From the IMG/VR virus record IMGVR_UViG_3300024262_000031, positions 1 to 61,276 of that record: 61,276 bases of DNA; one strand, written 5' to 3'. Below, in pieces: positions 1 to 61,276 of the stretch. The notes under the pieces are model-generated. The model saw only the letters and a list, made by a program, of their open reading frames with translations, ran no database searches and was not told the origin of the DNA. Positions within the stretch are counted from its first letter, which is position 1; every line of letters begins with the position of its first letter. A program made the position numbers and the translations under genes. The stretch is from a virus.

Positions 1-194
1 TCGTTCGATTAGGGTTTGCCGACGGTAGAAATAAATCGGGTTGAATTGCTAGACAATGCTCGTTCCAATAAGGAACCAACTTTGTGTCTTTTGCAAGTTT
101 TTCCAAGTCTAAAACTACCATATCATCTCAAAGTGCTTGTTTTGTTGCGTTTGTTTCGTTTTTATGAGGCTGCTACATCCCGCTCTATAGGATA

Positions 195-218
195 GGGGCT
201 GGGTTTACCCACAGCCCC
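195..218 (-). terminator. hairpin, weak terminator candidate
   Basis: GGGGCTG pairs with CAGCCCC around a short partly paired loop. It lies 60 bp downstream of a small leftward reading frame (278-433). There is no clear T-run on the leftward strand, so termination is uncertain. The rest of 1-277 shows no supportable gene on either strand. Confidence 0.3.
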
Positions 219-277
219 CGAAGCAACACTTAGGTGACAGATGTTTCAGCGCACCTGTCCCTCATCCAACAGTGTTC

Positions 278-433
278 TCATTTAAGACTATCACCGAGGT
301 TCATCAACGGCAGAGGAGTCGGTGAGTCACCATTCAAGAAGTAGACCTTCGATGCCGGGTCTTTTGAGATAGCCTTCAAAGCTTCCAGCAATACAATGGA
401 CTTAATTTTCAGTCCCCCAGACTTAATTCGCAT
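278..433 (-). CDS. small hypothetical protein (51 aa)
   Basis: This is a short leftward frame opening with ATG at 433 and ending in TGA at 280-278. A possible ribosome site, GAGGT, lies about 10 bases upstream. The product is basic at its N-terminus (MRIKSGGLKIKS) and ends in a Pro/Leu-rich segment. It fills the space between two hairpins and follows the 504-1235 gene in the same direction, with a terminator-like hairpin between them. No family is recognised, and a chance frame cannot be excluded. Confidence 0.4.
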   Translation of the reverse strand: MRIKSGGLKIKSIVLLEALKAISKDPASKVYFLNGDSPTPLPLMNLGDSLK

Positions 434-466
434 CAAAAAACTACCTCGTGAAAAGAGTAAAAATGA

Positions 467-488
467 GGGGCTAGGACACCCTAGCCCC
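467..488 (-). terminator. intrinsic terminator of the 504-1235 gene
   Basis: A perfect 9-bp stem (GGGGCTAGG/CCTAGCCCC) with a 4-base loop lies just after the stop of the leftward gene at 504. On the leftward strand it is followed by TCATTTTTA, a T-rich tract, which fits a rho-independent terminator. Confidence 0.7.
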
Positions 489-503
489 TAAAACATTACC
501 TCA

Positions 504-1235
504 TTAGCGAGCCCGTCCGCCCGCTACATCGTCCGCTACACGTTCTATGCTCGAACCTTCACGAGCTAAGAACTTTTCAACCTCTTCCCGAATTGCTTCA
601 TCCGATGGCAGGTTGTCAAATGGGGTCGAACACTTATGCACAACCATCACGTGCCAACCGTACGTCTTCTTCTGAGCATACTTTACCCCAAGGGTACACA
701 TCAGAGGCCCATGTGCCTCGACGAGCTTCCCTGTTCGTTGCGTATACTCCGCAGCCTGTTCGTCAGTAAGTTGTACATACGGGAAAATACTACGTGACGA
801 AATTCGCCCCGACGCATTTCCACAGAACAACTCGTAAAACTTACCACTCGACCGTTCAAAGATAAGGAACGTTGGGCCAAACATACAGCCCGAATCCTTC
901 TCTCCAGCCGCCACTTCAATCCTTTGAAACTCGTCAGAAGCCGCATCATAAACTTCAATTATAGCGTCCCTATCGCTGGTGTCCAATGCCTTTGGACGCC
1001 ACGTGAATGGAATGATATCCACCTCGTCACCGAGGTCCAGAACCTCATCCTCACCCATCGGTACACCATAATGGCCAGCCGGAACACATCCTTTGTCAAT
1101 CATCCGGCCTTTAGTAAACAATTGGATACGTTGCAGGAAGTCTGACCCCTTTGTCAAACTCTCAAACACATCCATTCCTACACCACAACTCGGAAGCTGC
1201 TCACCCTTGTACACTACAATTTCTTCACTACTCAT
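504..1235 (-). CDS. hypothetical phage protein (243 aa)
   Basis: A full-length leftward gene of 243 residues with normal composition, starting at ATG 1235. No family is recognised. The central part is rich in Asp/Glu (residues ~60-110). It contains a Gly-Pro segment (CMFGPTFLIFER) and an Ala/Glu-rich C-terminus ending GGRAR. No membrane segment or signal peptide is visible. It follows the ParB-like gene by 42 bp, so the two are probably co-transcribed from the palindromic element at 2247. It is closed by the hairpin at 467-488. Its position next to replication genes suggests a role in DNA metabolism or early takeover, but that is only inference. Confidence 0.8.
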   Translation of the reverse strand: MSSEEIVVYKGEQLPSCGVGMDVFESLTKGSDFLQRIQLFTKGRMIDKGCVPAGHYGVPMGEDEVLDLGDEVDIIPFTWRPKALDTSDRDAIIEVYDAASDEFQRIEVAAGEKDSGCMFGPTFLIFERSSGKFYELFCGNASGRISSRSIFPYVQLTDEQAAEYTQRTGKLVEAHGPLMCTLGVKYAQKKTYGWHVMVVHKCSTPFDNLPSDEAIREEVEKFLAREGSSIERVADDVAGGRAR

Positions 1236-1277
1236 TGCGAAATGTCTCCGTGACTCTATTACAAGTCTACACTAAAG

Positions 1278-2222
1278 TTAATCGTTTGTCAAATTGTCAT
1301 TCAAATTTTCCGCATCTTTCAGCCTATCTCGGTCTTTTTTCCTCCTTCTTACGTCTCGGTCCATTCTGTCTTTTTTACCTTGCGCCGATTTCTTTTGATC
1401 CTCTACCCCTTTTGGGTCCATATGTAACACCCATTCGACGGCCCTCCTCCATGCGGCTATTGGGGATAGTTCCTCGACAGCGATATACGTTGCACCAACT
1501 TCACAAAACTCCTTCTCATACGTAACTTCACGTAACGAGCGATAAAAGGGATGAGGTTCAAATTGAAGCTCATAGAAATCTGCCATGCATCCCTGTCGCA
1601 GTGCTTCTCTATATTTCTTGATTGCGTTCCGTGCAATAGGTGAAAAATCCCGGTATGGATAGAGTTGTGCTTGTTGTGTCAATTGTTCTTGCCACTGTTT
1701 AGGTAGCTTTGCTAACAATCGTGCCGATTTTACGGGTATTTCCCCACGATCCAGGCTTTTCTGAAGCTCGGGTCTAAGGCTCCGCAAGGACAACGTATCT
1801 TGTATCCATTCAACATTCTTTCGTAACCTTCCTGCAAGTTCCACAAAAGTCATTTCCACGTTTGCCTTCAGAATTCGATCTAAATGGTCGGCAAACTCAC
1901 AAGGCTTAGTTTCGGGCCGAATCGCGTTGGCCTGAATCTGAGCAAACAACACGTCCGTGTCATCTTCCATATCCTTAATAATACAGGGGATTGTTTCTAA
2001 CCGATGCTGTCTCGCTACGGCATAGCGATAAAGACCATCAATTAACTCATATTTCCCTATCAACTGTTTTGATGGGCGAACACTGATGGAGTTCAAAAAC
2101 CCGTAATCCCGAATCGAGTCACACAGTTCCTTGTAATCTAGTGAACCCCTGTCCACTAGTCTTAACAGGTGCGTCGGCTCAATGATTTCACGTAGCGGGA
2201 TGTTTTGTACTTGGTCGTTCAT
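1278..2222 (-). CDS. ParB/Srx-like nuclease-domain protein
   Basis: A 314-residue protein. Residues ~5-100 match the ParB/sulfiredoxin fold: an initial IPLREI segment, then a 'DSIRDYGFLNSISVRP' strand-helix-strand, then 'KYELIDGLYRYAVAR', the usual G-x-R/H-R-x-x-A region, although the canonical GERR is degenerate (GLYR). Residues ~105-170 look like the helical DNA-binding part of ParB (MTFVELAGRLRKNVEWIQDTL). The C-terminus (~270-314) is highly charged and probably disordered. Phage proteins of this type act as segregation-like DNA binders, transcription regulators or nucleases, and the sequence alone does not decide. The gene starts 25 bp from a palindromic element copy and is divergent from the primase-helicase gene. 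It could be the protein that binds the repeats there (inference). Confidence 0.82.
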   Translation of the reverse strand: MNDQVQNIPLREIIEPTHLLRLVDRGSLDYKELCDSIRDYGFLNSISVRPSKQLIGKYELIDGLYRYAVARQHRLETIPCIIKDMEDDTDVLFAQIQANAIRPETKPCEFADHLDRILKANVEMTFVELAGRLRKNVEWIQDTLSLRSLRPELQKSLDRGEIPVKSARLLAKLPKQWQEQLTQQAQLYPYRDFSPIARNAIKKYREALRQGCMADFYELQFEPHPFYRSLREVTYEKEFCEVGATYIAVEELSPIAAWRRAVEWVLHMDPKGVEDQKKSAQGKKDRMDRDVRRRKKDRDRLKDAENLNDNLTND

Positions 2223-2246
2223 GTATCACTCTGAGAAGTGTTCTTT

Positions 2247-2316
2247 CCTCTATCTATTCCTATCGCGATTTTCGCCTCTAACCGATAGAAAATTGCATTT
2301 GGGTACTGGATTCTAG
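2247..2316 (-). promoter_or_regulatory. palindromic ~70-bp control element, copy A (faces left)
   Basis: Read on the leftward strand it runs TCTAGAATCC, AATGCAATTTTCTATCGG, then GCGATAGGAATAGATAG, ending 25 bp before the ParB-like start. CTATCG and CGATAG form inverted half-sites about 17 bp apart. Close copies lie at 2351-2420, 2751-2826 and 55571-55640. It always points toward the adjacent gene start, as a promoter or operator would. Confidence 0.72.
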
Positions 2317-2350
2317 TAATTCGGCGCGCTGCAGCTACCTCGGTACCAAT

Positions 2351-2420
2351 TTCTAGCATCAAGGGATATCCTGCAATTTTCTATCGCTTTGCGCTCATTT
2401 TAGCGATAGGAATAGATAGT
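2351..2420 (+). promoter_or_regulatory. palindromic ~70-bp control element, copy B (faces right)
   Basis: Rightward copy: TTCTAGCATC, GCAATTTTCTATCG, TTTGCGCTCATTTTAGCG, ATAGGAATAGATAG. The core palindrome GCGCTcATTTTAGCG is intact. It lies about 480 bp upstream of the primase-helicase gene. Any transcript started here would run through the inverted repeat at 2438-2543. Confidence 0.7.
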
Positions 2421-2437
2421 GGGGGGCACCAAGACCG

Positions 2438-2543
2438 TTACTGAGTTATCAGTTATTCACGTCTCGCTTTCCACGGTATATATATATTTTAGAGTAGGTC
2501 TTTACTAGATCAACTCACTAATAAGTAATTGATAACTCAGTAA
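2438..2543. repeat. long inverted repeat with AT-rich centre; candidate replication origin
   Basis: The arm TTACTGAGTTATCAGTTA (2438-2455) matches the reverse complement of 2526-2543 at 17 of 18 positions. Between them is an AT-rich stretch that includes an alternating TA run (2477-2487). A further partial copy (AGTTATCAGGCAGTTAT) follows at 2583-2599. Inverted repeats around an AT-rich segment, next to the replicative primase-helicase gene, resemble a phage origin, but a transcription control role is also possible. Confidence 0.5.
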
Positions 2544-2678
2544 TTTCAAAGCGTGAGACCCCTATGAGAGTAGCGTTTGAGCTAGTTATCAGGCAGTTAT
2601 TTGACAAACCGAAAATAACTCGATTTCTAGAATATCCTGATAATAGAATGTAGTCAATTTGATACACAAATTTATTTC

Positions 2679-2705
2679 CTAGAATCGAGTTCCAAAATGC
2701 AATTT
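2679..2705 (+). repeat. half copy of the palindromic control element
   Basis: CTAGAATCGAGTTCC followed by AAAATGCAATTT matches only the upstream half of the ~70-bp element, ending where CTATCG would begin. It is preceded by GTAGTCAATTTGAT (2650-2663), which recurs before copy C (2739-2752). The region has therefore been built by local duplication followed by decay. Confidence 0.55.
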
Positions 2706-2750
2706 GTGGTCCTCTTTTTCGATAACCAAAAACCAGTGTAGTCAATTTGA

Positions 2751-2826
2751 TTCTTAGAATTTAGTACCACTAATGCAATTTTCTATCGGTTTGCGCTCGT
2801 ATCAGCGATAGGAATAAATAGAGAGT
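2751..2826 (+). promoter_or_regulatory. palindromic ~70-bp control element, copy C (faces right)
   Basis: TTAGAATTTAGTACC, AATGCAATTTTCTATCGG, TTTGCGCTCGTATCAGCG, ATAGGAATAAATAGAGAG. It ends about 75 bp before the primase-helicase start codon and faces it. The central palindrome is less perfect than in copy E, while the flanking CTATCG and CGATAG are kept. Confidence 0.72.
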
Positions 2827-2901
2827 AGAAGAAACGTGTTGCGCCGCAGCAAGGCGAACAGTTGATATAGATGTACGAATGAACAGTAGTGAGGAGTCAA
2901 G

Positions 2902-5655
2902 ATGCCAACGTATCCAATAGTAACTACAGCAATCAGAGCTTTTTTGGAGCACACAAAAACTGAGTTCAACGCCGATTTAGTAGAGCGTTATCAGAGAAAC
3001 ATGGAAGCACAGGTTAATATCCATCCGGGGGAGGATGGTGAACGTAGCGACAAAGCTAAGAATACCTATACAAACGGAACACTTGAGTGGTTCAATTTCC
3101 GTGTCCCTAAGAAAGCAATGTCGGAACCAGAACATAATGACTGGCGAATCAAATGGCCATTAGAGCTATATGCCGATGGTATAGGTATGACAGGGTGGAA
3201 TTGGGAGGGGCGGGTATCAATGTGGGCAGCTTATGACTTTGACAGTATTACTGAGCACGCTAAGGGCGTCGGCTTAGACCAAAACAGCTTGATTGAAGTC
3301 CAAGAGCGGGCCGCAAAGATACCGTGGATTCAAGTTCGGAAATCCACAGGCGGTGGTGGTATTCACTTGTATGTTTACTTCAATCCTAATGATTTACCTA
3401 AAACTGAGAATCATACTGAGCACGCAGCGTTGTCTAGGGCGGTCTTAGGATTGATGTCGGGTGAAGCCGGTTTTGATTTTCAATCAAAACTAGATGTATG
3501 CGGTGGTAACATGTGGATTTGGCACCGCAAGATGACCCCAGTTAATGAAGGTCTGAAAATTATCAAAGAGGCTGAGCACGCTTTAACTCATTTACCTTTG
3601 AATTGGCGAGACCATATACCAGTAATTACGCGAAAGCGTGATACCGTATATATGCCAGGGATTGAAGAGAAGGATGAACCCGCTTTTCAAAAACTGTCAA
3701 CGTCTCTAAAGCGTATCCCTCAAGATGAGACTCATAAGGCGTTTGTTCGTTGGATGGTTGAACATGGGCAATACACAGCCGCGTGGGTAGCCGATCATCA
3801 TTGTTTACACGCCCATACATCTGGGGTACGGGATTATGTTACGGCCCTCCGATCAAAAGGGGATAATATACGTGGTTTCTTTGAAACCAATAGTGGTGGT
3901 ACCGATCCCAACCAACCTAATTGTTTCCTGTTTCCTATGCCTGAAGGAGCTTGGAAAATAGTTCGATTTGGTCGTGGAACAAATGAAGCACCTACTTGGC
4001 AGAATGATAAAGAGAATTGGACATGGTGCTTTTTCAATAGAACCCCTGACTTGCAAATGTCTGCATCTGCTTTTGGGGCGTTAGACACTGAAAAGCGAGG
4101 TTACGACTTTACGGATATTGAGTCGGCTGAGAAAGCTATTACACATTTAGGGTCTATGAATGGATTGTCACTTCCACCCGAGTTTGTAGACCGTCCCCAT
4201 GCTACGTTTAGGTCACATAAGGATGGACGATTGATTGCGACTATTCCAAGTAATGATGCTGATAAAGAAGAGGCTATGCGGAAACATGGGTGGGTGAAAG
4301 AACGTGGAAACAAATGGCAACAGATATTCAATGTACAAACCCGAATCAAGGATTCGATAGCCGCTGCTGCCCCGGAACTCAAAGACATGGATGAAAAGAT
4401 TCGTGCTGTCATTGATACTGAGGGTCGAGAGGGCGGTTGGTATGTATTGAATGCACAAAATGTGTGGTCACTTCAACCAAAGGACAACATCAAAGATGTT
4501 TTGATTTCGATGGGTTATAAATCCGATGAAGCGAAAGCTATCGTAGGGGATTGTGTAAATCGAGCCTGGACAAAGATCAACATTCCGTTTGGCGTAGAGT
4601 TCCCAGGGAATCGCCAATGGAACAAGGACGCGGCTCAGTTTCGATATCAACCGACCGACCTTGAACCGACCGGCATTAAGCATCCTCACTGGGATAAGGT
4701 GATGGCCCATTGTGGGCGTGACCTGGATAACATTCTCAAGCACTCTGCTTGGGGTCAACAATACAATGTCAAAACAGGGCGAGATTATTTGACCCTCTGG
4801 ATTTCTTGTATGTTTCGTGACCCTTACGAGCCCTTGCCATACCTGTTCTTTTTTGGCAATCAGAATTGCGGTAAGTCTATCTTCCGCGAAGCTATCGAGT
4901 TATTGTGTACACGAGGCTGTGTACAAGCGGACAACACGCTCGTTAATACCTCGGGGTTCAATGGTGAACTTTACGAAGCCATCCTTGCCTATGTTGAAGA
5001 GGCTGACTTGTCTAAGGGTGGAACACTGGCCTACAATCGTATCAAAGAGTTTGTGACTAACGATAAGCTGTCTATTCATATCAAACGTCAACAGCCTTTC
5101 ATGGCTCCTAACACAACTCACTGGTGTCAGATGGCCAATTCCAGAGACAACTTACCTATCTTTCCTGGGGATACTCGTATCATTGTCATCCATGTGGCAG
5201 ATTTAATGGACGAGATTCCAAAGCGGGTATTGAAAGCTAAGCTTCGAGAAGAGGCCCCTCAGTTTATGCAAACACTTATGCAGTTGGAACTACCACCTGC
5301 TACAGGACGTTTACGACTTCCGATTCTGACGACAGATAGTAAGGAAGCTTCAGAAGAGGCTAGTAAAGACCCATTGATGGTATTCCTTGAAGAGAACTGT
5401 CATTATGTGAAGGGTGAACGCACACTCTTCAAAAAGTTCTACGACATGTTTCACGAATCATTGCACCCCTGGGAAAAAGGACAGTGGTTGAAGCGAAAAG
5501 TAAGCAGTGCCATGCCACGAGAGTTCCCGGTAGGGGCAGGTACAGGTAATCAAAAGTATGTTGGGAATTTGAGTCTCGTAGAAAAAGACGCTAAACCAGA
5601 TGCCAAGCCTCTGGTCGTTCGGAACAAGTATTTAGTCGATGGTGAGGACGAGTAA
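2902..5655 (+). CDS. primase-polymerase / SF3 helicase fusion
   Basis: A 917-residue replication protein. The N-terminal part carries archaeo-eukaryotic primase (PrimPol) signatures: YDFD with D112 and D114 as metal ligands, then STGGGGIHLYVYF with H155 as the sxH motif. The C-terminal part is a superfamily 3 helicase: Walker A GNQNCGKS (652-659), a Walker B-like YVEEADL (697-703), and a motif C-like segment NSRDNLPIFPGDTR near residue 750. The family primes and unwinds phage or plasmid DNA at the origin. The start is supported by GAGGAG seven bases before the ATG. It opens the rightward replication operon and overlaps the next open frame. No separate DNA polymerase is in the window, so the polymerase is either elsewhere in the genome or supplied by the host. 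Confidence 0.93.
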   Translation: MPTYPIVTTAIRAFLEHTKTEFNADLVERYQRNMEAQVNIHPGEDGERSDKAKNTYTNGTLEWFNFRVPKKAMSEPEHNDWRIKWPLELYADGIGMTGWNWEGRVSMWAAYDFDSITEHAKGVGLDQNSLIEVQERAAKIPWIQVRKSTGGGGIHLYVYFNPNDLPKTENHTEHAALSRAVLGLMSGEAGFDFQSKLDVCGGNMWIWHRKMTPVNEGLKIIKEAEHALTHLPLNWRDHIPVITRKRDTVYMPGIEEKDEPAFQKLSTSLKRIPQDETHKAFVRWMVEHGQYTAAWVADHHCLHAHTSGVRDYVTALRSKGDNIRGFFETNSGGTDPNQPNCFLFPMPEGAWKIVRFGRGTNEAPTWQNDKENWTWCFFNRTPDLQMSASAFGALDTEKRGYDFTDIESAEKAITHLGSMNGLSLPPEFVDRPHATFRSHKDGRLIATIPSNDADKEEAMRKHGWVKERGNKWQQIFNVQTRIKDSIAAAAPELKDMDEKIRAVIDTEGREGGWYVLNAQNVWSLQPKDNIKDVLISMGYKSDEAKAIVGDCVNRAWTKINIPFGVEFPGNRQWNKDAAQFRYQPTDLEPTGIKHPHWDKVMAHCGRDLDNILKHSAWGQQYNVKTGRDYLTLWISCMFRDPYEPLPYLFFFGNQNCGKSIFREAIELLCTRGCVQADNTLVNTSGFNGELYEAILAYVEEADLSKGGTLAYNRIKEFVTNDKLSIHIKRQQPFMAPNTTHWCQMANSRDNLPIFPGDTRIIVIHVADLMDEIPKRVLKAKLREEAPQFMQTLMQLELPPATGRLRLPILTTDSKEASEEASKDPLMVFLEENCHYVKGERTLFKKFYDMFHESLHPWEKGQWLKRKVSSAMPREFPVGAGTGNQKYVGNLSLVEKDAKPDAKPLVVRNKYLVDGEDE

Positions 5656-5707
5656 GGCAATGCGGCGTAAACGTAAAATGAATATAACTGGAAAGAAGGA
5701 GTATGTT

Positions 5708-6271
5708 GTGAGTAACGACACAGATAGCCGTAAATTTACCCCCGAGGACTACTTAGATATAGGTCTGCCACCCAAATCAAAATTTAAGGACTCTGGAACC
5801 CGTTCTGAATTCGGAACAGGTGCCGTTCGAGATGCTCAGGACGGTAAAGGTCGTATGGATTTGATGCCTATACGAGCCTTGTTTGAAGTAGCCAAGGTAT
5901 TTGAGGAGGGTTCTAAAAAATATGCTGCCCACAACTGGCGTAAAGGCATACCACTTTCTCGTTTCATGGACAGTGGTATGCGACACGCTGCAAAATATCT
6001 ACGAGGCGATCGTGATGAACCTCATGATGCAATGGCATGTTGGAATTTTCTCTGTTTGATCGAAACTCGAATGATGATAGAGGAGGGATTGTTGCCAGAA
6101 AGTTTGAATGATTTGATATTCAATCCCTTGGATATAAATGATAATCCTTTGGGTATCCAAGAAACTCACCCCGGGGATGGTTATATTCATTGTGCCACTT
6201 CAAAAGAACAATCCCCATCAACTAATACAAATCAATTAGTTGATGCTGAGACGACAGATGAAGGTTATTAG
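5708..6271 (+). CDS. dATP/dGTP diphosphohydrolase-family protein (DUF5664-like)
   Basis: A 187-residue protein if translation starts at GTG 5708, which has AAGAAGGAG six bases upstream; an in-frame ATG at 5639 inside the previous gene lacks a good ribosome site. The conserved block is typical of the phage family named dATP/dGTP diphosphohydrolase N-terminal domain: RMDLMPIRAL (49-58), KYAAHNWRKG (71-80) and RHAAKYLRGD...EPHD (92-107). These all-alpha NTP-pyrophosphatase-like proteins bind metal with acidic and His residues and lower dATP/dGTP pools. In some phages they accompany purZ and 2-aminoadenine DNA, but no purZ is in this window. It is probably co-translated with the primase-helicase gene. 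The C-terminal ~60 residues are poorly conserved in appearance and probably flexible. Confidence 0.8.
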   Translation: MSNDTDSRKFTPEDYLDIGLPPKSKFKDSGTRSEFGTGAVRDAQDGKGRMDLMPIRALFEVAKVFEEGSKKYAAHNWRKGIPLSRFMDSGMRHAAKYLRGDRDEPHDAMACWNFLCLIETRMMIEEGLLPESLNDLIFNPLDINDNPLGIQETHPGDGYIHCATSKEQSPSTNTNQLVDAETTDEGY

Positions 6272-6272
6272 A

Positions 6273-6494
6273 ATGAACCCGAATGACGATGTACGGAGAT
6301 TCATCGCGGGCGGCTTTGCAGACTTCATGCTGGCCCTAATAGAACAACCCCAGCCGATAGTGGCTGGGGGTGGCTATTCGCGAGACAAGCTCGTTGCTGC
6401 TTTCAACAAGTGGGCAGCCGAGCGTAATTTTAATGTCAAGAACGGCAATCTTCAAGAGTGGAGAAAGGCGTGTAAAATGGGGAAACTAGAATGA
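6273..6494 (+). CDS. small hypothetical protein (73 aa)
   Basis: ATG 6273 is preferred because GAAGGT lies seven bases upstream; an in-frame ATG at 6240 overlaps the previous gene. The product begins MNPNDDVRRFIAGGFADF and carries a basic, Trp-containing C-terminal helix (EWRKACKMGKLE). No family is recognised. Its stop overlaps the exonuclease start by four bases (ATGA), indicating translational coupling within the replication operon. A small accessory or DNA-binding role is possible but not shown. Confidence 0.75.
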   Translation: MNPNDDVRRFIAGGFADFMLALIEQPQPIVAGGGYSRDKLVAAFNKWAAERNFNVKNGNLQEWRKACKMGKLE

Positions 6495-7111
6495 CAACTC
6501 AACACAACGGATTTGTTCATATCAACGGTAACATCATGTGTGCTATTGATGTTGAAACCACGGGTCGAGAACCGGGCTACCATGAAATCATCCAGATTGC
6601 CATTTTGCCTCTGGATAGCGATCTAAGGCCCAACGATAAACTACGGCCCTTCTATACTACTATCGCCCCAGAGCACCCTGAGAGGGCCGAGAGAACCGCT
6701 ACAGCCGTCCACAACCTGGACCTCCAGTATCTTATGAAGCATGCGCCTGACAAATGGAAGGTGGCAGACCTCCTGGACGACTGGTTCCAGAAGCTCGACC
6801 TACCATTCAGAAAGAGTATCATCCCGCTGGCCCATAACTATGCCTTTGAGGCAGGGTTCTTGAAAAGTTGGTTGGGGATGGAATCCTTTAATCATTTTTT
6901 TCACCCTCACCCTCGCTGCTCAATGTTGTTAGCCTTGAGCCTCAATGACCGGGCAGCAATGCGTGGTGTAGAGGTCTATTTTCCCTACGTCTCTCTGAAT
7001 CGCCTTTGCAAATGCTTCAAGGTGCGCAATGAAAACGCCCACGATGCTTTAAGCGATGCGCGGGCGGAAGCTGAAATCTATCGGTCACTTTTGATGATGT
7101 ACCTGGACTAG
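6491..7111 (+). CDS. DEDDh-type 3'-5' exonuclease (DnaQ/RNase T-like)
   Basis: A 206-residue exonuclease. Exo I is AIDVETTG with D20 and E22. Exo II is LAHNYAFEAGFL, in which the usual Asp is Glu (E120). Exo III is HDALSDARAEAE with H184 and D189, the DEDDh order. The family removes 3'-terminal nucleotides from DNA or RNA using two metal ions, as in proofreading, RNA end trimming or nucleotide salvage. It is the last gene of the rightward replication operon, translationally coupled to the small gene before it. Its end overlaps by 27 bp with the convergent leftward gene at 7085. The Asp-to-Glu change may reduce or alter activity. Confidence 0.9.
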   Translation: MTTQHNGFVHINGNIMCAIDVETTGREPGYHEIIQIAILPLDSDLRPNDKLRPFYTTIAPEHPERAERTATAVHNLDLQYLMKHAPDKWKVADLLDDWFQKLDLPFRKSIIPLAHNYAFEAGFLKSWLGMESFNHFFHPHPRCSMLLALSLNDRAAMRGVEVYFPYVSLNRLCKCFKVRNENAHDALSDARAEAEIYRSLLMMYLD

Positions 7112-7372
7112 GTCCGGGCAGGTATTCCAATTCTCGTATACACAGATTGCTTTCGTCCTACCACAAACGATATGCACGCTTGTCATTCCACATCCACGCT
7201 CGTAAGGGAGTGTTATTCTGTGCGCACATATTGGAAAATCTGGAACAAACTTGAATGCGTCCGCACTTGCGGGATTCGCATTCTTTCTCTTGTACCCCCG
7301 TATATCTAACGGGGGTGTTCCTTTGCGCGGATAATGGATTTCTCCATTTGGCATTATTCGTGGTGTGCTCAT
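7085..7372 (-). CDS. small Cys-rich hypothetical protein, last gene of the late block
   Basis: A 95-residue leftward protein whose ATG lies two bases before the stop of the upstream gene at 7374, so it is translationally linked to the late operon. The C-terminal half has spaced Cys and His residues (PICAHR, GCGMTSVHIVCGR, AICVYENWNTC), compatible with a small metal-binding or disulfide-bonded fold. The N-terminus (MSTPRIMPNGEIHYPRKG) is polar. Its 3' end overlaps the convergent exonuclease gene. No family is recognised. Confidence 0.6.
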   Translation of the reverse strand: MSTPRIMPNGEIHYPRKGTPPLDIRGYKRKNANPASADAFKFVPDFPICAHRITLPYERGCGMTSVHIVCGRTKAICVYENWNTCPDLVQVHHQK

Positions 7373-7373
7373 T

Positions 7374-8300
7374 TTAACCTACCGTGCGATTGGATAAGCT
7401 TCCTGTGAGTCTGTTACCCTCAGTGTAATAAGGATTAGGCGCTGGATCGGAACCTGTCCAATGAGTCTCAAAGAAATAACTAGTGATATTGCTACCCGTG
7501 AATATAGAACAAATAGTACCATTAGGTGAACTAACAAGAGTAAGTGAGCCACTAGGCATACCAAAAGTCTTATCGGTATCATAATACCAAGACCAGTGTA
7601 AAAACATTTGTCTCTCTGCCCCAACATAATCCCGTAAATGCCCCCCACCCCCAAAGTTATAGGTTTGATAAAACCGGACGGGTACTGGAAACGTATAGCC
7701 TGTATTAACTGGTATGTAGTTCCAGAGACTAACGTAGCCTGGCCACTTGTTGTAAATTGACCGAGCTAAATTTTGTTGTGAGACAGCAGCAGCATCATAA
7801 TTGGCAGAGTAATAGGCAACATCTGTATTTGTGTTTACGGCAGCGATCCAAGCTGTTCTAGCTGCACTAGCAGCAATACGAGCAGACTCTTCGGCAGCTA
7901 GCGGCCCTAGTGCGTTATAATAACAACCACCCGGAAATTCTATATCAGGACACTCAGAAACACTAAAGATTTTGTCAGTGAGAAATTGATTATCCGGCCC
8001 CACACATTGTTTCCAGGCGTCAGCTTGCATAGTCACGGTGTATAGCTGTTCATGAGCCCAATCAACACTATTGGCAGTATCATAATTCAGAGTGTTGTCT
8101 AAAGTCAAAGCTGCCGCTTTCAAAATTTCAAACTCATTTTTAGCTAATCGAGCAGGACTTGTAAGAAGTGGTACGGTATCCCACATACTACTTGAACAAG
8201 TTGACCCCCAGGCAGCTCCGTAACCACTGTTTCCAATGTCATTTAATCGTTGGGCCAAAAAGTTATAAGTGGCCAAATCTATTTTACGTGTGGGTGGCAT
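7374..8300 (-). CDS. hypothetical virion-associated protein (308 aa)
   Basis: A 308-residue protein at the distal end of the tail operon, overlapping the SPFH gene by one base. It has an Ala-rich helical middle (EESARIAASAARTAWIAA, ~139-156) and an aromatic, Gly-rich C-terminal half that looks beta-rich (YNFGGGGHLRDYVG; HWSWYYDTDK). Five Cys residues are scattered through the N-terminal half. No signal peptide or transmembrane segment is visible. It has no recognised family. Position after the tail-tip genes suggests a fibre, receptor-binding or host-interaction protein (inference). Confidence 0.75.
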   Translation of the reverse strand: MPPTRKIDLATYNFLAQRLNDIGNSGYGAAWGSTCSSSMWDTVPLLTSPARLAKNEFEILKAAALTLDNTLNYDTANSVDWAHEQLYTVTMQADAWKQCVGPDNQFLTDKIFSVSECPDIEFPGGCYYNALGPLAAEESARIAASAARTAWIAAVNTNTDVAYYSANYDAAAVSQQNLARSIYNKWPGYVSLWNYIPVNTGYTFPVPVRFYQTYNFGGGGHLRDYVGAERQMFLHWSWYYDTDKTFGMPSGSLTLVSSPNGTICSIFTGSNITSYFFETHWTGSDPAPNPYYTEGNRLTGSLSNRTVG

Positions 8301-8857
8301 TATTCACTCTCCACTGATCCAACGTTTGACATACCAAACAACATCCGAACTGTAGTAGAACAGAAGTCTGTGATAGCACAACGATGCACGTACACCCCAA
8401 ATTGACGGAGATTCTTTCTACATAATTCCGTCAGTTCTGCTTCCACCTTGTCTGTGATATCGTCACGGAAGTCGTTGTAGTTCCACTTGCTCACAACCCC
8501 GACTATCGCGGCTTTTGTTATGTCATTCACAGTTGTGTCAACATCCCAGTTACGCTCGCCGATTGCTTGAACAACGTCATTGATTGAGTACACAATCAAT
8601 GATCCTACAGCGACCGCAACACCATCTCGCGTCTCTACCGCTTGTGGCGTCGGTAGATCATGCGTTTGACGGGCCGTGACGATCACTTCTATGTCTGTGG
8701 TAAAAGGCCAATACCAGTGCCATCCAGGCCCCATTTCTCGCGGCCATTTACCAAATCTCCAGCGCACCCCACTATGTGTAGCACGTACGATAATGGGTCT
8801 TGGGACAAAGCTCAAGAGCCCATTGAATATTTCAGACAACCATGCAAAAGCTTCCAT
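8300..8857 (-). CDS. SPFH/band 7 (prohibitin-like) domain protein
   Basis: A 185-residue protein with an N-terminal hydrophobic stretch (FAWLSEIFNGLLSFVP, ~4-19), followed by the start of an SPFH domain: HSGVRWRFGKWPREMGPGWH, VIVTARQTHDLP, TRDGVAVAVGSLIVYSIND, then TKAAIVGVVSKW and a helical end. SPFH proteins form membrane-associated rings and cages that organise microdomains or control proteases. The protein is shorter than cellular flotillins or HflK/C (about 300-400 residues) and has no long coiled-coil tail. It lies 9 bp after the tail-tip gene and overlaps the next gene by one base, so it is made with late proteins. Whether it is a virion component or a host-membrane factor is unknown. 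Confidence 0.8.
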   Translation of the reverse strand: MEAFAWLSEIFNGLLSFVPRPIIVRATHSGVRWRFGKWPREMGPGWHWYWPFTTDIEVIVTARQTHDLPTPQAVETRDGVAVAVGSLIVYSINDVVQAIGERNWDVDTTVNDITKAAIVGVVSKWNYNDFRDDITDKVEAELTELCRKNLRQFGVYVHRCAITDFCSTTVRMLFGMSNVGSVESE

Positions 8858-8866
8858 ATTTCACCC

Positions 8867-11620
8867 TTATTCATACAAGAAAGCTAATCCAGCACCAAAC
8901 AGATTAAGTCCGATATCGTATTGCATAAAGAAGTCACTATAGTTTGTCCCATCAGTCCATGTGGTAGTACCATTAGCAGCCAAAGACCCATCGGGACTAA
9001 TGCTATGGAAGAATGTTCCCAATGAAGATACTGGACTGCCTTCTATAGCACTATTTGTAATTGTGGTAGTCTGTAGATCAATTGAACTTAATCCAGCGCT
9101 ACCAATAGTTCCAAATTCAAAAGGCTCGCCCGTTGAATAGTCTACTGCCGAAGTAACCCCACTCTCAGGCCCTAACAGATTAGGATCAAGAGTCACAACG
9201 TCAGCTACTTCTGGAGTACCAGGGCTTACATCACCTGTATCAGAGGGTTTAGGATCACCTCTATCCTGATATCGACGTTCACCTATGCCGTAGGGATTCT
9301 GGTTTCCATATTGGACATATCGTACATCAAAATCATCCCCAACCCAACCCCCGGCATCGTCGCCCGGAGATTCATTCTCCACGTCATCGGGGGCGGGAAA
9401 ACGTAGTGTTTCGTCTACGTCAGCAGGATATGCAAAATCGTATGTTGTCATTTGGCCAGCTTTAACGGGACACCAACAATCAAAATCAATGGTTTTGGTA
9501 TCTGAATTATATGAGGCTTGTTCAGCTATCGCAAGGACATTGGCGGACGCTATGTATGGATGACTAAAGGCCAATGTCACTCCATCTAGGGGTTCTACGT
9601 TCAATAGATTGAGTGAGGTACTAAACCTTGCTCGCTTCCAAGTGTTGGAATATCGTATCAACCAAAAAGTTCCACTCTTGATGACGGCGTCTGCAAAATT
9701 GTAGATGTAAAAATCAAATTCCTGACTCTGTTTACCATACTTACTAATGTTGTGGCGTAGTACAATTCGGTTAGGTTCAGATTGAGCCCCGGTCGCTGTC
9801 CACTTGCAATCCATCTCAGTGATTAGACTTTCAGTAGGTGTAAGATCAAGCTCAAATGTTCCTAAGTCAATATCAGACTCGGTAACTGTCCCAGCCGACG
9901 TTGGTACCTCTGGCAAGTATGTCAAATAAAACACGTCATTGATAAGACGAATCGAACAACGGGCCTGCCAGGCTATCTCTCTGAGAACGGTTAGAAGATT
10001 GGTCTTCTTCTGATAAATGAAATGACTCGGGTAGCTAGCAAGTCTAGTTTTAACATGGTTAAAAGATGTAGTATTATAGGTCAACTCTGTATAAGTATCA
10101 ATGAGATACTCCATTATATCTACTGTATTTGGACCTACGGTAGATTCAAATGTAACATAGAGTTCATTTTCCCAACCACCGTCACCTAACATTGCCATGT
10201 TCGTAACGGTTTTAACTATGGTAGCCGAGATTGATCCATAAGTCTCCACAGAGACAGTGTAATAATCTGATGGGAGATCAACCAATTCCCTAACACCACC
10301 CTTGTCACCAGTTTTTCGATAGGCAGATACTTTGAGGACTGTACCAGGGGTGATACTTATGATAAACTGCTGTGGATCAACCGTATAGAGTTGTACTTCC
10401 GATCCTGATTTAGCATAAAAGTAGTCGAGATTGCTTCCACCTATTGAACCGGACGGTGTAAAGACCTGACTAGTAGACCACTTGGTAGTTACACTTTTGT
10501 ACTCACCTATCATATAAGGCCAGTCAAAGTCTTGCCAGGTAACCAGGTCAACTAATTTAGGATGTAAGCCCCAAGTCCATGTCGTAATGACATTTCCATA
10601 TCCATCTCCTATAACGTAAGAGTGAACATCTGGAATAAATGTATCGCTATCCCCGTCAAAATGACCGGGGAATAACGCCTGGTTAATCCTGAGCGTGATA
10701 TTACCTCTAGGAAATTGTTCCCCACCTATAACACGCCATGCCTCTAATTCTGTGGCATGTTGTTCGCCTACAATATTCAAGGCATCAATACGTTGAGATA
10801 AAAACGTATCAGCACGGGCTCGATGGGATTGAGCTTTTCGCAACGCTGCGTCCGCATTTTGATAGGATTGACTCCCTGAACCCACTGCCGCTGTTTCCAG
10901 ATCGTCACCTTCTGACATATAATCGGTGTAAATTCCATCCCATCGTAAACCTTCTGTTACATTATAGTTTTGATTTATTAGGTAATAGAATTGACGAAAA
11001 TCAAGTGCAAAATCCCGGATAGCAACACCAGTCCTTAGAATACCAGTTGTAGCCTGCGTGACTTGTAAACCTTGAACATTGACACACGTTCCAAAACACA
11101 TTGGCCAAGGTTGACCAATAACATCGGATGACAGAAATTCAAATTGACCTTCTTCCGGCGAGAAGCCAACTTCTTTATCTTCGAGTGCTGTAATGATAGA
11201 AAAACTAACTGTCCGGTCTCCTTCTTTCCACGTAATCGGGGAACTTACAACACCTTTGAATAACAAAAAGAGATCACTCCAATCCAAACCCTCAAACCAC
11301 TGATAAACCCAAGCCTCTCGTTTATGGATATCATGGGTGTCCATAATAGTTTTGATCGAGCCATTCGTATCGTCTAGGATAACGTCAAGCTCTTGTGAAT
11401 CAGCACTTGAAGACACATTGATGACAGCATCAAGCTCACCAACATCCAGGATTCTACCAGGTATTGCTTGTGGGGCACCATACCAACCAAGAGGTATATC
11501 CTTGTCCGCGTACCAATAGAGCGTACCACCCGATACCCATCTAACCGCAATGAGATTGATAGGCTCATTACCAAGCTTGTTTGTGATAGCGGCGATGGCA
11601 TTTGCTGATAAATTTCTCAT
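8867..11620 (-). CDS. tail tip / baseplate hub-like protein
   Basis: A 917-residue protein located after the tape measure, fibre and tail-tip genes. The N-terminus (MRNLSANAIAAITNKLG, then a strand-rich segment with GTLYWYADKDIPLGWYGAP) resembles tail-tip proteins of siphoviruses that start with a tail-attachment beta-domain. The middle (~500-730) reads like a hub gp27-like domain, with repeated strand patterns and segments such as LLTVLREIAWQARCSIRLIND and PLDGVTLAFSHP. The last ~150 residues are Pro/Gly/Asp-rich and likely flexible, followed by a short globular end. The assignment rests mainly on gene order, size and fold-level resemblance. No enzymatic motif is seen. Confidence 0.75.
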   Translation of the reverse strand: MRNLSANAIAAITNKLGNEPINLIAVRWVSGGTLYWYADKDIPLGWYGAPQAIPGRILDVGELDAVINVSSSADSQELDVILDDTNGSIKTIMDTHDIHKREAWVYQWFEGLDWSDLFLLFKGVVSSPITWKEGDRTVSFSIITALEDKEVGFSPEEGQFEFLSSDVIGQPWPMCFGTCVNVQGLQVTQATTGILRTGVAIRDFALDFRQFYYLINQNYNVTEGLRWDGIYTDYMSEGDDLETAAVGSGSQSYQNADAALRKAQSHRARADTFLSQRIDALNIVGEQHATELEAWRVIGGEQFPRGNITLRINQALFPGHFDGDSDTFIPDVHSYVIGDGYGNVITTWTWGLHPKLVDLVTWQDFDWPYMIGEYKSVTTKWSTSQVFTPSGSIGGSNLDYFYAKSGSEVQLYTVDPQQFIISITPGTVLKVSAYRKTGDKGGVRELVDLPSDYYTVSVETYGSISATIVKTVTNMAMLGDGGWENELYVTFESTVGPNTVDIMEYLIDTYTELTYNTTSFNHVKTRLASYPSHFIYQKKTNLLTVLREIAWQARCSIRLINDVFYLTYLPEVPTSAGTVTESDIDLGTFELDLTPTESLITEMDCKWTATGAQSEPNRIVLRHNISKYGKQSQEFDFYIYNFADAVIKSGTFWLIRYSNTWKRARFSTSLNLLNVEPLDGVTLAFSHPYIASANVLAIAEQASYNSDTKTIDFDCWCPVKAGQMTTYDFAYPADVDETLRFPAPDDVENESPGDDAGGWVGDDFDVRYVQYGNQNPYGIGERRYQDRGDPKPSDTGDVSPGTPEVADVVTLDPNLLGPESGVTSAVDYSTGEPFEFGTIGSAGLSSIDLQTTTITNSAIEGSPVSSLGTFFHSISPDGSLAANGTTTWTDGTNYSDFFMQYDIGLNLFGAGLAFLYE

Positions 11621-11628
11621 GGTTCCCT

Positions 11629-12039
11629 CTATACAATCAACTCGATATAGGCACGGACTGCCTCAAATTCTATGGACAGTGTAATCATTTCACCATTAGG
11701 ATATCTTCGTGATTTCCAAGGCCCTGTAAAGTCGAGTTCTATTGGACTTGTCATAAAATTACCTACCCAAATACGATCTAAATGATCTTGAATCTTGATT
11801 TTGGACGCTGCATATGAACGATAGAATTCCATAATTTCCAAGCCCTTCATCCTGGTGATTTGAAAATTAAACACTAAACGAACACGACCGTCTTTGCTTT
11901 TGACATACGTGTATAATGTTCCATCCATAGACCGTTTTGTTTGAACCTCTGCTCGAAGATTATCACTGTCACCCAACACCGGATTAGGGAGCAACGATGT
12001 TGTTTGAATACTAGGCCATGGTGCGCCAAGATAAAACAT
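11629..12039 (-). CDS. tail-tip beta-domain protein, homologous to the C-terminus of the 547-aa tail protein
   Basis: A 136-residue protein. The pattern P-x-LG near the start, a DGTLYTYV strand, a long amphipathic segment, 'DRIWVGNF' and a final 'ITLSIEFEAV' strand matches the last ~125 residues of the gene at 12781-14424 (LRGPELGNRE, GGTLTVYAD, QEWLGVIT, LSASLSFEL). The two are therefore paralogous domains, one free-standing and one fused to repeats. Small beta-sandwich proteins at this position in siphoviruses join tape measure, distal tail and hub. It lies 9 bp upstream of the hub-like gene and 11 bp after the sulfotransferase gene. Confidence 0.68.
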   Translation of the reverse strand: MFYLGAPWPSIQTTSLLPNPVLGDSDNLRAEVQTKRSMDGTLYTYVKSKDGRVRLVFNFQITRMKGLEIMEFYRSYAASKIKIQDHLDRIWVGNFMTSPIELDFTGPWKSRRYPNGEMITLSIEFEAVRAYIELIV

Positions 12040-12049
12040 GTTATCCCCT

Positions 12050-12778
12050 TTAGAAGGTATACTTGAACAAATCTATGTCTTCTTCAAATCGTTTCGCAAC
12101 CAAATGTTGCGTGTGGATATTGTAGTAAATCTTGTAAGGTTTATGGACTGACTGATTGGTATGGGCTAAGGGTGCTTCAATACCCAAGATGCGTTGGATG
12201 TTAGTCCAGTCCTTGTTGAGCGTTTCAAATTTACCTATATAGTCAGGCAGCCATAATCCCTTGGGGCGTAGCCAGTCTACTAAGCGGTTAGCCTGATAAA
12301 GTCCTCGAATATTGGTAAGCCCGGGTCGCTCATAATTACCACTAACAACTCGATTGATATAAGTATCAAAATCAAGTTCCTTCTTCAATCCAAGCCAGTG
12401 ATACAGCGAGACTAAGCGATCCCATGGGTTGCGAACGAATGCAAACTTAAAAGACTCGTCAACCCATTGCTGTGTTATAAAACCCTTTTGTACTAGCGAG
12501 GGTATATGACTATGATAAAATGTTACGCTTGTAAGATCAAGGCTGAAATCCTTGTGTTCATTTTCAAGGGCTCTGTAACGAGGACCATAAGCATTCGATA
12601 AAGCACGACTGATACTCATTCCTGCAACTTTAGGCATCCAGAGAAAGAGAACTTTCTGCTCCGGTAGCACTGGTGGTACTTTAGGATTTAATGGTGCGGA
12701 TTCGCAATCGGGATATATCTCTAAGGATATCCGTGTGGGTTTCCGTACTTTGGCTATTGTAATATATTGCTTGGGCAT
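12050..12778 (-). CDS. sulfotransferase-family protein
   Basis: A 242-residue protein with the two PAPS-binding signatures. The 5'-phosphosulfate loop follows a beta strand (VLFLWMPKVAGMSIS, 43-57, K50 as the likely catalytic-site lysine). The 3'-phosphate motif is FAFVRNPWDRLVSLYHW (112-128). This matches carbohydrate-type sulfotransferases (Sulfotransfer_2-like), which move sulfate from PAPS to sugars or other hydroxyls in the cytoplasm. It is complete in size for a bacterial member. It lies between two tail genes with 3-11 bp gaps and shares their strand, so it is expressed late. It may sulfate a virion glycan or a host surface molecule; the acceptor cannot be read from sequence. Confidence 0.85.
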   Translation of the reverse strand: MPKQYITIAKVRKPTRISLEIYPDCESAPLNPKVPPVLPEQKVLFLWMPKVAGMSISRALSNAYGPRYRALENEHKDFSLDLTSVTFYHSHIPSLVQKGFITQQWVDESFKFAFVRNPWDRLVSLYHWLGLKKELDFDTYINRVVSGNYERPGLTNIRGLYQANRLVDWLRPKGLWLPDYIGKFETLNKDWTNIQRILGIEAPLAHTNQSVHKPYKIYYNIHTQHLVAKRFEEDIDLFKYTF

Positions 12779-12780
12779 TG

Positions 12781-14424
12781 TTAGCCCCCACTTGTTAATT
12801 CAAATGACAAAGATGCCGACAGATTACAAGTATCGCGGTTACGAACAATCGGTTCTTCCGTTGATGTAATAACACCTAACCATTCTTGTCCTTCCCAATC
12901 TCGGAGTTTTACTTCTTTCCCTAACGACGTGGTAACAAAGTCTAACAAGTCTTGTCCTTCGATTTCGGTTAAGCCAATAAACTGAAATTCGAGTTGCTTT
13001 ACCTGGGGCCAAATGGGATCAGCATACACTGTGAGGGTGCCACCACGGGTCTCTCGATTGATCCGGTGTGGTGACAAACGCTCTCTATTTCCTAGCTCGG
13101 GACCACGTAGTGTCAGAACCTCGGTAGGTGTCGTCACAGGGTACGAGAGTTCGATGTTATTGTTGGTATAAGCTAGGGTGGGTGGTGTCACTGACGGCGG
13201 CTCAGGGGCATCTGGGTCGGTTGTAGAGCCTACAGAAGGGGCATAGTCACAGAATGTGGTATCCTGAATAAATACAAATCCAAGAGTTGATTTTGCATTG
13301 ATGATATTACTGGCTGCCCGATTATAGACGACGGAAACACTAACCGATTGTCCCAATTCTAAGGTATTACCGGCTGATAACAGGGTTGGACGCGAGCCAA
13401 TAACATGCACAACAGAGGCCGTGGAAGTCATTTCAGTATACACTGAGTTCCAGTACCCACTTACAGCATCATACGAACGGGATTCCCAGCCTGTTAAAAC
13501 ACTCCCTGCTGTCATCCTAAATGACCCGGGTGTGGTAGCTATTTGAATATCAATGGTGTTACCAACTGACCGACTTAGAATCTTTTGAACCGATACACTT
13601 TGATTCACTCCAATTGTATTGCTTGCAAATGGATGTGAGGATGGCCAACCCTCGTGATCAATTCCAATGTCACTTTCTACACTGCGATTAAGTACTTTTT
13701 GAACCGAGACACTTTGCCCCAAAGATAATACGGACGAGACCCCCAGGGTCACATCAACATCGAGAGTTTGTCCAAGACTCAAAGTACTAATGGCAGTTCC
13801 AAAACGAGTACGAGTGGTCGTAACGTCTTGTGACATGGAGAGAGTATTATCCGCATCTTCCATATGCTGGTTGTTTTCGATGCCTTGTCCAAGACTAATA
13901 GTGTTACCGACACTGGGATACCGAACAACACTTACAGAAACCTCTTGCCCGAGGGTTAGGATACTCTCTGCCGTCTCCTGCTTAAAAACAGACTGTCCGA
14001 GTATGAGAGCATTACCAACCGAAAGGTTACGAACAACTGATAATCCAACGTCCTGTATAATCCCAAGAGTATTTCCAGCACTTACAAATAGGGTATGACT
14101 AACTAACGCTTCCTGAGATATAGAAAGCGTATTATCAGCGTCTTCCATGTGCTGGTTTGTGTCTGTACCCTGATTCAGGGGTATTGTATTTCCAGCCGAG
14201 AGACTACGTACGTGAACGACACTAACACTTTGCCCTACGCCTATCGTGTTTCCAGCTACCTCGGGCGTGATTCTTGTAAGATACTCAACACTAAGGTTAT
14301 GAACACGTAATTTACCATTCTGCGCAGCACCAGCCACCATGACAGCTTGACCACCAACTCGAAGCTGGGTAGCCAAACGTCCGATAACTTCAACTTGCTG
14401 ACGAGATAGCCTTACATTGGCCAT
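12781..14424 (-). CDS. tail protein with 20-residue repeats and a tail-tip beta-domain
   Basis: A 547-residue protein. Residues ~40-390 contain degenerate repeats of about 20 residues with the pattern N-T-L-x-L-x-Q-x-V-S-V-x-x-V-x-x-R-S-x-G (for example SAGNTLELGQSVSVSVVYNR). The same family fills the 1742-residue protein at 27762-32990. A Pro/Thr linker follows (~400-425), then a C-terminal domain (~425-547) homologous to the small protein at 11629-12039. It overlaps the next gene upstream by one base. The likely role is a tail-tip component with a surface-exposed beta-repeat array. Repeat copies are more diverged here than in the large protein. Confidence 0.72.
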   Translation of the reverse strand: MANVRLSRQQVEVIGRLATQLRVGGQAVMVAGAAQNGKLRVHNLSVEYLTRITPEVAGNTIGVGQSVSVVHVRSLSAGNTIPLNQGTDTNQHMEDADNTLSISQEALVSHTLFVSAGNTLGIIQDVGLSVVRNLSVGNALILGQSVFKQETAESILTLGQEVSVSVVRYPSVGNTISLGQGIENNQHMEDADNTLSMSQDVTTTRTRFGTAISTLSLGQTLDVDVTLGVSSVLSLGQSVSVQKVLNRSVESDIGIDHEGWPSSHPFASNTIGVNQSVSVQKILSRSVGNTIDIQIATTPGSFRMTAGSVLTGWESRSYDAVSGYWNSVYTEMTSTASVVHVIGSRPTLLSAGNTLELGQSVSVSVVYNRAASNIINAKSTLGFVFIQDTTFCDYAPSVGSTTDPDAPEPPSVTPPTLAYTNNNIELSYPVTTPTEVLTLRGPELGNRERLSPHRINRETRGGTLTVYADPIWPQVKQLEFQFIGLTEIEGQDLLDFVTTSLGKEVKLRDWEGQEWLGVITSTEEPIVRNRDTCNLSASLSFELTSGG

Positions 14425-15479
14425 TACTCAACCCCCACGCCAAATTTAGCAGCATTTAATTTGTCAATAGTCCAAGCATTGCTTGTCTCTGGGTCATCTT
14501 CAAAGACAAAACGATAATTACCCCCCAGATTATCACCGAATGTTTCATTAGCGGTAGCTTGTGTACCATTCGAGTCTGCAATCCCTTCCAATGTAAAATA
14601 GCCAACATCGGTGACAGCAGCATGAACATTAAGTTGCACACCAAGTACCGGCCAGGTAGAGGCATCAAGGGCATTTGCAAACGTGAATAAATCTACATCG
14701 TTAGCTGTATCACTTTCTACATAGTTAGCAGTATCAACTGGAATATTATTGACTTGATCGTAGTGATTTGCACCTGTTGAAGTCCAGTCAGTGATGTCAT
14801 CTCCGTCCGGAAGTAACACCCGCACCTTCACAGGTCCGAATGGTTCTTGAACATCACCAGTATTGTCATAGACATAGATATCGTCAATTTTAACATTGGT
14901 GTTAGACCAAGGTGTCCATAGATGGCCATAAGCGTTGTCACTATATGTTGGAACAGACGATGTATCTATGCCAATTTCGGACTCTATTAGTGTACCATCA
15001 AGATACAGTTTCCAATAACCATTAGGTGAGTCTGCGACTTTCCATTTAATTTCAATATAGTACCAAGTATTAGGTGCTATCAGACCTGTTGCAGTGGCTT
15101 TACTCCCACTCGCATAATAGACCGTAAATCCCCCGTCAGTCTTAGTATAAAGACTCATAACCCCACTATAATAATTCACACCCGGATTAAGCGCTCGATA
15201 CAAATAACCATTGGCAGAACGGCTACCCGAGTTCCAAGCAAATCCTACAATCAACTCTGATGAAACGGGGTCATGTGTATGAACGAGTTTATAACTTGTA
15301 CCACTCGATACAAAATCAAAACAAAGACCCTGACCCTCGTAAGCACTGTCACTTAGTTTAGCTGACGTGGCGGCACTAACATTAGACAATTTCTTGAGCA
15401 TAATGTCTTGTAGACTGCTGCCAGTATCTCCATTAGCACCGAAGGTTTCAAAGCCTTCAATTAACAATAAACCCGCCAT
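14424..15479 (-). CDS. tail fibre paralogue 3 of 3, concanavalin A-like fold
   Basis: A 351-residue protein that starts with the shared signature LLIEGFETFG. Residues ~20-215 look like a concanavalin A/LamG-type jelly roll: WYYIEIKWKV, then GYWKLYLDGTLI, then KIDDIYVYDNTGD. The second half has the shared block GPVKVRVLLPDGDDITDW and TWPVLGVQLNVHAAV, ending DDPETSNAWTIDKLNAAKFGVGV. Two close relatives lie immediately upstream (15495-16565 and 16565-17617), so the trio arose by tandem duplication. Such proteins bind glycans or act as fibre/structural lectins. A one-base overlap links it to the 12781-14424 gene. Confidence 0.75.
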   Translation of the reverse strand: MAGLLLIEGFETFGANGDTGSSLQDIMLKKLSNVSAATSAKLSDSAYEGQGLCFDFVSSGTSYKLVHTHDPVSSELIVGFAWNSGSRSANGYLYRALNPGVNYYSGVMSLYTKTDGGFTVYYASGSKATATGLIAPNTWYYIEIKWKVADSPNGYWKLYLDGTLIESEIGIDTSSVPTYSDNAYGHLWTPWSNTNVKIDDIYVYDNTGDVQEPFGPVKVRVLLPDGDDITDWTSTGANHYDQVNNIPVDTANYVESDTANDVDLFTFANALDASTWPVLGVQLNVHAAVTDVGYFTLEGIADSNGTQATANETFGDNLGGNYRFVFEDDPETSNAWTIDKLNAAKFGVGVE

Positions 15480-15494
15480 GTCTAACTCCCTCGA

Positions 15495-16565
15495 TTAGAT
15501 AAATTTGACGCCAAATTGCGCTGCATCTATACCATTGGCATCCCATGCGTTAGAGGTGTCTGGATCAGTTTCGATGATCCGTTGAAATTGTTGCTCGTCC
15601 CCGGTACTCATTGAAGTATTGTTGGCTGTGAAATTAGCACTATCTTCTGTACCATTAGACGAGCATAGAATCGCAACTGTTTCCGACCCCGCTATGTCCA
15701 AGAATGCTCTCGTGTTTACTTGGAGACCAAAAATCTCAACCCATGTACCACTTAAATCTTCAAAGTTATAGAGGTCTTGTTCATTCGTTGTTCCAGATTC
15801 AACGTAGATACTTTCATTGGCAGTCTCTTCATTCACCATTGTGTAATTGTCACCATTGCCACTGGGTGTCCAGTCAGCATCGTCCCCATTGGCGTCTGGT
15901 AACAATCCTTGGACACAGAAGGCACCTAGTACATCGTTGTTTTGGCTACCAGTTAAATCACAGACATACCAATCACTATATCGTTCATAATAGTCTGAGT
16001 TTCTAAGGTAGGCCCTATTAACTGCAAATGTGCTATACTTAGTGTCTATATTTGTGTTAGAGCCAATTTCAACACCATTGACATATACATACCAGTAGCC
16101 AGTGGTATCATGAACCTTCCCTTTAAGTTCGATTAAATTCCAGCTATCGTACCCCTCAAGAACATTGGAAAGAGTGGTGTCAAGAGTCCCGTTCCTAACT
16201 TTGACACGAATATCACGTCCATTCATCTCAAGTTGAATATGTTCATAACTACCATTATTGATTGACATTAGAGGCCGCCATTTGGCAGTATAGTTACGTT
16301 CATAAGCATGGTGCCGATTTCTTACATATGCCCCCATAGCAAGTTCCTCGGGCTCGTCTGGAAGGAGTACAACAAACTGTCCTATACCACTGCCTGGATA
16401 AAATACCTTCTCCCCGCTAAAACGGTTATCATGTGATTCCAATATTCCACTACTTGTACTTGAACTCGCCCACTTGGCGGCAAAAAGAGTCGACCATGTG
16501 GGTGTCGAAGAGGGGCCAGTCCCTACAGCATAGCCATCCCAACCTTCTATTGCACGTAATACCAT
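15495..16565 (-). CDS. tail fibre paralogue 2 of 3, concanavalin A-like fold
   Basis: A 356-residue relative of its neighbours. It opens with VLRAIEGWDGYAVG, has the jelly-roll strand pair WNLIELKGKVHDTTGYWYVY followed by VNGVEIGSN, and then the Asp-rich DWYVCDLTGSQNNDVLGAF strand. The second domain has GLLPDANGDDADWTPSG, and the C-terminus is DPDTSNAWDANGIDAAQFGVKF, the same end motif as in the other two copies. The strand-loop regions differ most between paralogues, as expected for ligand-binding surfaces. Its start overlaps by one base with the upstream copy, and 15 bp separate it from the downstream one. Confidence 0.75.
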   Translation of the reverse strand: MVLRAIEGWDGYAVGTGPSSTPTWSTLFAAKWASSSTSSGILESHDNRFSGEKVFYPGSGIGQFVVLLPDEPEELAMGAYVRNRHHAYERNYTAKWRPLMSINNGSYEHIQLEMNGRDIRVKVRNGTLDTTLSNVLEGYDSWNLIELKGKVHDTTGYWYVYVNGVEIGSNTNIDTKYSTFAVNRAYLRNSDYYERYSDWYVCDLTGSQNNDVLGAFCVQGLLPDANGDDADWTPSGNGDNYTMVNEETANESIYVESGTTNEQDLYNFEDLSGTWVEIFGLQVNTRAFLDIAGSETVAILCSSNGTEDSANFTANNTSMSTGDEQQFQRIIETDPDTSNAWDANGIDAAQFGVKFI

Positions 16566-17617
16566 TAGGCTACCTTTCTTATACCGAAAGAAGCTGAATT
16601 TATTCCGTTAGCTGTCCAAGCATTTGCTGTATCGGGATCATTTTCCCAAACGGCATCATCATGTGGCATCGGGTAATCTTTTTCTATACCTAACCCACGA
16701 GTTGCTGAGTAATATGTATTCCCTGACACACAAATGTGTTGCAATGGGCGTGGCATAGACGAGTCCGACCATGCTGAGGCGATGGCTTGCACCCCATGAA
16801 TGGTTGCATTGATTTTGGATAGATTTGGATAGGTCCAGATATCGTCGACATTTGCCCCATTGGCTTCAACATAATCTGTTACTTGCCAGAGATTCGAGCT
16901 ATTCACAAGCTCGTAATGGTTAGCCCCGCTACTAGGTGACCAATTTTGCGATCCATCGTCACCATTAGGTCGCAGTGTTTCAACTTTAATTGGACCTAGA
17001 AAATCATTGTTGTCGCTCCCAGTGTCATCACAAACGTAAATGTCATCAAAAGCAATATTGTTATCAACACCACCCAACATAAAGCTCCCCGGTGTATAGT
17101 CGGCGTGCTGAGTGTCCCTACCGGTAGTTGAATAAACAGCAGTGCCGTCTATATGAACCTCAATAGTCCCCGCTGTATTATGGTGATACATTTTGATTTC
17201 GATATAGTACCATCGGTTTGGTTTGAGAACTTTATTGCAAGCCTCCGGGTCGGGCCAACTAGTTCCACAGGCCATCAAACATCCTTCTATCAAATACAAT
17301 GATATTTGGGCGGAATCAGACGACGCAAAGACGGTAATCAACCCTGTAGTGAAAGGCGCTGTTTTCATAGCAAATCCGACAATCCACGTATCGGATTGTG
17401 AGGCATCAAATCTGGTCAGCCATATCTTGTTGTTTGCATCGGCATCCTGTATTCGTAACCCCAGGCCATGTCCGCCACGACCTGCAATTAAATCCCCATC
17501 TGGTGTACCGTAGATGATCCTTGTACCTTCATGACGACGTTGAAGGTCAGTATCCAGGGAAGTCCCTGTACGCCCTGAGTCACCATAATGGTCAAATCCT
17601 TCGAGTAGTCGAAGCAT
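16565..17617 (-). CDS. tail fibre paralogue 1 of 3, concanavalin A-like fold
   Basis: A 350-residue first member of the tandem trio. Shared landmarks are MLRLLEGFDHYG at the start, NRWYYIEIKMYHHNTAGTIE with the following HIDGTAVYS strand, NIAFDDIYVCDDTGSDNND, GPIKVETLRPNGDD and the end motif DPDTANAWTANGINSASFGI. It is the first fibre gene after the strand-reversed homing endonuclease insertion at 17751-19019. It must either be transcribed through that insertion on the leftward strand or use an unseen promoter. The family assignment is by fold-like pattern rather than by a diagnostic catalytic motif. Confidence 0.75.
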   Translation of the reverse strand: MLRLLEGFDHYGDSGRTGTSLDTDLQRRHEGTRIIYGTPDGDLIAGRGGHGLGLRIQDADANNKIWLTRFDASQSDTWIVGFAMKTAPFTTGLITVFASSDSAQISLYLIEGCLMACGTSWPDPEACNKVLKPNRWYYIEIKMYHHNTAGTIEVHIDGTAVYSTTGRDTQHADYTPGSFMLGGVDNNIAFDDIYVCDDTGSDNNDFLGPIKVETLRPNGDDGSQNWSPSSGANHYELVNSSNLWQVTDYVEANGANVDDIWTYPNLSKINATIHGVQAIASAWSDSSMPRPLQHICVSGNTYYSATRGLGIEKDYPMPHDDAVWENDPDTANAWTANGINSASFGIRKVA

Positions 17618-17631
17618 AATTTACTTCCTAT

Positions 17632-17660
17632 TTGACTTTGGGGGTTTTATAGGTTATACT
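17632..17660 (+). promoter_or_regulatory. sigma70-like promoter for the HNH gene
   Basis: TTGACT, 17-bp spacer, TATACT, followed by TAATATAGGAGG. The same arrangement and near-identical bases precede the HNH gene at 45932, and related promoters lie at 55764 and 55881. The promoter is on the strand opposite to the surrounding tail operon, giving the endonuclease independent expression. Confidence 0.82.
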
Positions 17661-17796
17661 TAATATAGGAGGATGTTATGAAAGAACAATGGCGAGATGT
17701 CGTGAATTATGAGGGATTCTATCAGGTTATACTTAATATAAGAGGATGTTATGAAAGAACAATGGCGAGATGTCGTGAATTATGAGAATTTATATC
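17651..17796 (+). repeat. 73-bp tandem direct repeat duplicating the start of the HNH gene
   Basis: Positions 17651-17723 and 17724-17796 are two near-identical copies of the -10 box, ribosome site, ATG and first ~14 codons. Only the first copy has the -35 box, while only the second continues into the intact gene. Because 73 is not a multiple of three, the first ATG reads out of frame into the second copy. Confidence 0.9.
17678..17785 (+). pseudogene. decoy 5' fragment of the HNH gene (35 codons)
   Basis: ATG 17678 has a strong AGGAGG site and encodes the family start (MKEQWRDVVNYEGFYQV), then shifts out of frame at the duplication junction. It stops at TGA 17785, inside the real gene. It is a remnant of a slippage or template-switch duplication and could act as an upstream open frame that damps translation of the full gene. 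Confidence 0.75.
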
Positions 17797-19019
17797 AGGT
17801 ATCGAATCTAGGTAGGGTTAAATCGGTTGATAGGATTATAACGAGTGAAGGACGATCTACACAGACCTTAAAAGGGCGAATGTTGAAAACATTTTTAATG
17901 GGAACCTACGGGCATTTAAGTGTTTCTTTATCTAAACAAGGTAAAATACAGAGACGATATGTTCACCAGCTTGTTGCTGAAGCATTTATTGGACCTCGTC
18001 CTAAAGGTTGTCAAGTTCGACATGGTTCAAAAGGTGTATTGGACAATTGTGTATCTAATCTTTGCTATGGGACCCCTAGTGAAGATGGACTTGATAGACG
18101 AAGGGACGGGACTCATGGTGGAAAAGCTGTTCGGAGGTCGGATGGTGTTGAATTTATAAACTTGAGTGAAGCTGCTGAAGTGACAGGGTGTGGCATTTCT
18201 GGCATCTCGTATGTTTGCAATGGTCATCGGAGATCATGTGGAGGATTTGGTTGGGAGTTTGTTGATAAAAATGAACAAACAGTGAGAGTCACTCAGCGAG
18301 AATCTAAACCTAAGATAACTGGATCAGGGGTTCGTGGTACTCGGGTTAAACGTAATGATGGTGTTATTTTTGATAATCTACGGCAAGCCGCAAAAGCTTC
18401 TAAATGCAATTCTGGAGACATTTGTTCTGTTTGTCGTGGTAAAAGAAAATCGGCTGGCGGTTTTACTTGGGCTTATGAGGAAACATCACTGACTAAACAA
18501 AATGAAGACTGGCGAGCTATTGAAGACTATGACGAGCTATATGAAGTATCAAATCTAGGGCGAGTAAGGTCAGTTGACCGGACTGTAATGACCAAGAATA
18601 ATAGAGTCATGAAATTAAAAGGTCAAATTCTTCAGTCGACATCTGGTCATCCTGATAATCCTTTACAAGTAGGTTTAACAAAGGACAGTGTTGCTAGTAC
18701 ACATACGGTTCATCAACTTGTCGCCACGGCTTTTCTAGGTTCGTGTCCCGATGGTCAACAGATTCGACATGGTTCTAAAGGGCGATTCGATAATTCAGTG
18801 TCTAATTTGTGTTACGGTACCCCCAAAGAAAATAGTCTCGATAAACGTCGTGACGGGACTCACCGTGGTCGAGCAGTTCGATGTATTAGTACAGGGGTTG
18901 AATTTATCAATCTCACGGTAGCCGCTGAAGAAACAGGATGTAATTCTAGTAGTGTTGGGAGAGTCTGTAAAGGAAAACAAAAGACTGCGAATGGCTTAAA
19001 ATTTGAATATCTAGATTAA
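17751..19019 (+). CDS. tandem double NUMOD4-HNH homing endonuclease
   Basis: A 422-residue protein with two full endonuclease modules. Residues ~1-170: NUMOD4 (EQWRDVVNYENLYQVSNLGR), HNH core (VHQLVAEAFIGPRPKG, RHGSK, DNCVSNLCYGT), and a NUMOD1-like DNA-binding segment (SDGVEFINLSEAAEVTGC). An extra NUMOD1-like repeat covers ~200-248 (NDGVIFDNLRQAAKASKC). Residues ~253-422 repeat the NUMOD4-HNH-NUMOD1 order (EDWRAIEDYDELYEVSNLGR; VHQLVATAFLG). Free-standing HNH enzymes of this type cut phage DNA at specific sites and spread by repair. The gene lies against the tail operon between two leftward genes, typical of a mobile insertion. The start at 17751 has GAGG five bases upstream. A fusion of two modules could recognise a longer or paired target. 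Confidence 0.9.
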   Translation: MKEQWRDVVNYENLYQVSNLGRVKSVDRIITSEGRSTQTLKGRMLKTFLMGTYGHLSVSLSKQGKIQRRYVHQLVAEAFIGPRPKGCQVRHGSKGVLDNCVSNLCYGTPSEDGLDRRRDGTHGGKAVRRSDGVEFINLSEAAEVTGCGISGISYVCNGHRRSCGGFGWEFVDKNEQTVRVTQRESKPKITGSGVRGTRVKRNDGVIFDNLRQAAKASKCNSGDICSVCRGKRKSAGGFTWAYEETSLTKQNEDWRAIEDYDELYEVSNLGRVRSVDRTVMTKNNRVMKLKGQILQSTSGHPDNPLQVGLTKDSVASTHTVHQLVATAFLGSCPDGQQIRHGSKGRFDNSVSNLCYGTPKENSLDKRRDGTHRGRAVRCISTGVEFINLTVAAEETGCNSSSVGRVCKGKQKTANGLKFEYLD

Positions 19020-19030
19020 AAGAGTTGGCC

Positions 19031-19053
19031 GGGAAACCCTACGAGGGTTTCCC
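19031..19053. terminator. hairpin between convergent genes, probably bidirectional terminator
   Basis: A perfect 10-bp stem GGGAAACCCT/AGGGTTTCCC with a 3-base loop lies between the stop of the rightward HNH gene and the stop of the leftward gene at 19074. On the leftward strand, ACTCTTTTAATC follows 7 bases later. If it acts fully on the leftward strand, the fibre genes downstream would need readthrough. Confidence 0.6.
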
Positions 19054-19073
19054 AAACCAACCTGGCGAGGGAA

Positions 19074-19619
19074 TTATGCGGTAACGGTGTACGTTACCTT
19101 GAGTTGGTCGGTATTTGCCACGCTGACGTTCGCTGTGAAGTTGGCTGTCGCCCACAACGTTCCGCCACCAGCATTGGCGCTTTGCACGTCGGCATCGGTG
19201 CCACCACCAACAAGGTGGACACCCCATACGGAGCCACTACCAGTGATATCAAACGTAGCAACTGTCGTGTTGCTAATCTGACCACCACTAGCTGCGTCTT
19301 CTTGCCACTCGGCACGGGCCGTGCTATTTGCACTGTAATCGTAGTCTGCGAATTCATCCCAACCATTTGACCCATCAATCTGGGCGTATACGTCATTAGC
19401 TGACGTGGCTGAAAATGCCGCAGCATCTACAAGACCTAAGTACCAAGTGTCGATTTGCGTGTCGTTGTGGAACATAATGTCCAGCAACGCATTCTTACCC
19501 TCTGTGGTGATTTCGTTGTGGAAATCGTACGTGGCGAGCAACTCGCCCTCACGCCAATGTTCCACCTGAAAGCGACCACCAAGTTCGAGGGCTTCCAAAA
19601 GGGCTTCTCTATTAAACAT
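19074..19619 (-). CDS. putative tail protein (181 aa), beta-rich
   Basis: A 181-residue protein immediately after the tape measure gene. The arrangement is typical of a common phage tail family: a helical start (FNREALLEALELGGRFQVEH), TTEGKNALLDIMFHN, WYLGLVDAAAFSA, then an aromatic-rich NGWDEFADYDYSANSTARAEW segment, and strand pairs ending LKVTYTVTA. These proteins are generally small beta-sandwich tail or tail-tip components. There are 26 bp between it and the tape measure gene. No enzymatic motif is seen, and the precise position in the tail is not known. Confidence 0.72.
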   Translation of the reverse strand: MFNREALLEALELGGRFQVEHWREGELLATYDFHNEITTEGKNALLDIMFHNDTQIDTWYLGLVDAAAFSATSANDVYAQIDGSNGWDEFADYDYSANSTARAEWQEDAASGGQISNTTVATFDITGSGSVWGVHLVGGGTDADVQSANAGGGTLWATANFTANVSVANTDQLKVTYTVTA

Positions 19620-19645
19620 GTGAAGTTCTCCATTGTCTACAGGAG

Positions 19646-22600
19646 TTAAAACGATGATGTACCTCGCCGCATCTCACGTTTGATTACGGCGACAACTTGC
19701 CTCCCTTGTTGGTGGGCAGATGATCCTTTACCACTGCCACCGTTTATATTTACGTCACCAACAGTTACGTTAGTAACTGAGCCGCCGTCTTGTCTGAAGA
19801 CTGGTGCCCGTCCACTATTCATTGCCACAAGCTGGGAGAAGAATTGTCTTGTGGACTTGGCATTCATTACGAATTCACCTGGACTCAACATCGCGGGAAT
19901 CGTGTCTGTACCTCGTGCTAAATTTCCTTTTGCTAAATACGATAACTTATTGATTAAACCACCTTTTGCATACCCTTGTATTAGTCCGCCTAGTTGTTTA
20001 CCTGCTGCCTGAGTTAGAACATCGGGAGGCGTGTATTGTTGTTGATTCTGTATTTTCCGGGCCACATCTTCGTAGGCTGTAAGCTGAGCACTCTTCCAAA
20101 TATCAATGGCTTTTAATGAGTCATTGAGCCGATTTTGTTGGATTCCAGCAAGCTCTTGTTCCAAACTCTTTGTACCTTGGATAGCAAGGTCTTCAGCCGC
20201 TCTGAGGGGCAGCATTCTTGCTACAGCGACGGCTCTACCGTCCGCCGAGTATGCTAAGGCTCTTTCGATGCCTAGTAACTTTTGGTCACCACCTAGTTTT
20301 GTATAAGCTTCCGTTTCTTCACGGATTTTTTTACTGTTTACCAACACCTCCCCTGCCGCATCCCTCATGACTCTTAATTTTGCAGCCATGTCATCACTGC
20401 GATCACCTACACCATCTATGGTGTCATCAACAGATTGAATTTGGGTTTCTAATAACTGCCATTCATCATTGGTCAAGTCTGTCCCAGACTTCATTTTACC
20501 AATTAAATCCACGGCGTTCTCAAAAGCTTTTCTGGCAAGGGGTGGCACAACCATTACTGTACCTGCGATGAGTGCTCGTTCACCTCGTGTTCTTGCTGCT
20601 GCTACGGAGACTTCTAACTGTTTGATTTCCATTAAGGTGGTGCGAAGCTCAATAGCATTTTTATTAGCCTCAAGGTACGCATTGCTAAGGTTTTCAACTC
20701 CTCGTGTCGGATCAAATTCTACGCCCATGACCTTAGACATAGCTTTGATCTGAGCTTCAACTACCGGACCCATGTAGTCACTAAAGCCCTTAGCAATCGT
20801 TTCACCCATTTGATTGATAGACGCTTCTGAAATTGTAAGCTCTTTATCAGAGAGCATACCATCAAGTTCTGACGACAACTGGGCCAAACCAAAGAAATCT
20901 TGGTAATCAAATTCTGGCAGTTCTTTTGCAAGATTTCTGATATTGGCAAAGGCACGTGCCCTAGCGGCTGATTGATCTTGCAATTCCTTAGCACTAAGTC
21001 GTTTGTTGGACTTATCAAACTGATTCATGTTCTTGAAGATAATATCGAACTCGCCCTGGAATTCCCTGTTCAATTTCTTGAGGGTTGCGGCACGTTCCTC
21101 GGCTATACGTTGTTTTTCCTGTGCTACAGCTTGAAGTTTCTTTTCCGCAGCTAAACGAGCGTTGGTCAAATTAGTTCCAAGCTTCAAGGCTTGATTGTCA
21201 GCCAAACGGGCTTTTCTCAAGTCCTGGAATTGACTCTTCGAGAGTTCGCCCGCTTTATAAGCTTTTTCCAAAGGCTCTAGTTGGTCCCAAGCTAAGTCCT
21301 TGAGATTACCATAGATGTTCTCGGCTTCACCATACAGAGCTAACGCACGTTCGATATCTTCAGGCTTACCTGTGACAAGGAGGCTCGCCCCTTCGCGGCT
21401 TAATTCCAGGATTCGTCGTTGTTGTGCATGAACTTTATCTTGAGAGTCAAGGAATCTCAGACTACGCTGATACTTGTCGTCCTCACCCTTTCGATTGATG
21501 TCGTAAATCCTGTCCTGGGATTCAGAAATGGCGTCAGCAGCGTCAGTCGCAACATCTTCGTATGCAGATTGATAATCTTTAAGTGCTTCTAGAATAGTAT
21601 TAAACTTGTCTTTAGTGTCAGAAACTTCCCTTCTGTTATTCTCAGCAATAATTACAGCCTGTTTCTGATAGGCGCGTTGAACTGCCGCAATAGTCTTGAG
21701 GGTATCAGAGAGATTTTGTTGATTGATTTTCTTTTGCAACTCAAATTGCTGTTCAAGAGCACCCCTACCGATTGCTTTCTCTAACTCGTATTGTTTATCA
21801 ATATACTCAGCAAGGGCAACGTTCATTGCATGAACTTCGTTAGCAGCACGCTTGAGGTTGTACGTGAATAATGCGACAATTCCAGCAACCACGGCGACTG
21901 GTGCTGCCGCAATAGCCCACATAGCGGCCGACTTGACTGCCGCCCATATAGAAGCGTTGCCAGCCCGTACCATAGCTACTTGAGTCAAAACAACTTCGGC
22001 TCTTAATGTAATCCAGGCAGCGATTTCACTGTATAAGATTTTAAGTTTTGTAGACATTAACGGAATAAGGAAAACCGCCAAAGTTGTACCATAGGTCATG
22101 GTGGCATCATAAACCCAGGTTAAAGATTTTGCAAACTTAATGGCATACAATGTAGTATCCACTAAGGCTCTACCAATATCTTCGACGAGGATATTCTTCA
22201 GCTTGTTAAACTCACGGGCTAGTTCTTCACCAGGTGTATCAAAAACGAGCTTGTATTTCTTTTCAAGGATTTCTGCTGAAGTCTCACCAATCTGTCTTAG
22301 GTTATCAACAAAGGTTTCAGCATCCTGGCTGGCCAAAGTGATAGTACCCAACAAACCACGAACTCGACGAATCAACTTGCCCATTTCACTACTAGATGAA
22401 CCTACTGTCGTTTGCAATTGTGTCAAAGCACCTTGGAAACCGTAGGTAGCGATTATCTGTTCGGCATTTGCAAAACCAAGCTGTTTGAATGCTACCTTTA
22501 GGTTATCAGAGGGCTTTAGTAATGCTTGCATAACACCACGAACCTGGGTCATCGACTCAGCGGTTCGCGTACCCTGAACCGTAATGGTAGCAATGGCTGC

Positions 22601-23710
22601 TAGGGTTTCTTCAAGACTAATACCGAGCGAGTGAGCCAGGGGTCCAATTCGCCCAAACGTGTTGGCCAATTCACTAATACGTGTACGACCTAATTCGACA
22701 GTCTTGAATAACTTGGCCGCAACAGACTCAGATTGATTGGTACTAATATCAAAACTGTTTAGTGCCGCAGTTAGGAGATTTACAGAATCTTCAGTCGAAG
22801 ATACCGCCGCAATAGACAACTTGTTAGCTGTATTAAAAACGTGCAACGATTCACTAGCGTCACCGACCTGATTCGACAATGTCTGATACAAACCTTCAGC
22901 TACATCTAATCGACCCTTTCCAAACTCGTCTGATGTATCCCGAACAATCTTGGCAATGTCCGCGAGACTACCGTAGGCGTCATTAGCAATAGTAGCAACT
23001 TCAGCAATAGACCTTTGAAATTCAATTGATCCTTTGATGGCTTCCTTGAAGGCTTGCTTTAATAGATTCAAACCACGAACAATTAGCTGTGTTGTAACAA
23101 TCCGGAGCATGGTCTTCCACGACACAGCAAAACTCTGGACGGGTGCGGGATTCAGTTCTCTCCGTGTAGCCCTGCCGATAGCTCGCATAGCCGCTGTCAT
23201 GCGGGCTTTCGAGCCATTTATTTGGCTATCTAATTTCTTGACCTTCTCTTTGAATTCATCAACAGTACCACCAGTACGATGGAAGCCAACGACTAATTCA
23301 TTGAGACCCTTTTTGAACGCCTTCTGATTCTGGATAGCGGCCCCAGAAAAGATTTTCTGTGCTGCTGCTCGTAGTTGCTCTAAGGAGGCGGCTGCTTTCT
23401 TAGCTTGAGCGGGATCAACCCCTGCCACGCCTGCCCCTGCTTTCGCACCTGCCGCTGCACGTGGTGCCGCCGCTACAATACCCTTGTAGCCCGATACTCT
23501 TTTTAATTGATCTGCAGCTAGCTTTGCTTCGTCCTTAATTCTCTTCAAAGACGCCACAACTTTACTGGCATTCGTATTAAACCTAGCTGCGGTACCACCA
23601 AACTTGTTCAGTGTGGTATTCAAACTCTTGTACCGATCCATGAGTGTTTTAAGATCACGGAGTGCATCAGCGGCGTCGATAATGAATTCTTGTCGAATTT
23701 GTTCGGCCAT
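19646..23710 (-). CDS. tail tape measure protein
   Basis: A 1354-residue tape measure protein. The conserved TP901-type core is clear at ~215-420: GSIEFQRSIAEVATIAND, DEFGKGRLDVAEGLYQTLSN, VNLLTAALNSF, TFGRIGPLAHSLGISLEETL and TVQGTRTAESMTQVRGVMQA. Before it is an Ala/Lys-rich helical region (1-200), including a low-complexity Ala stretch (~75-110). At ~540-640 are hydrophobic segments (TTLAVFLIPLMS; SAAMWAIAAAPVAVVAGIVA) that could insert into the host membrane. Long coiled coil follows (~660-1200). The C-terminus has GGLIQGYAKGGLINK and the usual SPGEFVMNAKSTRQF. If the common ~1.5 Å per residue relation holds, the tail is near 200 nm. Confidence 0.95.
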   Translation of the reverse strand: MAEQIRQEFIIDAADALRDLKTLMDRYKSLNTTLNKFGGTAARFNTNASKVVASLKRIKDEAKLAADQLKRVSGYKGIVAAAPRAAAGAKAGAGVAGVDPAQAKKAAASLEQLRAAAQKIFSGAAIQNQKAFKKGLNELVVGFHRTGGTVDEFKEKVKKLDSQINGSKARMTAAMRAIGRATRRELNPAPVQSFAVSWKTMLRIVTTQLIVRGLNLLKQAFKEAIKGSIEFQRSIAEVATIANDAYGSLADIAKIVRDTSDEFGKGRLDVAEGLYQTLSNQVGDASESLHVFNTANKLSIAAVSSTEDSVNLLTAALNSFDISTNQSESVAAKLFKTVELGRTRISELANTFGRIGPLAHSLGISLEETLAAIATITVQGTRTAESMTQVRGVMQALLKPSDNLKVAFKQLGFANAEQIIATYGFQGALTQLQTTVGSSSSEMGKLIRRVRGLLGTITLASQDAETFVDNLRQIGETSAEILEKKYKLVFDTPGEELAREFNKLKNILVEDIGRALVDTTLYAIKFAKSLTWVYDATMTYGTTLAVFLIPLMSTKLKILYSEIAAWITLRAEVVLTQVAMVRAGNASIWAAVKSAAMWAIAAAPVAVVAGIVALFTYNLKRAANEVHAMNVALAEYIDKQYELEKAIGRGALEQQFELQKKINQQNLSDTLKTIAAVQRAYQKQAVIIAENNRREVSDTKDKFNTILEALKDYQSAYEDVATDAADAISESQDRIYDINRKGEDDKYQRSLRFLDSQDKVHAQQRRILELSREGASLLVTGKPEDIERALALYGEAENIYGNLKDLAWDQLEPLEKAYKAGELSKSQFQDLRKARLADNQALKLGTNLTNARLAAEKKLQAVAQEKQRIAEERAATLKKLNREFQGEFDIIFKNMNQFDKSNKRLSAKELQDQSAARARAFANIRNLAKELPEFDYQDFFGLAQLSSELDGMLSDKELTISEASINQMGETIAKGFSDYMGPVVEAQIKAMSKVMGVEFDPTRGVENLSNAYLEANKNAIELRTTLMEIKQLEVSVAAARTRGERALIAGTVMVVPPLARKAFENAVDLIGKMKSGTDLTNDEWQLLETQIQSVDDTIDGVGDRSDDMAAKLRVMRDAAGEVLVNSKKIREETEAYTKLGGDQKLLGIERALAYSADGRAVAVARMLPLRAAEDLAIQGTKSLEQELAGIQQNRLNDSLKAIDIWKSAQLTAYEDVARKIQNQQQYTPPDVLTQAAGKQLGGLIQGYAKGGLINKLSYLAKGNLARGTDTIPAMLSPGEFVMNAKSTRQFFSQLVAMNSGRAPVFRQDGGSVTNVTVGDVNINGGSGKGSSAHQQGRQVVAVIKREMRRGTSSF

Positions 23711-24235
23711 TTATGTCACCGTCTTTACTTTGATACTTTGTACAAGGAGGGGGCTGGGAAGTGGGTCCATACCGTCGATAGCGTGCTCAACGGCTCGTGT
23801 TCCAGCCTTTTGGAATCCATAGGGTCCAGGATTTTTGAGCTGAGAGAATAGCGCCCTATCAGGGTCCGTATTTGCGTTGTGATATTCGTTATAGACAAGG
23901 TGTGGTAGATCAGTAGAATAGAAGAATCGTCCCACACCCTTATCAATTTCAATACCACCGTCACTAAATCGTTTCCCGTATGCTATTCCCGTAGCGTTAC
24001 CTTTTGAAATAGGGATTGTCGAGTGAATCTCATTAGCTAAATGCAAAAATGAAGCCGCAGAGGCACCCGACCAAACACGATAAGCACCAGTTTGTCCTGC
24101 AATAAGATCAACGGCCGTGGCCAACAGATAGCGTGCAGCTAACCTTGAAAGTTGTTGGTGAAGCCATGACTCAAAGAGTTGGACATAGGCGCTCTTGTTA
24201 AACTGGGCCATTTCTATTGTCAGTTTTAATCTCAT
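23711..24235 (-). CDS. hypothetical tail/neck protein (174 aa)
   Basis: A 174-residue protein between the tail chaperone pair and the tape measure gene, one base from the tape measure start. It contains YRVWSGASAASFLHLANEI and YSTDLPHLVYNEYHNANTDPDRALF, a pattern reminiscent of HK97 gp10-like tail-completion proteins, which end in a helical region like residues 135-170. That would be an unusual position, since gp10-like genes normally precede the tube gene. The function is therefore left open. Confidence 0.65.
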   Translation of the reverse strand: MRLKLTIEMAQFNKSAYVQLFESWLHQQLSRLAARYLLATAVDLIAGQTGAYRVWSGASAASFLHLANEIHSTIPISKGNATGIAYGKRFSDGGIEIDKGVGRFFYSTDLPHLVYNEYHNANTDPDRALFSQLKNPGPYGFQKAGTRAVEHAIDGMDPLPSPLLVQSIKVKTVT

Positions 24236-24248
24236 CGGTCAGCGTCCC

Positions 24249-24503
24249 TTAACGTTTACGGCCCGTACTTGGCATCCGTGCCCCAACACCTGCTAGAGCT
24301 TCCTTTTCCTTACGTTCATCCTCGTCACATGTTTGATGGCAACCGATAGCTAAAGCTTGTTGCCAAACACCCATGTCATCCCAGCTAGGCTTGCAACCTG
24401 GTGGTAAAATGCCAAATCGTTGGCAAGTTTGCCAGATTACATACTCTCCGGTTCGGTAGCTGGGCCAGAGGATTCGCTTGCTGCTTGACGCTGACCACGT
24501 AGA
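24249..24503 (-). CDS. -1 frameshift extension of the tail assembly chaperone
   Basis: The -1 frame is open from the slip region (TGA bounds it ~16 bases upstream) to TAA at 24251-24249, adding about 84 residues to the first 151 of the 24437-24955 gene (~235 aa in all). It covers the otherwise empty gap 24252-24436. The added part has a plausible protein composition: LWPSYRTGEYVIWQTCQRFG, PGCKPSWDDMGVWQQALA and a charged end. A candidate slip site is GGTTTTTC (24509-24502, leftward strand), where zero-frame codons are GTT TTT. Paired short and frameshifted long chaperones just before the tape measure gene are a widespread siphovirus arrangement (lambda G and GT). Confidence 0.72.
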   Translation of the reverse strand, partial: STWSASSSKRILWPSYRTGEYVIWQTCQRFGILPPGCKPSWDDMGVWQQALAIGCHQTCDEDERKEKEALAGVGARMPSTGRKR

Positions 24504-24955
24504 AAAACCTGGCGTGCTGCCTCAAGCTTACTTTCATCCAGGGCATTTGCTTCCATGACAACTTGGATAATCCTGTTGATTTCCACAGTCGCTAGTCCAG
24601 CGTTCCTAAAATCGTCTGTCCAATTTTCAAGTGTACCTGGATCATCTGGGTCTACTGTGTCCCATTCGATATTGCTAGGCTCCAAAGACTTGACGACGAT
24701 GAACGCTAGGCGATTCTCATTGTAGTTGGCCATTTGTTGCTTAAAACCTGGATCATCCGTGTTGGGTTCGACCCCACCCTTTTTTCGGACGGTAGGCGGC
24801 TTGGGTTCTGGACACATCTCTTCAAAAGTATCCATATCCAACACTGCACGTGCTTTGATGATAATATCGTCTTCTTCTCGTGGAAGTACAAGCAGTACTT
24901 CATTCGGACCATTGATCTCAATTCCACCGATCTTCATTGTATAGTTCCTCGCCAA
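24437..24955 (-). CDS. tail assembly chaperone (short form)
   Basis: A 172-residue acidic protein between the tail tube gene and the tape measure gene, the classical chaperone position. It begins with a beta-rich part (MKIGGIEINGPNEVLLVLPR) and continues as acidic helices (VDPDDPGTLENWTDDFRN; LATVEINRIIQVVMEANAL). The C-terminus is Ser/Glu-rich and ends GPATEPESM. The protein should bind the tape measure during tail assembly and be absent from virions. A -1 shift near codon 151 leads into an extension frame described separately. Confidence 0.8.
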   Translation of the reverse strand: MARNYTMKIGGIEINGPNEVLLVLPREEDDIIIKARAVLDMDTFEEMCPEPKPPTVRKKGGVEPNTDDPGFKQQMANYNENRLAFIVVKSLEPSNIEWDTVDPDDPGTLENWTDDFRNAGLATVEINRIIQVVMEANALDESKLEAARQVFLRGQRQAASESSGPATEPESM

Positions 24956-24969
24956 AAGGATTAAAAGGT

Positions 24970-24994
24970 AGGGGTTAGGGAAGTCCTAACCCCT
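24970..24994 (-). terminator. intrinsic terminator/attenuator after the tail tube gene
   Basis: A perfect 10-bp stem AGGGGTTAGG/CCTAACCCCT with a 5-base loop lies in the 52-bp gap after the tail tube gene. On the leftward strand it is followed by ACCTTTTAATCC. It would let the abundant tube protein be made in excess over the chaperone and tape measure. Confidence 0.65.
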
Positions 24995-25007
24995 TTACAG
25001 AATCACA

Positions 25008-25745
25008 TTATGAATAACGACTGACAGTAGCTTCAACGGAATTACATCGACCGGAGGTCGAGATAGTCGCATCACCAAGGTCAAATTCCAAGGACTCGTA
25101 ACGGTAGTCCGGCAGAATCGTCATTTCATTCTGTTCTGAACCACATGACAACACGTGGTCAATAACAATGTCAACAGCATAGGGCTCACAAAGGTCGTCA
25201 GATGACGACACCCATTCTGAAGCATCACCTTGTCGTTTCAGAGCATCCACAACTGTGATATCTTCAGCAGTTCCGCTTGTTACATGCTCATACACAAAGT
25301 CAATGGACACGTCCATTGGTTGCTGGTCGCCTTCTCGTACTGTGTCGAGGTCACCACGGTCCAACAGGTACTCATATTCCTTCGCTTCGGTGTAGGTAAC
25401 GTTTCCTTCACCAATCTTAACCTCAATCCGTTGAGGTAGGAAGGTAAGTGTATCCGCGTTGGCTGGCGTAGGTGTACCCCAAGCAGGCGAGAACGCAATG
25501 TTGGTCGTCGGACCTGCACCCGTGGGGGTACGGGCAGTGACGGTGTACTCGGTATCTTGGTTAGCAGTACTAACCGTAAACCGAGCACCAACGGGCACCA
25601 AATCCGTGTCATCAGTGTTCAACACTGGACTGCTGATATCTACATCAGTATCGTTCGCACCGGGGGTTGCCTCATTTAATGTGGCAGTCCCAGAGAGTCC
25701 GTCCTGAATATAAATCAGCGCGTCACGGAGTTCAATTCGGGCCAT
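25008..25745 (-). CDS. major tail tube protein
   Basis: A 245-residue protein if it starts at ATG 25745, which has GGAGG nine bases upstream and lies 4 bp after the preceding stop; a longer frame to 25829 overlaps that gene. The N-terminus is MARIELRDALIYIQDG. Strand-rich segments follow, with an Ala/Thr/Pro-rich inserted part at ~18-90 (TVSTANQDTEYTVTARTPTG), then QRIEVKIGEGNVTYTEAKEY, PMDVSIDFVYEHVTSG and EMTILPDYRYESLEFDLGDA. The pattern of strands, the acidic surface and the gene order (neck genes, this gene, hairpin, chaperones, tape measure) support a tube subunit. Assignment is by context and composition, not by a named motif. Confidence 0.8.
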   Translation of the reverse strand: MARIELRDALIYIQDGLSGTATLNEATPGANDTDVDISSPVLNTDDTDLVPVGARFTVSTANQDTEYTVTARTPTGAGPTTNIAFSPAWGTPTPANADTLTFLPQRIEVKIGEGNVTYTEAKEYEYLLDRGDLDTVREGDQQPMDVSIDFVYEHVTSGTAEDITVVDALKRQGDASEWVSSSDDLCEPYAVDIVIDHVLSCGSEQNEMTILPDYRYESLEFDLGDATISTSGRCNSVEATVSRYS

Positions 25746-25749
25746 AGTT

Positions 25750-26256
25750 TTAGCCTCCAGTTGGATAATTAAGGTACAACTCAAATTTACCATCCACTGC
25801 GGATTGTCTGATACGCTCAGTGGCACCAATCTGTCCGAAGTGGATTAACTTAATGCTCTCATTTTTTCCTCGCATCTCGGAGAGACAACCCAAGAGCGTT
25901 TGATCGTCTACACCTCCCGTATCCGGACCGAATCTGTAAATGGGGATCGGCAATTCCATCGCTTCAAGAAACGCACCGCCCCAATTAAAGAGCTTAAACG
26001 TATTCTCCCCTTGTCCTTCCATGTAGTCCGTCATCAGGATGTTAATGTTAATCCAAAGTCTCCAATACTTACTACTAAGTTCTCGAATGTAAGGTCCATT
26101 TACTCGTAATTCACATCTATCTACTTCCATCTTCTCAGGTTCACGTTCATCAATACCTTCTACTAGAATAGGTAAATTCAGTCCGTCTGCTACGTTCTTA
26201 AAGTGTACGGCTAGTGAGGAGAATATCCATCGTGGCCAATTAGGGTTCGCAGCCAT
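25750..26256 (-). CDS. putative tail terminator / neck protein (168 aa)
   Basis: A 168-residue protein just upstream of the tail tube gene, the place of the tail terminator in siphoviruses. It begins MAANPNWPRWIFSSLAVHF and contains LPILVEGIDERE, an amphipathic strand set (YWRLWININILMTD) and the end FELYLNYPTGG. Strand-helix alternation fits a terminator fold. It overlaps the preceding gene by one base. There is no motif that proves the role. Confidence 0.65.
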   Translation of the reverse strand: MAANPNWPRWIFSSLAVHFKNVADGLNLPILVEGIDEREPEKMEVDRCELRVNGPYIRELSSKYWRLWININILMTDYMEGQGENTFKLFNWGGAFLEAMELPIPIYRFGPDTGGVDDQTLLGCLSEMRGKNESIKLIHFGQIGATERIRQSAVDGKFELYLNYPTGG

Positions 26257-26666
26257 TATTCACCCTCCTCAGTCATGATCCAATCGTGAGCTTCAGACAA
26301 GCAACACGGTGGTCCATAGGCTAGTTGCTTCCGATATAAATCCCCGTTAAGTCGCATTTCAAATCGCACCTCAAAAGCTGGATGCTGGTACGGCATTTGA
26401 AACGTTACAATACTCATGCAAGTCATCATGGTAGGTGGGAAGTATGCTAAGAATGGTTCCCAACCTAAAGTTTGATCCTCTGCTGACATAAAGGGAAAAT
26501 CTGGTGCTACTAGAATCCCATCCTCGGGGACTGTGGTATGTGTACGCAACCCTTGTGCGTAGAGGCCAAAGTTGCTCCAAATATACTTCTCCAGTACGAT
26601 AGCCTGTGGACTAAGGTAGACTATTCTAGCACTAGCGATTGCAAGTTGTGTGGGTACATCAACCAT
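26256..26666 (-). CDS. neck-region hypothetical protein, paralogue of the N-terminus of the 349-aa protein
   Basis: A 136-residue protein that matches residues ~20-120 of the next gene upstream. Both share a LY/KYAQGL-T-HTTVPEDG segment, then a DQTLGWEPF-like Trp motif, PPTMMTCMSIVTFQ, and FEVRFEMRLNGDLYRKQ (there FDVRLNGVIWRRQ). The two genes are adjacent and overlap by one base, so this is a local duplication with one copy later fused to a LamG domain. Position between the coat and tail tube genes suggests a head-tail connection or virion surface protein. Confidence 0.7.
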   Translation of the reverse strand: MVDVPTQLAIASARIVYLSPQAIVLEKYIWSNFGLYAQGLRTHTTVPEDGILVAPDFPFMSAEDQTLGWEPFLAYFPPTMMTCMSIVTFQMPYQHPAFEVRFEMRLNGDLYRKQLAYGPPCCLSEAHDWIMTEEGE

Positions 26667-27715
26667 TATCCAGGCTCCCGTCCGTTACCGTCATTGTACA
26701 AATAGTTTAGTTCGGTTCGAGTAAGTAACTTATCAAACAGACACCATTGGTCTAAACGTACTATGGGGTCAACCCTTGTTTTCATAGCTCCAAACTTTAT
26801 TTTATTGATTGAGTCTTCAACAAAATCAACAGTAATTTCTTCAGTACAGTCACCATTGTTAAAGGAACCACCGATAGCCCCGTTCGCTGAGTCATAATAG
26901 TATTCTAAGAACATCCATGTATCCGGAACGGCATCTACAGGGGTAAAATCAGATACTTCTTTGTTAAAGAGCTTGAATTTGAATTTTGGACTACGGGCAT
27001 CCCATTCTATCTTACCCTTCTCACGCCCGTCTTCAAAGAGTTGCATAATCTTTTGGTTTTTATCACCGGAGACCGTTGTATCAAAATAGACCCAACCACA
27101 AAGTGTGAAGTCAGCATTTGATGAAAACAGATCGGTATTGAGACCAAAATACTCTTTATTGGCTGGATAAAATACAGCCGCATTTCCTACAACAGCGTTT
27201 GCCGTATACGGTACTGTGTTGTATTCTGTCAAGTGGTTAGTTCCTATTGAATCATAACGGGTACCACTGGTCTCATTCATCGTCCAACAAGCTAGAGCCG
27301 CTATTTCTAAAGTATCCAGAGCATCGCCATCCCATGCAAACCAATCTCGATCCCTACCTAATGGCCCCTGGTCGTCTTGGCGTCTCCAAATGACGCCGTT
27401 CAAACGAACGTCAAAAGTTGCTACCCAACCCCATGCGTTGGCGGTTTGATATACATCTAAGGCCAATGCACACGCCATAGTGGCTGGAAGAGTTACTAAG
27501 TCTTCCCAATCCTCGGTTTGGTCCGTGGGCGAATCAGCGAGATTCTCCGGGGCTGTGCCATTGCCATCTTCGGGAACCGTATCATGTGTCGAGAGGGCTT
27601 GTGCATACTTCCCATTGGCTACCAGATAGTCGGCTTCTAGGTCGAGAATATCCTGCCAGTATGTGGCAATATCCACGTCTACAGCGGCTAGTGTAGTTTC
27701 TATATTAACAGCCAT
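26666..27715 (-). CDS. neck-region protein with C-terminal LamG-like lectin domain
   Basis: A 349-residue protein. Residues 1-~135 are paralogous to the 136-residue neighbour (AQALSTHDTVPEDGNG; TFDVRLNGVIWRRQ). Residues ~140-349 form a LamG/concanavalin A-like domain: ALACWTMNETSGTRYDSIG, NAAVFYPANKEYFGL, DFTLCGWVYFD, WMFLEYYYDSANG, LDQWCLFDKLLTRTELNYLY and the end NDGNGREPG. The same lectin type, with the same NxGNGR ending, closes the 1742-residue gene next door. The fusion suggests a glycan-binding decoration on the neck or upper tail (inference). Confidence 0.75.
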   Translation of the reverse strand: MAVNIETTLAAVDVDIATYWQDILDLEADYLVANGKYAQALSTHDTVPEDGNGTAPENLADSPTDQTEDWEDLVTLPATMACALALDVYQTANAWGWVATFDVRLNGVIWRRQDDQGPLGRDRDWFAWDGDALDTLEIAALACWTMNETSGTRYDSIGTNHLTEYNTVPYTANAVVGNAAVFYPANKEYFGLNTDLFSSNADFTLCGWVYFDTTVSGDKNQKIMQLFEDGREKGKIEWDARSPKFKFKLFNKEVSDFTPVDAVPDTWMFLEYYYDSANGAIGGSFNNGDCTEEITVDFVEDSINKIKFGAMKTRVDPIVRLDQWCLFDKLLTRTELNYLYNDGNGREPG

Positions 27716-27740
27716 GTTTTACTCACAAAGGAAAGGTGGT

Positions 27741-27790
27741 ACTTGTCTACCGTTACCACTGTTATACTTGTCTACCGTTACCACTGTTAT
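27741..27790. repeat. perfect 25-bp tandem duplication at a gene end
   Basis: Positions 27741-27765 and 27766-27790 are identical 25-bp units. The stop codon of the large repeat gene (27764-27762) falls inside the first unit. The duplication therefore copied the last codons of that gene past its stop without lengthening it. Confidence 0.9.
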
Positions 27791-30700
27791 ACATGTATGT
27801 GATTTCGTCATCAGTCAGAATATGCTTCCAGAAATGCACGGCGTCAACAACGCCACCCAGAGGCTTTTTAAGTTCAGCATCGCCACTGATTGTGAAATCG
27901 GCAGCACCCGTATGGATGCCCTTGGTATAAGCTAATGTGGCGAAGGTTCCATTATTTACACTGACACCAAGTTCTTGGTTTGTATCGTCGTAGTATACAC
28001 AGAAGAAATACCATGTATTAGCCGATAGGGCTACCCCATGAGTTAGTTCTGTTTTCTTGCTACCATCTTTTGAGACATTCCACTTTAGGTGACCATCTTT
28101 TTTAGCCCGTAACAGATACTCACGCTCACTAGACCCTTCGTCCCATTTTCCAAAGAACCGATATTCTTTATCCCAATTGTTTACCTTAATCCAACCAGTA
28201 AACATGAAGTCAATATTTCCAGTTTGAAGAGTCGCATCATTAGCAGCTATCAATTGTTCATTGTTAGCTAACACGAAGTTAGCCGCGTTACTGACCTTAC
28301 CAGTCGTGTAACCCACGGTGTTCCAGTCGATAAGGTCATTGTTACCCCAAGAGTCATACCGTACACCGCTTGTCTCGTCTAGGTGCCAAGCTGAAATCAG
28401 ATTGGCAGCTAAGATGCACACACTATGGTCGACACCAACGGTGCTGCTCGCATTTGCATAAATTATCTTCGTGACACCGACACTATGATTTATCTCAATG
28501 GTGCTGTTAGCCGACCGTTGGAACACAGCCGAGTATTCAGCGTCATGGTCCAAGGTTAAGGTTGAGCTACCATCTCGATTAAAAATAGCCGAGTAGCTCG
28601 CATCCTGAGCCAAAGCTAAAGTGTTGTCGGCAGCACGATTGTACGTACCCTGAAGCCCAACTTCATGGTCGATTCCAATATCAGAGTCAGTATCACGGTC
28701 GCGGAACACTGACAAGGCTACGTCCTGGTCGAGAGCCAAAACACTATTGGCCGACCTATCACGGAACACTGAAAGTGTTAATTCATGGTCAATACCAATG
28801 TCTGAGTCAGGATTCTGGAAGGCAAGACGTTGATGTGCTACACTGTGATCGACACCAATATCACTATCAAGCCCCCGTGTCATGACCTTTTGATTCGAGA
28901 CTGTTTGATCCAGGCTCAGTGCTGAGTCACCGCTTCGAGGTCGTACCATCGAAATACTGACCTCTTGACCCATATCCAAATTACTGTCACCATCACGTCC
29001 GTACACAGGGCCGCCGTCGGCTATCTGTACAAGCTCGATTGAATCTTCTAACGAACGATTGAAGATACTACCGCTTGAAATCACATCCGAAGTTATCGTC
29101 AAGTCGGATTGAGCACCTCGCCCATGCGCGTGCTGCAATACAACATCTTGAGTGACACCAATGTCCGATTGGACCCCACGGTTCCAAACGCTACCAGCCG
29201 CACTTGCGTCGTGCGAGATGCTCAAATCACTTTGAGCACCACGATAGAACGTTCCTTGGTAACTCGCCGTGTGGTCCATAGTTAATGCTGAGCTTGCCCC
29301 AAGCTCTCTAACTACAGATAATCCAACATCTTGACTCAAGGTCAAATCAGATTGCGCCCCTAACTCGCGAATAACTGACAGCCCCACATCTTGAGAGATG
29401 GCGAGGGTATTTGAGGCTGTCCTATTGAGTACTTTCTGTACCTCAGCGTCTTGTGTAATCGTAAGGTCTGATTGGGCACCCTTGTTGAACACATGGACAA
29501 CTGAGGCTTCCTGGTCCATTGACAGGGTGGATTGTGCCGACTGGCTTGAGATGTGCGACACAGTCACACTATCAGCTATACCGATATCTGATGAGGCAGA
29601 CCGCATCGCCACGTGAGAGGCATGGACTGTGTGGTCTAACGCAAGTGTCGAACTAGCTGTACGACTAAACACTGCCGAGTAAGCAGCCTCGTGGTACATC
29701 ATTATTTGACTACTTACGGCCAGTTCCCGGGTTACTGACAACCCGACTATTTGAGTCAGACTCAGAGTCGATTCAGCGTCTCGACTCATGGCCTTTTGGG
29801 CTACAGCATCATCTGTGAGGCTCAGAGTCGACTCAGCGTCTCGACTCATGGCCTTTTGGGCCTCAGCATCGTGGCTAAGACTCAGAGTTGACTCAGCGTC
29901 TCGACTCAGGGCCTTTTGGGCTACAGCATCATCTGTGAGACTTAGAGTCGAGTCAGCGTCTCGATACATGGTCTTTTGGGCTACAGCATCATTTGTAAGG
30001 CTCAGAGTTGACTCAGCGTCTCGACTCATGGTCTTTTGGGCTACAGCATCGTTGCTAAGACTCAGAGTTGACTCTGAGCCTCGATACATGGTCTTTTGTA
30101 CACTAACCTCTTGGTCCAATGTCAGTGTATTGCCAATGCTCTGCCCACGGTAGACTAGGACGCTCGCTGTGTGCCCCAAAGAGAGCGAGTTGCCCGCACC
30201 CCGGTTCAGAATGGCTTGTACGTCTACTTGCTGCGTAAGGGCCAATGTCGAGCCCTCAAGCGTGTTATTATCGGGACCACGATTCCAGATGCTACCAGCC
30301 GCACTCACATCCTGACTCAAGCTCAAGGCTGAATCCGTACTACGTGAACGATGCACAGACAACTGTGCTGTTTGGTCAAGTGTTAAACTGTTACCCTCTA
30401 AGGTACTATTGTCCGGGCCACGATTCCAAATGCTACCCTCAAGGCTAACACTTTGACTGCATGTCAAGTAGCTCATACCGCTACCTTCCATACCGGCTTG
30501 ATAGTTGCATTGATGCCCAAGGTCAATAATTGATTGTGCTGACGCAAATCGAATTCGCTGTACAGTAGCATCGTGGTCCAAAGTTAGATCATTCTGGGCA
30601 TCACGTGGACGAATAACCTGCACCCCAGCGACATGGTCAAGATCAAGCTCAGAGGCCGAACCATCGCTTTGGGCGAGAGTCTTAGCTACATCCTGGTCAA

Positions 30701-32990
30701 GAATAATGTCGGTTTGTGGGCCACGGTTGAAAATACTGCCCGAGCTAATCACATCTTGAGACATAACGAGATCGTTATGTGGATTACGATTCCAAATACT
30801 ACCTTCTTTATTCAGGTCTTGATCTAAGGTAAGTGTGTTGCCTTCTAGGGTTGCATTGTCAGGTCCACGATTCCAAATGCTACCCTCTGTATTGACCATT
30901 TGGTCAATTATTAACTGACTACTTGCGGCCAGTTCACGGATTACTGACAACTCGACTGCTTGAGTCAGGCTGAGAGTGGATTCAGCATCCCGGTACATAA
31001 CTTTTTGTACGCTAACATCTTGATCCAATATCAGAGTATTACCCACACTCTGTCCACGGTAGACCAATACGCTCGCTGTGTGCCCCAGAGAGAGCGTGTT
31101 GCCTGCACCCCGGTTCAGAATGGCTTGTACGTCTACTTGCTGCGTAAGAGCCAATGTCGAGCCCTCAAGCGTGTTATTATCGGGACCACGATTCCAGATG
31201 CTACCAGCCGGGCTGGCATCCTGACTCAAGCTCAAGGCTGAATCAGCCCCCCGTGAACGATACACAGACAACTGTGCTGTTTGGTCCAGTGTTAGGCTAT
31301 TACCCTCTAAAGTATTATTGTCAGGACCGCGATTCCAAATGCTACCCTCAAGGCTAACACTTTGACTGCATACCAGGTAGCTCATACCGCTACCATCCGT
31401 ACCGACTTGATAGTTGCATTGATGCCCGAGGTTAAGGTCAGATTGAGCCATTGCATACCGTACTCGCTGCACGCTAGCATCATGGTCCAAGCTGAGGACA
31501 TTCTGGGCACTACGTGGCCGAATAACCTGCACCCCAGCGGCATGGTCAAGATCAAGTTCGGAACCAGACCCGTCGCTTTGGGCGAGAGTCTTAGCTACGT
31601 CTTGGTCCATAGCAATGTCGGATTGTGGGCCACGGTTAAAAATACTGCCAGAACTAATCACATCTTGAGACATGACTAAATCGTCGCTAGGCCCTCGGTT
31701 CCAAATGCTACCTTCAGGGCTAGCCGTCTGGTCTAATGTGAGTGTGTTACCCTCAAACGTGGCATTATCAGGGTTGCGATACCAAATACTACCGTCTTTA
31801 CGTACCTCGTGGCCCACAGCAATGGCTGATTCAGCATCTCGATTCCAAATACTTCCTTCCGTACTAACTAACTGATCCATACTCAAGTCGGAATTAGCAC
31901 TTCGATTAAATATTGCTGAATAGCTAACATTCTGGTCCAACCCTAAATCGGATTGGGCAGGTGTTCCAAAAGCTGTCCCTGCCGTACTAACCTCTTGTCC
32001 AAGAATAAGAGTGTTTTCTGCTGATCTGTTATAAATACTTCCTGCTGCACTAGCTGAATGATTCAAGTTAAGTGTATTTTCTGGTGTTCGATTCCAAACG
32101 CCAGATACATCTACCTGATGTTGTAGATTAAGTGTTGATTTAGCACTTCGATTGAAAATACTACCAGCGGCACTCACTGAGTGTTGAATGTTAATGTCGT
32201 TTGTTTCATGGCCGAAGGTTCGATTGATAACTTTTACAATCTCGACACCAACACCCAATGTATTGAATACCAAGTCCGTCGAAATAGCTGAGCGATAAAG
32301 AATCTTTTGAGCGGTAGCTGACTGGTCTAGAATTAAGTCGTTTTGTGCTGCGTAAATTTGAGAGACCCCGAGAGACGCAGACTGGGCCAGACTCAATGTA
32401 TTCTCAGCAGACCGATACATAACCTTTTGAACGGCTACGTCATGGTCTAATGGAATGTTATGTTCGGGATGGTGGGTTGACCATGGAACTACCTCGGCAT
32501 AACTATCTAGGTTACAAAGTATGTTGCTGGCATTTTCATGGAAAATACGTTCGGCATGTTGGCCAACTATAACTCTACCTACAATAATCCAGCCCGCACC
32601 GTGATCCAGTTTTTCGATACTCTTGATTTCAAAGCGTTGGTTATTATAGACAATCCAATCGTCCATATTAAATTCAAAATCATTAGGTAGATGACGGCCC
32701 TCTATAGCAAAGGTCTTAACACCGGAGTCGAATGTGCCACCATACACCATTGTTTTGTTCGCAGAAATCTGTGATATAGATTGTAAGACTTCACGAGCAA
32801 GTTTGGTGGGGGTAACCACTGCCGTCAGTTCATAACTGATTTTATCAATGGTTTTTACACCCGTGGTATAATCAGTTTCAGCGTCTATCAGTTGATATAC
32901 AACTATACTAGCACCGTATTGGTTTCGCAAACCATACAGCACTTGACGGACTAGCCGTACATATCGACGTTGAACAAGATTAAGACTCAT
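27762..32990 (-). CDS. giant neck-repeat-lectin fusion protein (1742 aa)
   Basis: Three parts are visible. Residues 1-~165 look like a small head-tail joining/neck domain (YVRLVRQVLYGLRNQYG, a GRHLPNDFEFNMDDWIVYN strand region, GWIIVGRVIVGQ). Residues ~185-1500 are roughly sixty copies of a 20-residue repeat with consensus S/N-T/D-L-x-L-D/S-Q/H-D-V/A-x-x-x-x-V-x-x-R-S/D-A-x; some units carry a six-residue insert (GPDNNTLEGN...). Residues ~1510-1742 are a LamG-like lectin (LISAWHLDETSGVRYDSWG; FTGWIKV; WYFFCVYYDD; ITYMYNSGNGR). The repeat family also occurs in the 547-residue tail protein. A 909-bp segmental duplication lies within the array. The repeats probably form an extended beta rod that presents the lectin away from the neck; this is inference. 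Confidence 0.82.
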   Translation of the reverse strand: MSLNLVQRRYVRLVRQVLYGLRNQYGASIVVYQLIDAETDYTTGVKTIDKISYELTAVVTPTKLAREVLQSISQISANKTMVYGGTFDSGVKTFAIEGRHLPNDFEFNMDDWIVYNNQRFEIKSIEKLDHGAGWIIVGRVIVGQHAERIFHENASNILCNLDSYAEVVPWSTHHPEHNIPLDHDVAVQKVMYRSAENTLSLAQSASLGVSQIYAAQNDLILDQSATAQKILYRSAISTDLVFNTLGVGVEIVKVINRTFGHETNDINIQHSVSAAGSIFNRSAKSTLNLQHQVDVSGVWNRTPENTLNLNHSASAAGSIYNRSAENTLILGQEVSTAGTAFGTPAQSDLGLDQNVSYSAIFNRSANSDLSMDQLVSTEGSIWNRDAESAIAVGHEVRKDGSIWYRNPDNATFEGNTLTLDQTASPEGSIWNRGPSDDLVMSQDVISSGSIFNRGPQSDIAMDQDVAKTLAQSDGSGSELDLDHAAGVQVIRPRSAQNVLSLDHDASVQRVRYAMAQSDLNLGHQCNYQVGTDGSGMSYLVCSQSVSLEGSIWNRGPDNNTLEGNSLTLDQTAQLSVYRSRGADSALSLSQDASPAGSIWNRGPDNNTLEGSTLALTQQVDVQAILNRGAGNTLSLGHTASVLVYRGQSVGNTLILDQDVSVQKVMYRDAESTLSLTQAVELSVIRELAASSQLIIDQMVNTEGSIWNRGPDNATLEGNTLTLDQDLNKEGSIWNRNPHNDLVMSQDVISSGSIFNRGPQTDIILDQDVAKTLAQSDGSASELDLDHVAGVQVIRPRDAQNDLTLDHDATVQRIRFASAQSIIDLGHQCNYQAGMEGSGMSYLTCSQSVSLEGSIWNRGPDNSTLEGNSLTLDQTAQLSVHRSRSTDSALSLSQDVSAAGSIWNRGPDNNTLEGSTLALTQQVDVQAILNRGAGNSLSLGHTASVLVYRGQSIGNTLTLDQEVSVQKTMYRGSESTLSLSNDAVAQKTMSRDAESTLSLTNDAVAQKTMYRDADSTLSLTDDAVAQKALSRDAESTLSLSHDAEAQKAMSRDAESTLSLTDDAVAQKAMSRDAESTLSLTQIVGLSVTRELAVSSQIMMYHEAAYSAVFSRTASSTLALDHTVHASHVAMRSASSDIGIADSVTVSHISSQSAQSTLSMDQEASVVHVFNKGAQSDLTITQDAEVQKVLNRTASNTLAISQDVGLSVIRELGAQSDLTLSQDVGLSVVRELGASSALTMDHTASYQGTFYRGAQSDLSISHDASAAGSVWNRGVQSDIGVTQDVVLQHAHGRGAQSDLTITSDVISSGSIFNRSLEDSIELVQIADGGPVYGRDGDSNLDMGQEVSISMVRPRSGDSALSLDQTVSNQKVMTRGLDSDIGVDHSVAHQRLAFQNPDSDIGIDHELTLSVFRDRSANSVLALDQDVALSVFRDRDTDSDIGIDHEVGLQGTYNRAADNTLALAQDASYSAIFNRDGSSTLTLDHDAEYSAVFQRSANSTIEINHSVGVTKIIYANASSTVGVDHSVCILAANLISAWHLDETSGVRYDSWGNNDLIDWNTVGYTTGKVSNAANFVLANNEQLIAANDATLQTGNIDFMFTGWIKVNNWDKEYRFFGKWDEGSSEREYLLRAKKDGHLKWNVSKDGSKKTELTHGVALSANTWYFFCVYYDDTNQELGVSVNNGTFATLAYTKGIHTGAADFTISGDAELKKPLGGVVDAVHFWKHILTDDEITYMYNSGNGRQV
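30060..31689 (-). repeat. 909-bp segmental duplication inside the repeat gene
   Basis: About 30060-30780 and 30969-31689 are similar base for base at a constant offset of 909 (303 codons). Anchors are 30291-30300 with 31200-31209, and 30721 with 31630. The unit spans many 20-residue repeats, including the two Cys-containing ones (NLGHQCNYQ and YLVCSQSVS), so expansion has worked on two size scales. Confidence 0.88.
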
Positions 32991-33011
32991 TGTGTACCCA
33001 GCTTCTTTTGG

Positions 33012-33323
33012 TTACTTAGATTGTGTGGGTTGTGTAGGACAATCATCAAGCTCAGGACAACGATCACATACTTTAGCCATGACAGCGGCGACCCATTTCA
33101 TACAGTCAGCACTATGGGTTAAAGCAATAGTTGATTTTTCTACTAAATCCGCTAGGGTTTCTTTTTGGTATTCTTCTAATGAAGTAATCCTATCACTGAG
33201 TTTGTCTTCTCGTTTCCAGTCTCGCCAGATGAAGAAGAGAACTACTCCGATCAATGGCCCATACTGTGAGAGCAGACTAGACCAAATTAACGGATCTATT
33301 TGCGACATAAGTAAAGCATCCAT
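33012..33323 (-). CDS. small membrane-anchored protein with helical tail, holin-like size
   Basis: Translation from ATG 33323 (GAAGGA seven bases upstream) gives 103 residues. A longer frame to 33386 would include the coat gene terminator hairpin and is rejected. There is one hydrophobic segment (YGPLIGVVLFFIW), then a charged amphipathic helix (RDWKREDKLSDRITSLEEYQ) and a C-terminus with three Cys (C79, C91, C94). Small one-membrane-pass phage proteins of this design include holin-like and virion-membrane proteins, but no family is assigned. It lies between the coat and neck genes and should be expressed late. Confidence 0.68.
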   Translation of the reverse strand: MDALLMSQIDPLIWSSLLSQYGPLIGVVLFFIWRDWKREDKLSDRITSLEEYQKETLADLVEKSTIALTHSADCMKWVAAVMAKVCDRCPELDDCPTQPTQSK

Positions 33324-33345
33324 GTGGAATTCCTTCCGCGAGATT

Positions 33346-33378
33346 AAAAAAGGTGCCCGGCCCGAAGGCCGGGACACC
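33346..33378 (-). terminator. intrinsic terminator of the coat protein gene
   Basis: On the leftward strand, GGTG-T-CCCGGCC, loop TTCG, GGCCGGGCACC is followed directly by TTTTTT (33351-33346). It has a strong GC stem, a UUCG tetraloop and a T6 run, and lies 18 bp after the coat stop. It is the clearest terminator in the window and should make coat mRNA the dominant late species. Confidence 0.9.
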
Positions 33379-33396
33379 GTAATCATCTAACTTGGA

Positions 33397-34803
33397 TTAA
33401 CCAAGCAGGACCGAGCCGAGGCGCACGTCCAAAGTCTTCACGCCGCACAGAATGTCGAGAGTGACAACAGTACCTTGCGCATACACATCGTATTGCATCG
33501 TAACACGCATGGCCACATCGTTGTACACACCAACCTGCGACCGCACACCGAGAGCACCGGCTGGCAGAGCCAGGGGGCGACTTACGAGAGCGATAGCATC
33601 GCGGTGGAAGCAAAGGTTCATAGAGCCACCCGGACCTGGGAAAACGTCAGAACTGTCAGCGACGGTGTCTTCCAAAGGTCGATCCAGCCAAACCTCTCGG
33701 TCGCCAGCCGCATCGAATGACTCGATAACGGTATAAATCTTACCAGCGATCTTCAAGATTTGACCAACTCGCGGATGCTTGCCAGTAGTAAAGCTGTCAA
33801 GATTGATGCCCTTGGCCCAACCAGCAGCGTAACCGCCACCGAAGTCAATGGCACATTTCTTGTAAACGGTGATGGGATCATTAGCTGATACCGCATACTT
33901 CAGAGGCGCATCCAGAGCGATAAAGTCAGTATCGCTCGCGTTGGCTGCGGCCACTGTCAGCACAGTTGGCTGACCGTCACTTGAGATGACACAGTACTCG
34001 CCGACAAAAGCGACGTAGTCCGGATCAAGATCAACTGCGATGTTAGCACTGTAACCAGCAGCGTAACCTACAGTCGTTTCACCGGGGGCTGTGTCAAGAT
34101 TCACCGGGTCCAGACCAGTAACGTTCTGATCCATCCAGGTGTCGAAACCAAGAACCCGACCCAAAGCCGCTTCACGAAGGGCACGGCCACTGTCGCCACG
34201 CTCGTTGGCCTTCAAGAACATCTCTGTCTTGAGCATAGCCGTCTCAGCAGACGGAGCCAATACGCAGTTACGGTTTTCTGGGAACGCAAGGTTCTCATTC
34301 ATGGTCTCACGAGCCTCAAGCAAGTAATCCTTGGCGTTCAAGGCACTCAGGGCGCTAAGACGACCAACACGGTTGGCCAAGAATTGTGGAACCTGACCCA
34401 AAATGGCACGGTCGATACCGCGAGCGATACCTTGCATACCTGGGAGCAGATAAATGTCCACGAGTTCCTGGAATGACTTACTCGCTTCACCGTCCTTGAT
34501 GGTAAACGAGATATACATGTGCTGATCCAGGGGAACTTGCACATTGGTAGACTGTGCATCTTGTAGCACAATGGCGTCAGCATCAGTCTTACGCTTGGTA
34601 CTGAACGTACCAGGTCGACGAGTGTTCACTACGTCGCCGTAGTTGGCAACCTCGGGCGAAAAGTCACGGTGGACTAGCCCAGCCATTACCATATTTTCTT
34701 CAAGAATGTGCAGACCTTCCATCGCCCACAGTTCCGGGAAAAACGCAGAGTTTTCGTTGTCAAACAACGCAACCTCTGCCTGACAAAGATAAAGACTATT
34801 CAT
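33397..34803 (-). CDS. major capsid protein, P22 coat-like
   Basis: A 468-residue protein with the P22 gp5-like coat pattern. The N-terminal helix region is LCQAEVALFDNENSAFFPELW, then ALHILEENMVMAGLVHRDF and VANYGDVVNTRRPGTF, which is the strand-rich E-loop-like part. It continues with YISFTIKDGEASKSFQELVD, GIARGIDRAILGQ, RNCVLAPSAETAMLK, and a beta insertion in the C-terminal third (YCVISSDGQPTVLTVAAANA). The HK97 fold with a P22-type telokin-like insertion is expected. The scaffold gene lies directly upstream and a strong terminator directly downstream, as usual for coat genes. The GGAGAT ribosome site lies eight bases before the ATG. No N-terminal protease-cleaved delta domain or prohead protease gene is seen. 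Confidence 0.9.
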   Translation of the reverse strand: MNSLYLCQAEVALFDNENSAFFPELWAMEGLHILEENMVMAGLVHRDFSPEVANYGDVVNTRRPGTFSTKRKTDADAIVLQDAQSTNVQVPLDQHMYISFTIKDGEASKSFQELVDIYLLPGMQGIARGIDRAILGQVPQFLANRVGRLSALSALNAKDYLLEARETMNENLAFPENRNCVLAPSAETAMLKTEMFLKANERGDSGRALREAALGRVLGFDTWMDQNVTGLDPVNLDTAPGETTVGYAAGYSANIAVDLDPDYVAFVGEYCVISSDGQPTVLTVAAANASDTDFIALDAPLKYAVSANDPITVYKKCAIDFGGGYAAGWAKGINLDSFTTGKHPRVGQILKIAGKIYTVIESFDAAGDREVWLDRPLEDTVADSSDVFPGPGGSMNLCFHRDAIALVSRPLALPAGALGVRSQVGVYNDVAMRVTMQYDVYAQGTVVTLDILCGVKTLDVRLGSVLLG

Positions 34804-34862
34804 CTTAAATCTCCTTTGGAGAAGTTTACAAAAAAAAGTTATGGTTAAAACGAACCCCCACT

Positions 34863-35774
34863 TTAGCGATCAGATCGTAAGCCTAGAAGACCGGGGTTTT
34901 CTTTTCTAAGTTTCATATATTGCTCTGGGGAGAGCTTTTTCACATCAATACGACCTGCGGAACCCGGTGTAACGCCTCCGGTAGCGGAACCCGCACCGAT
35001 GCCACTCACGACATTGGATTTGAAGAGGTTCCCATACTGTTCGGGTATCTCCTTCATCCTCTTTACGGCTTCATCTGGGGTTCGTTGTGTCATGACTGGT
35101 TCTCCCGCTTCATTTACGTCCGGAAAATCCAGCATGGGAATTAAGTGTCCAGTCGGCTGTCCATCTGGCCCCTTAGCTTCAACCATCTTCGTCATGGGAC
35201 GCAGAAGTGCAACGACTTGTAGCGCGTTGAAAGCATCGCCAACGGTGGCAGCGTCAATCAATGCACGGTCAGTAACGGAAGTCTTATACTTGCTCTCCCA
35301 TTCGACCGCAGCGGTCTTGTAGGTCTCAAGCTCGCCTGTCAAGGCAGTTTCCATTTGTTGCTTCTCGTGCGCAAGCTGTTGTTCCTTGGTACGGAATCGC
35401 TTCTGAATATCGGACAATTCGCCCTCTAACCGCTCTCGTTGATCGGTAGACAGTGATTGATTCTCCAGCAACGTTTTGTATTCCGTTTCCAATTCACGAT
35501 ATTTTAGCTCTTGCGTCTTTCGGTCCTTGGCTAATCTCTCTTGAACGATACGGTTCAAGTCTTCCTGTGAAAATACCTTGCCACCTGTACCAGGGCTATT
35601 ACCAGCCGCACCAGCGTGGATTGGGATAGACCCCTTTCCAGCATCACCAGCGTCACCAGCCCCAGCGTCACCAGCACCAGCATCGCCAGCATCGCCAGCA
35701 TCACCGGCATCGCCAGCATCGCCATCGTTTTCGTACAGTCCAAGCCACGCAGTTGTGAGATAAAGATCGAACAT
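34863..35774 (-). CDS. scaffolding protein
   Basis: A 303-residue highly charged protein directly upstream of the coat gene. Residues ~15-55 are a low-complexity (GDA)n run, encoded by a 9-bp DNA repeat. Residues ~75-190 are coiled coil (EEDLNRI-like start 'QEDLNRIVQERLAKDRK', then ELETEYKTLLENQ, RERLEGELSDIQKRF). The C-terminal part (~195-303) contains a hydrophobic patch and ends KENPGLLGLRSDR. Acidic start, coiled coil and a basic C-terminus that binds coat are the family hallmarks. It directs procapsid assembly and leaves before packaging. Confidence 0.88.
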   Translation of the reverse strand: MFDLYLTTAWLGLYENDGDAGDAGDAGDAGDAGAGDAGAGDAGDAGKGSIPIHAGAAGNSPGTGGKVFSQEDLNRIVQERLAKDRKTQELKYRELETEYKTLLENQSLSTDQRERLEGELSDIQKRFRTKEQQLAHEKQQMETALTGELETYKTAAVEWESKYKTSVTDRALIDAATVGDAFNALQVVALLRPMTKMVEAKGPDGQPTGHLIPMLDFPDVNEAGEPVMTQRTPDEAVKRMKEIPEQYGNLFKSNVVSGIGAGSATGGVTPGSAGRIDVKKLSPEQYMKLRKENPGLLGLRSDR

Positions 35775-35844
35775 TTGGATTTCTCCTAAAAAACCCCGCT
35801 ATTGACACCATGGTCCACCTTCGCGGTAAAAGGTAGTGGTTAAA

Positions 35845-36369
35845 TTATGATACCCTACTGAGCTTAATCTTGTCACCATCCCGTAAGAACGGCTTCAAAT
35901 ATCTCCATGCCGTAGCACTCGGAATACCATGAAGCAAATGTTCAATGGGTTGTTGACTGCGGTTGTAGGTTGTCCGCACAGATGCAACACCTTGGCTAAC
36001 TACTGATAGTTGTTCAAGTTCTGCATCGGGGTCGACTCCATCCAGTAATGCGTGAGCACATTCGTAACAAGCAACCTCGATGGTCACTGGTGCTACTGTG
36101 TCCGCGCCACGCGGGAACTCAAGCGTCTGCTCAGTTTCCGCTTCCCTGATTTCTTCATCCGTGGCATCGGGGTCATCTTCCAACAACTCCCACACGCTAT
36201 GCACATTACCTTTATAGTTCAAAGCGTCAATACACTGAGTTGCACGTAGTAATGCCTTGGGACGATCCGCTGCACTAGACTCAAACCAAGCTTCTTCGTG
36301 AAGTCTATTCTCGAAGTATTCATTTGCTTCGCAAAGCGTACCGTAGTACATATCTTCTGTAATCGCCAT
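35845..36369 (-). CDS. head-tail connector (DnaT-like family)
   Basis: A 174-residue protein with the pattern of the phage head-completion/connector family often annotated DnaT-like: YYGTLCEANEYFENRLHEEA, W-F-E-S segment, PKALLRATQCIDALNYKG, then EVACYECAHALLDGVDPDAE and a C-terminal WRYLKPFLRDG. Such proteins bind the portal ring and form the adaptor for the tail. An acidic insert (DDPDATDEEIREAETEQ) lies at ~64-80. AAGGAG is well placed before the ATG. The 10-bp spacing to the giant beta-helix gene shows co-translation. Confidence 0.8.
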   Translation of the reverse strand: MAITEDMYYGTLCEANEYFENRLHEEAWFESSAADRPKALLRATQCIDALNYKGNVHSVWELLEDDPDATDEEIREAETEQTLEFPRGADTVAPVTIEVACYECAHALLDGVDPDAELEQLSVVSQGVASVRTTYNRSQQPIEHLLHGIPSATAWRYLKPFLRDGDKIKLSRVS

Positions 36370-36379
36370 GCTTTACTCC

Positions 36380-39300
36380 TTATCGGCGGCGGAAACCGCG
36401 AACATGTCTGTTAGTCATTCGAGTCCAAGGAAAACAATGGATAGACAGTGAATGAATAGAACTCACTGCTTCGCCCGGTAAAGCTCCAAAATCCCAATTA
36501 TAGTTTACGCCTAAGTCCGTATTACCCGGGGCAGTGGCGTCGATTGTCGTACCTGCGTTAGCATTGCTATATCTAACGCTTACGTCAAAGGCCAAAGCAC
36601 TAGCACCCTGTACGTCTAAAGTCCAAGTATTAGTTGCATTAAAGGTTACATTAGAAACGTAAAAATCATTTCCTACGATTATGTCAGCGGCGTTCATCGC
36701 ATCGGCATCCGATACAACACTAAATCCCGTGCTGTTTGCTGAGTTGATGGTAAAATCACCGATTGTTTGTAGCGTCTGTCCGTTAAAGTCTATCTCACCG
36801 GCTGTGCCTAAGAAAGAGTCCGTGACCATGTTTCCAGTGAGAATCGCTGTACCAGATGCTTTGTCAACAATCACGTCTTCAACATCACCGGCACTGAAAT
36901 TAAGCTCTTGAGTACCCGTACCATCCAGTGTGATAGATGAGCCAGCCGCACCTTTGGTGTAAACTTTTGGACCAGCACCCAACAACTGGAAATCACCACT
37001 GATATTCCAATTGGTGTCAGCCCCGGCTCGTGTAATCGCAGCGGTCCCGGAAGACGAACCTGACATTCTAACGATGCCCGTGACATTGACTGTCGGATTA
37101 TTAGTTCCCATGTCTATGGTCACATCACCAGTACTGTCAGCATTGACAATAAGGTAGCCACCAAAAGTATATGTCCCAGCGGCAAATTCTAATGTTCGAG
37201 TACTGTTTGAATGATAATAAGTATTGGGATAAATCCCATCATCAAAGGGATTAACTGTGTCCAAGTACCTAAGAAACAAAGTACCCGTCCCAGTAATCTG
37301 ACCATCGTTAGTTGGGATACCATAGCCACTGGCTGGTTGATAGCAATAAATACGACCCCCTGTAGCAATAACAATTTCGCCGCCAGACTCCACGATTATG
37401 TCATTGGAACCCGATATCTTGATGTAATGTCCTGTATCAGTGGTAGTAAATGTTCCGCCGTTAGTGACCTTTAACCAACCACCCACTACCCCCGTATTTA
37501 TAAAGAGAATGTCAGATGATTCGGGATGTGTATAGGTGCCAGAAATTGTCAATCTGTAAAAGGCATTGATATCGCCCGAACAATAGGTCTCAATGTTTCC
37601 TGATCCAGTTAATTGGATTTCACCACTTTCGGCTAGGAATGAACCAGACGCAGTCGCGGCAACCGTATCCCAATCACCACCTACATCCCAGGTACCTGTA
37701 CCGGCTCGGCAGGTAGTGCCACTGTTCATGCGGAAGAAATCATTGATCGTAACATTCCAATCGTCGGCATCAAATATACCACCGTCGATCAAGAGACTTT
37801 GACAATCAATGTCACTATTTAAGTCCATAGTGCCACTGGAATCAATTTCAATGGCATCCAAAGTTCCAACGACCCGACTCGTATCAATATACGTAGCACC
37901 TGTAAAGGTTATGAGTCCCGTACCTTTGAACCAATTTACTACATTTGCACCATTAGTTGCTGAACTTCTAAAATAACTACCTATGGTGATATCAGGGTTA
38001 TAGGTATTGTTATAGATATAGATTTGATGACCCGTATCAACTGATCCACTGTAACAGTGGAGATAACCTGTGTAGGTATGCGACCCTGCACCGAAGGTGA
38101 TATAACAATGACCGACATAAGGAGCCTCAATATGTAAATTACTACTATAAACTCCAGCGGGCCACACAGCCGCCGTTGTGGACCAATTACGAAGGTATAT
38201 ATCACCGACTGAAATGGACCCTGAAGTATAGCTAACTAGACCACCGCCAACGCGACTATAATAGAATACAATAAAGGTTCCTGTGATTGAGCTACTTGGC
38301 CCCGTTGTCATTTGACAATTACCATAAATCCAAAAGCCGGCAGCTATATCAAAGGTGCCATTGATGACACAGGTTCCATCCTTAACTACCAACGCAGCCG
38401 AAATATTGGTGATAGTCGCGCCAGTTGAAACTTCAAAATGGTATGGACCATAACCAGTAGTATTACCCTTAATGGTCTTCCCAGTGCCAGTCATAACAAG
38501 CTTACCGCTATCCTGATGAAAGTTCGAGGGTGTTGCAAGGCTAATGTCTACGTTACCATTACACGTCCAAGTACCTTCACCCATATAGACTATGCCATCA
38601 GTCAGCGTAAGATTACCCGTACCAGTGATGGTTACGTCGCTGGTGTCAGCATCAAAGGTTCCACTTGAGAGCGTAAAGCTTTCAGGTTTAATAATAGTCG
38701 CATCGGTATCCAGTGTCCACGTTCCACTTCCATTAAACACTACATCTTCGATATCATTAGTGTACGTGTCCAGAGTATGTGACCCTGACCCAGCAAACGT
38801 GAGTGTACCAGAACCCTTGTTCCAAACTATACTGTGATGAAGGAAATTAACATTGTTCCCATCGGTACAATTGAAATTCCAGTTGATAGCTGATGCGCCG
38901 TTGTTGCTGACGGTAATTATCCCGCCAGTTGTAGGTGCCACATTAAACTCGCCTGTGAGGGTAAAGGCTGGAATATTAGTGGTGTTATCAACCAAAAGTG
39001 AATAGTTAGCTGGATCATTCTCACTAGAAAATCTTAAAGAATGAAAATTGTAAGCACCTGTTAATGGTTGCCAAGTACTATTCTCTGATTGAGCCCAAAT
39101 CTTGACTTCACCGTTTGTATAATTACCAGGTGGAATCAATACACCGACTTGAGGATCGTAGAAAACTGTGGAAGCTATACTAAAGGTATATGCACCAACT
39201 AAGGTCAAACCTTTACCCACACCCATACTCAAGAAACGCAGAGTTCCCGTACCAGTAACCGTACCGTTGTTGATTGTCATATTACCGTCGCCACTATTAC

Positions 39301-41980
39301 AACGGAATGCCAGAGTGTCTACGGTTAAAGTACCCGTCACTAACGTTTCGTACTGAACATCAATGGAAGTATCAGTGCTGGAATGGACGTACGTTGAACC
39401 AGATACAGTAAGATTTGTAAGAATTTGGGAGATAGCTCCTAAGAGATATTTATTTGTGCCCGTCATATCGAAGAGAGTTAGACTATTCAAATCCCATGTT
39501 ATTACATCTTTGTAATCAAAATTCCCAGCAATCGTCCAGGTTCCGCCTACACCAAGACCAGCCTTGGTGTCTACTTCGTCCATGTCGAGAATCACATCAC
39601 CGGCAACATCAACGTCTATCCCATTGGTCCAGAGGCCACCATCTGTCCCCGTAAGAGACTTACAGTCCAGATGTGCCACGGGGGAACTTGTACATACAAC
39701 CCCTGTCCCTGAACCACTATTGTCCAAAACAACATTACCAATGCCATGAGCCCATTCATAAGTTTGGTTTGCTGTCCCTACAAATTCTAATGTCTCACTC
39801 CCTACCGTCCAATCTATCTGTGATGAATCGACGCCACCACTATAGGTAGCACTGCCAGCAATATTAAACGTAGGATTATTGGTCATGTCTACATGGAGAA
39901 TTCCAGTACTATCCTGATACAAATCAAGGATAGTGATATTAAAAGTTCCACCATCTGGTTTCACATAACAACCGGTCGTGCCCTCACTCCGAATTTGAAC
40001 GTGTGATCCACCATAAGTTCCAGGTGCCCATAGACTTCCTGACTGACATTGCATGAAAACAGTATGATAGGCCGCCCACGTCCCAGCATTGGTTATGACA
40101 CCATACCCCGAGGTAGTTTCGTATAGCCAAATACCATCTCCACTACTAGACGTAAGGACTCCAGTTGAGCGAACATGGACATTTACGGGACCAATACACC
40201 TGATAGTGTGGCCATTAAAACTCAATGTCCCGTAGAGATCAAGACCAGAAGTAATATCAAGAGTAGGTCCACCAGCTAATGTGACTGTTACACCAGTGTT
40301 GACAGTCAGTGCTCCAATATCGACTTCAGATGTGTAAGTAAAGGTCGAGCTTGCTGTCATTACAAATCTAGTGCTGCCAGTAGACGAGGCACCAGCTATG
40401 TTAGTCGTGCCACCTAAAGTCCAGGTACCAGAACCCGTTGTTAAAGTATCCGGGCCTTTAACGACACCACCGCCGGTAACAGTTACATCGTAACCATTAG
40501 CATTCCAGGTTCCATTTGTCAATGTCAGTGTACGACAGTAGAAGTGACCACTTAGAGTCACACCGTTGGCAGTCTTATTCAGAACTACAGGATCAACTGT
40601 AGCGTACGCCATACAGTTAGTCGTATTGGTCGTACTTTGTAGGTTAATGACGGACGCGGAACTCTGTGTCCAACCTGCGCCACTCTGGACACGGAATAAA
40701 TTGTCAATGTAGGCGTCATATTCGTTGAGGTCAAAGATACCATCAATAATGTCTAAGCCATTACAATATAAATCCCCGTACTGTAGAATACTCCCTGACC
40801 CTGTTTTTTGGACCCGAATGATATTGAAAACGGGATCAGCAATATTTCGAGCATCGAGATATCTACCAGCCTCAGCACCTGTGAAGTAGATAATTTCGGT
40901 ACCACTATTCCAATAGAATCCCCCAGAACCACGAATATACGAAGTAACAAACGATGCCCCGATCCTCCAATAATTACCAGTACTCTGAGTCACAGTCATA
41001 TTAGCAGTAGTACTAGCCTCCATTATTATTTGGAGATGGCCACCTATATCAACATTACAACTACTTCCACCTGCCCTTATATTTAAGCTACCACTCGCAT
41101 TAGCATTCGATTGCTTACAAATCACAGTCCCACTGATGTGACAATATTGATTCGGAAACGTAAACTGCCCATCCGTTGTAGCTGGACCCCAGACCTGAAA
41201 AGCAGCATCGTAGCCATTCGTGGTACTCATTGCCCACACACCAACACCAAGTGATATGCTAGGATAAAAGTTGTATACTGTACCCCCAATCAGGTTCGCA
41301 GTGGCAGCCATAGATGCTACACCACCTACTCCCGGGGAGTACCATGCAACGTAGCTAGTGGATACGTCTAGGGTAGCGCCAGACTCAAGATATATCTTGG
41401 ACTGCCTTACTGCCCCGATGTTCCAAGCTACCATCGTCGTAGGAACAGTCAACGTTTTATTCGTTTTGACAGTGAGATCGTGGTGCCACCGCACCGTTGT
41501 TGTATTAGCTGTAACTGTGCCGTTAATCTCTAAGTCATAGAAATAAGTTGCTCCTGATTGGCCAGTCTGAAGCCCCTTACCAGTACCAGTCATTATAATT
41601 TTACTACTACCTGGAAGCCATGTGCCAAGAACCAAATTGCATTGAAGATTGCCCCCAATACTCCATGTTGATGTAGTCCCCAGTTTAATCGAACCAGCAG
41701 CCGCGCATCCAAAGATGCAGTCCCCTGTGATTGTATGGACATAGGTGCTCAGATTATCGGTTCTAAGTTCACCAGCAAAATCATTGTACATACTTAATGA
41801 AGCTATAGATACATTAGCAGTGATGGTACAGTTCTCACTGCCAGACGATGCCTTGAAGATAGCCGTATCACCGGTTGTGGGATACGCAGCAACGGGCGCA
41901 CCACCGTCACTTAACGACCATGCGTCGGTAGTATCATTCCAAATTCTAACACCAGGTGCTACCCAATAATATGTTGCCAT
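36380..41980 (-). CDS. giant beta-helix surface protein (1866 aa)
   Basis: A 1866-residue protein, nearly all short beta strands and turns. It starts MATYYWVAPGVRIWND and 'GGAPVAAYPTTGDTAIFKA', the opening typical of phage fibre proteins whose first strand set caps a beta-helix. Repeating elements are TGTGKxLxTG-, F-G-xGTWT-, -LTLTNGTWNANGYDVTVTGG, repeated ~30 times as rungs and domain breaks. No signal peptide is present. There is no clear catalytic Asp/Glu set for depolymerase activity. The basic tail ends MTNRHVRGFRRR. It sits between head genes (connector and a 106-residue protein), so it may decorate the head or be a long fibre. Trp and Cys are scattered through it. Confidence 0.82.
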   Translation of the reverse strand: MATYYWVAPGVRIWNDTTDAWSLSDGGAPVAAYPTTGDTAIFKASSGSENCTITANVSIASLSMYNDFAGELRTDNLSTYVHTITGDCIFGCAAAGSIKLGTTSTWSIGGNLQCNLVLGTWLPGSSKIIMTGTGKGLQTGQSGATYFYDLEINGTVTANTTTVRWHHDLTVKTNKTLTVPTTMVAWNIGAVRQSKIYLESGATLDVSTSYVAWYSPGVGGVASMAATANLIGGTVYNFYPSISLGVGVWAMSTTNGYDAAFQVWGPATTDGQFTFPNQYCHISGTVICKQSNANASGSLNIRAGGSSCNVDIGGHLQIIMEASTTANMTVTQSTGNYWRIGASFVTSYIRGSGGFYWNSGTEIIYFTGAEAGRYLDARNIADPVFNIIRVQKTGSGSILQYGDLYCNGLDIIDGIFDLNEYDAYIDNLFRVQSGAGWTQSSASVINLQSTTNTTNCMAYATVDPVVLNKTANGVTLSGHFYCRTLTLTNGTWNANGYDVTVTGGGVVKGPDTLTTGSGTWTLGGTTNIAGASSTGSTRFVMTASSTFTYTSEVDIGALTVNTGVTVTLAGGPTLDITSGLDLYGTLSFNGHTIRCIGPVNVHVRSTGVLTSSSGDGIWLYETTSGYGVITNAGTWAAYHTVFMQCQSGSLWAPGTYGGSHVQIRSEGTTGCYVKPDGGTFNITILDLYQDSTGILHVDMTNNPTFNIAGSATYSGGVDSSQIDWTVGSETLEFVGTANQTYEWAHGIGNVVLDNSGSGTGVVCTSSPVAHLDCKSLTGTDGGLWTNGIDVDVAGDVILDMDEVDTKAGLGVGGTWTIAGNFDYKDVITWDLNSLTLFDMTGTNKYLLGAISQILTNLTVSGSTYVHSSTDTSIDVQYETLVTGTLTVDTLAFRCNSGDGNMTINNGTVTGTGTLRFLSMGVGKGLTLVGAYTFSIASTVFYDPQVGVLIPPGNYTNGEVKIWAQSENSTWQPLTGAYNFHSLRFSSENDPANYSLLVDNTTNIPAFTLTGEFNVAPTTGGIITVSNNGASAINWNFNCTDGNNVNFLHHSIVWNKGSGTLTFAGSGSHTLDTYTNDIEDVVFNGSGTWTLDTDATIIKPESFTLSSGTFDADTSDVTITGTGNLTLTDGIVYMGEGTWTCNGNVDISLATPSNFHQDSGKLVMTGTGKTIKGNTTGYGPYHFEVSTGATITNISAALVVKDGTCVINGTFDIAAGFWIYGNCQMTTGPSSSITGTFIVFYYSRVGGGLVSYTSGSISVGDIYLRNWSTTAAVWPAGVYSSNLHIEAPYVGHCYITFGAGSHTYTGYLHCYSGSVDTGHQIYIYNNTYNPDITIGSYFRSSATNGANVVNWFKGTGLITFTGATYIDTSRVVGTLDAIEIDSSGTMDLNSDIDCQSLLIDGGIFDADDWNVTINDFFRMNSGTTCRAGTGTWDVGGDWDTVAATASGSFLAESGEIQLTGSGNIETYCSGDINAFYRLTISGTYTHPESSDILFINTGVVGGWLKVTNGGTFTTTDTGHYIKISGSNDIIVESGGEIVIATGGRIYCYQPASGYGIPTNDGQITGTGTLFLRYLDTVNPFDDGIYPNTYYHSNSTRTLEFAAGTYTFGGYLIVNADSTGDVTIDMGTNNPTVNVTGIVRMSGSSSGTAAITRAGADTNWNISGDFQLLGAGPKVYTKGAAGSSITLDGTGTQELNFSAGDVEDVIVDKASGTAILTGNMVTDSFLGTAGEIDFNGQTLQTIGDFTINSANSTGFSVVSDADAMNAADIIVGNDFYVSNVTFNATNTWTLDVQGASALAFDVSVRYSNANAGTTIDATAPGNTDLGVNYNWDFGALPGEAVSSIHSLSIHCFPWTRMTNRHVRGFRRR

Positions 41981-42021
41981 CTAAACTTGCTCCATCAAAA
42001 CGAATGTTCGTTAATAAGAGA

Positions 42022-42051
42022 CCGATAGTCGGGATTCGTCCCGACTATCGG
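42022..42051 (-). terminator. strong hairpin, terminator candidate
   Basis: A perfect 13-bp stem CCGATAGTCGGGA/TCCCGACTATCGG encloses a 4-base loop (TTCG on the plus strand, CGAA on the leftward strand). On the leftward strand TCTCTTATTAACG follows. It separates the 106-residue gene from the giant beta-helix gene. The T-run is weak, so it may instead be an RNA processing or stability element. Confidence 0.6.
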
Positions 42052-42063
42052 GTTAAAAACGTG

Positions 42064-42384
42064 TTATGCAGTTTCTTGCAAGATAAATCGACCCTCAATT
42101 GTCGCGTGAACTTCAAAACCAGCGGGGATATCGTTCGCAGTTGGAACGCTACCACTAACCACTAATTCACAAGTATCAACACCCGTGACACCCTCAATGG
42201 CAGTTTCCATGGTAGCCAGGTCATCTTCGTCATAGCCATTAGCCAATCGGACGATACCGAACGCCACTTCCAGTCCAGCAGTTAAGGGGCCGACCTGTTG
42301 CCGTTGGGGACGGTAAAATTTGTCCCAGTAACGTTCCTTCATGTCGGAATCGCTAGTCTCGGTAATTCTTAGGCATTCGGCCAT
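42064..42384 (-). CDS. hypothetical head-region protein (106 aa)
   Basis: A 106-residue protein with no recognised family. It begins MAECLRITETSDSDM, and has an Arg/Gln-rich patch (KFYRPQRQQVG), an alpha-beta pattern with an acidic helix (DEDDLATMETAIEG), and strand-like C-terminal segments (CELVVSGSVP; FEVHATIEGRFIL). It lies between the small head fibre-like protein and a strong hairpin, 14 bp from the upstream gene. No membrane segment is present. Confidence 0.68.
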   Translation of the reverse strand: MAECLRITETSDSDMKERYWDKFYRPQRQQVGPLTAGLEVAFGIVRLANGYDEDDLATMETAIEGVTGVDTCELVVSGSVPTANDIPAGFEVHATIEGRFILQETA

Positions 42385-42398
42385 ATTAAAAGCTCCTC

Positions 42399-42713
42399 TT
42401 AATCAGTTGAGTAATAAGCTACATTGAGTTCGGCACTGGCAATTTCTTCGATAAACTCGATTGCATCGACATCGCCAGTATACCAAAATTCTTCACCCGC
42501 TGAAATCCTCATCCCTGCGGACGAGGTAGGTGAAGTTCCGTCGTCACGCCAACGGACATTTTGAGTCACTGCTTGAATGAGGGCCATTGTTGCCCCGGCG
42601 GGGACTGTAAGACCTGTCGCCGTGCTGGGTGCGATCTTTTCGTACCCTTTTGGCGTCAGAGGTGCATCTTGAATTTGGATGACACCGCCTTTCACCCTTG
42701 TGGGAATACTCAT
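42399..42713 (-). CDS. small beta-domain protein related to the tip of the (xVA)n fibre
   Basis: A 104-residue protein. The pattern 'IPTRVKGG-xIQI', then LTVPAGATMALIQAVTQNVRWRDDG, MRISAGEEFWYTGDVDAIEFIEE, ASAELNVAYY resembles the last ~95 residues of the 291-residue gene upstream (ASAQVAAAAADKFIMIRSRD, YPLDAGETLVLPIENANMLY, AATQNYIIIAV). Both look like compact beta-sandwich head domains that often decorate capsids. This copy lacks the repeat stalk. It is the free tip-domain paralogue of the adjacent fibre. Confidence 0.65.
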   Translation of the reverse strand: MSIPTRVKGGVIQIQDAPLTPKGYEKIAPSTATGLTVPAGATMALIQAVTQNVRWRDDGTSPTSSAGMRISAGEEFWYTGDVDAIEFIEEIASAELNVAYYSTD

Positions 42714-42737
42714 GACCCTGAACTCCGGTTATTTGTA

Positions 42738-42765
42738 CCAGGCTAACTACAAAGAGTTAGCCTGG
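42738..42765 (-). other. intergenic hairpin, possible processing site
   Basis: A perfect 11-bp inverted repeat CCAGGCTAACT/AGTTAGCCTGG with a six-base loop lies in the 67-bp gap between the fibre gene and its small paralogue. There is no T-run on either side, so it is more likely an mRNA stability or processing hairpin than a strong terminator. Confidence 0.55.
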
Positions 42766-42780
42766 GATGTTAGGTTTGCC

Positions 42781-43656
42781 TTATACCGCGATAATGATAT
42801 AATTTTGAGTGGCGGCTAATGAGTCAACATACAACATATTAGCATTCTCGATTGGCAATACCAAAGTTTCACCGGCGTCCAGTGGATATCCATTGGCGCT
42901 ATTGAAGGCGTCAACTGTCGCGCCTCCGACCCAAATTGGGTTGTCAGTATCATTGTCATCGCGTGAGCGAATCATAATAAACTTGTCAGCCGCAGCAGCC
43001 GCTACTTGAGCAGAAGCATTAGCTCCACCTGTATTCGCTGTAGCCATAGATACAGAAGGCTCAGTCATCTTGATAGCTTCAATGTTAGCTACCTCAGCGA
43101 CATTCGCCACTTCAGCCACGTTTGCTACGTTTGTTACGCTAGCCACTACAGCTACGTTAGCAACTTCAGCTACGTTAGCAACTTCAGCTACGTTCGCTAC
43201 GTTTACAACGTTTGCTACGCTAGTTACGCTAGCCACTACGGCAACGTTAGCAACTTCGGCTACGTTAGCTACGTTAGTTACGCTAGTTACGCTAGCCACT
43301 ACAGCTACGTTAGCAACTTCAGCTACGTTAGCAACTTCAGCTACGTTAGCAACTTCAGCGACGTTAGCGACGTTAGCAACATTAGTTACGCTAGCCACTA
43401 CGGCAACGTTTGCTACGTTAGCTACTTCAGCTACGTTAGCAATGTTCGCAACTTCCGTTACGCTAGCAACGACAGCTACATTAGCTACGTTAGCGACTTC
43501 AGCTACGTTCGCAACTTCGGCCACGTTAGCGACCTCTTGAACGTTCGCTACTTCTTGAATGTTGAGTACTTCGTTTACCTGTGCGATGAAGTCGATATTA
43601 CCAACCTCAACGATAGTTTCGATAGTACCTTCAACAACATTTACGGGAATAGCCAT
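42781..43656 (-). CDS. (xVA)n-repeat fibre protein (291 aa)
   Basis: A 291-residue protein. After a short start with the first strand set (IPVNVVEGTIETIVEVGN), residues ~28-196 are an almost pure three-residue repeat x-V-A, where x is mainly N or E, with occasional V, S or T (for example EVANVAEVANVANVAVVASV). The DNA shows the matching 9-bp and 18-bp periods. Residues ~200-291 form a globular tip with a strand-rich pattern (PIWVGGATVDAFNSANG; AGETLVLPIENANMLYV). A beta-helix or beta-spiral stalk with a tip domain is implied. It lies directly after the portal gene, so it may be a head or portal-proximal fibre. Confidence 0.75.
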   Translation of the reverse strand: MAIPVNVVEGTIETIVEVGNIDFIAQVNEVLNIQEVANVQEVANVAEVANVAEVANVANVAVVASVTEVANIANVAEVANVANVAVVASVTNVANVANVAEVANVAEVANVAEVANVAVVASVTSVTNVANVAEVANVAVVASVTSVANVVNVANVAEVANVAEVANVAVVASVTNVANVAEVANVAEVANIEAIKMTEPSVSMATANTGGANASAQVAAAAADKFIMIRSRDDNDTDNPIWVGGATVDAFNSANGYPLDAGETLVLPIENANMLYVDSLAATQNYIIIAV

Positions 43657-43668
43657 ATGACATTACTC

Positions 43669-45525
43669 CTAATTTTGTTGGTTGTCGCGGCCTTCGCCAC
43701 GAACAGGTTTCTTGATAGATTCACGCATGGTCACATCCCGGCTCTCTTCTTTTTCTTCTTTACCTTCCGTAGCCGGATCGGAAGATACGTCGGTGAGACC
43801 TCGGGCTCCAGCCCGATCCTTATTACCCTCGCTACTCTCAGTTTCCTCGTCTCCTGATTGCGCTTCCTTTATACGCGATATACGCTCCATGTGGTCCTTC
43901 CTAGCTTGGAGGTATTCATTATCACTAAAGCCTAGAGCAATTGAGGCCGTTTGCTCACCAACTAACCCCGCCTCGCGCGACTTGATAATTACTTCAGGGT
44001 CGCTAGTGGTATAGTTTGCCGTCTCAACTTCCTTGTAGATTCGGTCTAAAGTATCCACTGAAACCTTCCCTGATAGCAGTGTAGATACAATAGTCTTCGC
44101 AAGCTCACGTTTAACTGTACCGCCAGGTACCGTGTACATAAGCTCAGCGACTTTGGTTGCCTCTTCAATACGATTTTTGTCAGTCTTCAAACTGTACCTA
44201 TCGGGATACTTGATTGTCGGGACCAAACGTTTTCGAGAAACACGTTCCTCGTACGCGGACCAAAATTCACCAATTCGACGCTCAGCACCTTCTAGGATGA
44301 GACCAATAAATGACAACCCAGCTTCCAAGCCTTGGTTATCCATTTCCTTGGACTCGGGTGATACACGCTTTCCAACTTTATTTTGTACAGCAAGCTGTAC
44401 TAGTTTACGTATATCGTCCTCAAGTTTTTCTTGCAGCTTAATAGAGGCTTCTAATGGTTCAGGTGACGGATGGATAAAGGACGGGGCTTCCATTTTCATG
44501 TCGTAAGCACGACCTTGGGTAGCACCCACTGTGATTTCTTTATCATGTGCGCCTTGCCCACCAGAAGTAGCCGTTCCATCGGGATTAGCTGCGTGTTTGA
44601 GGTGGTCTCCAACGGCACGCAAGTCTTGTTGTTCAATGTAAAAGGGATAATTCGCTTTCAACGCATACGCTACATCACTTGAGCCTAAATTCAATAAAGC
44701 GATTTGGTGTCTACATACATCCTTCAGTAAACTGTCACCTATATCCAACAACACAAACGGAATTTGAGTGAGTTCGAGTTCGATTGGTGCGTCCGTAGCT
44801 GGCATACCAGTGTACCTATCGACAGGGAGTCCTTTTGTGTCAAAGAATTGTACGTTTACTTTTCCAGTATCTTGATTGATCCACACCAGCCTGAAACGTT
44901 CGTAGGTGCCATCTGGGATACTAATCTGATATCCACCAGGTTGTTTGAACGTCGCACATCTATCCCGTAATAAAATGGCTTGAAATTCTTCTGGTCTACT
45001 GGGGTCAGAACAGGTCCATGAAAGAATGTCTTCTACTGGATATCTGTATAAATATGGTCGCATTTCGACTGTATCCGCAAGACTAGCTTGGCCACCGAAA
45101 CTTGGGGTAGTGACTGGCATATCAATATAACAACCGACCCGCCCCATTACTAGCAATTCTGTTAGGATATCAACACCCATGAACTTGTCCATACTGGACC
45201 CCTTCATGTCGATGCCGCCTTGTAATCCTTGAATAGCGTACTTATACGACTTAGAACCACCTTTACGAACGGCGTCGTTCAGGCGTTGAAAAATAGAGTT
45301 ACGCACATCGTTTACAGCAGCCTTAGCAAAGGCGGGTATGGGAGTAATAGATTTTCGTGAGTTGAAATCATCGTCACTCTCACGTGTCGTGAACTTTCGC
45401 AAATAGCTATTTACGAAGTACTCACCAGACTCGTACGTGTCTCTCCATAGTTGCCAATATCCCAAGTCCTTAATATAGACTGGGTGTCTAGCAGCAACTA
45501 AATTATGAAAGGTTGGACTCGCCAT
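43669..45525 (-). CDS. portal protein (DUF4055-like)
   Basis: A 618-residue portal candidate. Landmarks of the DUF4055 portal group are YIKDLGYWQLWRDTYESGEYF with FTTRESDDDFNSRKSITPIPAFAK near the start, ILTELLVMGRVGCYIDMP, and ILSWTCSDPSRPEEFQAILL. Others are FVLLDIGDSLLKDVCRHQIA with LLNLGSSDVAYALKANYPFY, and a long helical C-terminal wing (PEPLEASIKLQEKLEDDIRK). The end (560-618) is acidic and disordered. The portal ring sits at one capsid vertex and binds terminase. The gene lies between terminase and head fibre genes, as expected. A homing endonuclease gene and a small gene separate it from terminase. Confidence 0.88.
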   Translation of the reverse strand: MASPTFHNLVAARHPVYIKDLGYWQLWRDTYESGEYFVNSYLRKFTTRESDDDFNSRKSITPIPAFAKAAVNDVRNSIFQRLNDAVRKGGSKSYKYAIQGLQGGIDMKGSSMDKFMGVDILTELLVMGRVGCYIDMPVTTPSFGGQASLADTVEMRPYLYRYPVEDILSWTCSDPSRPEEFQAILLRDRCATFKQPGGYQISIPDGTYERFRLVWINQDTGKVNVQFFDTKGLPVDRYTGMPATDAPIELELTQIPFVLLDIGDSLLKDVCRHQIALLNLGSSDVAYALKANYPFYIEQQDLRAVGDHLKHAANPDGTATSGGQGAHDKEITVGATQGRAYDMKMEAPSFIHPSPEPLEASIKLQEKLEDDIRKLVQLAVQNKVGKRVSPESKEMDNQGLEAGLSFIGLILEGAERRIGEFWSAYEERVSRKRLVPTIKYPDRYSLKTDKNRIEEATKVAELMYTVPGGTVKRELAKTIVSTLLSGKVSVDTLDRIYKEVETANYTTSDPEVIIKSREAGLVGEQTASIALGFSDNEYLQARKDHMERISRIKEAQSGDEETESSEGNKDRAGARGLTDVSSDPATEGKEEKEESRDVTMRESIKKPVRGEGRDNQQN

Positions 45526-45536
45526 TATGACCTCTG

Positions 45537-45863
45537 TTATTTGGCATTTGCTTGGAAGAATTCACGGTCCCAAAGAAATGATCGCTTGGGGTATCTACCA
45601 AGTGTTAGTACCTTGATGACAATACGAAGTGGTAGACGAATAGACAGTTGAATTAACCGGCCGAAATATCGGTACGCGGCTTGTCTTCGTTGGATTCGAG
45701 CTTGCACACGCGGGCGTCTTCGCCACGCCTGCCAAAATTCTGTCAAAAGCGGGAAATCCCACCCAAATGTGATTACAGCGATCAAATGCTTGAGAAACGT
45801 AAGGATCGGACGATTCCGTCTCCACCACCCACGTCTTGCAAGTTGTCTTTCTGATATATCCAT
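45537..45863 (-). CDS. small basic protein (108 aa), possibly membrane-associated
   Basis: Starting at ATG 45863 (TTGGAG about eight bases upstream) gives 108 residues beginning MDISERQLARRGWWRRN. It is strongly basic and Trp/Arg-rich, with two hydrophobic stretches (ILTFLKHLIAVITFGW; LIQLSIRLPLRIVIKVLTLG). It is located between terminase and portal with the HNH gene next to it. No family is recognised. The in-frame ATG at 45890 would overlap the HNH promoter region and has no better ribosome site. Confidence 0.6.
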   Translation of the reverse strand: MDISERQLARRGWWRRNRPILTFLKHLIAVITFGWDFPLLTEFWQAWRRRPRVQARIQRRQAAYRYFGRLIQLSIRLPLRIVIKVLTLGRYPKRSFLWDREFFQANAK

Positions 45864-45883
45864 AGAATTTACTCCAATTTTAC

Positions 45884-45912
45884 TTGACATTGTGAAATTT
45901 GTGTGTTATACT
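45884..45912 (+). promoter_or_regulatory. sigma70 consensus promoter for the HNH gene
   Basis: TTGACA, 17-bp spacer, TATACT: an exact -35 box and optimal spacing, then TAATATAGGAGG. It faces the HNH gene whose ATG is at 45932, against the late block. It is nearly identical downstream of the -10 to the promoter at 17632. Confidence 0.9.
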
Positions 45913-45931
45913 TAATATAGGAGGTAAACGA

Positions 45932-46444
45932 ATGAAAGAACAGTGGCGAGACGTAGTCGGATATTCGGGATATTATCAGGTCTCGAATCTTGGTCGAGTT
46001 AGATCAGTTGATCGAGTTATAAAACATCAGTATTCTGGTACACTAAGGCTAAAAGGACAAGAACTTCAACAATGTCTTAGAGGTAGTTATCTTGCAGTGG
46101 GCTTATGTAGGGGTGGAATTACACGAACTATTCGCGTTCATCAGCTTGTAGCGACTGCATGGATAAAACCTAACTCCAGTGGTCAAAAAGTTAGACATGG
46201 TGTTAATGGTAAACTAGATAACTCGGTTACTAATCTTTCCTACGGCTCATTGAGTGATAATCAACTCGATAGGCGTCGAGATGGGACACACCGAGGGAAA
46301 CCTGTACGGCGGAGTGATGGGGTTGAATTTATTAACATGCAAGTAGCGGCTGAAGAATCAAATTGTCGTGCTAATAGTATCTGTAGTGTTTGTAAAGGTA
46401 AACATAAAACTACAGGTGGTTATGGTTGGGAATACATTTTATAG
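45932..46444 (+). CDS. NUMOD4-HNH homing endonuclease, intact
   Basis: A 170-residue single-module relative of the double gene at 17751. NUMOD4 (EQWRDVVGYSGYYQVSNLGR) is followed by the HNH core (VHQLVATAWIKP, RHGVNGKLDNSVTNLSYGS), RRDGTHRGKPVRR and NUMOD1-like DNA-binding residues (SDGVEFINMQVAAEESNC; VCKGKHKTTGGYGWEYIL). The ATG at 45932 has AGGAGG seven bases upstream. It is inserted between portal-side and terminase genes on the opposite strand, and its stop overlaps the terminase stop by six bases. Intergenic sites beside conserved packaging genes are common homing sites. It acts as a DNA cleaver that promotes its own inheritance in co-infection. Confidence 0.9.
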   Translation: MKEQWRDVVGYSGYYQVSNLGRVRSVDRVIKHQYSGTLRLKGQELQQCLRGSYLAVGLCRGGITRTIRVHQLVATAWIKPNSSGQKVRHGVNGKLDNSVTNLSYGSLSDNQLDRRRDGTHRGKPVRRSDGVEFINMQVAAEESNCRANSICSVCKGKHKTTGGYGWEYIL

Positions 46445-48106
46445 GAAAGCTTTGATATCTTTGTTCGTTACATAACTAGCTGCTAAGGGGAGAGCTATCT
46501 CAGAATAGCAACGGGCGTGAGCGTAATGATCAGCACCTGTTTCAACGTATTTGGCCACTGGGTTACCCAGTTCATCTCTTTCATACGTTCTTACTATGTT
46601 TTTCAATTGCTCTCGGTACTCCCGACCAATGTCACGAGGTAACATAATTCGTTTGGAACGAAATCGTCCCAAAGCCGCGTCTAACCAATTGGTTCGATCT
46701 ACAGTAGCTATTGAGGCTCCTAGATCATCCTCTTGTATCGAAATCTCTTTCCCTGTCTGTCCGCGTCTGTAACGACATAAAGACACATAACCGCGAAACC
46801 GTCGTGCAAACCGTCGAGCGTCATTGATTTGGGGTTCAGCATCTATCACACAGTGCATGATTTGCCACGTTCTCATAAGCTCGTCGAGTCGCTCAAACTC
46901 GTCACCAGCTATTTTACCCACCCAAAGAACTTTAGCGGTGGCTGCAACATTCAAATCATGTGACATTGTATCAAAGAAATATTCAGTTATTTCTACGTTA
47001 TGCCACAGACCTTGGTCTACCCCCATTACAATTAAACGGTCACTTCCTGTAGGTCTCTGCTCTTCTGAAATATAGTTAGCTAAACATTCATCAAGCATAT
47101 CGTCCGTGATTTGTCCACCTTCTGGGATGTAAGGAATGCCAAGTTTAGAGTTATTAAATTCAACGTTGGCTGCTTCATCTCCTAACCCCCGATGGTAAGC
47201 TTCAACTAATTCGCCGGGATTCACTGTCCGTGAATACATTTGATTCACGTGAAAACTTCTGTGATCCTTACCAGATTCTTCATTTGTGACGTGCCAGTTT
47301 GCCGTGTCTAACCAATCAGCTTTGGTTTCGTGGTCTAGTTTATGTCCACACTCTTTACATTTGAGATAAGAGTCTGCACATCGGGGATCATTTACATCTT
47401 CGCCAAAAATCTCGATACAGTCTGGCCAAGTAAGCTCAGTCCATTTGTTACAGTGCGGGCATTGAAATACCCACTCTTCCATTGTTCCCTTAACGTATAA
47501 TTTGTGTATGCCATATTTTGGAAGGGTCGGTGTGCTGATTGCAAAAATACTTTTGTCCATGTGCCCTGATAGACGTTCCATTGCCCGCCAAATAACTGCT
47601 TGATCCATCTCATCTAATTCGTCGAGAATTAGATATGACACTGGGATGGATTTTAGATTACTGTCGCCACGCGAACCACGAATATACAGTGGTATGGCTC
47701 CCGCTTGTTTCAAACTGATGGTATTAGTATCTGTAAACAATCCAGCAATATACGGTGAGTTCAGACAAGCACCACTGAATCGAGTTTTTGAGAAGTCGGA
47801 TGCATTACCTGCGGTGGGTAAAACGTATAAAACAGCCTTCTTCAACACATCTATTGTGAAAAAGGCTCGATTGATAGCTATCTCGGTTACGCCTAGCTGG
47901 GCTCCCTTCATCACTACATTGGTAGAAGCTTGTGAGTCAGATATCTCTCGACACCAAGGATGATTTGCAAAACTGAATGGTCCTGGAAAGTCTGTTTCTT
48001 CGCCCATGACGCGTCGATAGTTTGCCCACTTTGAACAAGTCGTGATGGTTCTGCTTCGCAAACCTTCTGCAATCGACTGGCGTAATTCGTTTATCAATTC
48101 ATTCAT
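46439..48106 (-). CDS. terminase large subunit (GpA-like)
   Basis: A 555-residue packaging ATPase-nuclease. The Walker A variant is KGAQLGVT (67-74), and Walker B is YLILDELDEMD (D162, E163). A motif III-like FAISTPTLPK follows at ~188. A zinc-ribbon insertion follows: CPHC (216-219) and CKEC (250-253), as in lambda GpA-family enzymes. The nuclease part has VMGVDQG (~350), the first metal Asp, and further acidic residues downstream (CVIDAEPQ). It pumps DNA into the procapsid through the portal and cuts the genome. Start ATG 48106. No small terminase is recognised with certainty; the 54970-55512 protein is a weak candidate. Confidence 0.93.
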   Translation of the reverse strand: MNELINELRQSIAEGLRSRTITTCSKWANYRRVMGEETDFPGPFSFANHPWCREISDSQASTNVVMKGAQLGVTEIAINRAFFTIDVLKKAVLYVLPTAGNASDFSKTRFSGACLNSPYIAGLFTDTNTISLKQAGAIPLYIRGSRGDSNLKSIPVSYLILDELDEMDQAVIWRAMERLSGHMDKSIFAISTPTLPKYGIHKLYVKGTMEEWVFQCPHCNKWTELTWPDCIEIFGEDVNDPRCADSYLKCKECGHKLDHETKADWLDTANWHVTNEESGKDHRSFHVNQMYSRTVNPGELVEAYHRGLGDEAANVEFNNSKLGIPYIPEGGQITDDMLDECLANYISEEQRPTGSDRLIVMGVDQGLWHNVEITEYFFDTMSHDLNVAATAKVLWVGKIAGDEFERLDELMRTWQIMHCVIDAEPQINDARRFARRFRGYVSLCRYRRGQTGKEISIQEDDLGASIATVDRTNWLDAALGRFRSKRIMLPRDIGREYREQLKNIVRTYERDELGNPVAKYVETGADHYAHARCYSEIALPLAASYVTNKDIKAFL

Positions 48107-48123
48107 CCAGTTAGTTAAATACA

Positions 48124-48218
48124 GAGATCGCTCAAGTGTTCGTAATTGGTCCTTAACGGCCTAGTTCAGTGGTCAGGCGGTTAATGATTCTCCGGGCGTT
48201 CACATCCTGAGCGATCTC
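48124..48218. other. 11-bp inverted repeat enclosing a tRNA-like segment
   Basis: GAGATCGCTCA (48124-48134) and TGAGCGATCTC (48208-48218) are exact complements that would close a ~95-nt structure. Inside, on the plus strand, is a D-arm-like GCC-TAGTTCAGTGGTCA-GGC and a T-loop-like GTTCACATC, but no paired acceptor or T stem. It lies in the 162-bp gap 48107-48268 upstream of terminase, where no gene is seen. It may be a decayed tRNA or a 5'-leader structure of terminase mRNA. Confidence 0.4.
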
Positions 48219-48268
48219 GTTTATCTTTCTACAAGCGTGCTTCGTTCAATGGTCATACGGCCTCAGTC

Positions 48269-48958
48269 TTAGTCTTTGGCCTCCACGTCCGGCTTCGGAG
48301 CCGGTTCAGGGGCCGGTTTAGGTTCAGGTGTCAGTGCCGGTTTTGGATCAGGGTCCGGTTTCCGACGCCGATAAGGTGCAGGGGCCGGTTTAGGGGCCGG
48401 TTTCGGTTCAGGTGTCAGTGCCGGTTTAGGGGCCGGTGGTGCCGGTTTAGGGGCCGGTGGTGCCGGTTTAGGGGCCGGTGGTGCCGGTTTAGGGGCCGGT
48501 GGTGCCGGTTTAGGGGCTGGTGGTGCCGGTTTCGGGGCCAGTGGGGCTGTGCTCTGCTTTGGTTCCACGTGATTTGAAACTCGTGCCGCAATTACCTTCC
48601 CACCGTTTGGCGAAGGTGTTCCCTCTTCATGAACAGAGTCTAAACCTGCTTTAGGAATTGGTTTCTGAGGGCTATAGGGTGGTGAATGGTCCACAATAGA
48701 GGCTGGCTTAGTCTCTACCCTGCGGAAATTTTCAGGTCGGTGACGCTCGGCGTCATACTCGACCCAGTCTTCTTCAAAAGCACGGCTCAACAGAAGTCTA
48801 CTGTTGTGATCGTAAGCATGAAAAGTAATCAAGTCGGGTTTACCTTGCAAATCAATCTCAGCCCGGGGGAGCATTTCAATGCGGTTGGCTCCCTTTGGCT
48901 CATAAATATGCAAACAAATCTTGGCAGTCCCAGGTGGGCATACAGGAAGTCGAAACAT
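48269..48958 (-). CDS. protein with Pro-Lys-Pro repeat tail (229 aa)
   Basis: Residues 1-~85 form a compact beta-rich domain (GTAKICLHIYEPKG; AEIDLQGKPDLITFHAYD; LLLSRAFEEDWVEYD). Residues ~135-229 are nearly pure Pro/Ala/Lys repeats: PPAPKPA in six tandem copies, then PEPKPAPKPAP variants. Extended Pro-rich rods of this kind span the periplasm in TonB or link domains in surface proteins, but no signal peptide or anchor is present here. It overlaps by one base with the next gene upstream (a protein with a membrane segment), so the two may work together. Confidence 0.7.
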   Translation of the reverse strand: MFRLPVCPPGTAKICLHIYEPKGANRIEMLPRAEIDLQGKPDLITFHAYDHNSRLLLSRAFEEDWVEYDAERHRPENFRRVETKPASIVDHSPPYSPQKPIPKAGLDSVHEEGTPSPNGGKVIAARVSNHVEPKQSTAPLAPKPAPPAPKPAPPAPKPAPPAPKPAPPAPKPAPPAPKPALTPEPKPAPKPAPAPYRRRKPDPDPKPALTPEPKPAPEPAPKPDVEAKD

Positions 48959-49500
48959 TAGCTATCCCTCCGATGTCGTTTTTGTTTGGGAATGGGCGGC
49001 TGGTCCAAGAACATAAGCACGGTAAGCAAAAGTCTGAGAATCGTGGGCCAGTTTTCTTTGAACCAAACAAGAACGGCCTGCCAGATAGTTGTCCAATCCA
49101 CATTGGATAGTTCAGCCTTTGGCATCTCGGCTCGAACCTTAGTCTCAAATGCTTGCCATGCGTCATACGGCTGACCGTCGCGCATTCGTACAGGTTTTTT
49201 AATCAAATCTACAATCATCCGATGCTCGGCGGTTGTAATATCACCGTGCCTACGAGCACGTCTAGCGGCCAGTCGAGTCAAAAATTTGAAGTCACGACCC
49301 ATCCGCGTTGGATGATCTTGATACTGGAGGGCGTACTGAAGAAATTCTTCGTCCCCCTCACCTTCCAGTAGAATCTCTTCATCCGTTTGAACTCCCACTT
49401 CCACTTCTGGGACGACTTCATCCTCTATGAGATGCCCACCTCTGGAGTATGGGGTGGATGGAAGTTCGTGTTCGTGTTCGTGTTCACTCATAGTTACCAT
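48958..49500 (-). CDS. acidic protein with C-terminal membrane anchor (180 aa)
   Basis: A 180-residue protein with a His/Glu-rich start (MSEHEHEHELPSTPYSRGG), an acidic region to residue ~50, a basic helical middle (RDFKFLTRLAARRARRHGD), then an amphipathic Trp-rich helix and a hydrophobic segment (WPTILRLLLTVLMFLDQ, ~151-167) followed by a basic end (KQKRHRRDS). Architecture fits a C-tail-anchored inner membrane protein. ATG 49500 overlaps the thioredoxin gene by seven bases. An in-frame ATG at 49491 is equally possible, and neither has a strong ribosome site. No family is recognised. Confidence 0.68.
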   Translation of the reverse strand: MVTMSEHEHEHELPSTPYSRGGHLIEDEVVPEVEVGVQTDEEILLEGEGDEEFLQYALQYQDHPTRMGRDFKFLTRLAARRARRHGDITTAEHRMIVDLIKKPVRMRDGQPYDAWQAFETKVRAEMPKAELSNVDWTTIWQAVLVWFKENWPTILRLLLTVLMFLDQPPIPKQKRHRRDS

Positions 49501-50204
49501 AGCCTATAACTGGGACCGCTTACAAAATCATAGTTTGGACGGTCGGGGTTTGGATTAGGTGTGGGTGGTAGTGGTAGTGGTAGGTCCGGTTGAGGCTTCT
49601 TTAAGTATTTCAAAATCTCAGACCTCGTAGTGGACCCAAAACGTTGAATCATTTCTCCGCCCTCAAAAATCATTATCGTTGGGTACGAAGAAACATTGTA
49701 TTGGTTGACGAGGGTGGTATTATATTTGTTGTGGGCTACATGAATTTCATATCCTTCAGCTTCTAAAGCTTCTATGATGGGATACATGCTTTTGCAAGGT
49801 TGACACCCATCCATAGTGAAGAAAATCAAGTATTCCGACGACGTATTCGGGATCGAAACCTTTTTCGCCCATCTTCGGGGGAATCTTGGTCCTGCTCCTT
49901 TGATATCCTCTTCCGTCTTCGTCTTCGATATTGGCTCTCTGGCCCAGTCGAGTCCGTCTCGTCCCAAGTCTCCCGTGGAGTTGAGTCCGTCGTATTCCTG
50001 GAGTCGAGCGGCGGTGCGCCTGAATGATCCAAGTAAGCGTCCCCTATCTCGGAAACCTTCGTCACTGTCTCTGGTACGTTGATCTTCTGACCGGACTTTA
50101 TACTTCTCCAGAGACCCCAGAGAAATCCAATCACTTTCCGCATGAGCTTGAACATAAGTCGGTCCCATTACTAAAAGTAGGACAATTGTTGCTAGTAATC
50201 GCAT
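49494..50204 (-). CDS. exported thioredoxin-like protein
   Basis: A 236-residue protein with a Sec-type signal peptide (MRLLATIVLLLVMGPTYVQA, probable cleavage near A20-H21). Residues ~20-120 are charged and poorly structured. Residues ~123-210 are a thioredoxin fold: YLIFFTMDGCQPCKSMYP with active-site C134 and C137 (CQPC), then VSSYPTIMIFEGG with cis-Pro P175, then the terminal helix. A Pro-rich tail follows (PLPLPPTPNPNP). It would act on disulfides in the periplasm or cell envelope. It lies 21 bp after the Tat-signal peptidase gene, which is also exported and Cys-dependent, so it may reduce or protect that enzyme (inference). Confidence 0.87.
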   Translation of the reverse strand: MRLLATIVLLLVMGPTYVQAHAESDWISLGSLEKYKVRSEDQRTRDSDEGFRDRGRLLGSFRRTAARLQEYDGLNSTGDLGRDGLDWAREPISKTKTEEDIKGAGPRFPRRWAKKVSIPNTSSEYLIFFTMDGCQPCKSMYPIIEALEAEGYEIHVAHNKYNTTLVNQYNVSSYPTIMIFEGGEMIQRFGSTTRSEILKYLKKPQPDLPLPLPPTPNPNPDRPNYDFVSGPSYRLW

Positions 50205-50225
50205 TTGTTTCCCCTCGTGCCCCTG

Positions 50226-52262
50226 TTACCAAAAGCGGTAATCTATATCAAGCCGTGGGTACCCAATGTAGGCACTCATAGCTATACTGTCACCTTGTCT
50301 TAAACCACGGTCAATAACGCTAGCATCTGCCCAAAAAGAACCTTCAGGTTGATCGTGTCGTTTTGGGCCATATGTCCAATTAGAATTACCAGCCCAAACT
50401 GCTCTACCATTTCGTCGCACATAAATAACTTGATTCGGGACTGTGACACAAAATACCTCGCCTCGATAAGGTAGTAATATTGGCTTATAGGCTATATGTT
50501 GCTCTAAAGCTTTTACTTTAATTCCAACTCGGTATTCAATGTGTCGAGTAATTCCGCCTGTTCCATTATCGCGTCCACGTCGATCTGTGTACGAAATATC
50601 TCCAGCAAGTCCACAATGTAACAACAGACGTTGAAAATCATCAGCTAATCGTTTAGACGATGTGTAATAAGTCCTCTTGATACCCGTTAAGCCGGGACTA
50701 ATTGATCCATCACCTAGCATCAAAGCATCATACAATATTCTCAATTGGCGAGCCGAACATTCCCATACATAATCAGGAATATATTTTTCATGGGCTTTAC
50801 CAAAAGATTTTAACTCAGCTAATAAATCTCTACTAGTTTGATTTAGAAAGTGAGTATCATAGTTACAAAACTTAAAAGGTAATTGTTCTATGCAAGCTTG
50901 AATAATAGCATAGTTTTCTTTGTTTGTTTGACAAACTCCAACCCCTCTTTTGATACCATTTTTTACAACATCTCTAACACCAGGGGTATATGATTGATTT
51001 TCAGTGGTATAACCCTCTGACAAAAAGTAGCCAAGAAATTCTAACCACAAGTCCATTGGAATTTCAGCATCCCCTATTTGATGAGTTTCTTTGTCAGGTC
51101 GTGAATTATTTGCATCCTTTTTCATTTTAATAGTTTGAATGCACTCATCGGCCCGTGTTAAAAACCAATCATCCGTTTTTGCTGTTTTAGCAACATATAA
51201 ATTATGGTTAGGTGTAATAGCTAAATCAATATCTCTGGATTTATGATGCCATAGATAATCGTTATAAGGATAACGATGATAGCAAGTTGGCGCTTGATAC
51301 TCAAGTTCATGTGTTTCTTGATTCAAAGTAGCTACTTTCTCAGACTCATTTAAGTCTTTGAAAAGCTTCCAACCCTCATTAGTAAGAATCTCGGTTTGCT
51401 CGTCATAGCATCCCCAACTGTTAATAATAAGTCCGCCCGGACGTTTATATTGGTCGTCTATCCCGGCAATAAGCATACAATGCATCCATGGGCGTCGTCC
51501 AGGAGTCAAGAATCCATCTCTATCTCGCCCACCCCGAGTCTTGAAGCCCACGCTGCTACACATCGCAACGGGGTGACCGTTTGCTATCGAATCACGGCAT
51601 TCATCCCATGATCGGCATAGCGAGACAGTCTTCACCGGGTGTAACCGGCACAAAGGTTCTAGGGGGTCGGGAACTCCCGTTCGTCCCAGTGTGCGAGCCA
51701 CCTGGCCTGAATATTCAGTGTAGTCGTATTTACCACCGAGATACCGTTTACGATGTAATACGCCCCACTTATTGATGAATTCTCCAGCCCAAGTCCCCAT
51801 TGAGCCATCGCCTCGGATTGTACCACCACCGGCTTCTATTCGACTCCCCGCGTAGAGAATCTCAGTAGCAACTTTGGCAACCCAACGCTCAGTTTTACCG
51901 GGCATGAGCATCTGAACGGCTGATAAAAGGTCTATACCGAGACCAAAACCATGCGAGACGCAATCACCAATTTCTTGTAGATGAGGAACCAACGGATTCT
52001 GGGTTACTTCCTCGAAGTACTTCCAGAGTAAGGTAACTTTACCCTTTCCAGACTCTCGAATCTCTTGATTTTGTTGCGAGAGGAATGGTTTCTGGTGGCT
52101 CTGGACCCATGTAGTCCTGGATATTTCATCATTAACCCAGCCAGCCTGTAACGGAAGGCGCGAATCGTCTCTGGCTTGTACCCATGGGGGTGTCCAGAGT
52201 CCACTACCAGCCGCTAACCCAGCTACACTGAGTCCCTGTTTTAAGAAGTCACGCCTTCGCAT
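50226..52262 (-). CDS. Tat-signal papain-like cysteine peptidase interrupted by an intein
   Basis: A 678-residue precursor. Residues 1-~30 are a twin-arginine signal (RRRDFLK then LSVAGLAAGSGLW). The peptidase part has papain-family (C1-like) landmarks: the catalytic loop IGDCVSHGFGLG with C101, MHCMLIAGID with H261, and LIINSWG with N281. An intein occupies residues 285-626, beginning three residues after N281. After splicing, SWG joins SNWTYGP, giving a 336-residue enzyme. The glutamine of the oxyanion hole is at Q96, one residue nearer the Cys than usual. The Tat route implies export in a folded state, so cytoplasmic splicing before export is required. Neighbours are an exported thioredoxin-like protein and a membrane-anchored protein. 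A role in envelope entry or lysis is possible but unproven. Confidence 0.88.
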   Translation of the reverse strand: MRRRDFLKQGLSVAGLAAGSGLWTPPWVQARDDSRLPLQAGWVNDEISRTTWVQSHQKPFLSQQNQEIRESGKGKVTLLWKYFEEVTQNPLVPHLQEIGDCVSHGFGLGIDLLSAVQMLMPGKTERWVAKVATEILYAGSRIEAGGGTIRGDGSMGTWAGEFINKWGVLHRKRYLGGKYDYTEYSGQVARTLGRTGVPDPLEPLCRLHPVKTVSLCRSWDECRDSIANGHPVAMCSSVGFKTRGGRDRDGFLTPGRRPWMHCMLIAGIDDQYKRPGGLIINSWGCYDEQTEILTNEGWKLFKDLNESEKVATLNQETHELEYQAPTCYHRYPYNDYLWHHKSRDIDLAITPNHNLYVAKTAKTDDWFLTRADECIQTIKMKKDANNSRPDKETHQIGDAEIPMDLWLEFLGYFLSEGYTTENQSYTPGVRDVVKNGIKRGVGVCQTNKENYAIIQACIEQLPFKFCNYDTHFLNQTSRDLLAELKSFGKAHEKYIPDYVWECSARQLRILYDALMLGDGSISPGLTGIKRTYYTSSKRLADDFQRLLLHCGLAGDISYTDRRGRDNGTGGITRHIEYRVGIKVKALEQHIAYKPILLPYRGEVFCVTVPNQVIYVRRNGRAVWAGNSNWTYGPKRHDQPEGSFWADASVIDRGLRQGDSIAMSAYIGYPRLDIDYRFW
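50385..51410 (-). mobile_element. intein with LAGLIDADG homing endonuclease (342 aa)
   Basis: It starts with Cys (CYDEQTEILTNEGWKLFKDL, splicing block A, nucleophile C1) and contains block B with TPNHNLYV (T-x-x-H). It ends VYVRRNGRAVWAGN followed by Ser as the +1 nucleophile (block G with Gly instead of His before the terminal Asn, a known variant). The endonuclease core has two LAGLIDADG-like motifs: LEFLGYFLSEGY and ILYDALMLGDGSIS. Insertion is in the active-site segment of the peptidase, the usual place because it cannot be lost imprecisely. All splicing residues appear intact. Confidence 0.93.
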
Positions 52263-52276
52263 ACAGTCCTCACTTT

Positions 52277-53128
52277 CTACCGGGCTGCAAAATATCTCAG
52301 ACCCTTAGCTATTTCTTTCCACGCCTCAGAGTGTTGGTCTGGACTTACCAGCTTACCATCATCGGCTCTAGCTTCTAACTCAGCTTGAAGGCCACGCAAA
52401 AATGGAATCCAAACTTGCAGCCTGTCCCCCAACGCCCCTTTATTTGCATCGGTTGTAGACTGAATAATATCATACGCAGTGGTCAAGACGCCAGCGTCTA
52501 TTTGAGACGCCACACTTTCAAAACCATTGGCCAACTGACGTGCCTCAGCACTTCGAGTTGGGGATTGTATTTGTCCGCACCATCCGTTGACTTGCTTAGC
52601 AAGTTCGGAAGTCAGGACACTGGGTCCGGGTAGTGGTGGTGTGATAGGATCGGGAGGTTCAACGGGGCCGGGTGGTGCAATGCCTAAGACGCGCACAACG
52701 TGACGTTTAACGTCAACGGTGTCAGCAGCAGCACCGGCGATAATGAACATGAATTCCCCAGGTACGCCAGAACTAAAGACCGCTCGTCGCCCGTCGTCAA
52801 TGACTAAGAAGTCCTCTGTTTCTGGAACAACCAACCACTTGAACGTTACCGCTGTGGATTCAGATACATCCAAAACTACCAGCTTACCAAGTTTGACTTC
52901 CTTCGGGGCTGAAACAACTACTACAGCTTCTCCACCCGCTTGAATGTCTGTTAAGCCTTGATAAACTGCTGTCTTTGGTACTAGCTCTTGGCCATAAAGT
53001 TGCGACCCTACGTTCCCTGGCAGGCTTATATAGCTGCCAACACTGAAAAAACCAACCACTGCAATTACAATTACAATGAAGCTAGCAATTCCCGTGAGTA
53101 ACCACTTTCTTTTTCTGTTAAAATTCAT
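52277..53128 (-). CDS. membrane-anchored protein with Ig-like and helical domains (283 aa)
   Basis: A basic start (MNFNRKRKWLL) and a single transmembrane segment (TGIASFIVIVIAVVGFFSVG, ~12-31) place the rest outside the cytoplasm. Residues ~65-150 look like an Ig/PKD-like beta domain (AVVVVSAPKEVKLGKLVVLD; TVDVKRHVVRVLG). A Pro-rich linker follows (PPGPVEPPDPITPPLPGP), then a helical C-terminal domain (~170-283). It lies 14 bp upstream of the Tat peptidase gene and is probably co-expressed with it. No family is named. A host-envelope function is inferred from topology. Confidence 0.75.
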   Translation of the reverse strand: MNFNRKRKWLLTGIASFIVIVIAVVGFFSVGSYISLPGNVGSQLYGQELVPKTAVYQGLTDIQAGGEAVVVVSAPKEVKLGKLVVLDVSESTAVTFKWLVVPETEDFLVIDDGRRAVFSSGVPGEFMFIIAGAAADTVDVKRHVVRVLGIAPPGPVEPPDPITPPLPGPSVLTSELAKQVNGWCGQIQSPTRSAEARQLANGFESVASQIDAGVLTTAYDIIQSTTDANKGALGDRLQVWIPFLRGLQAELEARADDGKLVSPDQHSEAWKEIAKGLRYFAAR

Positions 53129-53154
53129 CTTTTCCCCCGCAAGATATTCTAGCC

Positions 53155-53328
53155 TTACAGTACTAAGTACTTATAGGCTTCAATCGGCCACGCAAAACAA
53201 TATACGATTTCATTGAGTGTTAGATTTCCATCATAGCTCATGGCATGCCCGGCTAGTACCAATACGACTGCCCCGCCAAGCCAAAATCCCGACCCAAAAA
53301 TAAGCCCCCGCGTCAATAGCTTCAACAT
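53155..53328 (-). CDS. small membrane protein (57 aa)
   Basis: ATG 53328 is preferred because GAGGGG lies seven bases upstream; an in-frame ATG at 53343 is also possible (62 aa). The product has one or two short hydrophobic stretches (LIFGSGFWLGGAVVLVLAG; IVYCFAWPIEAYKYLVL) with a polar turn between. Size and topology resemble class II holin-like or other small late membrane proteins. It lies among similarly small genes upstream of the exported-peptidase module. Confidence 0.6.
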   Translation of the reverse strand: MLKLLTRGLIFGSGFWLGGAVVLVLAGHAMSYDGNLTLNEIVYCFAWPIEAYKYLVL

Positions 53329-53364
53329 TGTATTTCCCCTCATCCACCCCTAAAATACCCATGT

Positions 53365-53394
53365 GGCGGACGGTCTGGGGCAAGACCGCCCGCC
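53365..53394. other. strong GC hairpin between small genes
   Basis: GGCGGACGGTCT and AGACCGCCCGCC pair at 11 of 12 positions around a six-base loop. No T-run follows on either strand, so a terminator is uncertain. It lies in the 75-bp gap between two small leftward frames and may mark an mRNA processing or pausing site. Confidence 0.5.
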
Positions 53395-53417
53395 AGCCTA
53401 CATAGCCCTTCCAGGGC

Positions 53418-53585
53418 TTATTCGCTCTCCGGTTGCTCTGGTTGCTCCAGTTGCTCCAGTTGCTCCAGTTGCTCCGGGGGTCCAAGAGGCTTTCGCCTTT
53501 TTCGTCCCGAGCCTCTTTTGAACTTAATTTTCTGTCGTCTAGGCGGTTTAGGCTGCTCAGGCGATTCGGGTTTTTGCTCATCCAT
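53418..53585 (-). CDS. small Pro/Gln-rich basic protein (55 aa)
   Basis: A 55-residue frame from ATG 53585 to TAA 53420-53418. It begins MDEQKPESPEQPKPPRRQ, followed by a very basic part (KIKFKRGSGRKRRKP) and a 9-bp-repeat-encoded tail (EQLEQLEQLEQPEQPESE). Repeats that keep frame and the clear charge pattern favour this frame over a longer overlapping one. Function is unknown; the basic middle could bind nucleic acid. Confidence 0.55.
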   Translation of the reverse strand: MDEQKPESPEQPKPPRRQKIKFKRGSGRKRRKPLGPPEQLEQLEQLEQPEQPESE

Positions 53586-53608
53586 TATAGTTAGTCCCTT
53601 TACTGGGG

Positions 53609-53785
53609 TTATCGTCGGGGTTTCTTGGGTTGACCAGTCGGATTCCAGATTTCTGGACCAGCCGGTTTCTTTACAGTTTCACCGGGTGACTTAACAACAT
53701 CGCTACCAGGTCCAGGTGACTTTGCACCGACTGGCGGATACTGAGATTTGTCGCCCGCAGGCAGATTTCCAAATGTTTTTGTCAT
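53609..53785 (-). CDS. small Pro/Gly/Lys-rich protein (58 aa)
   Basis: A 58-residue frame from ATG 53785 to TAA 53611-53609. It begins MTKTFGNLPAGDKSQYPPVG, continues with KSPGPGSDVVKSPGETVKKP and ends NPTGQPKKPRR. Low complexity and likely disorder. It lies 5 bp after the holin-like gene in the same direction, consistent with one operon. No homologue is recognised. The composition resembles its neighbour at 53418. Confidence 0.55.
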   Translation of the reverse strand: MTKTFGNLPAGDKSQYPPVGAKSPGPGSDVVKSPGETVKKPAGPEIWNPTGQPKKPRR

Positions 53786-53790
53786 AGTTG

Positions 53791-54021
53791 TTACCCAATC
53801 TTCTTCCAGGTAGCAAACCGCAGTATGGTGTTGACTAAACCTTGGGCTGCGATTAACCCAGCGATGAGTGTCGCATTGTCTGCAATTAGGTCATGTCCAG
53901 CGACGTAGCCGATAATACCGGCAACAAGCGTGAGGCCATTAACCCAAATTATCTTTGATTGCCAAAAGGGCTTTGCTTCCACAGGGGTATCAGCCTTGGG
54001 AGCAAGATCATAATCAGCCAT
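53791..54021 (-). CDS. holin-like small membrane protein (76 aa)
   Basis: A 76-residue protein with a polar start (MADYDLAPKADTPVEAKPF) and two hydrophobic segments: IIWVNGLTLVAGIIGYVAG (~24-42) and ATLIAGLIAAQGLVNTIL (~50-67), then a basic end FATWKKIG. Two-pass proteins of this size with a WVN-G-L start to the first segment are common phage holins or holin-like proteins. The genes around it are also small and membrane-linked. There is no recognised endolysin beside it, so the lysis role is a proposal. Confidence 0.65.
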   Translation of the reverse strand: MADYDLAPKADTPVEAKPFWQSKIIWVNGLTLVAGIIGYVAGHDLIADNATLIAGLIAAQGLVNTILRFATWKKIG

Positions 54022-54043
54022 ATTTATACCCTCCTAATGAGGT

Positions 54044-54739
54044 TTACGTGAAATCGTAAGTGTCAATTGCTGCGGGACCAACCTCGTCACCAATCGGGTA
54101 ACGTAGATTCGGGGTTCTCATCCATCCCTGTGGTCCGTAGCGAGTTACTTTTGAGGTTCCGTGCCAGTACAGATTTCCGAAAGGAGTCACCAAGTAATCA
54201 TTGGGTTTGTTACCATCTGGGACTTCCTTGCCGTCGTAGTATACATGACCTTCGTGGTGGTATTTATCTCTCGGTGGCACAAGATGCTCAACATAGTATT
54301 TCCAGGCACCGTCTTCAAAGGTGCGGGAAATATCTATTCCGTAGACGGCCTTTGTAGATATAAGCTCGTCCGGAATTGTCAGTTCTTTACCAACGGGGCC
54401 GCTAACAGCCGCGAATTGCCAGCCCGCATCACCTTGCCAAAAACACTTGCCCCAAGGGGTAGTATAGAAGTCATTGATATCTTTAGCTATCAGACAACTA
54501 TTCTTGTAGCAAAGTACGCCCATGCTGTCTTTATAAACAGACCAATGCCAACCGTCCTTCTCCATTGGTATGGGTGAGGCATCAGTTGGCACAGGTATAG
54601 ACACGTCAACAGTGGGTTGATTTGGTTGGGCGGGATTTTCGACGACGCTACTACCGTCAGTCAGTTGTAGATTCACTGACAGAAGAATAGCGATAGAAAA
54701 TGTAATGACCAGCAGAAATACGTCTTTAAGCCTGTTCAT
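54044..54739 (-). CDS. membrane-anchored repeat protein (231 aa)
   Basis: A 231-residue protein with an N-terminal anchor or signal (DVFLLVITFSIAILLSVNLQL, ~6-26; at most a weak cleavage site). A Pro-rich linker (~33-58) leads to an aromatic domain with two related units: NDFYTTPWGKCFWQGDAGW (~88-106) and NDYLVTPFGNLYWHGTSKV (~180-198). One Cys pair (C77 and C82) could form a disulfide. The C-terminus is GPAAIDTYDFT. No family is recognised. It overlaps the start of its upstream neighbour by 14 bases and is likely exposed outside the cytoplasm. Confidence 0.7.
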   Translation of the reverse strand: MNRLKDVFLLVITFSIAILLSVNLQLTDGSSVVENPAQPNQPTVDVSIPVPTDASPIPMEKDGWHWSVYKDSMGVLCYKNSCLIAKDINDFYTTPWGKCFWQGDAGWQFAAVSGPVGKELTIPDELISTKAVYGIDISRTFEDGAWKYYVEHLVPPRDKYHHEGHVYYDGKEVPDGNKPNDYLVTPFGNLYWHGTSKVTRYGPQGWMRTPNLRYPIGDEVGPAAIDTYDFT

Positions 54740-54968
54740 TGTTTCCGTCTTTTATGGTTCGGAGTAGGTGTTGTTCAATTTTAGCTTTTAACATGTTGAC
54801 TGTTCCAAGACAAGCAAAGGGCTCGCCACGAAACAGATAAGATACGTTCTCGCGTTTAAGTTCTGAGCCTTTATCAAGCAAGCCTATCATTGCGAATACA
54901 TCAAATCGTTTTTTAAGAGCATCTAAAAGCTCTTTGGTTGGAACAATGTCTAATTCTTCAGGATTCAT
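54726..54968 (-). CDS. small hypothetical protein (80 aa)
   Basis: An 80-residue soluble, helix-rich protein: MNPEELDIVPTKELLDALKK, then RFDVFAMIGLLDKGSELK, RGEPFACLGTVNML and a C-terminal helix. There is one Cys and no membrane segment. It starts one base after the stop of the upstream gene and overlaps the downstream gene by 14 bases, so it is fully embedded in the late operon. It has the look of a small regulatory or adaptor protein, without a recognised family. Confidence 0.68.
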   Translation of the reverse strand: MNPEELDIVPTKELLDALKKRFDVFAMIGLLDKGSELKRENVSYLFRGEPFACLGTVNMLKAKIEQHLLRTIKDGNNEQA

Positions 54969-54969
54969 A

Positions 54970-55512
54970 CTAATCGTCGCCTTGATCTTTCCCAGCCGTA
55001 AGGATGGCTGAGACTATTCGGTCACTGATCTTGTCAATTATGATATCACTGTCGTCGATATCTTCTAGTTCTTCTATGATAATCTCTATAATCTCGCGGC
55101 CCAGGGCCACTATAGAAGACTTAGAGAGTAACGTACCGAGATTACGTTCTACCAGATTACAAGCTTTAACCAGGCGTTCTACTGTGAGAAGAAGAGAATT
55201 AAGCGTGCCACAAGCAGCGAGTAATTCGCCATCACCTGCAATCATATTGAATCGACTCTCGATTAACATTCTAGCGAATGCAATCTCTTCCCGAAGCGAC
55301 TTGACATCCTCGTGGTCACTTAGGGTAGCGAGACGGCCAGAATAGCGCGCATCAGTCAGCAAATAGTGACGCATTTTAGCAGCCTCAACGCGACCCTCAG
55401 CACGATAGTCATGCCCTGCACAATACAGGGAGCCTTCGACTCGCTCTTGGGTACATTGAGCCTTGTCACTTACATGCTGGCAGCGTTTGTCGGGGTCTGC
55501 TATTCGTGGCAT
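54970..55512 (-). CDS. first late-block protein, N-terminal zinc-ribbon-like motif (180 aa)
   Basis: A 180-residue protein with Cys and His spaced as a metal site at the start (C12, C20, C31, H34: CQHV, QCTQERVEG, LYCAGH), a basic helical middle, and long acidic helices at the end (EIIEIIIEELEDIDDSDIII). It is the first gene after the palindromic element at 55571, so it leads the leftward late transcript. First position and helical character would suit a small terminase subunit or a transcription regulator; terminase small subunits often begin with DNA-binding helices, which are not obvious here. No family is fixed. Confidence 0.65.
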   Translation of the reverse strand: MPRIADPDKRCQHVSDKAQCTQERVEGSLYCAGHDYRAEGRVEAAKMRHYLLTDARYSGRLATLSDHEDVKSLREEIAFARMLIESRFNMIAGDGELLAACGTLNSLLLTVERLVKACNLVERNLGTLLSKSSIVALGREIIEIIIEELEDIDDSDIIIDKISDRIVSAILTAGKDQGDD

Positions 55513-55570
55513 GGCGTTACTGGGGGTTAGGTGTTAGTCCTATAGAGGGGTTAGTATTATCCCTTTTTCC

Positions 55571-55640
55571 CCTCTATCTATTCCTATCGCTAAAATTAGC
55601 GCAAACCGATAGAAAATTGCATTTGGGAACTAGATTCTAG
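55571..55640 (-). promoter_or_regulatory. palindromic ~70-bp control element, copy E (faces left, late block)
   Basis: Read leftward: CTAGAATCTAGTTCCCAAAT, GCAATTTTCTATCGGTTTGC, GCTAATTTTAGCGATAGG, AATAGATAGAGGGG. It is the best-preserved copy: the central CGCTAA-TT-TTAGCG and outer CTATCG/CGATAG palindromes are perfect. It lies 58 bp before the first late gene, 53 kb from the copies at 2247-2826 in this window. Confidence 0.78.
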
Positions 55641-55702
55641 AAAATAATTACCATCAGCCCTAGTAAGTGTATATTTGTACACCATATCAACTCGCGAAAA
55701 CT

Positions 55703-55734
55703 AGAAAATTATCGCCCCAAAGTGATAATTTTCT
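55703..55734. promoter_or_regulatory. 11-bp palindrome, operator or terminator candidate
   Basis: AGAAAATTATC and GATAATTTTCT are exact complements separated by 10 bases. The palindrome lies between the leftward element at 55571 and the rightward promoter at 55764. The arms are AT-only except for the end bases, so a protein-binding operator is more likely than a strong terminator. The rest of 55641-55930 holds two promoters and no supported gene. Confidence 0.5.
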
Positions 55735-55763
55735 AAAAATGGAGGGATTTTGTGCTAAAAGAC

Positions 55764-55792
55764 TTGACATAGCTGCCCCTTTCTGCTATACT
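55764..55792 (+). promoter_or_regulatory. sigma70 consensus promoter P1 for the accessory block
   Basis: TTGACA, 17-bp spacer, TATACT, followed by TACAATAGGAC. The -35 hexamer and spacing are ideal. It starts a transcript about 130 bases before the next supported start codon (55931), so a long leader is made. Confidence 0.85.
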
Positions 55793-55880
55793 TACAATAG
55801 GACAAGTGACTCTAATGAACACTGGATTCAGTGTGACGCGGTGCCAATCTGGCAGCTTTCTGAAAATAACCCTCAAACCC

Positions 55881-55909
55881 TTGACTTTTGTTTGCAGGTA
55901 GACTATACT
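55881..55909 (+). promoter_or_regulatory. sigma70-like promoter P2 for the accessory block
   Basis: TTGACT, 17-bp spacer, TATACT, then TGTAATATAGAG. It lies 117 bp downstream of P1 and about 22 bp before the start codon at 55931. The hexamers match those of the HNH promoter at 17632 exactly. Confidence 0.85.
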
Positions 55910-55930
55910 TGTAATATAGAGCCAGTGAAC

Positions 55931-56419
55931 ATGAATCGCATTCAAGCCTTCGGACAAACATACAGGTCGATTAAATCTCTCGCTCGTGATCCGCGATGCG
56001 TTGTGGACTATTATACGCTCTGGCGACGGATTCGATTTTATGGTTGGGACATAACCGAGGCGGCTACGACCATGGAAGATGAATCCTGGTATGTTGTATG
56101 GGGAGAGAAATTTCCAACACTGAATGACTTGTTAGCTGATTCACGGTGTATGGTTGGAAACCATAGGACGTTAAGCAAACGGATTAAACGTGGTGTCCCG
56201 ATTCAAGATGCAGTTTTAGAACGACCGACCGCAGACTTGAAATTTGAGGTTTGGGGAGAACAATTTGCCAACCTAACAGAGGTTAGTCGCGATTCACGGT
56301 GTGTACCACAATACAAGACGCTAATGTATCGTCTACAAGCTGGCACCCCACTAGAAATAGCTGTGCAAGACAAACAGGTCTTTTTGGACTGGCGGCGAGG
56401 GGATTTATGCGAACATTAG
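55931..56419 (+). CDS. triple-repeat DNA-binding-like protein (162 aa)
   Basis: The start is ATG 55931, just after promoter P2; a longer frame upstream runs through both promoters and is rejected. Three repeats of ~46-50 residues follow the pattern G-Q/E-x-F/Y-x-S/T-L-x-x-L/V-A/S-x-D-x-R-C...T-L-x-x-R-I/L-x-x-G-x-x-I-x-x-A: [34 protein letters not shown] and [17 protein letters not shown]. The unit resembles short helix-turn-helix repeats seen with homing endonucleases and in phage regulators, so DNA binding is likely. It overlaps the glucose-6-phosphate dehydrogenase start by 13 bases. It may regulate the accessory operon or derive from a lost endonuclease. Confidence 0.75.
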
Positions 56420-57696
56420 TTATTGTGGGCGCCTCTGGCGACCTTACACGTAGGAAACTGATTCCTGCGTTGTACAATCTCTGGCTCAGCAAGTCTCTCA
56501 AGGATTTTCGTATCATTGGGACAGCAATTCATGAATTCACCGACGAAGAGTGGGTAGCACACCTCGCGGACGGGCAAGATACCGGTGGTAAGTGGCAGCA
56601 GTTCTCCGAGTTGCTCTCATACGCCCCTGGTGACGCCCTGAAGGGCGAGTTGCCAGAGGGAGACATATACTACCTTGCACTACCGCCCGACTTGTTTGGC
56701 CCCGTAGCGGCCCGTATCAAGCATCCCTGCAAGCTGATAGTCGAAAAGCCATTTGGGACGGACCTGGGAACGGCTCAAGACTTGAACGAGATGCTACATG
56801 AGTGTTTTGACGAGGACGATATTTACCGAATAGACCATTACTTAGGCAAAGAGCCCGTTCAGAACCTACTGGTCTTTCGTTTCGCAAATGCTCTCTTTGA
56901 GCCCGTTTGGAATCGAAACTTCATAGACCACGTCCAGATTACGGCTGCGGAGACACTCGGAGTGGGTGCTAGGGGACAATTTTATGAACAAGCTGGCGTG
57001 CTCCGAGATGTTGTACAAAACCACCTCCTACAACTATTGGCCCTCGTGGCTATGGAGGCCCCGGCCGGGTTAAACGACATTTGTGGTGAGAAGCTAAAGG
57101 TTCTGCGGACAGTTCCGACTCTTTGGGAATCGGATTGTAAGAATACCCTGCAAGCTCAGTATGACTCTTATCGTGATACGCCAGGTGTATCCGCTAACTC
57201 ACAGACAGCCACCTTTTGTTGTGTTAAGTTAACGGTTAACAACTGGCGGTGGACTGGCGTGCCCTTTTATCTTAGGGCTGGGAAGATGCTGGCTGACAAG
57301 ACGACTCGAATCGTGATTCAGTTCAAGTCGATACCCCATCAGGTGTTCGGAACTGCTACACCTAACAGATTAGTTATCAAAATTGATCCAGAAGAAAGTA
57401 TCCGGTTACATTTTACAGCCAAGGTACCCGGGTGGGGCGCTGTTGCTGAGAAAAATCTACTGTTTCAGTATAACGAAGACCTTCCCAATGCCTATCAGAC
57501 TCTCTTACGGGACATTTTTGACGGGACTCAGAGCCTTTTTACTCGTGCAGACGAGGTTGAGGAATGTTGGCGGATAATTGACCCGATTCAGCAGTATTGG
57601 GACGACGCGGCCCCGCTGTACCGCTACGAGCCAGGAACATGGGGACCGGCGGCTGCGGATGAATGGCTAGCCAAGGAAGGGAGATGCTGGTGGTAA
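56407..57696 (+). CDS. zwf: glucose-6-phosphate dehydrogenase (phage-encoded)
   Basis: A 429-residue enzyme starting at ATG 56407, with GAGGGG six bases upstream. Landmarks are the Rossmann loop [11 protein letters not shown] (8-18), VEKPFGTDL (112-120), the substrate-binding RIDHYLGKE (141-149), the catalytic helix [10 protein letters not shown] with H206, and [12 protein letters not shown] further on. It is about 60-80 residues shorter than cellular enzymes (around 490-510), mainly by trimmed loops; all named catalytic residues remain. It oxidises glucose-6-phosphate to 6-phosphogluconolactone and makes NADPH, the first step of the oxidative pentose phosphate pathway. In cyanophages the same gene diverts host carbon toward nucleotides. 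Overlaps with both neighbours show a compact operon from promoters P1/P2. Confidence 0.95.
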
Positions 57697-58202
57697 CGGA
57701 AAGATGGCGAAAGGTTATAGGTTATGAGGAATCCTATGAAGTTTCTAGTCTTGGTAAAGTGAGGTCAGTGGATAGGATTCTACCACACTCGCGGTATGGT
57801 ACTTGGAAATTGAATGGGCGAATTTTACACACTATATTATCTGGTGGATATCTTGCAGTAAATTTATCGAAAGAAGGAACTTCACGATATATCCGGATTC
57901 ATCGGCTTGTAGCGGCTGCATGGATTGGACCGTGTCCAGAGGGTCAACAGGTTAGACATGGTCCTAACGGTAAGCTAGATAATTCCATTTCTAACCTTTG
58001 CTATGGTACGCCTAGTGAAGATGGTCTTGATAAGCGTAGGGATGGAACGCATATTGGCAAAGCTGTGCGTCGTAGTGATGGTGTCGAATTTATCAGTATG
58101 ACCGTCGCTGCTGAAGAAACAGGTTGTGGGCGTGTGTGTGTATCTGGGCTGTTTGTAACGGGCGTCAAAAAACAGCCGGTGGTTATGGCTGGGAATACGT
58201 AA
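57684..58202 (+). pseudogene. NUMOD4-HNH homing endonuclease with frameshifted C-terminus
   Basis: The start at ATG 57684 (AAGGA six bases upstream) overlaps zwf by 13 bases. NUMOD4 (ERWRKVIGYEESYEVSSLGK) and HNH core (RLVAAAWIGPCPEGQQVRHG, LDNSISNLCYGT) are intact. At residue ~150 the frame shifts in a (GT)5 run (58132-58141). Removing one GT restores the family ending (VCNGRQKTAGGYGWEYV) and carries the frame to a TGA at 58220-58222, overlapping the next gene start. As it stands the product is 172 residues and lacks the normal NUMOD1-like end. The catalytic part could still fold, but specific DNA binding would be impaired. A sequencing error in the run cannot be excluded. Confidence 0.85.
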
Positions 58203-58214
58203 CGGAGAAATCGA

Positions 58215-59156
58215 ATGTGTGATATTTTAGTAGCCGGTGGCGCGGGCTTTTTGGGTTCGCATTTGTGTCGTCGTTTGGTCGCTGAGGGCAACCGAGTCAC
58301 GTGCATCGACAATCTTCAGACTGGTCGCAAAGAGAATGTGGCTGACCTTATTGGCACGCCAGCTTTTCGCTTCTTTAGAGCGGACGTGAAGGACATGGCA
58401 CGGTTGCGACGTTTGAATGACGGCTATGATAAAATTTTCAATTTGGCGTGCCCAGCTTCACCCCCAGCATATCAAAAAGACCCTATCAACACGATGCTGA
58501 CCAACGTTGTTGGGACCGAGAATCTGCTTCACATAGCTGCCATCTCGAAAGCGAGATTCTTGCAAGCCTCAACAAGCGAAGTGTACGGATGCCCAGAAAA
58601 GCACCCACAGAACGAAGAATATCGGGGCAATGTCAATCCGGTCGGTGTGCGGAGTTGCTACGACGAGGGCAAACGGGCTGCTGAGACGCTGTGTATGGAT
58701 TATCGACGCAAACATGGCACAGATGCGAAGATTGTACGTATTTTCAATTGCTATGGCCCCGGGATGCGTCCTGATGATGGCCGGGTAGTCTCGAACTTTA
58801 TTATGCAAGCCCTCAAAGACGAACCCATCACTCTGTACGGCGACGGAATGCAGACCCGTTCCTTCTGCTACGTTGACGATATGATTGATGGCCTCATTAA
58901 GATGATGAACTCAAGTCTGGCGGGACCGGTGAATCTTGGTAATCCCAATGAGTTTGATATGCACCATCTCGCCGGTATAATTTGTGGTCTCATAACTAGT
59001 ACCTCACGGTATGTCTATGAAGACTTGCCAGAAGATGACCCCAGGGTACGCTGCCCAGATATTACACTAGCTCGTACTCTCTTAGGTTGGGAGCCCCGGG
59101 TCGAACTTCGTGAGGGCCTAAAGAAAACGATAGCTTATTTCAAAGGACTGATGTAA
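58215..59156 (+). CDS. UDP-glucuronate decarboxylase-like sugar-nucleotide SDR
   Basis: A 313-residue short-chain dehydrogenase. NAD loop GGAGFLGSH (8-16); '[15 protein letters not shown]' (76-90) and ASTSEVYG with T120, S121 and E122; catalytic YDEGK with Y149 and K153 in RSCYDEGKR. Next come [19 protein letters not shown] and [10 protein letters not shown]. This set matches UDP-xylose synthase (UXS), which oxidises and decarboxylates UDP-glucuronate to UDP-xylose in the cytoplasm. Related dTDP-glucose dehydratases lack the ACPASPP motif. UDP-xylose could feed glycan modification of virion or host surface. The stop overlaps the next ATG (TAATG). Confidence 0.9.
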
Positions 59157-59434
59157 TGTATTTTTACGTAGACTTTCATGCGGACGGAGGACAAGCGTGT
59201 GTACCCGGTCGTCGTCGTTTCGATGACCTTGAGGAAGCTGAAGAATTTTCGCTCTTAATGTCAGCAGAACCGGGTCATATTTGTAAGAATGATGTACGAT
59301 TCTTTGAGAGTGAACGTCGCCTAAATGAATACGGAACGATTGCTTTGAATCCGACGTTCCCACCCAGTGGTAGCCAAGCACATTTTAACGACTGCTTAAA
59401 TTTTACGACTAATGAACCCGAAGCTGTGGAATAA
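59156..59434 (+). CDS. hypothetical protein (92 aa)
   Basis: A 92-residue protein starting one base inside the stop of the UXS-like gene, so translation is coupled. It begins [20 protein letters not shown] and contains FDDLEEAEEFSLLMSAEPGH and a Thr/Glu-rich end. There are three Cys and several His. No family is recognised. Its position in the accessory operon is the only functional clue. Confidence 0.65.
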   Translation: MYFYVDFHADGGQACVPGRRRFDDLEEAEEFSLLMSAEPGHICKNDVRFFESERRLNEYGTIALNPTFPPSGSQAHFNDCLNFTTNEPEAVE

Positions 59435-59879
59435 TATCCGATTTTGCAAACAACGGGACTGTTTTTCATGCGGTCCTATGGCCCTGCTAAATGCGGACAA
59501 GTTTTTCGGTAGGGATATTACCTATCGGCACCTTCCAGCTTACCAAAAGATGGTACACTGTGCGCCGAAGCATGGTACATACACAAGCGACATGTCAAAC
59601 GTCTTAGGGCGGGCGAGTCGTAGGTCTTGGAAAACAACGAAGAAATTTCTACACGGACATTGCTTGATTATTCAAACCGGAGATGGTAAGCGTGGCCGCA
59701 AGGGACACTACTCACTGATTTGTATGGATCGACAGGGGGACTACTTTCTAGTGAATCATTACAAGGCCGCTTACGCTGCGGTAGCAGTGAGTTGGCAAAA
59801 GGTATACTGGCTTTGGCGAAAAGCCCACAGGGTTTGGTATGTAAACGAACCCATTTTGGAGACGAACGATGAAGCTTAG
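59412..59879 (+). CDS. papain/C39-like cysteine peptidase (155 aa)
   Basis: A 155-residue protein with the compact papain-fold triad pattern: QRDCFSCGPMALLNADKFFG, where Q14 (oxyanion) precedes C20 by six residues; GHYSLICMD with H99; and YFLVNH with N115. The C39-like group cleaves leader peptides or other proteins and is usually ~150 residues when free-standing. There is no signal peptide or membrane part, so it would act in the cytoplasm or virion. It overlaps the previous gene by 23 bases. Its substrate is not evident. It differs from the intein-containing peptidase in size, export signal and motif details. Confidence 0.72.
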   Translation: MNPKLWNNIRFCKQRDCFSCGPMALLNADKFFGRDITYRHLPAYQKMVHCAPKHGTYTSDMSNVLGRASRRSWKTTKKFLHGHCLIIQTGDGKRGRKGHYSLICMDRQGDYFLVNHYKAAYAAVAVSWQKVYWLWRKAHRVWYVNEPILETNDEA

Positions 59880-60210
59880 AGAAAGAGATTTATGGTGCGT
59901 GGAAATCGGCTTGCCGGGGACAATCAAGAACCCCGCACGTGGCATCAATTGGATCAGCTATTTTGATGTGGCACCTACCAAGGAAATCATATTGGAGGCA
60001 CTCAAAGCCTTAGTCAACTATTACTATTATGACGGGAGTGGTCCCGATGCCGTAGAGAGCGAAGACGGCTTCTATACCCGCTTGCTTGAGACAGTTGCAT
60101 TCTGGGATGAGACTAAGGAGACGAGAGCGAGTATCACAGTGGCGGGTACAAGTATCGGGATAATCAGCATTACAAAGCCCAGCCCGTACTATGAGGTCAC
60201 CAATGATTAG
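59869..60210 (+). CDS. hypothetical protein (113 aa)
   Basis: A 113-residue protein, ATG 59869 with GGAG about eight bases upstream. It starts LRERDLWCVEIGLPGTIKNP, has a YFDVAPTKEIILEALKAL strand-helix pair, and ends with a strand-rich ASITVAGTSIGIISITKP. An alpha-beta fold is likely. No family is recognised. It overlaps its upstream neighbour by 11 bases, in line with the operon. Confidence 0.68.
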   Translation: MKLRERDLWCVEIGLPGTIKNPARGINWISYFDVAPTKEIILEALKALVNYYYYDGSGPDAVESEDGFYTRLLETVAFWDETKETRASITVAGTSIGIISITKPSPYYEVTND

Positions 60211-60454
60211 ATACACCGTGGTAATAGAATGTCCCGACATGATTCAAGACAAATTTGCGATTGGTTGTACTATCGGACGGCTAATTGACAACAATAATTG
60301 GCAAGTCCTTAAAACGTACCGGGACGGTAAAGTTACGATTACAGTGCTTGGATTTTCAAATTGGGAGGGGGCTAAGAAAGCCTGCGACTTGATGGATGAA
60401 GAGGGTATCGCGGGGTTGACAGTCTATAGCGAAGAGGTCATAAAAAGTCTATGA
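60203..60454 (+). CDS. hypothetical protein (83 aa)
   Basis: ATG 60203 is chosen because GAGG lies six bases upstream; an earlier in-frame ATG at 60191 is possible. The product has an alpha-beta pattern with two Cys, MIRYTVVIECPDMIQDKFAI then IAGLTVYSEEVIKSL at the end. No family is recognised. Its stop overlaps the ATG of the next gene by four bases (ATGA). Confidence 0.65.
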   Translation: MIRYTVVIECPDMIQDKFAIGCTIGRLIDNNNWQVLKTYRDGKVTITVLGFSNWEGAKKACDLMDEEGIAGLTVYSEEVIKSL

Positions 60455-60861
60455 AGTCCTTACCTATACTCACTGAAGCTCAAGTGCGGAAGTTTTTGGC
60501 AAGGGTCCAAAGTGGCCGTCCTCAAGATTGTTGGGAATGGCAAGGTCGTACCTCTCCGAAGGGTTACGGACGATTTAGTATCAAAAACAACGAGTGCCTA
60601 GCTCATCGTGTAGCCTTCTTCCTGCATAACGAAGTTGATCCTCAAGATAGCATCGTTAGACAAACGTGTAAGAATAAAAAGTGTTGCAATCCCTCCCACC
60701 TTCGACTCGATGAGGCAACTAAATTAGGCCCCTTGCAAATTCGATACATTCGAGGACAGGCAGCTAAGGGAGTGTCATCACGAACTTTAGCGAAGCAGTA
60801 TAGTGTGGCGAAATCAACAATTCAGAATATCATAACCAACGCGACTTGGAAGAACGTTTAG
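60451..60861 (+). CDS. HNH-type protein with a missing catalytic His plus HTH domain (136 aa)
   Basis: A 136-residue member of the HNH_3-like group: CWEWQG (27-32), GYGRFS, LAHRVAFFL (50-58), then C73, C78, C79, NPSHL with H83. In active relatives the segment before the first Cys reads V-x-H-x-C; here it is VRQTC, with Q71 in place of the His. The remaining zinc ligands and final N-x-x-H are present. Residues ~90-136 form a resolvase-like helix-turn-helix (GVSSRTLAKQYSVAKSTIQ). The protein may bind DNA without cutting it. The tRNA-Ser gene starts at its stop codon. Confidence 0.8.
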   Translation: MKSLPILTEAQVRKFLARVQSGRPQDCWEWQGRTSPKGYGRFSIKNNECLAHRVAFFLHNEVDPQDSIVRQTCKNKKCCNPSHLRLDEATKLGPLQIRYIRGQAAKGVSSRTLAKQYSVAKSTIQNIITNATWKNV

Positions 60862-60945
60862 GGGAGGTGGCCGAGTCTGGCTTATGGCCCTGGTTTTGAA
60901 AACCAGTGTGGGCAACCACCGGGGGTTCAAATCCCTCCCTCCCCG
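60861..60945 (+). tRNA. tRNA-Ser (anticodon UGA)
   Basis: An 85-nt class II tRNA. The acceptor GGGGAGG pairs perfectly with CCTCCCC. The D-arm region is TGGCCGAGTCTGGCTTATGGC. The anticodon stem is CTGGT/ACCAG with loop TTTGAAA, so the anticodon is TGA. A long variable arm (TGTGGGCAACCACC) follows, then the T arm GGGGG-TTCAAAT-CCCTC. The 3' CCA is not encoded. It reads UCA codons. It overlaps the preceding stop codon by one base and lies in the accessory operon. Confidence 0.95.
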
Positions 60946-60965
60946 CTCGACTAGAAAGGTAAGAC

Positions 60966-61187
60966 ATGAGTGAAACTGGCGAATTTGAACTGGCGAGGAT
61001 TGCAAAGATAATTGCCACCTTACGAGAACGATTGATAATTGACGGCGGTGAACCTCAGTACAAGGATTGCTGTGACTACTCGGATCAGCTTGTTGTAGAT
61101 GGCGAACCCAAGTTTGATGACCTAAGCCGTCTGGAGTGGATGCTTAGGACTGCTGCACTAAAACGAAACAATTGCAACAAAACATAG
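60966..61187 (+). CDS. small hypothetical protein (73 aa)
   Basis: A 73-residue acidic helical protein just after the tRNA: MSETGEFELARIAKIIATLR, DCCDYSDQLVVDG, FDDLSRLEWMLRTAALKRN. The AAAGGT ribosome site lies 6 bases before the ATG. No family is recognised. A CC pair and Tyr/Asp cluster (C36, C37) are notable but not diagnostic. Confidence 0.65.
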   Translation: MSETGEFELARIAKIIATLRERLIIDGGEPQYKDCCDYSDQLVVDGEPKFDDLSRLEWMLRTAALKRNNCNKT

Positions 61188-61190
61188 GGT

Positions 61191-61276
61191 ATGTGGAAGA
61201 CAACTGGCGAAATTGCTAAAGAGTATGGTGTTTCAAGAACAACAATTTTGAGATGGGTTAGACATGGTGAGTTTAC
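61191..61276 (+). CDS. partial helix-turn-helix gene (cut by window end)
   Basis: ATG 61191 follows the previous stop by three bases, with AGGGT upstream. The 28 visible codons read MWKTTGEIAKEYGVSRTTIL then RWVRHGEF, a clear helix-turn-helix of excisionase/MerR type. The gene continues past the window, so its identity (regulator, excisionase or homing protein) is open. Confidence 0.75.
   Translation, partial: MWKTTGEIAKEYGVSRTTILRWVRHGEF

Follow-up and report, generated by a model that had tools for sequence, protein, structure and literature searches.

A bipartite, oriented DNA element at the head of three gene units in an uncultured phage group is probably a promoter read by a phage sigma factor

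The stretch of DNA analysed here, hereafter the window, comprises an entire IMG/VR virus record, 61,276 bases long (Table 1). A gene coding for a ParB-like protein, which is kept in 16 of 17 relative records, is followed on the minus strand by the gene of a conserved 243 aa protein, and a terminator-like hairpin lies behind this unit. The predicted fold of the 243 aa protein weakly resembles those of RB69 gp32 and of the phiC31 RDF (Z 6-6.7), and it is perhaps a single-stranded DNA-binding protein. It was also considered as a candidate regulator, and a weak likeness to phage single-stranded DNA-binding proteins (Z 6) was found instead. On the plus strand, a primase/helicase gene is followed by a gene matching dATP/dGTP pyrophosphohydrolase families and by an exonuclease gene. 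Some 50 kb away, a 180 aa gene opens a long minus-strand series of structural genes (portal, terminase, coat). The C/H-rich N-terminus of its product is conserved and the remainder is helical; comparison with PDB folds gave no clear match, and this protein was likewise set aside as a candidate regulator.

Table 1. Features of the window, in order of position.
Feature	Position	Strand	Remark	Basis
Terminator-like hairpin	466..489	-	behind the ParB-like/243 aa unit	
243 aa gene	504..1235	-	behind the ParB-like gene; putative single-stranded DNA-binding protein	weak fold match
ParB-like protein gene	1278..2222	-	ParB_N + HTH_ParB	domain matches
Copy A	2247..2316	-	at head of ParB-like gene	core matches, alignment, PWM scan
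Copy B	2351..2420	+	second primase-facing copy, ~400 bp upstream of copy C	core matches, alignment, PWM scan
Half copy	2676..2705	+	upstream half alone (TTCCTAGAATCGAGTTCCAAAATGCAATTT), core missing	alignment
Copy C	2751..2826	+	at head of primase gene	core matches, alignment, PWM scan
Primase/helicase gene	2902..5655	+	DUF5906	
Gene matching dATP/dGTP pyrophosphohydrolase families	5639..6271	+	behind primase	
Exonuclease gene	6491..7111	+	behind primase	
P22-like coat protein	33397..34803	-	unit headed by copy E	
Portal protein	43669..45525	-	unit headed by copy E	
Terminase large subunit	46439..48106	-	unit headed by copy E	
180 aa gene	54970..55512	-	first of structural operon	C/H-rich N-terminus + helices
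Copy E	55571..55640	-	at head of structural (late) operon	core matches, alignment, PWM scan
Near-consensus sigma70 promoter	55764..55792	+	TTGACA-17-TATACT; serves the element-less plus-strand unit (contrast)	

Four full copies and one half copy of the same element, described in a first-pass annotation made from the sequence, were recovered at the same positions by core matches and by alignment. A pattern scan of the window located the 17 bp core, GCGATAGGAATAGATAG, at 2250-2266 (-), 2403-2419 (+) and 55574-55590 (-), and, with one mismatch, at 2805-2821 (+); 0.08 matches are expected in the window, and none of 100 shuffles gave four. The upstream half, AATGCAATTTTCTATCG, lies next to each of the four cores, with two mismatches in copy B, and agreement among the aligned copies spans about 75 bp, from TTnCTAGAATCnAGT through GAATAGATAG. 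As had been claimed for them, copies A, C and E are oriented toward genes, namely the ParB-like gene (start 2222, -), the primase gene (start 2902, +) and the 180 aa gene (start 55512, -), and they end about 27, 80 and 61 nt, respectively, before the start codons. Copy B faces the primase from about 480 bp away, with copy C in between. Between copies B and C, an 18 bp inverted repeat (94% complementary) around AT-rich DNA (TATATATATATTTTAG) occupies positions 2438-2543 and looks like a replication origin.

The proposal that the element marks the transcription heads of the phage holds for three of them (ParB-like, primase, structural) and fails for the unit starting at 55667 (+), which has no copy. 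It is in this element-less unit that near-consensus sigma70 promoters are found, at 55764 and 55881, while none of the listed sigma70-type sites (TTGACA-16/18-TATAAT-like hexamers) falls within the window copies, in agreement with the absence of a sigma70 -10 box already noted for the element. Judging from their functions, the genes headed by the element would be non-early. The element-less unit also includes a glucose-6-phosphate-dehydrogenase-like gene (56299-57696, +; phrog_4941 dehydrogenase), which has a 68% homolog in the closest relative, G001.

With regard to relatives, the primase as query retrieved 67 related loci, and an alignment of primases retrieved 270, of which 80 were kept. 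The ParB and primase genes are divergent in most of these loci, as they are in the window. The nearest relative is L009/G001, the L009 primase being 63% identical, and G001 was also the only further member of the window's genus recovered by a pattern scan. In INPHARED, no near-identical phage was found; the primase and ParB gave distant partial matches only, and the portal none. The exact window consensus, searched against viral contigs, produced two stray matches, neither of which is the element. The 180 aa late-head protein found G001 alone when used directly as query, and an alignment search over the records raised its homologs to 14 of 43 relative records. When bacterial genomes were scanned, six related loci turned up, five in Planctomycetota assemblies and one in a Bacteroidetes assembly, all of them metagenome-assembled.

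A diverged form of the element precedes both ParB and the 180 aa homolog in L009/G001 and also occurs on the primase side, where HNH-type inserts intervene. In nine more distant relatives its sequence differs again, and each of them harbours exactly three copies in the same three places. Whole-record PWM scans of 11 records, picked since three copies had already been seen in them, gave sites at 44-56 bits, four of them in the window and three in each of the ten other records, with the next best site at 14 bits or less; as the matrices were built from each record's own copies, high scores are expected, and the lack of further sites is the informative part. Three clear copies were not seen in G042, G025, G030 and G032. 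Homologs of the 180 aa gene stand behind the element in relatives, and in most of the other records that have this late-head gene, a lineage-specific word from the record's own ParB-primase region recurs just upstream of it. The three places are homologous between records and their polarity is fixed, the element being conserved and oriented upstream of few genes, at three or four sites in each record. The first-pass annotation had named randomly placed copies in other genomes as a result that would refute its reading; these were looked for and not found. In distant relatives, the ParB-primase region contains an inverted repeat with an outward-pointing TATAGGTG-like sequence at the end of each arm. 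In 86 of 99 distinct ParB-primase intergenic regions, an inverted repeat outscored 20 shuffles of the same region, an upper figure because the shuffles preserved base composition only and regions of at least 700 bp were left unshuffled.

The copies are asymmetric and bipartite, consisting of an upstream box, a variable gap and a downstream block of about 20 bp. When the copies within each of 11 genomes were aligned at their TATAGG-like core, identity was high from -28 to -21, dropped to about 0.5 from -20 to -14, and returned to high values between about -13 and +5. Comparison of the two arms in 40 lineages gave values of at least 0.9 at -28 to -23, about 0.5 at -22 to -14, and 0.8-1.0 at -13 to +6; these lineages had been selected for agreement at -10 to +5, so that independent evidence comes from the upstream box and the gap alone. 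Many lineages have their two cores 62 to 68 bp apart, and the upstream boxes therefore abut, the conservation seen at -43 to -37 being the mirrored box of the adjacent copy. The ParB start codon, placed by homology, lies 1-2 nt past the block in nine lineages, which suggests a transcription start inside or right after the downstream block; the earlier designation of GGAATAGATAG as start region fits this arrangement in the equivalent block. As read from the alignments, the anatomy of the element is that of a promoter; its geometry resembles that of promoters of a sigma factor reading two boxes, and we read the spacing as ECF-like. By comparison, the palindrome that was first taken as the defining feature did not survive the inclusion of relatives, since CTATCG-N17-CGATAG is broken in the closest of them (CTCTCG or TTCTCG) and the palindrome is confined to the window's lineage. 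The boxes of the window are also dissimilar to the GAAAA/TAGG pattern of the GC-rich group.

A candidate reader was found among the relatives. Models of sigma70 region 2 and region 4 gave weak co-located matches in several records, and an iterated search merged these into one family of proteins of roughly 200 to 280 aa. Compared with the PDB, the family profile matched 93 sequences at E <=0.01, of which the 60 listed are all sigma factors, and the best match (1l0o_C, 6e-22) extends over both regions; Pfam sigma models alone match few members of the family. The sigma family is present in 15 of 15 records having PolA (family A DNA polymerase), and in the 15 mapped records its gene occupies a constant place, in the order polymerase-endonuclease-sigma-ligase on one strand. 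In most of these 15, ParB, the 243 aa gene and the helicase precede the polymerase-to-ligase group on the same strand (ParB and the 243 aa gene are unplaced in G032, and a contig break lies between the two gene groups in G042). The family was also found in 41 of 59 further records, and among all records of 50 kb or longer, taking the two sets together, 45 of 48 carry a diverged factor of the sigma70 family that has regions 2 and 4, some of them with weak scores.

The family search found no sigma gene in the window record (61 kb), in its closest relative G001 (83 kb) or in G069 (57.8 kb). The polymerase (PolA), helicase and ligase are likewise missing from the window record and G001, so that both may be fragments. 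In G001, the genes past the 243 aa gene differ from the replication genes of the other relatives, and the sigma gene of the window's genus, if present, would thus lie elsewhere than directly behind ParB, or past the end of the record. A second, separate sigma-like family occurs in three relatives (G006:79152-79760, G020:14094-15041 and G023:20462-21226). In other respects, the replication arm of relatives holds a ParB paralog (G031:27355-28158; L112:7858-8658).

Since the DNA-contacting part of a protein that reads the element might follow changes in it, covariation was assessed by partial rank correlations against primase and ParB distance. The peaks were small; the best protein segments reached r 0.33 in the primase and 0.27 both in the sigma linker and in ParB, where the segment falls outside the recognition helix. 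Element change tracked the DNA-binding regions of sigma no better than other proteins, and no excess association with the ParB recognition helix appeared in this low-power test. Because the primase, which is implausible as a reader, peaks too, these peaks represent the noise level arising from shared ancestry, and no single reader stood out from the covariation.

Three other explanations were weighed. The element could be an operator to which the ParB-like protein binds through its HTH, repressing or activating the three units, as KorB, an operator-binding regulator of this sort, does on plasmids. The conserved ParB-like gene adjoins the element, as in ParB/KorB systems, its product has an HTH_ParB domain, and CTATCG-N17-CGATAG is found inside the copies of the window's lineage. 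However, the ParB-family sites known to us are palindromes, whereas the conserved pattern here is asymmetric, with fixed polarity and an oriented, promoter-like placement, and the palindrome fails in relatives; the sequence of the ParB recognition helix shows no excess association with that of the element, and a promoter would still be required where the ParB start codon comes 1-2 nt past the block. We therefore regard an operator role, which the first-pass annotation had entertained, as improbable. We give the same low credence to a promoter served by a phage RNA polymerase, T7-like or of an unrecognised type, or by the host polymerase with a MotA-like phage activator. T7-like promoters likewise consist of a lineage-specific block of about 20 bp with a TATAGG-like end, contiguous, constant within a phage and changing between phages, and a start at or just past the block would suit such a polymerase. 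Yet T7-like polymerases do not require an upstream box at such a position, and the one at -29 to -23 would be superfluous for them; no T7-like RNA polymerase (PF00940) was found in 24 records, some possibly fragments, in a search that recovered the T7 control at 1e-109; the large conserved unknowns examined resemble tail or nuclease proteins; and the sigma factor present in nearly all long records would suffice.

Less probable still is that the element acts not as a promoter but as an RNA leader hairpin or as a site of DNA replication or recombination. Such a role would accommodate the inverted TAGCG core of the window copies, as well as the inverted repeat around AT-rich DNA in the same intergenic region. 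The predicted RNA folds, however, vary from one window copy to another and do not surpass those of shuffles (z -0.25 to -0.91), which gives the hairpin no support, and the arms are unpaired in relatives, while strict orientation toward genes and a single copy before the structural operon are unsuited to an origin or a recombination site.

We consider it likely that the element serves this phage family as a promoter of its own, and that the copies constitute a three-promoter regulon read by the host RNA polymerase with a phage sigma factor. Among the readers first proposed, this retains the phage-specific sigma factor, which is favoured by the three homologous heads, their polarity, the bipartite asymmetry, the lack of extra copies and the sigma gene conserved in relatives, and leaves the phage polymerase, of which no T7-like form was found, and the ParB operator as unlikely. 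Against the reading weigh the lack of the sigma gene in the window record, G001 and G069, the covariation result, the small number of family members matched by Pfam sigma models, and the dissimilarity of the window's boxes to the pattern of the GC-rich group. The phage sigma factor would bind host RNA polymerase and read the upstream box as a -35-like element and the downstream block as a -10-like element with the start region. It would thereby turn on the replication and structural genes following an initial round of transcription by host sigma70, and, as its gene lies in the ParB-led arm, would reinforce its own expression by positive feedback. In the phage of the window, the sigma gene would reside in a part of the genome missing from the 61 kb record.

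To judge from anatomy and gene content, and with the sigma factor seen in relatives only, the present case appears to work like the systems of phages phiEco32 and 7-11. In both, the sigma factor is encoded in the replication-gene cluster and early genes use host sigma70 (PMC8948821). Sigma gp36 of phiEco32 recognises promoters of the type tAATGTAtA and gp47 of 7-11 late promoters of the type GTAAtg-(16)-aCTA, and between the two phages promoter positions are conserved and sequences are not (PMC8948821). Phage 7-11 shares with the present family a sigma factor with region 4 homology, bipartite promoters (in 7-11, upstream of late genes), a sigma gene among replication genes, a proposed positive feedback and sigma70 promoters for early genes. 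It differs in having eight promoters, whereas the present phages have three, two of them often back to back at 62-68 bp, and in that here one sigma family, known from sequence alone, spans many lineages with differing promoter sequences. In phiEco32, a phage sigma factor also serves middle and late genes, and positions are conserved among relatives with differing sequences; its promoters, however, are single-element and gp36 has no region 4 homology, whereas the present family combines an upstream box with region 4. Compared with bacterial sigma70-family factors, among them the best PDB match, regions 2 and 4 align over most of the phage family, but the phage proteins are shorter between the two regions, very diverged and mostly below the Pfam sigma models. 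T7-like phages differ from the present ones by the missing upstream box and by a T7-like polymerase gene, which was not found here.

These results allow a transcription plan to be read for a large group of uncultured phages, some members of which occur in Planctomycetota assemblies, and name a candidate sigma factor that Pfam by itself mostly misses. A bolder and rather doubtful extension is that one orthologous sigma family and the three promoters have repeatedly changed specificity together, giving dozens of lineages with distinct pairs at the same positions, and that the back-to-back ParB-primase pair may also aid the initiation of replication through its transcripts. If confirmed, such a natural series of sigma-promoter pairs with differing specificity would inform how promoter preference changes in sigma factors, and could be a source of orthogonal expression parts.

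Elsewhere in the window, a search with Rfam returned one tRNA and nothing else, and a tRNA-Ser (tga) is located at 60861-60946 (+). Three adjacent phrog_2448 paralogs occupy 14424-17617 (-). The gene at 50226-52262 (-), which perhaps bears an intein, codes for 678 aa; its product contains a LAGLIDADG domain and gives a weak match to C39-peptidase.

Follow-up and report, generated by a model that had tools for sequence, protein, structure and literature searches.

The window analysed here, a stretch of 61,276 nucleotides, is an IMG/VR virus contig from an uncultured phage. It carries a cassette (46439-55512) with a conserved gene order, namely a TerS-like gene, a 283-aa protein, a protease, a secreted thioredoxin, a 180-aa protein and TerL. 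The protease is encoded on the minus strand by an ORF of 678 aa (52262..50226), which is interrupted by an intein; once this is excised, a protein of 336 aa is left. The conserved 283-aa protein directly upstream (52277..53128, minus strand) has an N-terminal hydrophobic stretch. Directly downstream lies a thioredoxin-fold protein (CQPC; 49494..50204, minus strand), which is predicted to be secreted and whose gene was detected at the locus in many, though not all, relatives. The next conserved neighbour, the 180-aa protein (48958..49500, minus strand), has a hydrophobic stretch at its C-terminus, and the terminase large subunit is of the GpA type (46439..48106, minus strand). The cassette is possibly a lysis or envelope module, and, judging from gene order and export signals, the protease may have a role in lysis or envelope attack. 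A TerL search in about 300 Planctomycetota and about 300 Chloroflexota genomes, the phyla of the related loci L105 and L104, respectively, matched only the MAG from which L104 comes.

The N-extein of the protease (51411..52262, minus strand; 284 aa) comprises a putative Tat signal and a papain-like domain with Q96, C101, H261 and N281, while the C-extein (50229..50384, minus strand; 52 aa), followed by the stop codon (50226-50228, minus strand), forms the last part of the papain fold. The twin-arginine signal region (MRRRDFLKQGLSVAGLAAGSGLW...; 52173..52262, minus strand) scores 19.4 bits against the TIGR01409 profile, above its cut-off of 16.7 bits. The protein is, thus, a predicted Tat substrate, in agreement with an earlier note on this DNA that described it as a Tat-exported peptidase, and an RR pair lies close to the start in nearly all complete members of the protease clade. 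The codons of the catalytic residues are at 51960..51962 (Cys101), 51480..51482 (His261) and 51420..51422 (Asn281), all on the minus strand; the last one is 9 bases before the intein, and the first one, empty in the window, is the site of a second intein in relatives. All of 45 intein-free relatives have the Gln, Cys and His of the papain centre, and at least 90% of them also have the Asn.

AlphaFold2 predicted a papain fold for L051, a relative without an intein (pLDDT 91.3). The best VIA-align match of this model is xylellain (3ois_B; Z 23.2, 3.2 A over 244 residues, 19% identity), with cathepsins and papain coming next, and the modelled segment ahead of the domain aligns with procathepsin pro-regions. 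The Pfam Peptidase_C1 profile gave 13.8 bits on L051, below its cut-off of 20.7, and had no listed match for the window protease; we, therefore, refer to the protein as papain-like (clan CA) and not as a Pfam C1 member. The family shares the papain fold, the Q/C/H/N set and the NSWG motif with xylellain and the C1A papain-family proteases, from which it differs in scoring under the Peptidase_C1 cut-off, in its putative Tat signal and in being a phage gene located between TerS-like and TerL genes. Sequence searches of the PDB with the N-extein and with profiles returned no useful match, and the N-extein of the window had no match in 50,697 cultured-phage records. Mycobacteriophage matches obtained in one search mostly reflected intein similarity and were set aside.

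The intein spans 50385..51410 on the minus strand (342 aa, residues 285-626 of the ORF) and is a class 1 intein with a LAGLIDADG endonuclease. The earlier note had placed it at these positions, which proved exact to the base, and three residues after N281, as is the case, G284 being the last residue before it. It is inserted in frame between INSWG and SNWTYG, with a Cys as its first residue, an Asn as its last and a Ser next to it. Block B (TPNH) occupies residues 350-353 (51204..51215, minus strand), and the two LAGLIDADG motifs previously noted were both found: LGYFLSEG at residues 410-417 (51012..51035, minus strand) and LMLGDGS at residues 514-520 (50703..50723, minus strand). A class 3 assignment (no N-terminal nucleophile, WCT motif) was ruled out by the presence of C1.

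The PF14528 (LAGLIDADG_3) profile matched the window intein above the Pfam cut-off. PF14890 (Intein_splicing) had no match in the record, window intein included, so the intein was identified from its residues, its relatives and its predicted fold. The predicted structure of the precursor (pLDDT 85) matches the intein-endonuclease structures 7qsu and 1dq3, with a HINT fold plus a LAGLIDADG domain, and resembles the TliVMA and PI-PfuI intein-endonucleases as well as the papain-fold protease xylellain. Given the LAGLIDADG_3 score, the same-site relatives, the empty alleles and the predicted-fold match, the intein is not a chance resemblance.

The same insertion site, hereafter the Asn site, is occupied on five contigs: the window, L001, L003, L004 and L005, of which L003 and L005 are truncated. 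The three complete same-site inteins on the other four contigs have 65-86% amino acid identity to that of the window. An N-terminal C1 and the block B TPNH (TxxH) are common to the window intein and the three full-length same-site inteins. The earlier statement that all splicing residues are present needs to be narrowed: C1, TPNH, the terminal Asn (N342) and the +1 Ser are in place, and thus all nucleophiles, but both assisting His are missing. The penultimate residue is Gly (WAGN/S, the slash marking the splice junction) and the block F residue is Gln (VPNQ), unlike in L004, where the block F His is retained (VPNH). In class 1 inteins, a penultimate His is common though not required. Related phage inteins inserted elsewhere mostly end in GN without it as well, and inteins lacking the penultimate or block F His can splice (PMC7664689). 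Without these residues, the window intein could splice slowly or need compensation.

The absence of both assisting His could alternatively mean that the intein is splicing-dead or that the protease gene is decaying, so that no active enzyme would be made. The C-extein of L004 is in line with decay, as a 17-base deletion just after the intein (L004:4256-4300) breaks the frame relative to L005. However, this deletion may be real decay or an assembly error, and the frame breaks also seen in L016, L053 and L064 may likewise be assembly errors. In the window, the nucleophiles are intact and the reading frame is open. Furthermore, omega was 0.05 for the splicing domain and, between the window and L001, 0.12 (0.07-0.20) for the endonuclease, the latter indicating purifying selection, and the GN ending is that of most related phage inteins. 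We consider loss of function very improbable.

The earlier note had also proposed that splicing may be sensitive to redox through C1. Such control would limit production of the protease to reducing or changing redox conditions. In favour of it, the nucleophile C1 is a thiol, the intein holds nine Cys and a thioredoxin gene is adjacent to the protease; redox control through a catalytic Cys is also known for DnaBi1 of Mycobacterium smegmatis (PMC6195587). DnaBi1 is, however, a class 3 intein with demonstrated redox control, while the window intein belongs to class 1 (PMC6195587 for DnaBi1). No Cys other than C1 is found close to the junctions of the window intein, as the flanks (SWG/ and /SNW) lack this residue. 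A Cys at position 1 is common to class 1 inteins. The Cys kept in the four same-site inteins (C1, C43, C173, C218, C266 and C321) do not point to a dedicated trap, and the secretion-type N-terminus of the thioredoxin implies that it would act outside the cytoplasm, where it would be a simpler redox partner for the Cys of the mature enzyme. The proposal is not borne out, and we regard redox-gated splicing as extremely unlikely.

Protein and profile scans of viral contigs yielded 380 and 396 confirmed protease-family stretches in two scans. Since part of the intein-bearing loci were found with intein queries, occupancy is to be judged from the protease scans. Intein-free alleles of the Asn site, which the earlier note had suggested looking for, are common in the same Tat clade and are the rule in the phage family, with the same gene order (L012-L015, L024-L033 and others). 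In these alleles, only 18 distinct proteins have a Ser following NSWG. The others mostly carry Ala, Pro, Glu or Asn at this position, none of which can act as a +1 residue. A scan of the collection for another intein type at NSWG (TCN Ser codon, C..GT start) gave five chance hits, none of them in a protease.

A second site is occupied in relatives. Besides the Asn-site intein, the near relative L001 contains an unrelated one of 380 aa. It directly precedes the catalytic Cys, which, judging from the sequence, would double as the +1 splicing residue. This Cys-site family, starting with C and ending in HN/C, was found on 13 contigs (L001, L034/L162, L049, L050/L164, L166, L167, L168, L169, L173, L175, L176, L206 and L041). 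Four lineages have mini-inteins without an endonuclease, of 130 aa (L041), 131 aa (L173 and L175/L176) and 170 aa (L206), and six of the bearers (L167, L168, L169, L173, L175 and L206) are proteases without a signal peptide. Because the +1 residue is fixed by catalysis, every Cys-site allele is permissive. The cleanest single case of mobility concerns this site and not the Asn site: L221 (IMG/VR 3300044641_002682) and L223 (3300042355_000276) represent the same phage locus and are near-isogenic, with 96.7% nucleotide identity over 3.2 kb and 92.7% over 2.0 kb. Precisely at the codon of the catalytic Cys, L223 carries a mini-intein of 393 bp (131 aa) that is absent from L221. In the clade of these two loci, 78 out of 80 fetched loci are empty at the Cys site.

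These occupancy patterns bear on whether the intein has a role for its host. The protease presumably must splice to work; the precursor is likely inactive, since the insertion separates the last 52 residues of the enzyme from the NSWG motif, and splicing likely precedes Tat export. The earlier note saw in this a possible timer. In such a co-opted role, the intein would hold back protease activity in the cytoplasm for as long as it is not spliced out, delaying export and possible host damage. The insertion does adjoin the catalytic Asn281 of a probably inactive precursor, and mini-inteins without an endonuclease are kept at the catalytic Cys, as expected if the splicing part were retained for itself. 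However, most relatives in the same Tat clade have no intein, which indicates that the protease does not need one and that the intein-free allele serves sister phages. Cys-site inteins also sit in members without a signal peptide, so that active-site invasion does not track Tat export. In addition, occupied and empty alleles of the Cys site coexist in near-identical phages and the empty one prevails in their clade. Ordinary pro-peptide control may exist anyway, as suggested by the segment resembling cathepsin pro-regions in the L051 model. The data, thus, speak against a timer, and such a co-opted role is unlikely. It is likewise improbable that the inteins at both catalytic motifs act as safety catches, with the Cys-site mini-inteins as domesticated switches whose splicing time sets protease activation.

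The phylogeny of the proteases points instead to mobility. In a maximum likelihood tree of 53 spliced proteases, the window and L001 fell into one well-supported group and L004 into another, the other members of both groups mostly having no Asn-site intein, and the Cys-site inteins were scattered over the tree. Between the window and L001, amino acid identity was 86% for the intein, 74% for the N-extein and 81% for TerL, and pS was 0.559, 0.723 and 0.803, respectively. The 95% bootstrap intervals of the differences in pS exclude zero, both for the N-extein minus the intein (0.05-0.28) and for TerL minus the intein (0.15-0.35). The intein is AT-rich, with a GC3 of 0.24 against 0.46 for the host gene, and the same shift was observed in L001 and L004. 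As pS is near saturation and an AT-rich intein lowers apparent pS, the rate-based argument for homing is a moderate one; between the window and L004, synonymous sites are saturated everywhere.

We, therefore, conclude that the class 1 intein located among the active-site codons of this phage papain-like protease is very probably a mobile (homing) element. This is supported by its anatomy, the empty and occupied alleles, the two sites, the sporadic spread, the lower divergence of the intein and the purifying selection on the endonuclease. The best reading of the whole is that selfish homing inteins repeatedly invaded both halves of one active site. Translation would produce a precursor with a folded HINT/endonuclease insert; cytoplasmic splicing would follow, driven by C1, S+1 and N342. 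The joined exteins, now a protease of 336 aa, would then fold and exit by Tat, while the free endonuclease would cut the intein-free NSWG/S..W codons of a co-infecting phage, into which the intein would be copied. A different intein family would likewise target this enzyme at its catalytic Cys, which would act as the +1 nucleophile. The placement in the active site would protect the element, as the target is conserved and the gene stays functional only if a deletion is exact. The mean distance of natural inteins from active-site residues is 8.3 A (PMC3359363); the position beside Asn281 is, thus, an expected habit and not evidence for regulation.

The element is of a known kind. The class 1 LAGLIDADG inteins in TerL of mycobacteriophages (PMC5050341) also combine a HINT domain with a homing endonuclease, are sporadic, lie near catalytic motifs and occupy several sites per gene. 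The host here differs from theirs in being a predicted exported papain-like protease and not a DNA or nucleotide enzyme, and the terms 'peptidase' and 'lysin' are absent from that paper. The MCM genes of haloarchaea (PMC10643990) also have two inteins per gene, and the +1 residue of empty alleles is often unfit in both systems, being Pro at the MCM-d site and Glu, Pro, Ala or Asn at the Asn site. In contrast to MCM, the two sites here fall on opposite halves of a single catalytic centre, and at the Cys site the catalytic nucleophile itself would be the +1 residue. As in M. smegmatis DnaB (PMC6195587), there are two inteins in one protein and a functional host residue doubles as +1, which for DnaBi1 is the P-loop Ser. 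Our search of the open-access literature brought up no description of an intein in a papain-like protease, which is weak evidence of absence. Exported phage papain-like proteases would be a new host family for inteins. They offer a clean natural experiment, in which each half of the catalytic centre of a single enzyme is the site of a different, unrelated intein. All occupancy states occur (none, Asn, Cys and both), along with mini-inteins and a near-isogenic pair of empty and occupied alleles. With these, a simple protease assay could directly address a long-standing question, namely whether inteins in active sites regulate the host protein or only hide there.

The window phage is rich in homing elements beyond the intein. 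Free-standing homing endonuclease genes of the NUMOD4/HNH type were detected on the plus strand at 17751-19019, 45899-46444, 57663-58202 and 60451-60861, the last with a weak HNH_3 match only, and one of these genes abuts TerL. Two plus-strand genes were judged by eye to belong to carbon metabolism, one resembling glucose-6-phosphate dehydrogenase (56299-57696) and the other a nucleotide-sugar dehydratase/decarboxylase (58215-59156). A protein with a Sulfotransferase_2 domain is encoded among the tail-region genes (12050-12778, minus strand). The structural region encodes two very repetitive proteins, both on the minus strand, one of 1742 aa with LSLDHDASVQ-type repeats (27762-32990) and one of 291 aa with EVANVAEVANV-type repeats (42781-43656).
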